Virus record (IMG/VR): IMGVR_UViG_3300005355_000022 | Coordinates: 1 to 25,883 of that record | Strand: one strand, 5' to 3' | Source of the DNA: a virus | DNA length: 25,883 nt | In this document: positions 1-25,883 of the stretch, in pieces | How the letters are laid out: each line of letters starts with the position of its first letter | Numbering within the stretch: position 1 is the stretch's first letter | Notes under the pieces: generated by a model | Databases searched by the model: none | What the model was told of the DNA's origin: nothing | Seen by the model: only the letters and a program-made list of their open reading frames with translations | Position numbers and translations under genes: made by a program

Positions 1-670
1 TACCGCTACCAACGGTCTTGGTCGGCTCCACGATGCGCCAGTCAAACGTCTGGATAGACTGGAACATGCTACGGAAGCCCGTGATGTTGTTCTGTTGGGC
101 GTCGTTGGTCATGCCCACTGTGAACTGGACGTCGCCGTTGTCGAAGAACTTGGCGACCTTGCGCTTTGCCAGGCCGTTGGCGTCCAGGTTCATGTAGGTT
201 TCAATGTCCCGTGCGCCGCCTGGCCACGGCATGACTTCCACGCCCTTTACCGTGGCGTAGGTTTCCTGTGTTACGCCAGGCACCGTAATGAGTGGCGTAA
301 TGGTAACGGCGCTGGTATTCGCGCCCACCACAAAGGATGGCAACGGCATCTTGGCGAATGGGCCACTGGCGCTGGCCGTGATGGTAAACACGTTACCCAC
401 GGGCGCGGCCACCGTGAACGGGTTGAGATAGGCCGACCCAAACACCGCGTTGATGGCATTCTGGAGCGCCGTGTTGGTGGGTAGGCCAGCCGCCGTGTTG
501 ATGTTGGCGGTTTCCAGTCCCCAGAACTTCAGCGTAAAGCCGCCCACGGCTGGCGCGCCGCTGAACGTAAGGGTGCTTACCTGGTCTGTCCCAGCGGCAA
601 AGACGCCGCCGCCCAACTGGAGCAGGTCTCCAATCAGGATGGCGCTACTGTTGGTCTGTGTGAACGTCAT
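1..670 (-). CDS. Probable major tail (tail tube) protein, 3' end cut by the window
   Basis: The frame is open from ATG at 670 to the window edge, giving about 223 residues with no stop. An AAGGAG sequence lies about 8 bases before the start. The N-terminal half is beta-rich, with a TLTFSGAP...FTLKFWG stretch followed by LQNAINAVFG and FTVAAPVGNVFTITAS. That pattern (beta strands, a short helix, then a beta hairpin) is common in phage tail-tube and virion surface domains. The second half has KRKVAKFFDNGDVQFTVGM and EVMPWPGGARDIETY. The assignment rests mainly on position directly downstream of the connector and tail-terminator genes, where the tube gene normally lies. The fold is inferred, and another tail protein is possible. 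Confidence 0.6.
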   Translation of the reverse strand, partial: MTFTQTNSSAILIGDLLQLGGGVFAAGTDQVSTLTFSGAPAVGGFTLKFWGLETANINTAAGLPTNTALQNAINAVFGSAYLNPFTVAAPVGNVFTITASASGPFAKMPLPSFVVGANTSAVTITPLITVPGVTQETYATVKGVEVMPWPGGARDIETYMNLDANGLAKRKVAKFFDNGDVQFTVGMTNDAQQNNITGFRSMFQSIQTFDWRIVEPTKTVGSG

Positions 671-806
671 GCGTTCGGCTCCTTCCACATGCCCGTACCA
701 CACGGGCGTTTGGGAAAGAGCGGGCGCACAATGCGGCTGCCCTCTTAGCACGGCGCGGACACGGTTGCCCGTGCGTGGCGCTGTGCCGTGTGGCTATGGC
801 TGGCAT

Positions 807-840
807 CTGAGCGACGCTGAGATCGCCAAGAGCAAGCGTT
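807..840 (+). repeat. Dispersed post-stop element, copy F (inverted orientation)
   Basis: The plus strand carries CTGAGCGACGCTGAGATCGC followed by CAAGAGCAAGCGTTTA. This matches the core of elements at 3511, 6168, 11348, 11420, 12839 and 17056, but in the opposite orientation to most of them relative to the genes. It lies directly after the TAA of the 79-residue gene, in a 169-base gap (671-839) that has no gene. The rest of the gap holds a GCCCGT/ACGGGC hairpin just upstream of the tail tube ribosome site. Confidence 0.5.
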
Positions 841-1079
841 TACCCTAGTGGCGGCGGTATATTGCCTGTGCGTGGTAAATCGGCGCTGTGGCCAGGGATC
901 ACCAACGCCGTGTTGTCGTCGTCGGCTTCCTCTGCCAGTAGTATCTTTTCTATCTCTTTGGCCTCTTGCAGGAGCGCGCGACGACGTTGCACCAGCGCCT
1001 CCCGCATCCGCTTGCGGAACCGCTCGTTGCGGTCAGGCTTTAGGTGGACGCCTTCGCTTGCTCCGTTACTGGCTGGCAC
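840..1079 (-). CDS. Small basic helical phage protein, unknown function
   Basis: The 79-residue product would start at GTG (1079), inside the end of the preceding gene with a 14-base overlap. No clear Shine-Dalgarno is visible, so it may be translated by coupling. An internal ATG (MREAL) is a possible alternative start. The middle is strongly helical and charged (RNERFRKRMREALVQRRRALLQEAKEIEKILLAEEADDD), followed by a glycine- and proline-rich tail ending PPPLG. Position between the tail-terminator group and the tail tube suggests a tail chaperone or small connector accessory, but nothing in the sequence proves this. The reading frame is clean and fits the tight operon. Confidence 0.55.
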   Translation of the reverse strand: MPASNGASEGVHLKPDRNERFRKRMREALVQRRRALLQEAKEIEKILLAEEADDDNTALVIPGHSADLPRTGNIPPPLG

Positions 1080-1416
1080 GCGGGTCGGCGACGCCCATCG
1101 TGGGGAGTTGCATGTGGTGCTGGTTCAGTTCGAACTCAGCCGCTTCCCCAAAGAAGGTATCGCCCGTGATAATGGACTGGATACCGCGCTGGCCGTGCCA
1201 TTCGATCTCGCGGTAGCCGCGCAACTGGGTTTCCGCCGCGTGGTGCGCCTGGAGCGCGGCGGCCTCCGTGTGGTTGAGGCCTTTGCCTTCCGCCAGTTTC
1301 TTGTTCGCCTTCTCCAGCGCGTCCGCGTTGACTTCCGGCGCTGGCGGAGCGGGCGGCAACGGCGGCACGGGCGGTGTCGTGCTGACGGTGGTGTCCTTTT
1401 CCTTCTCGTCGGCCAT
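1066..1416 (-). CDS. Small virion-operon protein with proline-rich N terminus
   Basis: The 116-residue product starts at ATG 1416 with AAAGGAG seven bases upstream. Residues 1-30 are a charged segment followed by a proline-rich run (PPVPPLPPAPPAPE). A helical middle (NADALEKANKKLAEGKGLNHTEAA) and a mixed C-terminal part (YREIEWHGQRGIQSIITGDTFFGEAAEFELNQHHM) follow. I do not recognise the family. It lies 11 bases after the tail-terminator-like gene and overlaps the next gene by 14 bases, so it belongs to the head-tail joining operon. A minor tail or tail-completion role is only an inference from position. Confidence 0.65.
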   Translation of the reverse strand: MADEKEKDTTVSTTPPVPPLPPAPPAPEVNADALEKANKKLAEGKGLNHTEAAALQAHHAAETQLRGYREIEWHGQRGIQSIITGDTFFGEAAEFELNQHHMQLPTMGVADPRASQ

Positions 1417-1427
1417 GACAGACTCCT

Positions 1428-1808
1428 TTACCTACCTGGCTTGACAGTCACGTTGAAACTGCCAATGCTACGGTTCCGCTGGTCTTTGGGATACTGGTAA
1501 AATGGCTGGCTACTGGCCTTGAGGCGCATATACGCGGGCGCATACGCAACCCAGCCTACCAGCGCCGCATACATGGCTTCCATACGGGCTTGCAAGTTAG
1601 CCTGGGAAGCGTCCCGAAAGCGCAACTGCACTTCTGTGTCCTGTTGCACGGGCTGGTTATCCAGGCTCAGCGTAGCCATCGGGCCGCCCGTGTTGTACAG
1701 GGTAATACAGTTGTTCGGGTTTGGCTCCTCAAAGTTGCTGTCAAATACCTCCGTTTCCGCTGGCACCGCTACCATGATCGCCGCCCGCACATCGCCTAGC
1801 AACGTCAT
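1428..1808 (-). CDS. Minor capsid / tail terminator-like protein
   Basis: The 126-residue product starts with MTLLGDVRAAI at ATG 1808, two bases after the upstream stop. The region PNPNNCITLYNTGGPMATLSLD followed by VQLRFRDASQANLQARMEAMYAAL resembles the phage minor-capsid/tail-terminator family in which PDNCVxLYDTGG is followed by VQVRVRG and a helix around YxLL. Such proteins cap the tail tube or form the head-tail interface. The C terminus (RNRSIGSFNVTVKPGR) fits the terminal beta strand of that fold. The gene order (connectors upstream, tube downstream) supports the call. Family recognition is from memory of the motif, not from a search. Confidence 0.72.
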   Translation of the reverse strand: MTLLGDVRAAIMVAVPAETEVFDSNFEEPNPNNCITLYNTGGPMATLSLDNQPVQQDTEVQLRFRDASQANLQARMEAMYAALVGWVAYAPAYMRLKASSQPFYQYPKDQRNRSIGSFNVTVKPGR

Positions 1809-1810
1809 GG

Positions 1811-2092
1811 CTATTGCTGCCTTACGAACAACCCAACGCTACTGAGCAACGCGGCCTGGTACTGTTGGGTAAGCATGGTGGCGGCTGGCATTTCCAGCCC
1901 ATTGGCCACCAGTGCGTTATAGTACGCAGACACAGGCTCCGCAAAGTGTAGCGTGTTGGCCGTCATGCCATTGACGCGGGCGGCTTCCATCTGGTCTGCG
2001 ATCTGTTGCTGCTTCAGTTGGCGCGCCACTTCCTGGGCCATGGCCTGGTTGTCTGGCTCCAAAGGTTCTTGCGTGCCGTTTGCCGTGTTCAT
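1811..2092 (-). CDS. Small helical head-tail operon protein, unknown
   Basis: The 93-residue product starts at ATG 2092, one base after the TAA of the upstream gene. Its GGGAGGG ribosome site is embedded in the end of that gene, so the two are translationally coupled. The N-terminal half is glutamine-rich and helical (DNQAMAQEVARQLKQQQIADQMEAARVNG) and the C-terminal half is hydrophobic and helical (SAYYNALVANGLEMPAATMLTQQYQAALLSSVGLFVRQQ). I do not recognise the family. Position between the gp10-like connector and the tail terminator suggests a connector accessory. Confidence 0.7.
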   Translation of the reverse strand: MNTANGTQEPLEPDNQAMAQEVARQLKQQQIADQMEAARVNGMTANTLHFAEPVSAYYNALVANGLEMPAATMLTQQYQAALLSSVGLFVRQQ

Positions 2093-2093
2093 G

Positions 2094-2477
2094 TTACCCT
2101 CCCGTTATTCTGGCCGCCACGCGGGCAGCGAAACCTGGCTGTGCTTTGTCGGCAGCCGTCTTTAGGAACTTAGCCTGGCCGCCGCGTGGATGGTTGAGCG
2201 CCATGTCCTCGTGCTGGCGCATGACGTACTGGTTACTGGGCGCGCCGTTTTCAAAGCCCACATCACCGTCGTCGTCCTTGCCAAAGGTGACATTGACCAC
2301 GGCGCTGTTGCCGCTATCATGCACCACAATACGCCCGCTTTGGCGCATACGCCCAGTGTCCACGGGCGCTAACTCTTGTGCGGGCTTGAGTATGGACTTA
2401 TCGGCTTCCGCAGCCACCATGGCGATAATGGACGCACGTATGCGCTGGATGTGGGTTGGGTCTAGTTGGCCAGCCAT
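2094..2477 (-). CDS. HK97 gp10-like head-tail joining protein
   Basis: The 127-residue product contains ELAPVDTGRMRQSGRIVV near residues 34-51, the hallmark of the HK97 gp10 / minor capsid family (APVDTGxLRxS), which forms part of the neck between portal and tail. The downstream part (VGFENGAPSNQYVMRQHEDMALNHPRGGQAKFLKTAADKA) matches the usual later region of that family, in which a mutual hydrogen-bonding loop is followed by a C-terminal helix. The start at ATG 2477 lies nine bases after the previous stop with only a weak AGGCGG ribosome site. Order within the connector run is canonical. Confidence 0.8.
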   Translation of the reverse strand: MAGQLDPTHIQRIRASIIAMVAAEADKSILKPAQELAPVDTGRMRQSGRIVVHDSGNSAVVNVTFGKDDDGDVGFENGAPSNQYVMRQHEDMALNHPRGGQAKFLKTAADKAQPGFAARVAARITGG

Positions 2478-2486
2478 GTGCGCCGC

Positions 2487-2672
2487 CTAACTGAAGTCGC
2501 CATCCGCCTGGCGCTGGGCTTGCTCTATTAGGGCTTCAACAGCCTGTTGCGTGTGGCGTAGGGCGCTGGCAAAGTCCTCCAACGCCGCCGCGTTTGGGCC
2601 GGACATCTTTTCCCTGGCGTCCTTGAGTTTATCCTTGCCAGCCTCCAGGGATTTGAGCGCTTCCTCTATCAT
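2487..2672 (-). CDS. Short coiled-coil protein in the connector operon
   Basis: I place the start at ATG 2672, where GGGAG lies eight bases upstream and the ATG overlaps the stop of the upstream gene (ATGA). A longer GTG start at 2693 is possible but has no ribosome site of its own. The 61-residue product is almost wholly helical (EEALKSLEAGKDKLKDAREKM...EDFASALRHTQQAVEALIEQAQRQ) and looks like a short coiled coil. No family is recognised. It lies between the minor-capsid-1-like gene and the gp10-like gene. Confidence 0.65.
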   Translation of the reverse strand: MIEEALKSLEAGKDKLKDAREKMSGPNAAALEDFASALRHTQQAVEALIEQAQRQADGDFS

Positions 2673-3025
2673 GTGTAGATCTCCCAGTAACACAGCCCGA
2701 TCTCGTCGTACACGGGCGCGATGCTTAGGATGCGCGGCGTGGTGCCGTCCGCAAGCGTTAGCCTGGCGTTGGCTGGCTCCGCGCCCAGCGTGGTTAGCAC
2801 GGTGGTATCCGTGGCCTTTGGGTGCATTTGCGTCACGGCGCTACTGTATATCACCTCACCAGCGCCACTGTAGAAGGCTTTGTTGCTGGCCGTGCTGTGG
2901 CACCAGTAGGTACGGGTAGTGCCGTAACTAGGGTCGCCCTGTGTGGTGCGGCCACTGAACGGCGCTAACTGCACTTGCTGGGTCATCAGGTCTAGCAGTT
3001 CGTCAACGAACGGGCTGTACGACAT
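2669..3025 (-). CDS. Minor capsid 1 / head-completion-like protein
   Basis: The 118-residue product starts MSYSPFVDELLDLMTQQVQLAPFSG. It ends with LTLADGTTPRILSIAPVYDEIGLCYWEIYT, which resembles the end of small phage minor-capsid and head-tail adaptor proteins, where a beta strand carrying DGxxPxI is followed by the YDExG strand. The middle (DPSYGTTRTYWCHSTASNKAFYSG) fits the beta-barrel of these proteins. It starts nine bases after the stop of the gene before it and overlaps the next start. Similar proteins sit on the portal as adaptor or stopper. The call combines motif resemblance with position. Confidence 0.65.
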   Translation of the reverse strand: MSYSPFVDELLDLMTQQVQLAPFSGRTTQGDPSYGTTRTYWCHSTASNKAFYSGAGEVIYSSAVTQMHPKATDTTVLTTLGAEPANARLTLADGTTPRILSIAPVYDEIGLCYWEIYT

Positions 3026-3031
3026 ACGCGC

Positions 3032-3481
3032 CTACCACCGTCTGCGGTATACGTCACCGCGATAGGCTGGGCTGTTGGCGTCTATCATGCCCGCATACGG
3101 ATCCGGCGGCTGGAAGGCGGGCGGCGGCGTGATTTGCGTGTTGGCCGTGTCTACAACCGTGCTGGCCTTGCTTTGCTGCCACTGCTTGGCCAGGTCACGG
3201 ATTTGGTCGCATACTTCCTTGAGCATGCCTTCCGCGCTGGTAAGTTGCCCGTCCTTGTCTATTTGCAAATCCCGCACGCGCTTGTTGATGCCACTGGAAC
3301 GCAACGCCATGATAACCGTGCCAAGGGCTTCCTTCTTGGCTTGCAAGAACTGCATGCCAGGTATGGCGCGGTAGCGCGACGCCTGTTCCCAGATGGTATC
3401 TATGTTGGCGGCCACCACGCCATTGACGTCGTTGACCTCCGTGACAATGAGCGCCTTTAGGGCGGCTTGCGTTACTACCAC
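3032..3481 (-). CDS. Putative head-tail connector (adaptor) protein
   Basis: The 149-residue product starts at GTG 3481 with GGGAGG eight bases upstream. The N-terminal two thirds are helical (QAALKALIVTEVNDVNGVVAANIDTIWEQASRYRAIPGMQFLQAKKEALG) and the C terminus is proline-rich and extended (ITPPPAFQPPDPYAGMIDANSPAYRGDVYRRRW). A helical bundle with a flexible tail is typical of gp6/gp15-like adaptors that bind the portal, and the gene is in the expected place after the capsid gene. The family itself is not recognised with certainty. Confidence 0.65.
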   Translation of the reverse strand: MVVTQAALKALIVTEVNDVNGVVAANIDTIWEQASRYRAIPGMQFLQAKKEALGTVIMALRSSGINKRVRDLQIDKDGQLTSAEGMLKEVCDQIRDLAKQWQQSKASTVVDTANTQITPPPAFQPPDPYAGMIDANSPAYRGDVYRRRW

Positions 3482-3510
3482 CAGGCTTACCTCCCTAACG
3501 CGGCGCTCAA

Positions 3511-3530
3511 TAGACCTCAGGGTCGTTCAC
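3511..3530 (-). repeat. Dispersed post-stop element, copy A
   Basis: On the plus strand this reads TAGACCTCAGGGTCGTTCAC. The first 19 bases are identical to the copy at 6168. On the coding strand it begins seven bases after the TAG of the 147-residue gene (TAGCGTCTCC then GTGAACG). GACC and GGTC arms around TCAG could form a small hairpin. Confidence 0.7.
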
Positions 3531-3537
3531 GGAGACG

Positions 3538-3981
3538 CTACTTGGGCTTGCGCGTGGTGCTGGGCAACACGGCGGGCGGCGATTGCTGGCTGTGCGGCGG
3601 ATCCCCGCCTGTGGACTTCTCGCCCTCGTCCGTATCGTCACCGACCACGGGCGGCTCCTGGTTGTGCTCTGTCGGCATAATGGGATTGCCGTCCTCGTCC
3701 ACTTTGACGCCGCCCTTGGGTGCCTTCTTTCCATCCACGACTTCCGGCGTTGGGCCATTGTCCTCGCCCAGGTTCTCGCTGGCTGGCTCGTCGGTGTAGG
3801 CGACCGCGCCCAAGTCCAGGAGGCGCTGCAAGTCCCACTCGTAGAACACCAGTTGGCCGTGATCCATGATGTGGTGGCCAAACTTGTCCGCTGGCACAAC
3901 CTGGCCCTTGGTGAACAGGTTGTGCGATGGGCCGACCATGTCGTGCAGGATGGTAATGTTCTTGGGCTTGTCGTCTGCCAT
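3538..3981 (-). CDS. Acidic virion-operon protein, probable capsid-associated
   Basis: The 147-residue product starts at ATG 3981 with GGGAG eight bases upstream. Residues 1-70 look folded (NITILHDMVGPSHNLFTKGQVVPADKFGHHIMDHGQLVFYEWDLQRLLDLGAVAY). The rest is acidic, proline-rich and probably disordered (EPASENLGEDNGPTPEVVDGKK...PVVGDDTDEGEKSTGGDPP), ending in a basic TTRKPK. The N-terminal part recalls small phage head proteins with a VxxGxxVPxxxxxH pattern, but the family is not certain. It follows the major capsid gene with a 239-base gap containing a strong hairpin, so it may have its own expression control. Confidence 0.65.
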   Translation of the reverse strand: MADDKPKNITILHDMVGPSHNLFTKGQVVPADKFGHHIMDHGQLVFYEWDLQRLLDLGAVAYTDEPASENLGEDNGPTPEVVDGKKAPKGGVKVDEDGNPIMPTEHNQEPPVVGDDTDEGEKSTGGDPPHSQQSPPAVLPSTTRKPK

Positions 3982-4007
3982 TGCCTTGCTCCCTTATTGG
4001 CGCGGCT

Positions 4008-4053
4008 GTGCGGCTGGGAAGGCCAGTGCGAGCCAGCATGCTCCCAGCCGCAC
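4008..4053 (-). promoter_or_regulatory. 12-bp perfect hairpin in the 239-base gap after the capsid gene
   Basis: GTGCGGCTGGGA and TCCCAGCCGCAC are perfect complements with a 22-base loop. The hairpin lies about 27 bases upstream of the ATG at 3981, so it is in the leader of the 147-residue gene. It has no T-run, so it is not an ordinary terminator. It could reduce read-through after the abundant capsid message, or protect a processed end. The rest of the gap (4054-4220) shows no gene and only a weak TATAGT-like word. Confidence 0.6.
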
Positions 4054-4220
4054 GCCACGCTACGGACTATGCATAGGTTGTGCCATGGGTGTAACTGGTT
4101 GGAGCGGTGCGCGGTGATTGCTGTGGTAAGCGCCTAGGGTACCCTGGCTTCGCCGATATCGGGGACTACCACAGCGACGCACCGACCAACCTGGCACCAC
4201 TATACCACAGGGCGCAACGC

Positions 4221-5237
4221 CTAGACGTTCATCAGGATAACGGCGCTGGGGAAGTAGATCCGTGGGCCACCGTTGAAACCACAGTGGACACTGACGGAGC
4301 GCGGTGGGCCTTTGCTGGCGAAGTCGTCAATGACGTCGAAGTACATGCCAGGTGCCGCGCCAGGGTTGCTGGCGTTGCGCGTCATGGCAAAGTCCGCCAC
4401 GGGCTGACCAGCGGGGCGATTGCCCACGACCACGACCTTGTTGTCGGGGATGAACAGGTGGAACACGCCGTTGTCGTCGTAGTAGCCGTCGTCGAACTCC
4501 ACGATGTTGGGCAAGCCATCGTTCATGTACAGGGAGTTGACGCCCGTAAGGTTGTTCGCCGTGGCCAGGCCAGTGACGCGCCGCCCATACAGGTCGGCGC
4601 TGTTGGTGTTGCTGAGCATCTTGTTCACGGTGGTGCTGTTGGCGTAGGCGGGCGCGCGGCTGAAGTCCACGCTATAGCCACGCCGCAGCAACTTGACAGC
4701 ACGCAAGTCCGCCAGTGGCGTCGCCGTGGCGGGCGTTCCCCAGCCCACAGCCGCCGTGTACTGGCGGATTGGGTAACTGTCCGTGTGCGCCACCGCGCCC
4801 GTGGTGTCCAGCACGCTGAAACTGCCGCCCGTTAGCAACGTCCAGCCAATCCACTCCATGCGGTCTAGCGCCCGCTGGGTCAACTTGTTGGTTTCAATCG
4901 CGGTGAGGTCGCTGATGTCAATCGGCTGGTCGAACGTGCCGATCTTGCGGCGCTCCGTGATTTGCTTTTCGTCAATGTACGACTGTTCGCCGTAGACGCC
5001 AGGCGCAACCAGGTACCGCACCTGGCCAGTGGGCGCGACCGTGGCGGGCTGGCCGTTGTAGCCACGGAACTGCATCAAGCCCTTGAAGTTGTCCAGTTGC
5101 TCCCAGGCAAGGTACGCCTGGTCAACTTCTACCATGGGCATGATCTTGAAGATCTCGCGGTCGCGCGCCAGGCGCGGGAGGAACTGCTGTGCGATCTCCT
5201 TGAGTTCAATGCTTGTCGGGTAAACGAGGTCGGCCAT
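4221..5237 (-). CDS. Major capsid protein, phage E-like (HK97 fold)
   Basis: I start at ATG 5237 (MADLVYPTSIELKEIAQQ) because AAAGGA precedes it; a longer in-frame GTG/ATG start has no ribosome site. The 338-residue product has the usual layout of the phage major capsid protein E family: an N-terminal arm (FLPRLARDREIFKIMPMVEVDQAYLAWEQLDN), a glycine-rich loop, a long spine helix (QPIDISDLTAIETNKLTQRALDRMEWIGWTLLTGG), and a late P domain with NTTTVNKM- and DDGYYDDNGVFHLFIPDNKVVVVG-type stretches. That last segment (strand, FIPDxxVV, then a glycine) is a strong mark of the E-like family. It assembles the icosahedral shell. It lies directly downstream of the decoration gene, as expected. Confidence 0.9.
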   Translation of the reverse strand: MADLVYPTSIELKEIAQQFLPRLARDREIFKIMPMVEVDQAYLAWEQLDNFKGLMQFRGYNGQPATVAPTGQVRYLVAPGVYGEQSYIDEKQITERRKIGTFDQPIDISDLTAIETNKLTQRALDRMEWIGWTLLTGGSFSVLDTTGAVAHTDSYPIRQYTAAVGWGTPATATPLADLRAVKLLRRGYSVDFSRAPAYANSTTVNKMLSNTNSADLYGRRVTGLATANNLTGVNSLYMNDGLPNIVEFDDGYYDDNGVFHLFIPDNKVVVVGNRPAGQPVADFAMTRNASNPGAAPGMYFDVIDDFASKGPPRSVSVHCGFNGGPRIYFPSAVILMNV

Positions 5238-5265
5238 GTGCCCATTCCTTTCGTGCAAGCGGAAA

Positions 5266-5282
5266 GGCGGCACACAGCCGCC
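5266..5282 (-). promoter_or_regulatory. Leader hairpin before the capsid gene
   Basis: On the coding strand GGCGGC and GCCGCC enclose a 5-base loop and are followed by TTTCC. The hairpin lies in the 92-base gap between the decoration and capsid genes, about 28 bases before the capsid start. It could be a weak attenuator or a stabilising 5' structure. A TTTATAAAG word in the same gap could be a -10 element but has no convincing -35. Confidence 0.4.
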
Positions 5283-5329
5283 ACGTTACTGTTGGAGTCC
5301 TTTATAAAGTTGGAGATCGCGTGCTCGGT

Positions 5330-6133
5330 TTAGAGCGGGAGTACCAGGATGCCGTTGGAGCCAATCGCGCCTTCCAGCAAGCGCCAGCCGCCGTTGGTCA
5401 GTGCCGTGGCGTCAATGCCGCCAGGGTTGCCAGGCTGGGCCAGGTCTTGCAAGCGGAAGTGGGCGCACACGCACAACGGCGCGGTGAGGTAGGTGATGCC
5501 GTAGTCGCCGCCCATGGTGATGTTGCCAGCCGCGTCCGTGGAGCAACCGTAGCGGAGGATGCCCTTGGGATTCTGGGTGCCGTCGCTGTTGCCGCTGGCG
5601 TATAGGCCGTACGTACCGTTGCTGCCCGCTGTGCCTGTGGCTGGGTGCGTGACGCTCAGCGTGCCGCCCGTGGTGGTGTTGTTGGTAATGGTCATCAGCG
5701 CCTGGACGCCCCAACTCTGGCGCGTCAGCACGAAGTCGGCCGGAGCGCCGCCATTCAGTGGGCCACCAGCCACGTTGTACACGATCGGGCCAGGCAACGC
5801 CGCGTTGAATGCCGCCTGTACGTCCGCGTACGTGGCGTTCCACTGGATAAGGCCGCTCACGTTGACGCCGTCGCTTACCTGGTAGGAGCCGCCTGTCAGC
5901 GCGGCGGACACGTGGAGCTGCTGCTTGTCAATCGTGCCCAGCACTTCGCCCACGGCGCAACCCGCCGGATAGACCGTGCTGGCCTTGAGCGCCACGGGGA
6001 ACTCAATCACGTCCTCCGTGTTCCACAAGGGCTGGACAATCTTGTTGCCCCACGTTGTCGTGGGCGCTGTGGGCATCAGCCGCTTGAGGAGGCTGAGAAG
6101 GGCCAGGAACACCGAAAGCAATACAACCTGCAT
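5330..6133 (-). CDS. Probable capsid decoration protein with a hydrophobic N terminus
   Basis: The 267-residue product starts at ATG 6133 with AAAGGGG seven bases upstream. Residues 2-18 (QVVLLSVFLALLSLLKR) form a hydrophobic stretch like an uncleaved signal anchor, unusual for a virion protein. The middle (LIQWNATYADVQAAFNAALPGPIVYNVAGGPLNG...FVLTRQS) is a repeat-type surface domain often found as decoration or tail-fibre insertions. The C-terminal part (KGILRYGCSTDAAGNITMGG, then HFRLQDLAQPGN and GGWRLLEGAIGSNGILVLP) resembles the head decoration fold (lambda gpD-like), where KGILRY and a final VLxLP strand are typical. It precedes the capsid gene, which is the standard position. Confidence 0.72.
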   Translation of the reverse strand: MQVVLLSVFLALLSLLKRLMPTAPTTTWGNKIVQPLWNTEDVIEFPVALKASTVYPAGCAVGEVLGTIDKQQLHVSAALTGGSYQVSDGVNVSGLIQWNATYADVQAAFNAALPGPIVYNVAGGPLNGGAPADFVLTRQSWGVQALMTITNNTTTGGTLSVTHPATGTAGSNGTYGLYASGNSDGTQNPKGILRYGCSTDAAGNITMGGDYGITYLTAPLCVCAHFRLQDLAQPGNPGGIDATALTNGGWRLLEGAIGSNGILVLPL

Positions 6134-6167
6134 AGGTATACCCCTTTGCTACTAAGACGTACGAGCG

Positions 6168-6187
6168 TAGACCTCAGGGTCGTTCAT
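6168..6187 (-). repeat. Dispersed post-stop element, copy B
   Basis: The plus strand reads TAGACCTCAGGGTCGTTCAT, sharing 19 consecutive bases with copy A at 3511. It lies 12 bases after the TAG of the protease/scaffold gene and before the decoration ribosome site. It could encode an 11-residue peptide (MNDPEVYARTS), but no ribosome site precedes that start. Confidence 0.7.
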
Positions 6188-6199
6188 GGGCACGTTGCG

Positions 6200-6691
6200 C
6201 TAGTTCTTGTGGCCGTTGCGCTCCGCGATGATCTCCTGGCCAGTGGCCGTGAAGGACATCAGTTGTTCAATGCGCGCCTGGTCGGGCTTCTTCTTTTGCC
6301 CAGCGCGCTCCGTTTCCATCTGGTTTGCCAGCGCCACCAGTTCCGCATCGCCCACCAGTTCCGTGGTGAGGACATGGGCCGGACGGTTGTCGAACATGGC
6401 CTCCAGGGCGGCAACCCGCGTGCTGGTGCGGTCGTCGGTATCGAAGTTGGCGACGCCGTGCTGGTGGTCGTCCTTGGCGGCCTGGACGTAGAGGTCAATG
6501 ATGGCCTGGCGCTCAGCGGGATACGCCTTCTTGGCCGCCACTTGCGCGTTGGCGAACACCACGGCGTCCTTACCGCGCTGTGTCTGCAAGTCGGATTCGC
6601 GCGCCTTGCGCAAGCGCTCGTTCTCCTGTTCGGCCGCCTCCAACCTGGCCGTGATGGCCGCCATTTCTGCGGTTGTGCCTGTCGTGCTCAT
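6200..6691 (-). CDS. Nested in-frame scaffold protein from internal start
   Basis: Inside the protease gene, ATG 6691 is preceded at an ideal distance by AAAGGAGG, one of the strongest ribosome sites in the window. Starting there gives a 163-residue protein beginning MSTTGTTAEMAAITARLEAAEQ, which is the charged coiled-coil C-terminal part of the fusion. This mirrors lambda Nu3 inside C and Mu Z inside I, where the scaffold is made in excess from an internal in-frame start. The strong site is what is seen; use in vivo is an inference. Confidence 0.7.
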   Translation of the reverse strand: MSTTGTTAEMAAITARLEAAEQENERLRKARESDLQTQRGKDAVVFANAQVAAKKAYPAERQAIIDLYVQAAKDDHQHGVANFDTDDRTSTRVAALEAMFDNRPAHVLTTELVGDAELVALANQMETERAGQKKKPDQARIEQLMSFTATGQEIIAERNGHKN

Positions 6692-7645
6692 GGGCTGTTC
6701 CTCCTTTGGCACGACCGCTGGCGCGGCTGCCATACCTGTTTCACCGTCGCCGTCCGCGCCTGGTACGCATGTCGCGCCGTGGGCTTTGGCCACATCGTGG
6801 AACCGTTGGATAACCGTCGCGTGGGTATCGGCCATGCCTGCGGTAGCGCCGCCCTTGCAACTGGCACCATGGGCCACGGCCATATCGTGCGTGGCCTGGA
6901 CGCCCTTGTGCGTGGCCATGTTGGCGGCGGCAAAGGCTTCTAGCATGGCGCTATCGGCAATGCGCGGGTTGGGCACCAGCGTATTCCCGACCACGCGCTT
7001 TGTCTGGCGGTCAAACTCCAGGCTCACGGACAAGGGCTTGTCGGGGTGGAACTCGCGCATGAAGTTGTCAAACCAGCGCGGGATTGCCAGTTCGCCAACA
7101 AGTGTTTCCCCATCCTCCTGGAACTCCAACTTGGTCAGTTTGCCCAGGTGCCCATCGAAGTACGTGGGCGTGGTGGCTGGGTCAATGTGCTGAACCTTGT
7201 TGGGTACTGGGTCAAAGTCGTACTGGGCGACGACCAGGTCTTCCGGACTGGCGCTGAACGCCTTGTCTGGGTAGTCGCCAGCGGCAAAGACCTTACCACG
7301 GCGCACGACATGCTCGCCGCCCGTGCTGAACGTGACCACGCCCAAGTCCTGCCAATCGCCCATGGCAAAAGTTGCGGGCAACACGTTGTCGCCGCTGGGC
7401 TTTACGGGCGTCCAACTGTGATGGGATACTTGCCAGGTTAGCGGCAGCGCCCAGCCGTTGGCCTTTGCCTTTTCCGTCATACAGGCTTTGATAGCGCCCG
7501 TGTCGTGTTTGGTGCTACCCAAACGGTGAACGGCGTTATCAAAGTCCTCTTTGTCCGCGACGGGGAAACTACGCCCTGGCCCACAGAAAACGCCGTCGGG
7601 CGCGGACTGGCGTTCCTTGGCGCTGGCCGCGCCCCACTTGCTCAT
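6200..7645 (-). CDS. Prohead (capsid maturation) protease fused to scaffold
   Basis: The 481-residue product starts at ATG 7645 with AGGAGGG upstream. Residues 1-70 carry FCGPGRSFPVADKEDFDNAVHRLG and IKACMTEKAKANGW, a common N-terminal module of phage prohead proteases. Residues about 75-235 fit a Mu I-like protease: VAQYDFDPVPNKVQHIDPATTPTYFDGHLGKLTKLEFQEDGETLVGEL followed by PLSVSLEF. Here GHLGK could supply the catalytic histidine region and SVSLEF the serine region, but this was not modelled. Residues 240-300 hold two copies of an HDxAxAHGAxC unit. From residue 319 a charged coiled-coil scaffold begins (ITARLEAAEQENERLRKARESDL). The protease and scaffold would be released or co-assembled as in lambda C/Nu3 and Mu I/Z. 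The gene lies just before decoration and capsid. Confidence 0.8.
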   Translation of the reverse strand: MSKWGAASAKERQSAPDGVFCGPGRSFPVADKEDFDNAVHRLGSTKHDTGAIKACMTEKAKANGWALPLTWQVSHHSWTPVKPSGDNVLPATFAMGDWQDLGVVTFSTGGEHVVRRGKVFAAGDYPDKAFSASPEDLVVAQYDFDPVPNKVQHIDPATTPTYFDGHLGKLTKLEFQEDGETLVGELAIPRWFDNFMREFHPDKPLSVSLEFDRQTKRVVGNTLVPNPRIADSAMLEAFAAANMATHKGVQATHDMAVAHGASCKGGATAGMADTHATVIQRFHDVAKAHGATCVPGADGDGETGMAAAPAVVPKEEQPMSTTGTTAEMAAITARLEAAEQENERLRKARESDLQTQRGKDAVVFANAQVAAKKAYPAERQAIIDLYVQAAKDDHQHGVANFDTDDRTSTRVAALEAMFDNRPAHVLTTELVGDAELVALANQMETERAGQKKKPDQARIEQLMSFTATGQEIIAERNGHKN

Positions 7646-7664
7646 AGCGCCCTCCTACGTTTGG

Positions 7665-7895
7665 CTATGTATTGCGCGCCACGGCGGCGTTGAACCACAT
7701 GACCGCTTCCTCAAGTTTGGTGATGGCCAGGCTGAGTTCGCGGCTTTCCGGTGCCTGGATGGCCATGATGCTGGCAAGGGTCATGGCTTGCGCCCGCACT
7801 TGCTCGTACTTAGGTACCTGGTTGGGCTTTGGCGGATGGTAGGTGAAATCGCGCTCTATGCGCTCCGCCAGCGTTTGGCGCGGTGCGCCAGCCAT
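7665..7895 (-). CDS. Acb2/Tad1 hairpin-domain protein (cyclic-nucleotide sponge candidate)
   Basis: The 76-residue product has FTYHPPKPNQVPKYEQVR, then AQAMTLASIMAI, then PESRELSLAITKLEEAVMWFNAAVARN. This is the characteristic pattern of the Acb2/Tad1 hairpin domain, in which FTYHxPKxxQxxRYExIR leads into a helical hairpin ending SLALTKLEEAVMWxNAAIARN. Members of this family bind cyclic oligonucleotide or gcADPR signals and block CBASS (Acb2) or Thoeris (Tad1) immunity. The start overlaps the preceding stop (TAATG), so it is coupled to the 28-residue membrane peptide gene. It lies inside the head operon upstream of the protease. Family assignment is firm from the motif; which signal it binds cannot be told. 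Confidence 0.85.
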   Translation of the reverse strand: MAGAPRQTLAERIERDFTYHPPKPNQVPKYEQVRAQAMTLASIMAIQAPESRELSLAITKLEEAVMWFNAAVARNT

Positions 7896-7981
7896 TAGGT
7901 GCGCTTGACCAGGTAGACAATGATGATCACCAGGATGACCAACGTGTCACCGTACAGGAGAATGTGATCCAGGGTTGTCAT
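7895..7981 (-). CDS. 28-residue single-pass membrane peptide
   Basis: From ATG 7981, with AAAGGA seven bases upstream, the product has 28 residues: MTTLDHILLYGD then TLVILVIIIVYLVKRT. The second half is a continuous hydrophobic run of about 12 residues followed by a positive KRT, so it should sit in the inner membrane with its C terminus in the cytosol. Its TAA overlaps the ATG of the Acb2/Tad1 gene. The size resembles small phage membrane peptides of unknown role, and holin-like or superinfection functions can only be guessed. Confidence 0.65.
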   Translation of the reverse strand: MTTLDHILLYGDTLVILVIIIVYLVKRT

Positions 7982-8162
7982 TGGATATCCTTTCGTTGTC
8001 ACGCTCGCACCATTGCTGGCACACGGGCGCGATGCCCATAATGCCAGGCTGTGCCACGCCGTTACGACGCACCAGGTACAAGCCGCCCATAAACGGCATG
8101 ACCACATAGTCGGCATGCTGTGTGGCGCGGTACTGGCCTGGCACGGGCTGTATCCATACCAT
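7947..8162 (-). CDS. Small phage protein, likely paralogue of its neighbour
   Basis: From ATG 8162, four bases after the previous stop, the 71-residue product reads MVWIQPVPGQYRATQHADYV, then VMPFMGGLYLVRRNGVAQPG and APVCQQWCERDNERI. It shares the order of features with the 72-residue protein encoded just upstream: W, then GxY, then a tyrosine-rich strand (YLV against YVV), then WC near the C terminus. This suggests an ancient tandem duplication. The ribosome site is weak (GGAT). The end overlaps the membrane peptide start by 35 bases. No function is recognised. Confidence 0.55.
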   Translation of the reverse strand: MVWIQPVPGQYRATQHADYVVMPFMGGLYLVRRNGVAQPGIMGIAPVCQQWCERDNERISNDNPGSHSPVR

Positions 8163-8166
8163 GGCG

Positions 8167-8385
8167 CTATCCGTTCTTGTCGGCCAGGGATTGCCGATGG
8201 GCGTCGCACCACGCCTGTACTTCCGGTAGCGTGGCGACAATGCGCTGGCGTCGGCCGGATACCTCCACAACATAGCAATCGCCGCCCGTGGGATACAGGC
8301 TATAGCGCCCGCCGTCGCTTTGGCTCTGGTAGACACCACTTGGGCCACGCGTCCAGGTCATTGGGAGCAAACGGGTTGATTGCAT
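8167..8385 (-). CDS. Small phage protein, likely paralogue of its neighbour
   Basis: The 72-residue product starts at ATG 8385 with AGGAG eight bases upstream. It reads WTRGPSGVYQSQSDGGRYSLYP, then GGDCYVVEVSGRRQRIV and EVQAWCDAHRQSLADKNG, giving three short beta strands and a terminal helix. It is similar in layout to the 71-residue protein downstream. No known family is recognised. It lies in the accessory cluster with the Acb2/Tad1 gene, between the structural protein at 8410 and the protease. Confidence 0.65.
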   Translation of the reverse strand: MQSTRLLPMTWTRGPSGVYQSQSDGGRYSLYPTGGDCYVVEVSGRRQRIVATLPEVQAWCDAHRQSLADKNG

Positions 8386-8409
8386 GGTAGCATCTCCTAG
8401 GATAACGGT

Positions 8410-9093
8410 TTACGAGGCCAGGCCAGTGAACTGGGCGTAGATAACGGCAATACTGAGCGCGCCCGCGCCAGGGTTGCTGGTGCCAAGGGTGACGCGCACT
8501 TTGGCGGCAGCGGCCTGGCTAGGGCCATTATTCAGCGTGGTGACGGCACCAGACCACTGGTTGATGCCAATGACGCTTTCTCCAGCCGTCAGCGTGGTAT
8601 CGGCGGCGGAAAACCGCGTGGCGGTGTTGGCGTCGCCCAGCGCCCAGTTGGCGCTTGTGGTGATGGTGGTGGTCACGCGACCCATGACAGCCAGGATAAG
8701 GCTATTGGCAGGGAGCAAGTTGCCCACGGTGTCGGTGAAGAGCGCGCCCGTGCCAAGGGTCAGTTGCTCCTCGTTGACATCAATGCGCACGCCTTCGCCC
8801 TTGCTACCCAGGACACTGGCACCCAGCATGCTGAGTACCTTGAGGGAGTTATCCCACAGGAGGCCAGGGTCGCTGGCGGGGACGCCGTTGGCATCGGCAA
8901 AGCCAATGGATCCGGCGGCAAACGATGGGTAATGGCCCACGGCGGCCATGGACTGGTAAATGGCATCAATGGTGCCCTGATTTGGGGCGACAGGCGTTTG
9001 ACCTGGCCCACGCCCATAGGTGATGCCCGCAAGGGCAAACTGGCCTCCGCCATCAATGATGGCTTGCAAGGCGGCTGTCGTTGGGTTTGCCAC
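8410..9093 (-). CDS. Putative virion structural protein
   Basis: The 227-residue product starts at GTG 9093 with AAGGAG six bases upstream. Residues 1-110 have alternating helix and glycine-rich turns (ALQAIIDGGGQFALAGITYGRG). From about residue 100 a beta-rich domain begins: VRIDVNEEQLTLGTGALFTDTVGNLLPANSLILAVMGRVTTTIT, then an acidic loop and KVRVTLGTSNPGAGALSIAVIYAQFTG. That last segment is typical of surface-exposed phage structural proteins (head fibre or decoration-like). No family is recognised. Its position directly after the portal operon end and before the accessory cluster fits a head-associated role. Confidence 0.6.
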   Translation of the reverse strand: MANPTTAALQAIIDGGGQFALAGITYGRGPGQTPVAPNQGTIDAIYQSMAAVGHYPSFAAGSIGFADANGVPASDPGLLWDNSLKVLSMLGASVLGSKGEGVRIDVNEEQLTLGTGALFTDTVGNLLPANSLILAVMGRVTTTITTSANWALGDANTATRFSAADTTLTAGESVIGINQWSGAVTTLNNGPSQAAAAKVRVTLGTSNPGAGALSIAVIYAQFTGLAS

Positions 9094-9096
9094 TTG

Positions 9097-9360
9097 CTAC
9101 TCCTTCTCTTGCCATACGTACATGGCGTCGGGGTCAAAGCATGCGACACCGTTGAGCATGCCCACGAACTTGAGCGTACAGGCCATTTCCAGTGCTACAT
9201 GCTGGCCGCCCACGCTGGCGGCGTACAGTTGCCACGCGCCGTTAGGACTGAGCGGCTGGAGTATTCCCGCGTTGCGTTCTTGCTCCATTGCCTGGCCGCG
9301 TGCCCGCTGTTCCGGCGGGAGTTGTTCCGCTGGCACCATTCCCTCGCGGCGGCGTTGCAT
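9097..9360 (-). CDS. Small protein gene overlapping the portal 3' end
   Basis: From ATG 9360, preceded by AGGAGG five bases upstream, the product has 87 residues: MQRRREGMVPAEQLPPEQRA, then a glutamine- and glutamate-rich segment, then a compact part (NGAWQLYAASVGGQHVALEMACTLKFVGMLNGVACFDPDAMYVWQ). The start lies 119 bases inside the portal gene in another frame. The unique C-terminal 50 residues, outside the overlap, look folded. A later ATG (MEQERNAG) is an alternative but has a weaker ribosome site. No function is known. Confidence 0.55.
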   Translation of the reverse strand: MQRRREGMVPAEQLPPEQRARGQAMEQERNAGILQPLSPNGAWQLYAASVGGQHVALEMACTLKFVGMLNGVACFDPDAMYVWQEKE

Positions 9361-10978
9361 TTGGCCCTCCTGGTTGCATGCCGCGCGCCTGTGCGACAGC
9401 CAGCGCATTCTCGTGTTCTTGCTGGGCTTGCTCCACAGGCGACAGGGCTTCCATAAAGTTGGTGGTGAGTTTTTCCAGTTCCGCCGCGTCGGCTTCCGGC
9501 AAGCCCACTTCCGCGTACAGTTGCTTCCACTGGCTGGGCAACACGGCATCGGCCGTCTTTAGGCTGGCAATGGCCGCCCACAGCGCCGCCTTGTCAGGCT
9601 CGCTGACATCTCCAAGACTGGCCTCTGGTATGTAGTCCAGGGCATCCTCGCCATAGTTGTATTTGACAATCGGAGTGAAGATGTCACGCCGCAACATGGC
9701 GCACACGGATTGCTTTGCCTGTTTGATAAGCAACAGCAACACGTCCATATGCACCTGAGCGGCGGCACGGCTGTCGTGCTTGCCTTCGCCCGTGGCGAGG
9801 GTCTGGCCCAGAATGGCACGGGCAATGCAATCGTTGAGGAAGCCAAAGGCATTATCAAACGCCGCGTTGGCACTGGCGGCGGCCTGGACAACCTGTACGC
9901 TGGCGCTGAACGGAAAGGCCGCGCTGCCCGCGTTACGCAACTGGGACAACTTGGAGGCCATGTCGTACGTAGGGTCTATGGGGATAGGGTCGCCGTTGAC
10001 ATCTAGTTTTAGGTTGCCCTCGCTATCGCTGGCATACAGGTCTTGCGCATTTTCGGGTAGGAAGCCAATAAAACTGGGTACGACAAAGTTGGCAAGGAAC
10101 TTCATGTACTCGCCCCAAAGTTGCATCTTGAAGTTCCAGGCGGTATAGGCAGCACGGAGGATGCTGGTGCCACGAGGGTCGCCGTCCTTTGGCCGCCAGG
10201 TGAGTACGGCAAACTTCTCCCGTGGGAGCAAGTTGGGGATATTATCGGGTTCGCTAATAATGATGCCTATTTGCACAGGCCAGAACTGGCCAGGGATAAG
10301 CGCCAGGAAGCCCACGGTATTGAGGTAGACATCCACGACAAACGATATCACACGGCGGCGCTTTGGCTTGATGGCCGTGACGACTAGTTTACCCTTATCT
10401 TGCCCACGGCCTTCCGCAAAGATTAGTTCGGCAACCTTATTGCCAGCCGTGAGGGCATCCTGGGCCATGTCCCAAAGGACGTCCTCCAGGTTATCCATGT
10501 TGCCCAGGGCACGCCTACACACGGCGGCAATGTCGGCCGCCTTCTTAGCGCCCTGTTCGTCGGCCTCGTCCACGGCTGGCGGGATAACGTCCACGCGCTC
10601 GCTAAGGATAGCGCTCAGCATGGTGGTAACAGCGGCGCGCACGGCATCGTCGTAGAGCATGCGCTGGTACAAGTCGTCGCCAAAGTCCGTGCTGATGTCG
10701 TCAATGGCCCACGGCAACGACCGTAGCCAGTTGTACATGTATACGGTCTGCTGGCCAGCCACGTATTCACGGGAGCCAACGGCCTGGATGCGGTAGGGCA
10801 CGCCAGGCAATGGCGGCTTGCCCGTCGTGGCGCTCCCAGGCGCGCCGCCTACCACCACATCCGTAGTGAGGAGCTCGCCCTTTACCGTAGGGTCGCCAGG
10901 CGGCGCGACTACGCTGCCCGCTCCTGTGGCGGGCGCGGTGCGCGTGGGCTGTGTGCGGCGCGGCGGACGGCTGGCCAT
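9242..10978 (-). CDS. Portal protein, DUF935 / Mu gp29-like
   Basis: The 578-residue product starts at ATG 10978 with GGGAG six bases upstream. After a proline-rich arm, the family core begins at DDLYQRMLYDDAVRAAVTTMLSAILS. It continues through AGNKVAELIFAEG, PREKFAVLTWRPKDGDPRGTSILRAAYTAWNFK and FLNDCIARAILGQTLATGEGKHDSRAAAQVHMDV. The GDPRGxSxLRxxYxxWxFK and ILGQTLATGEGxxxSRAAAxVH motifs are diagnostic for Mu gp29-like (DUF935) portals, the dodecameric vertex through which DNA is packaged. The last 60 residues are a low-complexity glycine/proline/threonine tail encoded where the next gene overlaps, which may explain its unusual composition. Confidence 0.92.
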   Translation of the reverse strand: MASRPPRRTQPTRTAPATGAGSVVAPPGDPTVKGELLTTDVVVGGAPGSATTGKPPLPGVPYRIQAVGSREYVAGQQTVYMYNWLRSLPWAIDDISTDFGDDLYQRMLYDDAVRAAVTTMLSAILSERVDVIPPAVDEADEQGAKKAADIAAVCRRALGNMDNLEDVLWDMAQDALTAGNKVAELIFAEGRGQDKGKLVVTAIKPKRRRVISFVVDVYLNTVGFLALIPGQFWPVQIGIIISEPDNIPNLLPREKFAVLTWRPKDGDPRGTSILRAAYTAWNFKMQLWGEYMKFLANFVVPSFIGFLPENAQDLYASDSEGNLKLDVNGDPIPIDPTYDMASKLSQLRNAGSAAFPFSASVQVVQAAASANAAFDNAFGFLNDCIARAILGQTLATGEGKHDSRAAAQVHMDVLLLLIKQAKQSVCAMLRRDIFTPIVKYNYGEDALDYIPEASLGDVSEPDKAALWAAIASLKTADAVLPSQWKQLYAEVGLPEADAAELEKLTTNFMEALSPVEQAQQEHENALAVAQARGMQPGGPNATPPRGNGASGTTPAGTAGTRPGNGARTQRGNTPAAQS

Positions 10979-11017
10979 GCAAAACTCCCATAATGTACAA
11001 TGGCTTTACACGCGGTT

Positions 11018-11038
11018 GGTAAAAGCCCGCGTTTTGCC
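11018..11038 (+). promoter_or_regulatory. Inverted repeat, candidate operator and promoter of the XRE gene
   Basis: GGTAAAA, a 7-base centre and TTTTGCC form an almost perfect dyad in the 96-base divergent gap between the portal and the XRE gene. A weak plus-strand promoter (TTGGTA, about 16 bases, CATACC) overlaps it. A symmetric site covering a promoter of a helix-turn-helix gene is what autoregulation would look like. Binding has not been shown. Confidence 0.45.
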
Positions 11039-11074
11039 ATACCTGGTGTAAAGCAACGTTACAAGGAGGTACGT

Positions 11075-11335
11075 ATGACAGGCCCAGAACTGCACGCCGC
11101 ACGCAAGGAACTACGGCTTATCCAGGAAGACCTTGGCAAACTGTGCGGCAAGAGTAGGCAAGCCGTGGCCTATTGGGAAACGGGTCGCTTGCCCGTGCCA
11201 GGGTGGATGCCTACGTTCCTGGATGGCTTGCGCGCCCAGCGTGGCCAGTTCCGGCCAGCCACCATTGCTATCAACGGCGTGGTGTATGTGCGCCAGCCAG
11301 CCGCCACGCTAGGCACCTATAACGGCGACTACTAG
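11075..11335 (+). CDS. XRE-type helix-turn-helix regulator, the only plus-strand gene
   Basis: From ATG 11075 with AAGGAGG five bases upstream, the 86-residue product begins MTGPELHAARKELRLIQEDLGKLCGKSRQAVAYWETGRLPVPGWM. That is a helix-turn-helix of the XRE/Cro type (LxxxQxxLGKLxGxSRQAVxxWExG), with recognition helix SRQAVAYWE. The remainder (FRPATIAINGVVYVRQPAATLG) is a short extension. It lies between portal and terminase, opposite to every other gene. A longer in-frame start at 11000 lacks a ribosome site and is less likely. It probably regulates phage transcription; its target may be the dyad immediately upstream. Confidence 0.8.
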   Translation: MTGPELHAARKELRLIQEDLGKLCGKSRQAVAYWETGRLPVPGWMPTFLDGLRAQRGQFRPATIAINGVVYVRQPAATLGTYNGDY

Positions 11336-11347
11336 CCTACATGCCCA

Positions 11348-11448
11348 GGAGCGACACTGAGGTCTCCTCCAAGGCGCGTTACCCGCCAAACGACAACACT
11401 TGGTCGCCGCCACGCTAAACGCCCCGTCCTGGCGATCTCAGCGCTCCG
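11348..11448. repeat. Two facing copies (E and G) of the dispersed element between convergent genes
   Basis: Copy E (11348-11410, plus) begins GAGCGACACTGAGGTCTCC and could encode a peptide with SDTEVSSKARY and WSPPR. Copy G (11420-11448, minus) reads GGAGCGCTGAGATCGCCAG and continues GCGTTTA, like copy F. They face each other in the 132-base gap between the stops of the XRE gene and the terminase, forming a long imperfect inverted repeat. Confidence 0.55.
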
Positions 11449-11467
11449 GCTTTTAGGCCGCCAGCGC

Positions 11468-12790
11468 CTAGCGCGGTACGAACGTGGCGCGTTGCGGCAT
11501 AACGGCGGCCTTGCCTTGCGCCACGGGCTTGATGTCCAGGCTGGCAATGGCATACCGTACCATGTCCATACCATGGTCGTCGCCCTCTTGTGGCTTTTCC
11601 TTTACGGGCTTGCCCGCCACGTTCTTTGGCCACACGTAGGCTGGGAACTCCTGGATGGTGCTAAACGGCTTGTGCTCCGCCACCAGCGCCTCGTCCCGTT
11701 GCCGCAACGCGCCCGACCAGAACAACACCCTGTCCCGCGCCAGCCGCTCTTGTACCGCGCCCACGCCAGGCGGTATGGCGTTGTTCGCCTTTACGGCTGG
11801 CAACCCAGCATTGATGTATTGCTGGATAAAGTCGGGTTCGCTAGGGTCGCACTGGATAGACCGCAACCTGTAGTGCTTATGCAATGGCCGCACGGCTGGT
11901 ACCCAGTAGCCATCCACCGTTTTGCCCGTTTGGTAGATCTCGTGGATGAGCACGGCCACGCCGTCGCCCGTGACGCCCCATATGCCAAAGACGCCAGGGT
12001 TGGTAAATCCCCAGTCCTGGCTGGCAAAGTGCCACTGGAACCGTGGCAAGGCCGTCTCCACGCCGTCAATAACGTGGCGCTTGCGGCTGAACTCCTCGTA
12101 GACCACGCCTTCCGCCGCCGCCCATATGCCCAGGTATAGGCGCTCGCGCCGCACGCCCGTCAGGCGGCTCAGCGCGGCCAGGTATTCCGGCGTGACCGTA
12201 GGGTTGTCCTTGTGTAGGCTTACCAGTAGGCGGCAGTCGCCACGGTTGCACCGCGCCAGTAGCCAGTGATCCGGCCCTTGCGGGTTGCAGTCCATGAGGA
12301 GTTGCTGGTACGGCATAGCGTTATTACGTAGGCGCGTTTGGAGGTTTTCAATGTCCTCCTCCTCCACATCGCTGGCCTCTTGCACGTACGCCGTGTCGTA
12401 CTGGGTGGACATAATCTTGCGGCTGTCGTCCAGGCCGCCTACCACGATCTCGCTACCGTTTGGGTACACGTAGGCCGCTGGCTTTTCTTTGTTGCCGCCA
12501 AAGAACACCACGCCGTCGTTGGGCAACAGTACCCATTTTCGGAAATCCACCAAGGCCGCCGCGCTGAGCTCTGTCAGCGTTTTGCGCGTAAAGAGGTGCC
12601 TGGTGCCAGGGTACTTCCAGCACAGCGCGTTGATCTTCTCCATGCAGCCACGGCTCTTGCCCGTGCCCGCTGGGCCAGCGATCAGGAGCTCGCGACTCCT
12701 CAGCCAGAACAACTGGCTAACCGCGCCGTAGTGGCGGTATACGTGCGTTTGGGTACCTGGCGCTGAGATCGCCGGAGAGGTCGCCACCAT
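11468..12790 (-). CDS. terL: Terminase large subunit
   Basis: I start at ATG 12790 because GGAG lies six bases upstream; an ATG four codons earlier has no ribosome site. The 440-residue product has the Walker A motif GPAGTGKS at residues 39-46. The Walker B/acid stretch YDTAYVQEASDVEEED lies around 131-146, and motif LLMDCNPQG at about 164-172. The C-terminal nuclease domain has ASQDWGF (D259), IQCDPSEPD (D315) and GDDHGMDMVRYA (about 403-414), the usual acidic residues. It pumps DNA into the prohead and cuts concatemers. It follows the small subunit gene with the dispersed element C between them. Confidence 0.95.
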   Translation of the reverse strand: MVATSPAISAPGTQTHVYRHYGAVSQLFWLRSRELLIAGPAGTGKSRGCMEKINALCWKYPGTRHLFTRKTLTELSAAALVDFRKWVLLPNDGVVFFGGNKEKPAAYVYPNGSEIVVGGLDDSRKIMSTQYDTAYVQEASDVEEEDIENLQTRLRNNAMPYQQLLMDCNPQGPDHWLLARCNRGDCRLLVSLHKDNPTVTPEYLAALSRLTGVRRERLYLGIWAAAEGVVYEEFSRKRHVIDGVETALPRFQWHFASQDWGFTNPGVFGIWGVTGDGVAVLIHEIYQTGKTVDGYWVPAVRPLHKHYRLRSIQCDPSEPDFIQQYINAGLPAVKANNAIPPGVGAVQERLARDRVLFWSGALRQRDEALVAEHKPFSTIQEFPAYVWPKNVAGKPVKEKPQEGDDHGMDMVRYAIASLDIKPVAQGKAAVMPQRATFVPR

Positions 12791-12838
12791 GCCAGGCTCC
12801 ATTGCTACGACGATGTGGGGAGTAGGACGCCTTCTGGG

Positions 12839-12857
12839 AGACCTCAGGGTCGCTCAC
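12839..12857 (-). repeat. Dispersed post-stop element, copy C
   Basis: The plus strand reads AGACCTCAGGGTCGCTCAC, matching copies A and B at 18 of 19 positions. On the coding strand GTGAGCGACCCTGAGG continues CTCCCAGAAGGCG. An out-of-frame stretch with SDPEVSQKASY follows and resembles copies E and H. It lies in the gap between terS and terL. Confidence 0.7.
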
Positions 12858-12894
12858 GTGCGCCTACGTACCAGGCCGCCTGTGCGTGCCCAGC

Positions 12895-13437
12895 CTATAG
12901 GCCGCCGCCGTCGGGGTCGTCCTTGAGCGGCTCCGTGGCCTGGCCGTCGCCTTCCCTGTATTCCCGAACCGTGGTGACATTGGCGTTCACGTTGACATTG
13001 TCGGTGAACAACTGGCGGTTCCGCCCCAACAGTTCCAGGGCTTTCATTTTAGCGTTCATATCCAGTTTGACGTCAACAATCTCGCCGTTGCGGTTGTATA
13101 CGAACCGAAGGAAGTCGCGCCAGTCGGCAAAGCCCACGTCCGCCAGTTCCGCAATAATGGCGTCGGCTGGCGGCAACCTGGCGTCCAACACGGCCTGGAT
13201 GGCCGCCTTTATGAGCGGGTCGCGCATGAGCAAGGGCACTATGGCATGTAGGTTGGTGTAGCCAGCCAGCGTGGCCGCCTTTTCGGCGTTGAACCTGGCT
13301 TCGCCACAGTAATAGTTGACAAACGCCGTGCGGCGGTCGTTTAGGCGGCGCTGGTGCAACCTGGTGTATGGCGGCTGGGCAACAGCGCCTTCCTCCACAT
13401 CGGGCAATACCAGCGCCAGCCCATTGTCGTTGTCCAT
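12895..13437 (-). CDS. terS: Terminase small subunit
   Basis: From ATG 13437 the product has 180 residues. Residues about 30-60 (LNDRRTAFVNYYCGEARFNAEKAATLAGYTN) match the helix-turn-helix DNA-recognition start of the Terminase_2 family. It continues with LLMRDPLIKAAIQAVLDARLPPADAIIAELADVGFADWRDFL, NAKMKALELLGRNRQLF and an acidic, glycine-rich tail. It binds the packaging site and loads the large subunit. The start lies 11 bases after the TAA of the preceding small gene. A longer in-frame start exists upstream but overlaps that gene and has no ribosome site. Confidence 0.88.
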   Translation of the reverse strand: MDNDNGLALVLPDVEEGAVAQPPYTRLHQRRLNDRRTAFVNYYCGEARFNAEKAATLAGYTNLHAIVPLLMRDPLIKAAIQAVLDARLPPADAIIAELADVGFADWRDFLRFVYNRNGEIVDVKLDMNAKMKALELLGRNRQLFTDNVNVNANVTTVREYREGDGQATEPLKDDPDGGGL

Positions 13438-13448
13438 GGTGGCGGCCT

Positions 13449-13637
13449 TTACTTGGTGGCCTTGGCACGTAGCCAGGCCAGGATTAGGCGCGTGCGCGTT
13501 GCGCCGTGCTTTGCCAGCAAATGTTCTTGCATGCTGGCCTGGCATCTGGCGCTGGGCACGTCTCCCTGAAGGGCACTGAGCGCCGTGGGATCGCGCCTTG
13601 GTGGCGGCATCGGCACGGGCATCAGGGTCGTGGCCAT
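13449..13637 (-). CDS. Small basic protein upstream of terS
   Basis: From ATG 13637, with AGGAGG seven bases upstream, the 62-residue product reads MATTLMPVPMPPPRRDPTAL, then QGDVPSARCQASMQEHLLAKHG and LILAWLRAKATK. The frame is open further upstream, but only the ATG has a ribosome site. The first 15 residues are proline-rich and the end is basic and helical. No family is recognised. It is the first gene of the packaging operon, downstream of a candidate promoter and the dispersed element copy D (13652-13665). Confidence 0.65.
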   Translation of the reverse strand: MATTLMPVPMPPPRRDPTALSALQGDVPSARCQASMQEHLLAKHGATRTRLILAWLRAKATK

Positions 13638-13683
13638 TTGCGGCCTCCTAGCGAGCTCAGGGTCGGGAAAAGCCACGATAAGC

Positions 13684-13712
13684 ACATTACCATATGCAGA
13701 ACTCATTTGCAA
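13684..13712 (-). promoter_or_regulatory. Candidate promoter of the packaging and virion operon
   Basis: On the minus strand TTGCAA (13707-13712), a 17-base spacer and TAATGT (13684-13689) form a good sigma-70-like promoter, about 47 bases before the small gene at 13637. It lies within the first of two 24-base direct repeats. Transcription from here would enter terS and terL. Confidence 0.6.
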
Positions 13713-13750
13713 TCATGGCCGCCGCGCATATGCAGAGCCAGATTACAATC
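13691..13750. repeat. Two 24-base direct repeats, 36 bases apart, upstream of terS
   Basis: CATATGCAGAACTCATTTGC (followed by AATC) at 13691 and CATATGCAGAGCCAGATTAC (followed by AATC) at 13727 share CATATGCAGA(A/G)C and a common CAATC end. The first contains the -35 region of the candidate promoter. They could bind a regulator or the terminase small subunit (packaging site). Confidence 0.65.
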
Positions 13751-13820
13751 GCGCTTTCCACAACCCTTTGCAGCCTTACTCCCAGGTAAAGCCTGGGCTG
13801 GTGCAATCCGGCCGGATTAG

Positions 13821-13853
13821 GCAAAGGGAAAGGCCGCCTGGTGGTGGCGGCCT
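13821..13853 (-). terminator. Rho-independent-type terminator after the 93-residue gene
   Basis: On the minus strand AGGCCGCC and GGCGGCCT form an 8-base perfect stem around a 7-base loop, followed by TTTCCCTTTGC. The hairpin lies about 30 bases after the TTA/TAA stop at 13885 and separates the small-gene cassettes from the packaging operon. Confidence 0.75.
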
Positions 13854-13884
13854 GTGTATGCGGGTTGCGGGTTGTGTGGCTGTG

Positions 13885-14166
13885 TTAGCGTGCGCCAGCC
13901 CAGTAGCGCGCCTGACCAGGCATAGGCTTTATGCTGGTGCCATTACCGCAACTATACTTGCCACGGATGGGGAGATAGAAACTGGCGGTATACTTGCCCT
14001 TATTCCAGCAATCGCGGCGGATGGAGACGTCGGTGTCGCAATCGCGACCGCCTTTGTAGTGGCTGGCGGTAACGCTGGTGGTGTAGTTATGGCGTGGGCG
14101 CTGGGCACCAATGCGCGTGCGGCTGGTGGCTGTGGACGGTGTGAACGGGCTGGTGGTGCGTGCCAT
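13885..14166 (-). CDS. Small unknown protein, cassette gene with MART start
   Basis: The 93-residue product starts MARTTSPFTPSTATSRTRIG at ATG 14166 with AAGGGAG upstream. The C-terminal half is tyrosine-, lysine- and cysteine-containing (SHYKGGRDCDTDVSIRRDCWNKGKYTASFYLPIRGKYSCGNG), with three cysteines that could bind metal or form a compact beta fold. No family is recognised. The MART N terminus is shared with the genes at 14239 and 16363, as is the leader hairpin, though no -10 element is visible here. It is followed by a terminator at 13821. Confidence 0.6.
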   Translation of the reverse strand: MARTTSPFTPSTATSRTRIGAQRPRHNYTTSVTASHYKGGRDCDTDVSIRRDCWNKGKYTASFYLPIRGKYSCGNGTSIKPMPGQARYWAGAR

Positions 14167-14195
14167 GGTGTTTACTCCCTTGCGGTGGTGTTACG

Positions 14196-14219
14196 GCGGC
14201 TGGCCAGGTACCAGGCCGC
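14196..14219 (-). promoter_or_regulatory. Leader hairpin cassette without a visible promoter
   Basis: On the coding strand GCGGCCTGG, a short loop and CCAGCCGC form a stem with one bulge just before the ribosome site of the 93-residue gene. It resembles the leader hairpins at 14611, 15171, 16294, 16969, 20785 and 22828, but the -10 and -35 are missing, so this gene is likely read from the 14638 promoter. Confidence 0.5.
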
Positions 14220-14238
14220 GTGGTGCCTGTGTGGGCGT

Positions 14239-14580
14239 TTACCAGGTTGCGGCCATGTAGGCGTCGCGGGCTTTGGTGTAGGCGCTGGTGGCTGTGGCGT
14301 AGTCGTCCTGGCACATGGCGATGAGTTCGGCGTCGCCACTTGTCACGGCTTCGTTCAGGTCACGCATGGCCTGGCGCTTTGCCTGTGCGGCCTTATGCAT
14401 GGCTGTGGCCAGCGGCTTTGCGGCGTCGTTCTGGGCTTGCATGGCGCGTAGCGTGGCGTCCAGCATGTGCCCTGTGCGCTGTGGGTAGGCCAGGCTGGCA
14501 CCCAGCACGTTGAGCGCGTTTGCCATTGTTGGGCCGATTGCCTTTGCCAGTTGTGCGTTGCTGGTGCCTGTGCGTGCCAT
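14239..14580 (-). CDS. Small helical protein, cassette gene
   Basis: The 113-residue product starts MARTGTSNAQLAKAIGPTMA at ATG 14580, with AAGGGAG upstream. It is almost wholly helical and alanine-rich (LDATLRAMQAQNDAAKPLATAMHKAAQAKRQAMRDLNEAVTSGDAELIAMCQDDYATATSAYTKARDAY), suggesting a helical bundle or coiled coil. No family is recognised. It has its own promoter and leader hairpin. Confidence 0.65.
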   Translation of the reverse strand: MARTGTSNAQLAKAIGPTMANALNVLGASLAYPQRTGHMLDATLRAMQAQNDAAKPLATAMHKAAQAKRQAMRDLNEAVTSGDAELIAMCQDDYATATSAYTKARDAYMAATW

Positions 14581-14610
14581 GCTGTTGCTCCCTTGCCTGG
14601 TACTTGTCCT

Positions 14611-14665
14611 GGCCAGCCCAACTGCTGGCCTACGGCCATCTTACCACCAGGCCATGAAAATGCAA
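14611..14665 (-). promoter_or_regulatory. Promoter-leader cassette P1
   Basis: Minus-strand TTGCAT (14660-14665), a 16-base spacer and TAAGAT (14638-14643) are followed by GGCCGTAGGCC and the hairpin GGCCAGC-loop-GCTGGCC (14611-14630). The ribosome site and ATG at 14580 follow. The same module recurs at five other genes. Confidence 0.75.
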
Positions 14666-14691
14666 TACCCTGGCCAGCCCAGTTTTCCGGA

Positions 14692-14726
14692 CAAAATAAT
14701 GCCGCCTGGCATGGCCACCAGGCGGC
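14692..14726 (-). terminator. Terminator after the HNH gene
   Basis: On the minus strand GCCGCCTGG and CCAGGCGGC form a 9-base perfect stem, followed by ATTATTTTG. It lies directly after the HNH stop and before promoter P1. Confidence 0.8.
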
Positions 14727-14752
14727 TGGGCTGGGCAATGTGCCCTGGTGTC

Positions 14753-15142
14753 CTACCGTGCGCTTTCCAGGTCAATGGTGTCGCGGTCAATCGTGCCAGC
14801 GATGATCGCCTTTGCCAGCGTCACGTTTACGTAGGCATGCCGCTGTGCCTGTATTCGCTCCACTGCGCCGCCTGTGGCGTAGTCGGCCCAGTCCTTGTTC
14901 CCACGGGCGCTGTTGCAACTGCGGCATGCTGTTACCAGGTTGTCACTGTTGTTGTTGCCGCCATGGCTTCGGGCTTGCAAGTGGTCAAGGCTGACTTCTA
15001 CCGGATCCGCGTTGCGCATGTCCCTACCACAGTATTGGCAAATAAAGCCGTCGCGGATGTAAATCGCCAGGCGGCGCTCCCGTGTTATCCATTTGCCGCC
15101 GTTCATTGGCTTGTACCCTTGCGCCGTTGCTCGCGTGCCCAT
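14753..15142 (-). CDS. HNH endonuclease
   Basis: The 129-residue product starts at ATG 15142 with GGGAGGG six bases upstream. A longer frame start exists but lacks a ribosome site. RRLAIYIRDGFICQYCGRDM is followed by VEVSLDHLQARSHGGNNNSDNLVTACRSCNSARGNK. This is the classical HNH layout with two CxxC metal pairs (CQYC and CRSC), the catalytic DH in SLDH and the NNNSDNL segment. It could be a homing endonuclease or a packaging-associated nuclease. It sits as its own cassette rather than next to the terminase, which slightly favours a mobile, homing role. Confidence 0.85.
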   Translation of the reverse strand: MGTRATAQGYKPMNGGKWITRERRLAIYIRDGFICQYCGRDMRNADPVEVSLDHLQARSHGGNNNSDNLVTACRSCNSARGNKDWADYATGGAVERIQAQRHAYVNVTLAKAIIAGTIDRDTIDLESAR

Positions 15143-15170
15143 CGTGCCCTCCCTGGTAACTGTTGTGCCC

Positions 15171-15224
15171 GCCAGCCCAACTGCTGGCCTACGGCCAGTA
15201 TACCAGCCCTTTTCAGGAATGCAA
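15171..15224 (-). promoter_or_regulatory. Promoter-leader cassette P2 of the HNH gene
   Basis: Minus-strand TTGCAT (15219-15224), 16 bases, TATACT (15197-15202), then GGCCGTAGGCC-like sequence and hairpin GCCAGC-loop-GCTGGC (15171-15188). The GGGAGGG ribosome site follows. Confidence 0.78.
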
Positions 15225-15236
15225 GCCCTTTCAGGT

Positions 15237-15270
15237 AGCAAAATGCCGCCAGTTTTCAGCCTGGCGGCAT
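15237..15270 (-). terminator. Terminator after the 105-residue gene
   Basis: ATGCCGCCAG and CTGGCGGCAT form a 10-base perfect stem with an 8-base loop, followed on the minus strand by TTTGCT. It is placed between the stop at 15307 and promoter P2. Confidence 0.8.
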
Positions 15271-15306
15271 GCGCTATGCTAATCCGGCCGGATGGCTACT
15301 GTACGG

Positions 15307-15624
15307 TCAGGCGCTGGTGGCCGCCGTGCATTCCGCTGGGCTGGGCGCTGCCACGACGTCCGTGCGCCCGTGCATGCGTGGCCGTTGGCGCATGTAGTCC
15401 GCTCCAATCCGCGCTGGTATGCGCATGTTCAGCGCCCGTGCCACGGCCATCACATCGTGGCCGTTCAGTTCGTAGTCGCTGGCCTGGGCGTAGTGCATTA
15501 CCTTTGCGCCAGCCGCTTGCTCGTAGCGTAGTTCGCTAACGAAATTCCATACCTTGTCGCCGCCGTGCGGGTTCGCCGCCACGATAACGCCGAAAACTTC
15601 CAGGGCGATTGGTGAGAGTTGCAT
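15307..15624 (-). CDS. Small unknown protein
   Basis: The 105-residue product starts MQLSPIALEVFGVIVAANPH at ATG 15624 with AAGGAG seven bases upstream. It has a mixed alpha/beta look (KVWNFVSELRYEQAAGAKVMHYAQASDYELNGHDVMAVARALN) followed by a short basic and a threonine/alanine-rich end. No known family is recognised. Unlike most neighbours it has no promoter hairpin cassette, and it is probably co-transcribed with the 191-residue gene. An element resembling the dispersed repeat (ACGATCTCAC) lies in the 64-base gap before it. Confidence 0.6.
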   Translation of the reverse strand: MQLSPIALEVFGVIVAANPHGGDKVWNFVSELRYEQAAGAKVMHYAQASDYELNGHDVMAVARALNMRIPARIGADYMRQRPRMHGRTDVVAAPSPAECTAATSA

Positions 15625-15688
15625 GGCCTTGCTCCTTGCTGTGTAAGTGCCTGTAGAACGCTGTGAGATCGTTGCTCCGTGCCCGCGC

Positions 15689-16264
15689 CTAGCAAAACGT
15701 ATTGCGCGCCAGGTATGCCGCGTGTACCGCCATTTCCTCCGCCGTTAGCACGACTTTGACATCCGCCGTGGGCATTCCGTACCGCACGCCGTTGTCCCAG
15801 CACAACACCGTAACGCGCCAGGCGTTCGGTGCGTGCAAGGGCATATGGCACTCCTCCACCACGCCCAGCAACGGAAAGCCCGTGTCCGGTATGCCGTAGC
15901 GATGGCTGTGCCGGAACGACACCAGCGTGCCCACATCTGGCCGCCTGTACACGCCGTCCGCCTGGCGCATAAGGCCAGCCCGTACGGCGTCGTCGAACTC
16001 GTGGAACTCCACTTCCTGGCGGCGGAACTGCGCCAAGGCCGCGCTGGCTATTGCCCTGGCCATGTATGGCCTGGTGTAGCGCCCGCTTGCCAGCAAGCGC
16101 CGTGCCATTTCCGCCACGATGTCGTCGTCCGTGGCGCTGGCGTAGTCAAACGTGTGGCTGTCCTGGAGCTGCTCAATGATGTCGGCCGTGCGGTAGTCGT
16201 TTTCCGCCTGGGACATGCCTTCGGGCAATGCGGGCTGGGTTGGGTTGCTGTTGTCGCTGGCCAT
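15689..16264 (-). CDS. Unknown phage protein, 191 residues
   Basis: The product starts MASDNSNPTQPALPEGMSQA at ATG 16264 with AAGGAG eight bases upstream. The first 90 residues are helical (ADIIEQLQDSHTFDYASATDDDIVAEMARRLLASGRYTRPYMARAIASAALAQF). The second half has a VGTLVSFRHSHRYGIPDTGFPLLGVVEECHM stretch and WRVTVLCWDNGVRYGMP strands, suggesting a small beta barrel. No family is recognised. It has its own promoter-leader module P3. Confidence 0.6.
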   Translation of the reverse strand: MASDNSNPTQPALPEGMSQAENDYRTADIIEQLQDSHTFDYASATDDDIVAEMARRLLASGRYTRPYMARAIASAALAQFRRQEVEFHEFDDAVRAGLMRQADGVYRRPDVGTLVSFRHSHRYGIPDTGFPLLGVVEECHMPLHAPNAWRVTVLCWDNGVRYGMPTADVKVVLTAEEMAVHAAYLARNTFC

Positions 16265-16293
16265 TTGTCGTGCTCCTTGCCTGGTATTTGCTG

Positions 16294-16354
16294 GGCGGCC
16301 AGCCCATGTGCCAGCCGCCTGGTGCCATCATAGCGCCTTTGCCGGAAACTGCAA
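16294..16354 (-). promoter_or_regulatory. Promoter-leader cassette P3
   Basis: Minus-strand TTGCAG (16349-16354), 16 bases and TATGAT (16327-16332) precede hairpin GGCGGCTGG...GGCCGCC (16294-16319). The ribosome site AAGGAG and ATG 16264 follow. Confidence 0.75.
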
Positions 16355-16362
16355 CAGGCCGC

Positions 16363-16692
16363 CTATGCCTGGCTAAACCAATCCACGTCGGCAAAGCCCA
16401 CGGTGTCGTCCAGCCAGTGCAAAATGCCCATGGCGCTGGCGTAGGCCGTGCTGTGCAGCGTGTAGTTCGCGGGCAGCCAATGCACCATGGCCGTGTACAG
16501 GCTGGCCAGGCCGTTTGTGCGCCGCTCCACCGTGATGTGGAACACGCCGCGCTGGTGCCCCACCATGGCCGTGATGGGCAACCCTTCCTGGCTGGCCGTG
16601 AGCGCGGCGTCCAAGTTTTGCGCGTACAGGTCGCGCATGGCCGCCTGGATGGGCGCTGGGCTGGTGGTGGTGGTGCCTTGCGTGCGTGCCAT
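16363..16692 (-). CDS. Small unknown protein, cassette gene with MART start
   Basis: The 109-residue product starts MARTQGTTTTSPAPIQAAMR at ATG 16692 with AAGGAG upstream. After the N-terminal low-complexity part it reads LYAQNLDAALTASQEGLPITAMVGHQRGVFHITVERRTNGLASLYTAMVHWLPANYTLHSTAYASAMGILHWLDDTVGFADV, a mixed fold ending in a helix. No family is recognised. The MART start and the leader hairpin (16725) are shared with other cassette genes, but a promoter is not visible. Confidence 0.6.
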   Translation of the reverse strand: MARTQGTTTTSPAPIQAAMRDLYAQNLDAALTASQEGLPITAMVGHQRGVFHITVERRTNGLASLYTAMVHWLPANYTLHSTAYASAMGILHWLDDTVGFADVDWFSQA

Positions 16693-16724
16693 TTGTGCGC
16701 TCCTTGCCTGGTACGTATGTGCGT

Positions 16725-16750
16725 GGCGGCTGGCACCGTTACCAGCCGCC
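16725..16750 (-). promoter_or_regulatory. Leader hairpin cassette lacking the promoter
   Basis: GGCGGCTGG and CCAGCCGCC form a 9-base perfect stem with an 8-base loop, just after the upstream stop at 16764. Where other cassettes have TATGAT, this one has CACCAG. It is likely the leader only, read from P5 upstream. Confidence 0.55.
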
Positions 16751-16763
16751 TGGTGCCCTGGTG

Positions 16764-16940
16764 TTAGGCGTCGCGGTATGTCCAGCGCGCCACGATCATG
16801 TTGCCCTGTGCCACGTTGTAGGCTTCCAAGCCCGCGATCCCCACCGTGTAGCCAATGGCCTGGCTTTGCGTGTAGAAGTGGAGCGGCGCGCTCCATGTGC
16901 CCTTGGCGCGGTAGTAAAGCGTGAACGCTGGCGTTGCCAT
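16764..16940 (-). CDS. Small aromatic-rich protein, cassette gene
   Basis: I start at ATG 16940 with AAGGAG seven bases upstream. The 58-residue product reads MATPAFTLYYRAKGTWSAPL, then YTQSQAIGYTVGIAGLEAYN and NMIVARWTYRDA. A longer in-frame start at 17120 exists but passes through the promoter and the dispersed element, so I reject it as the usual start. The product is rich in tyrosine and tryptophan and looks like a small beta fold. No family is recognised. Confidence 0.6.
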   Translation of the reverse strand: MATPAFTLYYRAKGTWSAPLHFYTQSQAIGYTVGIAGLEAYNVAQGNMIVARWTYRDA

Positions 16941-16968
16941 GGTGTTGCTCCTTGCCCTGGTAACTGGC

Positions 16969-17020
16969 GGCCAGCCATCCTGGCCTACGGCCATCATACC
17001 ACCAGGACGGATAAAAGCAA
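16969..17020 (-). promoter_or_regulatory. Promoter-leader cassette P5
   Basis: Minus-strand TTGCTT (17015-17020), 16 bases, TATGAT (16993-16998), then GGCCGTAGGCC and hairpin GGCCAG-loop-CTGGCC (16969-16985). It serves the 58-residue gene. Confidence 0.78.
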
Positions 17021-17055
17021 CACGTATGAGCGCCAATCTAAGGCGATGGAAGTGG

Positions 17056-17120
17056 CCTGGCGACCAAATGCTGTCGCTGGCATGGTAACGCGCCTTCCAG
17101 GAGACTTCAGCGCGGCTCAT
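17056..17120 (-). repeat. Dispersed post-stop element, copy H (long form)
   Basis: On the minus strand it begins ATGAGCCGCGCTGAAGTCTC seven bases after the TAG of the PIG-L gene, with TAGCATCTCC in front, matching TAGCGTCTCC before copy A. About 65 bases align with copy E on the plus strand at 11348, including AAGGCGCGTTACC and TTGGTCGCC. Translated, SRAEVSWKARY and WSPG parallel SDTEVSSKARY and WSPP of E. Confidence 0.6.
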
Positions 17121-17127
17121 GGAGATG

Positions 17128-17898
17128 CTAGGCTGGTGGCGCTATGTGCCAGTAGCGCTCCCTTTGCACCGTGTCCGCGAGGAGGAGTTCGGTATCCGGC
17201 TGTCCGGCCAGGTTGCGTGCGCCCGTAAAGTTGCCCAGTTGCGCCCGCAAGCCCTTTATCTGGCTGGCGTAGCATTGGATAGCAAGCAACTTGGCGATAT
17301 AGGGCTGGCCAGTGCCCGCGCTGGTGCCCATAATGGCCGCCTGGTGCCCGCCATTGCCCAACTGGCGCAACCTGGCCGCCAGGCTGTTGCGCATTGCTCT
17401 GTACGGGCTTTCCTCGTACCACAGCATTTGTTCCGGCCGGATGGCCGTGCCCAGCAACAGCAAGCAAGCGTTATGAACGCGCTTGTGGTCGCTGTGAACA
17501 AGACCAAGTGGCGCAACGACCTGGCTATGTGGCTCCGCGCCCAACAGCGGCTCTAGCACGACTGAGATCGTTTCAGCGATCTCCTTGGCCTGGTATGGGT
17601 GCGTGCGCTGGCGCGTGCCCTTTGCGCCGTTTAGGTAGGAGCCTTGTAGCCAGTCCATATGCACGGCCTGTGCGCCCAGTTGGGCCAGCGCCTTGCGGTC
17701 TTCCTTGCGCCGCCAGGCCATGACATTTTCCCCTGGCGCAAAGCCACAGGCGGTATCCCAGGCGTTCAGTTTGGCATAGCCTTGCGGCGGCGTGCCCGCG
17801 AACACGGTAACGCACACAGCGCCCGCATTTGCCGCCATGTACTCGCCGCAACCAAATACGGCGTCATCTAGGTGAGGACTAATCACTATAACCGTCAT
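17128..17898 (-). CDS. PIG-L family deacetylase
   Basis: I start at ATG 17898 because GGAGG lies five bases upstream. The 256-residue product begins MTVIVISPHLDDAVFGCG, the family signature (PHxDD) that supplies zinc and catalytic residues (H9, D11, D12). A second zinc motif, LGLVHSDHKRVHNA, lies at about residues 131-144 (H135, D137, H138). The basic segment WRRKEDRKALAQLGAQ also matches the usual helix. Family members remove acetyl groups from N-acetylglucosamine conjugates. In this phage it could act on sugars attached to DNA or to a host surface glycan. It is about 6 kb from the TET/glycosyltransferase genes, so the link is only inferred. Confidence 0.85.
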   Translation of the reverse strand: MTVIVISPHLDDAVFGCGEYMAANAGAVCVTVFAGTPPQGYAKLNAWDTACGFAPGENVMAWRRKEDRKALAQLGAQAVHMDWLQGSYLNGAKGTRQRTHPYQAKEIAETISVVLEPLLGAEPHSQVVAPLGLVHSDHKRVHNACLLLLGTAIRPEQMLWYEESPYRAMRNSLAARLRQLGNGGHQAAIMGTSAGTGQPYIAKLLAIQCYASQIKGLRAQLGNFTGARNLAGQPDTELLLADTVQRERYWHIAPPA

Positions 17899-17913
17899 GC
17901 CAGCCTCCACTTA

Positions 17914-17956
17914 CGAAAATGGCCACGCCCAGCGCAAGCGGCGCGCTGGGCGTGGC
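17914..17956 (-). terminator. Strong terminator after the multi-winged-helix gene
   Basis: GCCACGCCCAGCGC and GCGCTGGGCGTGGC form a 14-base perfect stem with a 7-base loop, followed on the minus strand by ATTTTCG. It is the most stable hairpin in the window and lies just after the stop at 17981, 16 bases before the PIG-L start. Confidence 0.85.
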
Positions 17957-17980
17957 TGGCATACACCAGGGTAGTGCAGC

Positions 17981-18868
17981 CTATTTCTTGCCCGCTCCTG
18001 GCTTCTTTGCCACGGCGGCTGTCTTGGCTGGCGCGGCGTTGGCGGGCGGCTCCACGTAGCCATAGTCAATGGTGTTGCCTTCGCTGTCCACCAAGTCCCA
18101 GTAGCGCAAGTTGCGCTGGCCGTCCTTGCCCAGTTCCGCGTACGGCGTGCCGCCCAGCCAGGCCGCATACCGCGCCTTTTCCGCTGGGTTGAAAAACTGT
18201 GCGCGGTTCATAGGAGAGACCTTGTTCTTGCGGCTGGTGGCGTCGCACACGATAATAGCGTGGTGTTGCGTGGCGCGGCGCTCGCCCTTGGCAACCTGGA
18301 TGGCCGCCTGGAGCAAGGCGTTGTAGCCTTCCTCGCCAAGGCTATACTGGCGGCAGTAGGCGCGGATAACGCGCTCCGCATCCTGTGTGGGCTGTGCGGT
18401 GCCCGTGAACGGCTCCGGCGCGGCCTTTGGCGCGGCGGCTGGCTTTGCGGCCTTTGGCGCGGTGTTGACAGGCTTTGGCGCGGGCTTGCCATTGGCGGCG
18501 TTCTTGCCCGTGGGCTTGAGCGTGGTAATGGCGGCGGCCTTTGGCTGGCGCGGCGTGCGCGGCAGCGGCGCTTGCTTGCCTGTCTTGCTGTCGTTGATGT
18601 CCTCCACGGTCAGCAAGCCCGTGAACTGGAACCGCACGGCGTTCTCGCCTTCCTGGCCAGGCGCGGCGCGCATGACTTCCGCCCGCACGTAGCGCCGTTC
18701 CGCCGCGCTAAGTGCCACGATTTCCTTTGCCATCCACTCCGGCACATCGGCTTCCGCCGTGTCCAGGCTGGCAATGGCCGCCGCCAGGTTCTGGTACCCT
18801 TCCGCCTGTTCGGCCGTGAGAACGAGATCGGTGTCCGGTGTTGCTGTTGCGGTCTGTGAATTCGCCAT
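17981..18868 (-). CDS. Candidate nested in-frame protein from an internal start
   Basis: Inside the 923-residue frame, ATG 18868 (MANSQTATATPDTDLVLTAE) is preceded at seven bases by AGGAGGG, much better than chance. It would yield the last 295 residues, which carry a helical segment, a lysine/alanine/proline-rich linker (PKPVNTAPKAAKPAAAPK), a folded helical part (RVIRAYCRQYSLGEEGYNALLQAA) and a basic tail. Whether it is used is unknown. Confidence 0.45.
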   Translation of the reverse strand: MANSQTATATPDTDLVLTAEQAEGYQNLAAAIASLDTAEADVPEWMAKEIVALSAAERRYVRAEVMRAAPGQEGENAVRFQFTGLLTVEDINDSKTGKQAPLPRTPRQPKAAAITTLKPTGKNAANGKPAPKPVNTAPKAAKPAAAPKAAPEPFTGTAQPTQDAERVIRAYCRQYSLGEEGYNALLQAAIQVAKGERRATQHHAIIVCDATSRKNKVSPMNRAQFFNPAEKARYAAWLGGTPYAELGKDGQRNLRYWDLVDSEGNTIDYGYVEPPANAAPAKTAAVAKKPGAGKK

Positions 18869-20752
18869 TTCCTGGCCCTCCTGCAGTTGTGTGGGCTGGG
18901 CACTGTTGCCCGCCACCAGTGTATAGCCATCGGCCACTTGCCGAATATGGCCGTCCTTTACCAGGCGCTTGATAGCGCCTTGCCAGCGATAGGCGCTGGC
19001 GTTCTGTGGGATTTGCGCTTGCAAGCCCGCCAGCCGCCACGGCTCGTGGATGTCCAGGGTTGCCATGGTGTCCCAAATGGCCTGTTCCAGCCACATCCCA
19101 CGGCTGGCGTACGTATGCGGGTCGGCCACGGGCGCGCTGGGCGCTGGTGCCTGTTCCGGCCGGATCTCGCCACTTTGCAAGGCCGCCTGTGTGGCCACGG
19201 GCAACGTGGCGGCCTTGGCGGCGTCGTCCGCCGCAAAGCGCCGCGCCAGCACGATTTCCGCCGCCTTGTCGTAGAGCGCCGCGCCGTCCATGCCCGCCAC
19301 CAGTACGCCGCTTTCCCGCAACGCCTTTATGCTGGCACCGTAGGTGTCCGGATGGCCGCTGGCGCTTACCTGTTCCACGACATGCACGGCGGCATTCAGC
19401 CGCGTTTGCTCGTCGTCGGCGGCCTGTTCCGCCGTGGCGGGCAATGCGTACGCTGGCGCGGTGCCCGTGCCAAACGCTGGCGCAATCTCCTGGAGCAAGC
19501 CTTGCGCCACCAGGCTGGTAAGGGCACGGTTGAGAAGTTGCGCATTCATCTTCGTGAGCCGAAGGATGTCCTCGCGGGTAAAGGTTGCGCCAGGCGAAAA
19601 GAACTCCAGAACGTGCGCCTGGCGCGCCGCCGCGCCTTTGGGCAACGTGGCGGCTGGCGCGTTTGCAGCCCGTTCCGCCAGTTCCACCGCGTTCGCCGCC
19701 GCGACCGTGGCTTGCATAATGGGATCCGCCTTTGCCTGTTGCTGGGCTTCCGCTTGCTCCTGTACGGGCACGGGTTGCGCGCCAGGCGCAACGTACGTGC
19801 CATTGCACACGGCATCCAGCAAGGCGGCGCGGGCATCCACACCAACAGCGCCCATGTACGGCGTGCGGTCGGTGCAATCGTACATGGCCGCCACCAGGTA
19901 TGTCCGCCCGCGCCCGCCAGGGTGAACGCGCAGCACGCCAGTCGCCACCAGGCCGTCCAGGAGCGCCTGAATGCGCTGGGTGTTTACCTTGGCACCGTTC
20001 CAGCCAAAGTGCTTTTGCATGCGCTCCAGCACTTCCCCACGGTACAACTGGCCGCCACGGATAACCTGCACGATGCCTTGCTCGTTGGGCGTGAGCGGCT
20101 TGCTGGCGGGCGCTGGCGTGGCGGGCGCTGTGGGCTGGGCGATCACCTGGTACTCGTCGGCAGCCACAACTGGCACGGCTGGCGCTGGGCTGGTGGCGGC
20201 GCGCATAATGGCCTCGCACGCGGCCACACAGCGCTGGATGACGGCCATGGTGCCACTGCGCCCACGGGTTTCGCGGTAGGTAAGCATGGTGCCAGCGGCG
20301 TCGTAAACTCCCCAGCGGAAGCCAGCGCCGTTGTCAATCTGCCGTATGGTGTATGCGCCGTAGGTGTAAACGCCGCCAGCGCCTTTGGTAAGTTGCGGGC
20401 GCTGTGTGGTGGCGGGCGCTGGCACGGGCGCGGCCTGTGCGGGTTGCACGGTGCCAGCGCCAATGGGATCCAGGGTTGCCAGCAAGTTGTCAATCTCGTC
20501 GTCCGTGGCGGGCGCTGGCTGTGCGGCGGCGGCCTTGCTGGCCTGGTACTCCCGCTCCTGCTCCTCCATCATGCCGTCCGTGATGTCTTGCACCGTAACG
20601 GACTTGCGGTGCATGCCCTTGGCAAAGCGATGCGCGTTGTCAATGGCCATGGCCGCGAAGCCGCCCGTGGGCGAGATACCGCGCCGCTCGCACTCAGCGA
20701 AGAAAAACTTCTTGGCGGCTGGGGAAAGTTGGAGGCCGTTGCTGGTGGACAT
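17981..20752 (-). CDS. Large multi-domain protein with at least three winged-helix units
   Basis: I start at ATG 20752, with AAGGAG seven bases upstream; a longer frame start passes into the leader hairpin. The 923-residue product has an N-terminal segment (6-66) that resembles a histone-like helix-loop-helix (IDNAHRFAKGMHRKSVTVQDITDGM). Residues about 126-184 form a small domain (GGVYTYGAYTIRQIDNGAGFRWGVYDAAGTMLTYR). Winged-helix units lie at about 220-290 (IVQVIRGGQLYRGEVLERM...LLDGLVATGVLRVHPGG), 373-440 and 548-615. Between them are alanine/proline/glutamine-rich linkers. From 629 a coiled and basic tail follows, ending KKPGAGKK. A DNA-binding or nucleoid-type role is likely, but no known family is recognised. 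It has its own promoter P6 and a strong terminator. Confidence 0.7.
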   Translation of the reverse strand: MSTSNGLQLSPAAKKFFFAECERRGISPTGGFAAMAIDNAHRFAKGMHRKSVTVQDITDGMMEEQEREYQASKAAAAQPAPATDDEIDNLLATLDPIGAGTVQPAQAAPVPAPATTQRPQLTKGAGGVYTYGAYTIRQIDNGAGFRWGVYDAAGTMLTYRETRGRSGTMAVIQRCVAACEAIMRAATSPAPAVPVVAADEYQVIAQPTAPATPAPASKPLTPNEQGIVQVIRGGQLYRGEVLERMQKHFGWNGAKVNTQRIQALLDGLVATGVLRVHPGGRGRTYLVAAMYDCTDRTPYMGAVGVDARAALLDAVCNGTYVAPGAQPVPVQEQAEAQQQAKADPIMQATVAAANAVELAERAANAPAATLPKGAAARQAHVLEFFSPGATFTREDILRLTKMNAQLLNRALTSLVAQGLLQEIAPAFGTGTAPAYALPATAEQAADDEQTRLNAAVHVVEQVSASGHPDTYGASIKALRESGVLVAGMDGAALYDKAAEIVLARRFAADDAAKAATLPVATQAALQSGEIRPEQAPAPSAPVADPHTYASRGMWLEQAIWDTMATLDIHEPWRLAGLQAQIPQNASAYRWQGAIKRLVKDGHIRQVADGYTLVAGNSAQPTQLQEGQEMANSQTATATPDTDLVLTAEQAEGYQNLAAAIASLDTAEADVPEWMAKEIVALSAAERRYVRAEVMRAAPGQEGENAVRFQFTGLLTVEDINDSKTGKQAPLPRTPRQPKAAAITTLKPTGKNAANGKPAPKPVNTAPKAAKPAAAPKAAPEPFTGTAQPTQDAERVIRAYCRQYSLGEEGYNALLQAAIQVAKGERRATQHHAIIVCDATSRKNKVSPMNRAQFFNPAEKARYAAWLGGTPYAELGKDGQRNLRYWDLVDSEGNTIDYGYVEPPANAAPAKTAAVAKKPGAGKK

Positions 20753-20784
20753 TGTGGTAACTCCTTGCCTGGTACCTTGCTGTG

Positions 20785-20842
20785 GCGGCCAGCCCGTGTG
20801 CTGGCCGCAACCCAATCATACCACGACCGGAACAGATTGCAA
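20785..20842 (-). promoter_or_regulatory. Promoter-leader cassette P6
   Basis: Minus-strand TTGCAA (20837-20842), 16 bases and TATGAT (20815-20820) precede hairpin GCGGCCAGC-loop-GCTGGCCGC (20785-20808), a 9-base perfect stem. The ribosome site and ATG 20752 follow. The -35 lies five bases from the previous stop. Confidence 0.8.
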
Positions 20843-20847
20843 GCCCT

Positions 20848-22800
20848 TTACGACGCCAGTTTTGCGGCATTCTTGCAGTCGGCTGGCAACGACCACGCAT
20901 AGTTGTAAACACGCCCACGGCTGGCGGTAGGCGCTCCCAGGTCGTACGTGGCCGTGGCACCGCAATAGTGGCAATGCTGGGTAACGCGGTAGTGGCCGCC
21001 AGCCGCCGTGCGGTCGTGTTGCCAGCGCGCCTTGCGCTGGTATTCGTTTGCGCCGCTGTCCAGGCTGTGGCCACAGCCCGCGCATTCCGTAGGTTCGTCG
21101 TGCTGTTCGGGCATTTGCACCAGGCCAGGTTGCGCCTGTGCGGGCGCTGGCGCAGCCTGTGCGGCGGCTGGCGTGGGCACGGGCACGGATCCGGCCGGAG
21201 CGGGCGTGGCCTGGCACCGCGTTAGCACGGTTTGATTGCGGCCTTTGTAGGTATCGTGCGCCTTTACGGTGCCACGCACATTGTAGGCGCTGCCCACGGC
21301 ATAGGCGTCGTCCCCAACCCAGCCTGTCCACCAGGTAAAGGCGCGGCCATCGGCGTCCGTAAAGGAAAGCAACGTGCGTTCCCCAAACTGGCCGTCAAAC
21401 ACACGGATGCCCGTGCAGGTAAGCGTGAAATCGGCGCGCTTGCCAATGGTGCCAGCCCATTCGTTGCACGGCTGGGCGGCGTTGCGGCGCTCCTCCGCAG
21501 CCTTTTCCCGCAACTTATGCACGTAGCCATACGTGTACGCCACGGTGCCCATGTTGCGCGTGGTCACGGTGTCCATGCGCACCAGGGTAAGCAAGTTGTG
21601 CTCAAAGTCGCTGAAATCGTGCTCTCCGCTGCGGGCTTGCAAGGCGACAATGGCCTCCTGGCGCAACGCCTTGGCTTCCTCTTGCTCTTCTGAGGTCGGC
21701 TCGTAGGGAATGTCGTCGTAGCGCTTGTCGTAGCGCGCCAGGCCGTGGTGGATGTGCAAGTAGTGCAAGGCGTAGTCCCGTGTGGAGCCGCCACGCACCA
21801 TATCGCGCTGGGCTTGCGCGCCACTAATGAACGGGCGCTGGCGGGCACGTAGGCTGCCCACCACGTAGGCCAGGAACTCGTCGGTGTCGTACACTTGCTC
21901 GCCACGGCCAAAGCCCACAGCCACGCCCGCCAACTTGAAAAGGCGTTCCGCAAGCAAGGCAATGGTTTCGGGGTCGTTGCCGCCCAGGAAATCCTTTAGG
22001 CACTGGCGGCCTACTTGCACCGTGCGCCCGTCCTCATGCACCAGCACAAAGGTTTCCTTGCGGGCACGGATTTTGTTGCAATGCTCGCAGTGGCCAGGGT
22101 CGGCCGTGCGGTACTTGGCTGGGATCTCCTGGCCAGGCACGTTGCGGATAACGGTGCCATCGCCAGCCCGTTCCAGCACGGCGGCCAGTGTCCAGCCGTT
22201 TAGGCGCGGCTCCTGGCCGTACACGGTAACAGCAGTGTACAGGAACTTGCCCGTTGTCTTCTTCTCAAAGGGATGGCCGTCCACGTCGTAGGCCGTGTAC
22301 CAGTAGGTAACGTCCCGCACGACTTCCTCGCCTTGCACCACGCGCACGGGCGGACAGCCCAGTTTGGCGGCGTGGCGGTTGAGCGCCGCAATGGCCTTGG
22401 CGAATTCTGGCAAGTTGCGGCTGGGGATGTCGTACTCGCCCACCAGCATTTCCACGGGCTGGCTGGGCTGGGCTGGCGCGCTGGGCGCTGGCACGGCCAC
22501 GGGCGCTGGTGCCTGGCTGGTGGCGGGCGCTGGGCTGGCCGGAATGGGCACTTGCGCCGCCGCGCCACCAGCCATAATGCTGTCCACGGCGGTGGAAACC
22601 ACGATCTTGGCGTCGCGGAGCAAGGAATAGTCGTTCCACCATTCGCCGTTCACGATAAGCCGCCAAACCCAGCCGCCAGGCTTGCGCTCGTCAACTTTGT
22701 TGGGGCAAAACACACGCACGCGGCCATCCAGCGCCGTGTACTCGCCGTCCCCAACCTTTTCCCACTTTACGCTTGCGGCCATTTTGCTGAGCTCTGTCAC
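20848..22800 (-). CDS. Large protein with zinc motifs and an OB-like domain
   Basis: The 650-residue product starts at GTG 22800 with GGGAG seven bases upstream. Residues 10-75 form a small beta domain (VKWEKVGDGEYTALDGRVRVFCPN...GGWVWRLIVNGEW). A proline/alanine linker follows. Residues about 225-275 have a Zn-type motif KYRTADPGHCEHCNKIRARKETFVLV and VGRQCLKDFLGG (C238, C241, C267). Residues about 447-530 look like an OB fold (WAGTIGKRADFTLTCTGIRVFDGQFGERTLLSFTDADGRAFTWWTG...VRGTVKAHDTYKGRNQTVLTRC). The C terminus has CAGC at 573 and CHYC at 610, a zinc-ribbon-like pair. Such combinations usually occur in proteins that act on DNA, so a role in replication or recombination is possible, but the family is not recognised. 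Confidence 0.68.
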   Translation of the reverse strand: MTELSKMAASVKWEKVGDGEYTALDGRVRVFCPNKVDERKPGGWVWRLIVNGEWWNDYSLLRDAKIVVSTAVDSIMAGGAAAQVPIPASPAPATSQAPAPVAVPAPSAPAQPSQPVEMLVGEYDIPSRNLPEFAKAIAALNRHAAKLGCPPVRVVQGEEVVRDVTYWYTAYDVDGHPFEKKTTGKFLYTAVTVYGQEPRLNGWTLAAVLERAGDGTVIRNVPGQEIPAKYRTADPGHCEHCNKIRARKETFVLVHEDGRTVQVGRQCLKDFLGGNDPETIALLAERLFKLAGVAVGFGRGEQVYDTDEFLAYVVGSLRARQRPFISGAQAQRDMVRGGSTRDYALHYLHIHHGLARYDKRYDDIPYEPTSEEQEEAKALRQEAIVALQARSGEHDFSDFEHNLLTLVRMDTVTTRNMGTVAYTYGYVHKLREKAAEERRNAAQPCNEWAGTIGKRADFTLTCTGIRVFDGQFGERTLLSFTDADGRAFTWWTGWVGDDAYAVGSAYNVRGTVKAHDTYKGRNQTVLTRCQATPAPAGSVPVPTPAAAQAAPAPAQAQPGLVQMPEQHDEPTECAGCGHSLDSGANEYQRKARWQHDRTAAGGHYRVTQHCHYCGATATYDLGAPTASRGRVYNYAWSLPADCKNAAKLAS

Positions 22801-22827
22801 TGTGTGGCTCCCTTACCTGGTAACTGT

Positions 22828-22887
22828 GCCGCCAGCCCGTTTGCTGGTGGCCTACGGCCATCGTACCACGCTTTCACGGAAAAGCAA
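22828..22887 (-). promoter_or_regulatory. Promoter-leader cassette P7
   Basis: Minus-strand TTGCTT (22882-22887), 16 bases and TACGAT (22860-22865), then GGCCGTAGGCC and hairpin GCCACCAGC-loop-GCTGGCGGC (22828-22851) with one mismatch. It drives the 650-residue gene. Confidence 0.75.
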
Positions 22888-23377
22888 TAGGCCGCCTGGG
22901 ATTGCCCAGCCGCCAGGTCAGCCACCAGGCGGCGGCGCGTGATAGTGAAAATGGTTGCGCCAGCCATCATGGACGGGCGCTATTGTTTGCGTGATTGCAC
23001 TAATCGCCGTGGGCGCGCATACTTTGCGGGCTGGCCTGGCGGCTGGCTTTTACTCCCACCAGCCAGGGTTGCGCGCCAGGCCAGCCCTTACCAGCCCAGT
23101 AGGCCAGCCAGCCCGCGCTCCTCATGTGAGCGGGCGCGTCCTTTAGGCCAGGCCGTCCGGCCGGATGGCACCAGCCGCCAGGCCAGGCGGCCAGCCCAGC
23201 CCGCCACGGCACGAAGCATAGCCAGCCCGAAAGTTCGCTGGGGCTTCATATCTCCTTCTCCCAGGGATCCCGCAAAACCGCACAGCCCGCGCCCGCCTGG
23301 CCGCCCGCGTACGCATGAACTATCGCGGTTTTGCGATTGTTTCAAAAATTCTGTAGACCACTTTTGCCTGGAGCCAG
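22888..23377. other. Noncoding stretch rich in CCAGCC/GGCTGG words
   Basis: Between promoter P7 and the stop of the MazG-like gene there is no credible gene. GGCTGG and CCAGCC words recur many times, especially at 23030-23110 and 23160-23240. A GCCGCCTGG...CCAGGCGGC pairing at about 22890-22940 could act as a terminator. The left part is very GC-rich and the right end (23320-23365) is AT-richer. Longer plus- and minus-strand open frames here lack ribosome sites. It may hold an origin, a packaging site or an unidentified small RNA; nothing proves any of these. Confidence 0.55.
23271..23335. repeat. 11-bp perfect inverted repeat, 43 bases apart
   Basis: CGCAAAACCGC (23271-23281) and GCGGTTTTGCG (23325-23335) are perfect complements. 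They lie in the noncoding stretch next to an AT-richer segment. They could be a protein-binding dyad, an origin element or a long-loop hairpin. Confidence 0.7.
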
Positions 23378-23393
23378 TCAACTTTTCGGCTCC
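23370..23393 (-). terminator. Hairpin overlapping the stop of the MazG-like gene
   Basis: GGAGCC and GGCTCC enclose 12 bases that contain the TGA at 23378. The AT-rich AGAATTTTTG lies 20 bases further, so it is only a weak terminator candidate. It may mark the end of the TET operon. Confidence 0.4.
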
Positions 23394-23671
23394 AACTTTT
23401 CGTACGGCGGATAGAATTCGGCCACGACCACCGCGACAAACATGGCATGCGCGCCCAGGCTGGCGGCGTTGCGAAGTACCTGTTCCCTATCCATGCTGGC
23501 ATCCACCACGGCATGCAACAGCGCCGCACGGCGGTACATGGAAAGGATGAGGTCGTTGGGCGTCTCTTGCTTGTAGGAGTCGCCCAGTTCCGCGTCGTGT
23601 TCCGCGAGTAGGCGCTCCATCTCTTCCGCGAATGCCTGTACTTCTGGCCGTAGCGTGATACCCGTGCCCAT
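23378..23671 (-). CDS. MazG-like helical protein
   Basis: The 97-residue product starts at ATG 23671, four bases after the previous stop, with GGAG upstream. VQAFAEEMERLLAEHDAELGDSYKQETPNDLILSMYRRAALLHAVVDASMDREQVLRNAASLGAHAMFVAVVVAEFY follows the pattern of small phage MazG-like proteins, where HDxExGDSW is followed by helices and a DVANFAMMIAD motif. Here the last motif is degenerate (SLGAHAMFVAVVVA), so metal binding and catalysis may be lost. It ends the modification operon and lies next to the true MazG gene. Confidence 0.6.
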   Translation of the reverse strand: MGTGITLRPEVQAFAEEMERLLAEHDAELGDSYKQETPNDLILSMYRRAALLHAVVDASMDREQVLRNAASLGAHAMFVAVVVAEFYPPYEKLEPKS

Positions 23672-23675
23672 TACC

Positions 23676-24038
23676 TTACTCCTTGACGTGGCGGTATACG
23701 CCGTCGTCGCCCTTTACGTACCGACGCGCTTCCACCTTCTTCCACTTTATCCAGGTGGCGCTATCTAGGTCAATGCCGTACTTGTTTGCCAGTTGGGCCA
23801 GCAGAATAATCTGGTCAGCCATTTCTTCGGCTACCGCCGCCATGCGCTTCTGCGTGAGCATGCGCAAGGCGTTGGGGTCTGTCTTGAGTTGATCCTCAAG
23901 AAGCGTGATGGCTGGCTGGAGCTCGTCTAGGAACTCTTCTCTCAAGTGCTTCCAGGTTGTACGAGATGTGCTATCCGGCGCGTTGCTTGCGCCCCATACC
24001 TTGCTGCGCTTTTGCAGTGTATATATATCCTTTGGCAC
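23676..24038 (-). CDS. MazG-type nucleotide pyrophosphohydrolase
   Basis: The 120-residue product starts at GTG 24038 with GGAG upstream. After a variable N terminus, REEFLDELQPAITLLEDQL leads into MAAVAEEMADQIILLAQLANKYGIDLDSATWIKWKKVEARRYVKGDDGVYRHVKE. The EEMADxxILLxxLAxxYGIDL helix with acidic residues and the KxxxxRxY...DGxxRHVK end are typical of the MazG family, which hydrolyses nucleoside triphosphates to monophosphates. In a phage it could remove unwanted or alarmone nucleotides. It lies 11 bases after the glycosyltransferase. Confidence 0.78.
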   Translation of the reverse strand: MPKDIYTLQKRSKVWGASNAPDSTSRTTWKHLREEFLDELQPAITLLEDQLKTDPNALRMLTQKRMAAVAEEMADQIILLAQLANKYGIDLDSATWIKWKKVEARRYVKGDDGVYRHVKE

Positions 24039-24049
24039 GGGTAACTCCT

Positions 24050-24832
24050 CTACTTTGGTGCCAGGGCGCGCCAGTCAATCTTGACATCCACGCGCCCATC
24101 CTTCTTCACGATGCGCTTGACAAAGCCTGGCCACAGCGCGATAAGGCGGCTGACCATCTCATCCTCAATGCCTGGCACGGCGTAGGCGTGTTCCTGGCCG
24201 CCTTTGGATTCCCCGTACTTGCCCGTGCCAAAGGCGTAGCGGGTAATGCGCGCCGTGTGCCAGCCAGCCGCCAACACTTGCATGCTGAAGTCGGTGTCTT
24301 GCTTGAGCACCATTTCCTCGCGGTAGCGGATGCGCCGTAGGCGCTGGGCGTGGAAGCACATTGCCACGCGGCATGCGGTGTTGAGGACAAAGGCTTCCGT
24401 TGCGCTCCAGGCGTATTGCTGGAACTCCAGCCCAACTTGCGCCAGGCTGGAGTGTCCCAGGAAGTAGCCTTCCGCGCCACGCACGGCCTGTACGGCGGCG
24501 CACTTAGCGGTCTTGCCGTTGGCTGCTATGTAGAAGGAGTCTATGTCGTCGTCCATTACCCAGTACCATGGCTGGGCAAAACCGCTGTATTGCGCCGTGC
24601 TGGTGGCCGTGTCGCGTATCCAGTTACGGGCGTACACGCTCCCACGGTTGTCCTCTGGGAGCACCATGTAGTCGTACTCCGGCCTGGCCGCCTCGTAGGC
24701 GTCGTAGTCCTGCGGCTCCACCACCACCGTAAAGGGCACGCCACTTTCAGCCAGGAGATCCGCTGTCTTGGGCTTTTCCGCCCGCGCCTTGCTGGGTATG
24801 TACACGGGCACCGACGGTAACTGCGATTCCAT
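24050..24832 (-). CDS. TET-associated glycosyltransferase
   Basis: The 260-residue product starts at ATG 24832 with GGGAG seven bases upstream. It begins with VPVYIPSKARAEKPKTADLLAESGVPFTVVVEPQDYDAY, then LPEDNRGSVYARNWIRD. The metal/nucleotide-sugar motif WVMDDDIDSF (D94-D96) follows, and later YREEMVLKQDTDFSMQVLAAGW and KGGQEHAY. This order (IPSxxRA, VVEPxxYxxY, PExxRGxxxARNW, DDD, DTDF, GGxxxxY) is that of the phage TET-associated glycosyltransferase family, thought to add sugar to 5-hydroxymethylcytosine in DNA. It lies two genes from a TET-type dioxygenase, and the pair is a known arrangement. The sugar donor is not known. The start overlaps the 92-residue gene by 86 bases. Confidence 0.88.
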   Translation of the reverse strand: MESQLPSVPVYIPSKARAEKPKTADLLAESGVPFTVVVEPQDYDAYEAARPEYDYMVLPEDNRGSVYARNWIRDTATSTAQYSGFAQPWYWVMDDDIDSFYIAANGKTAKCAAVQAVRGAEGYFLGHSSLAQVGLEFQQYAWSATEAFVLNTACRVAMCFHAQRLRRIRYREEMVLKQDTDFSMQVLAAGWHTARITRYAFGTGKYGESKGGQEHAYAVPGIEDEMVSRLIALWPGFVKRIVKKDGRVDVKIDWRALAPK

Positions 24833-25025
24833 TGATGTGCTCCCTTATGGCCTGTTCTGCGTCTTGCGCCGTGGCGTATGGCCCATACCAGCGCCACGGC
24901 ATCCAGTACCCTTGCTTACTTGGCTCCTGGTACTTACGATCCTCCCGTATCTGGTACGTGCCGCGCTTGTTGTAGTTTTCATGCACACTGAAGCGTACCT
25001 CGTATGCCGTGGCTGGCGCGCCCAT
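24747..25025 (-). CDS. Small unknown protein between TET and glycosyltransferase genes
   Basis: The 92-residue product starts at ATG 25025, overlapping the TAA of the TET gene (TAATG), so it is coupled. Residues 1-65 are compact (YEVRFSVHENYNKRGTYQIREDRKY, then WMPWRWYGPYATAQDAEQAIREHING), a beta-rich start and a helix. The last 27 residues are glycine/glutamine-rich and coincide with the out-of-frame overlap with the glycosyltransferase start. No family is recognised. Its position suggests an accessory of the DNA-modification operon. Confidence 0.6.
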   Translation of the reverse strand: MGAPATAYEVRFSVHENYNKRGTYQIREDRKYQEPSKQGYWMPWRWYGPYATAQDAEQAIREHINGIAVTVGARVHTQQGAGGKAQDSGSPG

Positions 25026-25883
25026 TATTGCGCCTCGCCGCCGCCGCCCAGCGCGCCCATATTTGCGAGCGCCAGTTGGTCGTCGTAGAGGGCATCGGTG
25101 TTTTCCTCCGTGCCGTCGGTGGTAACGAGTTGAGGGCGGCTGTCACGATCGTAGAGCGGGTCGCCTAGTTTGCGGTGCTTTGCGCGGAATTCCTCTTCAT
25201 CCGCCGTGCCGCACTTGTGCATCTTGGCGCGGTAGTACAACACGACGCTGATGCGCTCGTAGTGTCCCTTCTTGCCAATGAGCGGCGTATTGCCGTGCCA
25301 CTCATGCACGTTGCACAGCAACACGTCGCTGGTGCGCATGTCCACGGCCACGCGGTACTTGGGGAACACCAGGTAACAGCCCGCGTACGTGTCGCCCGCT
25401 TCCAATACGCTTAGGACGCCAAAGCCTTCCTTGAGGTCGCCCGCGTCTTTGTGTACCGCCGTGCGGAAGTTCTTGTTGACCGTGCAAGTGGTGAAAGCCG
25501 TGCCTGGTATGATCCAGTCCGACTTGGTTTGCTCCACCATGGCCATCTGTGCCTGGTAGCGGTCGGGTAGTTCCGCACAGAAGACCTTGTCAATGGCACG
25601 GATGTAGTCCGCCACCTTCAGCATATCGCCAGGGTTGTCCTTGGTGAACGCGGTAAGGCGGCAAAACGGGAACCGTGCGTAGCGGTCAAAGGAGCCAATG
25701 ATGCCACTACTGCTGTCCGCCAGGCCGTCGGAGATGTGGCGGCGCGTGGTGTTGCTGACCGTGCCGTCCTTGAGTATGGGCTTGCCATTGTAGTAGCCAC
25801 GGTTCTGTGCTGAGTTCAGGCGGCCAGCCGTGTAGTCGGTGTTGGAGCGCGTGCCATCCAGTTTTATAGGGTTGATAAACGCC
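25025..25883 (-). CDS. TET/JBP-type 2OG-Fe(II) dioxygenase, 5' end cut by the window
   Basis: The frame is open to the right edge; 285 residues are present. The visible part begins FINPIKLDGTRSNTDYTAGR. It continues with SDGLADSSSGIIGSFDRYARFPFCRLTAFT, PDRYQAQMAMVEQT, WIIPGTAFTTCTVNKNFRTAVHKDAGDL, GFGVLSVLEAGDTYAGCYLVFPKYRVAVDMRTSDVLLCNVHEWHGNTPL and ERISVVLYYRAKMHKCG. HKD supplies the HxD iron ligands, HEWHGN the distal histidine and ERISVVLYYR the 2-oxoglutarate-binding arginine. This is the TET/JBP family pattern seen in phages, which oxidise 5-methylcytosine in DNA to 5-hydroxymethylcytosine. The glycosyltransferase downstream would then decorate it. The N terminus is missing. Confidence 0.9.
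   Translation of the reverse strand, partial: AFINPIKLDGTRSNTDYTAGRLNSAQNRGYYNGKPILKDGTVSNTTRRHISDGLADSSSGIIGSFDRYARFPFCRLTAFTKDNPGDMLKVADYIRAIDKVFCAELPDRYQAQMAMVEQTKSDWIIPGTAFTTCTVNKNFRTAVHKDAGDLKEGFGVLSVLEAGDTYAGCYLVFPKYRVAVDMRTSDVLLCNVHEWHGNTPLIGKKGHYERISVVLYYRAKMHKCGTADEEEFRAKHRKLGDPLYDRDSRPQLVTTDGTEENTDALYDDQLALANMGALGGGGEAQ

Follow-up and report, generated by a model that had tools for sequence, protein, structure and literature searches.

The DNA analyzed here (the window) is the whole of IMG/VR record IMGVR_UViG_3300005355_000022, 25,883 bases with a G+C content of 62%; since the record is linear it is probably a fragment. It derives from an uncultured tailed phage and carries two TET-related genes, a set of terminase, portal and head genes and, between them, a region of mostly small genes preceded by repeated leaders (table 1). 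The best terminase identity was 66% among viral contigs and up to 43-44% among bacterial genome assemblies. Among the best terminase matches in the bacterial assemblies, Chloroflexota and Actinomycetota are frequent, and Chloroflexota as the host is only a guess.

Table 1. Features of the leader-module region and its surroundings (window coordinates; z, folding energy relative to shuffles).
Feature	Position	Strand	Description
TET/JBP oxygenase and TET-associated glycosyltransferase	25.6-24.0 kb	minus	
Leader-module region	22.8-13.9 kb	minus	between TET genes and terminase genes
Promoter 1	22860..22887	minus	TTGCTT-N16-TACGAT, TGG before -10, then GGCCGTAGGCC; predicted start 22853
Hairpin 1	22828..22851	minus	GCC-A-CCAGC / AAACGG / GCTGG-C-GGC, one A.C mismatch; z -2.2
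Ribosome site, gene 1	22808..22822	minus	TACCAGGTAAGGGAG, 7 nt before GTG 22800
Gene 1	20848..22800	minus	650 aa, matches phrog_2319 (unknown function)
Promoter 2	20815..20842	minus	TTGCAA-N16-TATGAT, TGG before -10; predicted start 20808
Hairpin 2	20785..20808	minus	9 bp, begins at predicted +1 (20808); z -3.4
Ribosome site, gene 2	20761..20774	minus	TACCAGGCAAGGAG
Gene 2	17981..20752	minus	923 aa, weak MarR-like winged-helix match
Promoter 3	16993..17020	minus	TTGCTT-N16-TATGAT, TGG before -10, then GGCCGTAGGCC; predicted start 16986
Hairpin 3	16969..16985	minus	GGCCAG / GAUGG / CUGGCC; z -0.3
Ribosome site, gene 3	16948..16962	minus	TACCAGGGCAAGGAG
Gene 3	16764..16940	minus	58 aa, no family
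Promoter-less hairpin	16725..16750	minus	GGCGGCUGGUA / ACGG / UGCCAGCCGCC; 13 nt past gene 3 stop; z -2.7
Ribosome site, promoter-less copy 16725	16700..16713	minus	TACCAGGCAAGGAG
Gene 4	16363..16692	minus	109 aa, no family, N-terminus MART
Promoter 4	16327..16354	minus	TTGCAG-N16-TATGAT, no TG before -10, then GGCACCA; predicted start 16320
Hairpin 4	16294..16319	minus	10 bp including two G-U pairs; z -1.3
Ribosome site, gene 5	16273..16286	minus	TACCAGGCAAGGAG
Gene 5	15689..16264	minus	191 aa, no family
Promoter 5	15197..15224	minus	TTGCAT-N16-TATACT, TGG before -10, then GGCCGTAGGCC; predicted start 15190
Hairpin 5	15171..15188	minus	GCCAGC / AGUUGG / GCUGGC; z -0.6
Ribosome site, gene 6	15147..15158	minus	TACCAGGGAGGG
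Gene 6	14753..15142	minus	HNH endonuclease, 129 aa
Promoter 6	14638..14665	minus	TTGCAT-N16-TAAGAT, TGG before -10, then GGCCGTAGGCC; predicted start 14631
Hairpin 6	14611..14630	minus	GGCCAGC / AGUUGG / GCUGGCC; z -1.2
Ribosome site, gene 7	14588..14602	minus	TACCAGGCAAGGGAG
Gene 7	14239..14580	minus	113 aa, no family, N-terminus MART
Promoter-less hairpin, weakest copy	14196..14219	minus	GCGGC-c-UGG / UACCUGG / CCAGCCGC; just past gene 7 stop; z +0.4
Gene 8	13885..14166	minus	93 aa, no family, N-terminus MART; hairpin 14196 upstream, plain AAGGGAG
Intrinsic terminators just upstream of promoters with -35 at 14665 and 15224	14726-14701; about 15270-15240		
Terminase small and large subunits, portal, head protease, major capsid protein	13.4-4.2 kb	minus	
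Helix-turn-helix regulator	11000-11335	plus	

A total of six putative promoters lie on the minus strand, with the -10 ends and exact 16-nt spacers that the original prediction had given them, and all six are located upstream of non-virion genes with none in the TerL-to-capsid region. The pattern TTGCNN-N16-TAnnnT occurs exactly six times on the minus strand of the window, compared with a mean of 0.61 and a maximum of four in dinucleotide shuffles (n = 100), and spacers of 13-15 and 17-20 nt gave between zero and two matches each on that strand. The spacer sequences have diverged among the copies whereas the hexamers and the spacer length are constant. All six hexamer pairs agree with the sigma-70 type with an extended -10 (16-18 nt spacer), and TG stands one base 5' of the -10 hexamer in five of them (the exception is 16327); a consensus score of 9 out of 12 was reached by a single promoter in a promoter scan. 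Judged by these elements the promoters are predicted to be of the host sigma-70 type. As had been noted, GGCCGTAGGCC directly follows the -10 hexamer as an exact match in four copies (22860, 16993, 15197, and 14638). All transcription start sites referred to below are predictions, set 7 nt after the -10 hexamer.

Every promoter is followed by a hairpin, as originally claimed. When the leaders were folded singly, the hairpin was the first element of both the minimum free energy (MFE) and the centroid structures and the Shine-Dalgarno sequence was mostly unpaired; the weaker hairpins in the MFE folds are those of 15197, 22860, and 16993. In all six promoter copies the hairpin begins at RNA nucleotide 1, 2 or 3 (0-2 nt from the predicted start), and the distance from its last base to the start codon is 27, 32, 28, 29, 28, and 30 nt (22860 to 14638). 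The corresponding distances in the two copies that lack a promoter are 32 nt (16725) and 29 nt (14196). The hairpin thus keeps a fixed distance from the start codon as well as from the predicted transcription start. The two promoter-less copies had been described as places where only the hairpin remains, which is correct for the promoter but not for the ribosome site, as 16725 retains TACCAGGCAAGGAG and 14196 a plain AAGGGAG. The proposed common ribosome-site motif is likewise present after the hairpins but varies (TACCAGGTAAGGGAG at 22822, TACCAGGGAGGG at 15158), and a TACCAGG upstream of the Shine-Dalgarno sequence is kept in seven out of eight copies. A suggested role as a translation timer finds no support in this arrangement, since some 15 nt separate the hairpin from the Shine-Dalgarno sequence downstream, which is left mostly unpaired.

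Several other assignments of the hairpin were considered and dropped. No T-run follows any leader hairpin and the terminator scan lists none of them, which argues against terminators; the loop GG could form a pseudoknot with TACCAGG through two to four pairs only (by eye); and the loops lack the GGA of a CsrA-type site. A search with the 4227 covariance models of Rfam 15 gave no match at E values up to 1. Neither the hairpin ahead of the capsid gene, about 28 nt upstream of 5237, nor that preceding 3981 was counted as a copy because strong hairpins are found at two out of about 28 other gene starts, which is about chance level.

Words of the GGCTGGC/GCCAGCC type are very common in the genome (GGCTGGC occurs 36 times on the minus strand), and single hairpins are consequently only modestly better than shuffles (z between -0.3 and -3.4 for the six promoter copies, with a combined z, calculated by hand as the sum divided by the root of six, of about -3.7). 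The strength of the observation is the repeated placement and not the single hairpins. With one mismatch allowed, six out of ten promoter-like matches on the minus strand of the window have a hairpin in the range of the transcription start, and these are exactly the six copies listed, compared with 7 out of 166 in other loci of matched G+C. The complete layout, from the promoter through a perfect hairpin and ribosome site to the start codon, was identified five times in the window and seven times in the other loci combined, against 0.07 per shuffled window.

The five promoter-bearing hairpins of comparable stem and loop lengths and the 16725 hairpin were placed in register (16993 and 14196 differ in these lengths and were omitted). 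Overall, 88% of the pair cells are standard pairs and this value drops to 10-52% when the partner strand is slid by 1-3 columns, which bears out the earlier observation that the stems vary and still pair. The leader alignment revealed changes on both sides in four out of ten pairs (C-G to U-G or U-A, A-U to G-U or G-C, and one G-C to C-G), among copies that are paralogues within one genome, so that the covariation rests on few independent events. Because the hairpin itself guided the manual choice of register, which favors pairing, and the copies are related, the result represents support and not proof. A covariance model built from five copies recovered the held-out leaders 22852-22800 (E = 6e-10) and 16988-16940 (E = 3e-6), and the held-out 14196 copy was a weak match (E = 0.077). 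The loops of all eight copies end in YGG (AAACGG, ACACGG, ACAUGG, AGUUGG twice, GAUGG, ACGG, and UACCUGG, the last of these, from 14196, only if the closing U-G is taken as loop), compared with a preceding YG in 25% of the GGCTGG words elsewhere. Together, the fixed placement, the pairing kept with changing stems, G-U pairs included, and the YGG loop ends are good evidence that the leader is a selected RNA structure, in line with the original prediction.

The leader is so far known from one genome among the collections searched. Across some 815 kb of TerL/portal relatives and other loci the five-copy covariance model found nothing below an E value of 0.2; it found nothing significant in the TET-gene relatives and thirteen whole viral records, and weak matches in ten bacterial genomes, the best of which is a hairpin in a differing context that lacks the leader layout. 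No contig with a homologous early region was identified among viral contigs searched with the 650-aa, glycosyltransferase, and 923-aa proteins, and no DNA similarity was detected in phage or plasmid collections. Scanning viral contigs for exact TANNNTGGCCGTAGGCCA gave 33 single, isolated matches, and GGCTGGC-N-TACCAGGNAAGG gave 15 isolated matches that lacked the leader layout on inspection.

The best reading, with a probability of roughly one half, is that the phage reuses a module in which a sigma-70-type promoter is followed by a hairpin at the 5' end of the mRNA, for protection and insulation, and by a strong ribosome site. Such a module would most likely make the mRNA of each gene long-lived and easily translated. 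The sequence itself shows the repetition, the spacing and the promoter match, along with the predicted folding and the kept pairing; the two activities that we infer, end protection and insulation, would be the simplest account to use all of this geometry. A hairpin at the RNA 5' end, with 0-2 unpaired nucleotides, may block the pyrophosphohydrolase and 5'-end-dependent ribonucleases, of the RppH/RNase E or the RNase J type depending on the RNA-decay set of the host; RppH and RNase E are known to be hindered by 5' hairpins, and such hairpins stabilize bacterial mRNA (review PMC3997798). The hairpin would also shield the ribosome site from pairing with RNA upstream of it, and the open Shine-Dalgarno sequence would allow strong initiation. 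The remaining leader (27-32 nt) approximates the footprint of one initiating ribosome, which would leave almost no bare RNA. In the promoter-less copies the hairpin follows a stop codon and precedes the next ribosome site, where it may insulate the second gene of an operon and possibly protect a 5' end left by processing. Duplication and recombination probably carried the module to positions upstream of unrelated small genes. Several points weigh against this reading: the transcription starts on which it relies are predictions; a purely 5'-end role leaves two out of eight copies, which are internal, unexplained; a plain end-blocker does not need universal YGG loop ends; and the weak folding z in several copies counts against a protective hairpin.

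The main rival, favored by the YGG loop ends, is that the hairpin is bound by a phage or host RNA-binding protein, or by an antitermination or translation factor, that coordinates the eight genes, which we regard as possible but unlikely. Hairpins that bind proteins usually combine a variable stem with a conserved end of the loop, and both the kept TACCAGG and the intrinsic terminators just upstream of the promoters at 14665 and 15224 are consistent with this rival. However, the loops otherwise differ in length and sequence, YGG could persist by common descent, and neither a candidate RNA-binding protein nor an Rfam match was identified. That the eight hairpins form an RNA regulon, in which one phage-encoded RNA-binding protein would switch the stability, translation or termination of the early genes together, appears quite unlikely.

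It is similarly improbable that the inverted repeats are DNA operators, with GGCCGTAGGCC and the arms around +1 bound by a repressor or activator of the phage that regulates the promoters, as proposed for the ESAS of cluster K phages. The sequence GGCCGTA, including the untranscribed positions -6 to -1, is identical in four copies despite diverged spacers, and the helix-turn-helix regulator is encoded on the opposite strand; the palindrome, however, is absent from two out of six promoters. The inverted repeat also persists at 16725 and 14196 without a promoter, and the stems vary while RNA pairing is kept, including G-U pairs that break DNA symmetry, both of which make an operator less likely. 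Least likely is that the copies are merely recent duplications, mobile regulatory cassettes aiding gene shuffling whose hairpins reflect word abundance and have no RNA function: identity between copies 14638 and 15197 is 86% over 43 nt and three downstream proteins start with MART (genes 4, 7, and 8), so that the similarity reaches into the coding start, but hexamers, spacer length, hairpin placement, and pairing (largely lost on sliding) stayed constant in spite of the diverged spacers.

Promoter-leader repeats have long been recognized in phages, as ESAS/SAS and as PeSLs (Arbiol 2010; Comeau 2014; both cited in PMC4503421), and their function has hardly been explained. In published layout the leader module appears closest to the ESAS/SAS of the cluster K mycobacteriophages, in which ESAS units combine a SigA-like promoter with an inverted repeat and a 13-bp SAS is located at start codons (PMC3203893, PMC11373665). 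Adephagia carries seven ESAS, in the non-structural gene region only, and its authors found little support for an mRNA hairpin (PMC3203893, PMC11373665). Both systems share a repeated intergenic unit of a sigma-70-like promoter and an inverted repeat that is confined to non-structural genes, and both have a conserved motif beyond the Shine-Dalgarno sequence just before start codons. The ESAS arms of 15-17 bp overlap the -35 and -10 elements, whereas the arms in the window are wholly downstream of the -10 hexamer in all six copies. In the Adephagia sequence the arms contain TTGACA and the -10 region (GTTGACATGCATACAG...CTGTATGCATGTCAAC) and are thus the promoter itself, which makes the repeat there look like a DNA operator. 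The SAS GGGATAGGAGCCC, found 3-9 bp before start codons in cluster K, has no match in the window with up to two mismatches, and the module is not a member of ESAS/SAS. The PeSLs of T4-like phages are reportedly promoter-terminator cassettes in which the stem-loop is a terminator. They resemble the module in being compact, repeated promoter and stem-loop units between small, fast-shuffled phage genes, but the hairpins in the window lack a T-run and are located downstream of the promoter in the leader; the module is not a PeSL. In the phage described here, a lineage unrelated in sequence, the repeated inverted repeat appears to work as RNA, where the message is predicted to begin. The 5'-terminal, mRNA-stabilizing stem-loops of ompA, papA, and bla with an appended hairpin (cited in PMC3997798) share with the module a stable stem-loop that leaves hardly any 5' nucleotide unpaired and, after it, a ribosome site that is single-stranded (predicted in the window). 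Those are leaders of single E. coli genes, whereas here one design is repeated across a phage genome with two copies internal, providing a testable case of phages standardizing mRNA protection and ribosome access through one reusable part, and potentially a ready-made part for expression work.

Three small, otherwise different proteins (starts at 16692, 14580 and 14166, minus strand) share the N-terminus MART, and the likeness of the leader modules (TTGC promoter, 5'-terminal hairpin and ribosome site) therefore extends a few codons into the genes. This hints at duplication of the leader module with gene swapping. The start codon at 3981 (minus strand) lies approximately 26 nt past the end of a very stable hairpin (3980-4085), and the stretch that contains this hairpin folds at -52.6 kcal/mol. 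CCGTAG is found a short way upstream, the TTGC promoter is absent, and the hairpin is possibly a degenerate ninth leader.

A second intergenic motif, GAGCGACNCTGAGGTCTCC, is repeated six times in the window versus 0.02 copies expected (search allowing up to three mismatches). The copies occur in both orientations, mostly between virion genes, and a longer 69-nt element that includes the motif is found at 11340-11408 and, inverted, at 17059-17127. A role in late gene control is conceivable, or the copies may belong to small mobile elements.

Repeated motif copies and putative DNA-modification genes
Feature	Position	Strand
GAGCGACNCTGAGGTCTCC copy	809-827	+
GAGCGACNCTGAGGTCTCC copy	3510-3528	-
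GAGCGACNCTGAGGTCTCC copy	6167-6185	-
GAGCGACNCTGAGGTCTCC copy	11349-11367	+
GAGCGACNCTGAGGTCTCC copy	12837-12855	-
GAGCGACNCTGAGGTCTCC copy	17100-17118	-
TET/JBP oxygenase and TET-associated glycosyltransferase	24050-25624	-
PIG-L type deacetylase	17128-17898	-

The occurrence of the oxygenase, glycosyltransferase and deacetylase genes as a set suggests hypermodified cytosines in the phage DNA. No gene is assigned to a stretch of approximately 490 nt (22888-23377), a candidate replication or packaging region in which GGCTGG/CCAGCC words and potential hairpins are closely spaced. In L005, a viral contig with a related terminase (66% identity), a long, repetitive, G+C-rich and apparently noncoding stretch (830-1790) is likewise present, a short way upstream of the terminase gene.

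Follow-up and report, generated by a model that had tools for sequence, protein, structure and literature searches.

The TET/JBP dioxygenase and TET-associated glycosyltransferase (TAGT) genes at the right-hand end of the analysed window, by which we mean the whole 25,883-base stretch of viral DNA, are best explained as a two-step, post-replicative DNA hypermodification system of a tailed phage, in which the TET acts first, the TAGT second, and thymine is the most likely substrate; we give this reading a probability of about 0.5. That the module yields a glycosylated hydroxymethyl-pyrimidine, of either the cytosine or the thymine type, is highly probable. In the proposed pathway, the TET/JBP enzyme would hydroxylate a DNA-incorporated pyrimidine at its C5-methyl group, the TAGT would move a sugar onto the new hydroxyl, and a ParB-like protein, predicted to be encoded just outside the contig upstream of the TET gene, may target the TET to DNA. 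By the thymine route the product would be a base-J-like glycosylated 5-hydroxymethyluracil. Such a modification would plausibly protect the DNA against host nucleases and restriction.

The sequence-only reading of this DNA had interpreted the pair as a route from 5-methylcytosine to glycosylated 5-hydroxymethylcytosine and had expected a cytosine C5-methyltransferase close by. The TET/JBP-TAGT tandem, with a glycosylated hydroxymethyl-pyrimidine as its most likely product, was retained from that interpretation, and an obligatory start from 5-methylcytosine found no support.

Source record and genomic context

The window is the complete virus record IMGVR_UViG_3300005355_000022 and ends inside the TET gene, so that there is no sequence to its right. 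All likely genes lie on the minus strand. Judging from its terminase, portal and head genes, the record is a fragment of a tailed-phage genome: it encodes a terminase small subunit (12895..13545; PF03592, 1.7e-9), which is a tailed-phage marker, a terminase large subunit (11468..12802; phrog_2, 1.2e-33), a portal protein (9242..10978; phrog_113, 1.7e-41) and a major head protein (4221..5273; phrog_29, 6.9e-16). Six loci related by terminase were found in IMG/VR, and a search of that database with the TAGT returned no closer relatives. The observed/expected ratio of CG was 1.0, which is uninformative on CpG depletion.

Other genes of the record include one for an HNH endonuclease (14753-15241; PF01844, 7.6e-12) upstream of the terminase small subunit, one for an Ala/Pro-rich protein of 944 aa (17981-20815) with weak winged-helix matches (MarR_2, 5.9e-6, under the cut-off) and little other similarity, and one for a protein of 650 aa with CxxC motifs (20848-22800), which belongs to a phage family whose function is not known (phrog_2319, 2.7e-67).

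The TET/JBP dioxygenase

The visible part of the TET gene (25025..25882, minus strand) encodes 285 aa that matched the Tet_JBP family of Pfam (PF12851, 1.6e-24) with 86.4 bits against a cut-off of 34.9, far beyond chance, as well as phrog_24024 (7.9e-62). The N-terminus is absent because the frame runs open to the contig end, and related TETs begin further upstream than the part visible here.

The HxD metal motif consists of H144-K145-D146 (25445..25453), in which the H and the D were the same in all aligned rows. The distal metal ligand is H196 (25295..25297), aligned with the histidine in the RELHATTP motif of TET2, and the 2-oxoglutarate ligand is R210 (25253..25255), aligned with TET2 R1896; all three features lie on the minus strand. 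H144, D146, H196 and R210 displayed no variation in 28 relatives or in an alignment of 94 rows.

AlphaFold modeling of the trimmed TET core with 77 sequences gave a pLDDT of 89.9, and this core was used for structure comparison, the untrimmed fragment (pLDDT 54) having been set aside. The best solved matches of the predicted core were NgTet1 (Z 14.1) and human TET2 (Z 13.5), with CMD1, CcTet and AlkB ranking below them (best AlkB Z 10.3), and the predicted double-stranded beta-helix fold is closest to those of solved TETs. A phmmer search of the PDB returned spurious matches only, such as ankyrin-repeat proteins, and a profile search reached TET2. Family score, invariant ligands and nearest fold all uphold the earlier assignment of a TET with the HxD...H...R residues, and the window TET can be classed from its sequence as a member of the TET/JBP family with intact catalytic residues.

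The TAGT gene and its neighbours

The TAGT gene (24050..24832, minus strand) encodes a protein of 260 aa that matched PF20691 (9.9e-23; 81.6 bits against a cut-off of 27.5, far beyond chance) and phrog_842 (5.4e-28). Its DDD motif, residues 94-96 (24545..24553, minus strand), was the same in six relatives, in which D179 and G211/G212 were also invariant; the glycosyltransferase and its DDD motif had both been recognized correctly in the sequence-only reading, and both genes lie where it placed them. The nearest homologues of the window TAGT, from L008, L121 and Nonlabens phage P12024L, are each encoded immediately behind a TET from the window TET's own branch (branch B, described below), and this location ties the two window genes together. 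The gene order was ParB-like, TET, TAGT in L008 and L121 (a Spirulina MAG), and TET followed by TAGT in P12024L.

Between the two genes lies an ORF of 92 aa (24747..25025, minus strand), which shares 86 nt with the start of the TAGT gene and had no Pfam family above the cut-off and no PHROG; it is possibly a real small gene. Directly after the TAGT is a gene for a MazG-like nucleotide pyrophosphohydrolase (23676..24038, minus strand), whose match to PF12643 (6.9e-6) is slightly under the curated cut-off.

Phage TETs and the distribution of C5-methyltransferases

TET loci were collected from IMG/VR, GenBank phages and GTDB genomes, yielding 210 loci in 93 clusters at 90% identity, many of the records being fragments. 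In a maximum-likelihood tree, phage TETs fell into two main branches. The C5-methyltransferase branch, which was sampled with one query, comprised 17 rows with support of 100/100 and excluded the window TET, which grouped with 72 other rows (support 90/86), its exact placing being loose because its own branch is long. The window's branch is represented by 68 clusters among the rows outside the methyltransferase branch (branch B). A third branch is formed by the actinobacteriophage-type TETs L044, L046, L142 and L143, which have a ParB-like gene upstream and PF18751 downstream and carry Asn for Asp at the +3 position and Leu at the TET2 H1904 position.

The two main branches have different upstream neighbours. 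A C5-methyltransferase gene overlaps or abuts the TET start in 15 of the 17 clusters of the methyltransferase branch, and of the remaining two, one starts at a contig end and one has the C5-methyltransferase downstream. The gene directly upstream of branch-B TETs was ParB-like in 60 of 68 clusters and a C5-methyltransferase in none. Since the same ParB-like domain heads phrog_498, a family of phage DNA methyltransferases, the TET apparently takes the place that a methylase has elsewhere. The TET L120, from a Terriglobia MAG, has no ParB-like gene on its contig, and the genome lacks PF00145.

These neighbours do not support the expectation of a C5-methyltransferase near the window TET. No such gene is present inside the 25,883-base record, whose contig ends within the TET, and PF00145 was detected in only one of 90 whole records with TETs outside the methyltransferase branch (0/32, 0/8 complete phage genomes and 1/50), under search conditions in which the controls were positive, including Melnitz phage of the methyltransferase branch (2.2e-56). 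P12024L, HTVC112P and Cr30 are isolated phages that have related TETs but no C5-methyltransferase. Thymidylate-synthase homologues, which could offer a route through 5-methyl-dCMP, were absent from 14 of 15 phage records of such TETs. A SAM-enzyme-like protein with the motif EYFAGAG is encoded between the TET, which it directly follows, and an ADDT gene in three loci (L020:966-1703, L023:1555-2292 and L029:1000-1761); it had no Pfam or PHROG match and no PC motif, and was rejected as a hidden C5-methyltransferase.

The main alternative is that the TET oxidises 5-methylcytosine to 5-hydroxymethylcytosine, which the TAGT then glycosylates, with methyl groups supplied either by the host or by a methyltransferase encoded elsewhere in the phage genome. 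A supply of this kind is conceivable: locus L208 of the window's branch has a C5-methyltransferase 2.8 kb upstream of its TET, with a ParB-like gene between them, and PF00145 was found in two of four bacterial MAGs carrying such a TET, and hosts might provide 5-methylcytosine, which counts against thymine. However, L208, possibly a hybrid, is the sole ParB-branch locus of this arrangement, the other two MAGs lack PF00145 (although incompleteness or misbinning of these MAGs may play a part), and the rarity of PF00145 among the 90 records and the ParB-like upstream slot argue in the same direction. We therefore consider the 5-methylcytosine pathway rather unlikely, and the residues of the base pocket, which bear on it from both sides, are considered next.

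Thymine or cytosine as the substrate

Thymine is the most likely substrate of the module because it already has a methyl group and the branch is without C5-methyltransferases; given an active module, we lean toward thymine. More specifically, and more tentatively, ParB-linked phage TETs may be in-DNA thymine hydroxylases that, together with TAGT, make base-J-like glycosylated 5-hydroxymethyluracil. Besides the near absence of C5-methyltransferases and the two MAGs without PF00145, thymine is favoured by the presence of ADDT and by a split in pocket residues.

Genes for ADDT (amino acid:DNA transferase, PF18724) were found near the TET in 29 of 68 branch-B clusters versus 0 of 17 in the other branch, with a Fisher value of 4e-4 that is descriptive only because the clusters are related. 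Characterised ADDT members act on thymine-derived bases. The P-loop kinase PF18751, considered as a further thymine marker, was dropped: it occurs in both branches, and the downstream chemistry consequently gives no clean separation of cytosine from thymine.

Near the base pocket, R218 (25229..25231, minus strand) occupies the TET2 H1904 position according to the TET2 alignment. This position was Arg in 69/69 rows of the window's branch, Asp in 16/17 of the C5-methyltransferase branch and Leu in 4/4 Margaery-like TETs, and position 198 was Asn in 69/69 rows of the window's branch versus Val in 17/17 of the C5-methyltransferase branch. If ParB-linked TETs hydroxylate thymine, the Arg/Asp switch would mark thymine-type versus 5-methylcytosine-type enzymes. 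These differences between the branches speak against the 5-methylcytosine pathway, but D149 (25436..25438, minus strand), aligned with TET2 N1387 and, by motif spacing, with NgTet1 D234, is consistent with it: this position was Asp in 69/69 rows of the window's branch and also in 17/17 rows of the C5-methyltransferase branch (Asn in 4/4 Margaery-like TETs). NgTet1 is a 5-methylcytosine oxidiser, and NgTET D234A is inactive (PMC11404850). The pocket could therefore still read cytosine. Y216 matches TET2 Tyr1902, which stacks on 5-methylcytosine (PMC4787775), and stacking by Y216 would serve thymine or cytosine alike.

Two further observations count against thymine. The solved relatives found are 5-methylcytosine (or 6mA) enzymes, and TAGT-family proteins are also carried by Aeromonas T4-like phages, which are thought to use hydroxymethylcytosine.

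Comparison with known modification systems

Phage routes to glycosylated cytosine are established in the account of PMC12730594, which cites Burke 2021 for a phage C5-methyltransferase, TET and glycosyltransferases cooperating on cytosine, and this precedent favours the 5-methylcytosine pathway. The window module shares with these systems a phage TET/JBP enzyme accompanied by one or more glycosyltransferases, the same fold and the same metal ligands, but differs in that the expected upstream neighbour of the window TET is a ParB-like gene and in that this TET belongs to a separate branch with Arg in the pocket where theirs have Asp.

Base J of kinetoplastids is made from thymine by JBP1/2 and then JGT (PMC11065753), and since thymine is the substrate, this route needs no methyltransferase. 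Compared by pathway, the window module would resemble it in placing in-DNA hydroxylation by a TET/JBP enzyme before glycosylation. It differs from the kinetoplastid system in its phage origin, and no J-binding or SNF2 domain was seen in the window TET fragment.

In Nonlabens phage P12024L, the TET (same branch, 40% identity) is directly followed by the TAGT (33% identity), as in the window, but an N6/N4-type DNA methylase gene follows the pair and no ParB-like gene was found directly upstream. The thymidine hypermodification systems of phiW-14, M6 and ViI are similar in that TETs of the window's branch can also have ADDT-family enzymes next to them. Unlike the window, in which neither ADDT nor a kinase is in view, these phages use a 5-hmdU DNA kinase and make 5-hmdU at the nucleotide level, and as of 2019 there was no report of glucosylated 5hmdU in a phage (PMC6449724). 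An analysis by Iyer from 2013 reportedly predicted phage TET/JBP specificities and named TAGT-like enzymes, and part of the thymine/ParB reading may therefore already be in print.

Downstream genes and the possible fate of the product

Downstream of branch-B TETs were genes for TAGT, other glycosyltransferases, FkbM methyltransferase, radical SAM and GATase proteins, PF18751 and PF18724. This variability in the relatives would suit an arrangement with split targets, in which the TET acts on DNA and the TAGT on another acceptor, or in which the product is processed further, for example from GlcNAc to glucosamine, by the PIG-L type deacetylase encoded on the same strand (17128-17910; PF02585, 1.4e-11). 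Such an arrangement is improbable: the TAGT directly follows the TET in the closest homologues, and PIG-L, which lies 6 kb from TET-TAGT in the window and was carried by none of the 32 TET relatives tested, was rejected as a pathway partner.

That both genes are decaying or non-functional cargo in a phage with unmodified virion DNA, as a contig fragment with the TET N-terminus out of view might suggest, is very improbable given that neither frame is interrupted, no catalytic residue is lost and distant relatives keep the gene order.

If the ParB-linked branch does act on thymine, phages carry a base-J-like route known before from kinetoplastids; JBP/JGT would then have a likely evolutionary origin in phages, enzymes that write sugar-modified T at sites in DNA would be on hand, and a phage TET beside a glycosyltransferase could not automatically be read as cytosine modification. 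If the substrate is cytosine instead, the branch would need host-derived methyl groups, which would itself be unusual.

Several phage TETs are misnamed in public records (among L039, L040, L041, L042 and L044), where they appear as 'SNF2 DNA repair protein' or 'DnaJ chaperone', and the 'queuine tRNA-ribosyltransferase' label of PHROG 6059 is a further mislabel of a TET in the same group.
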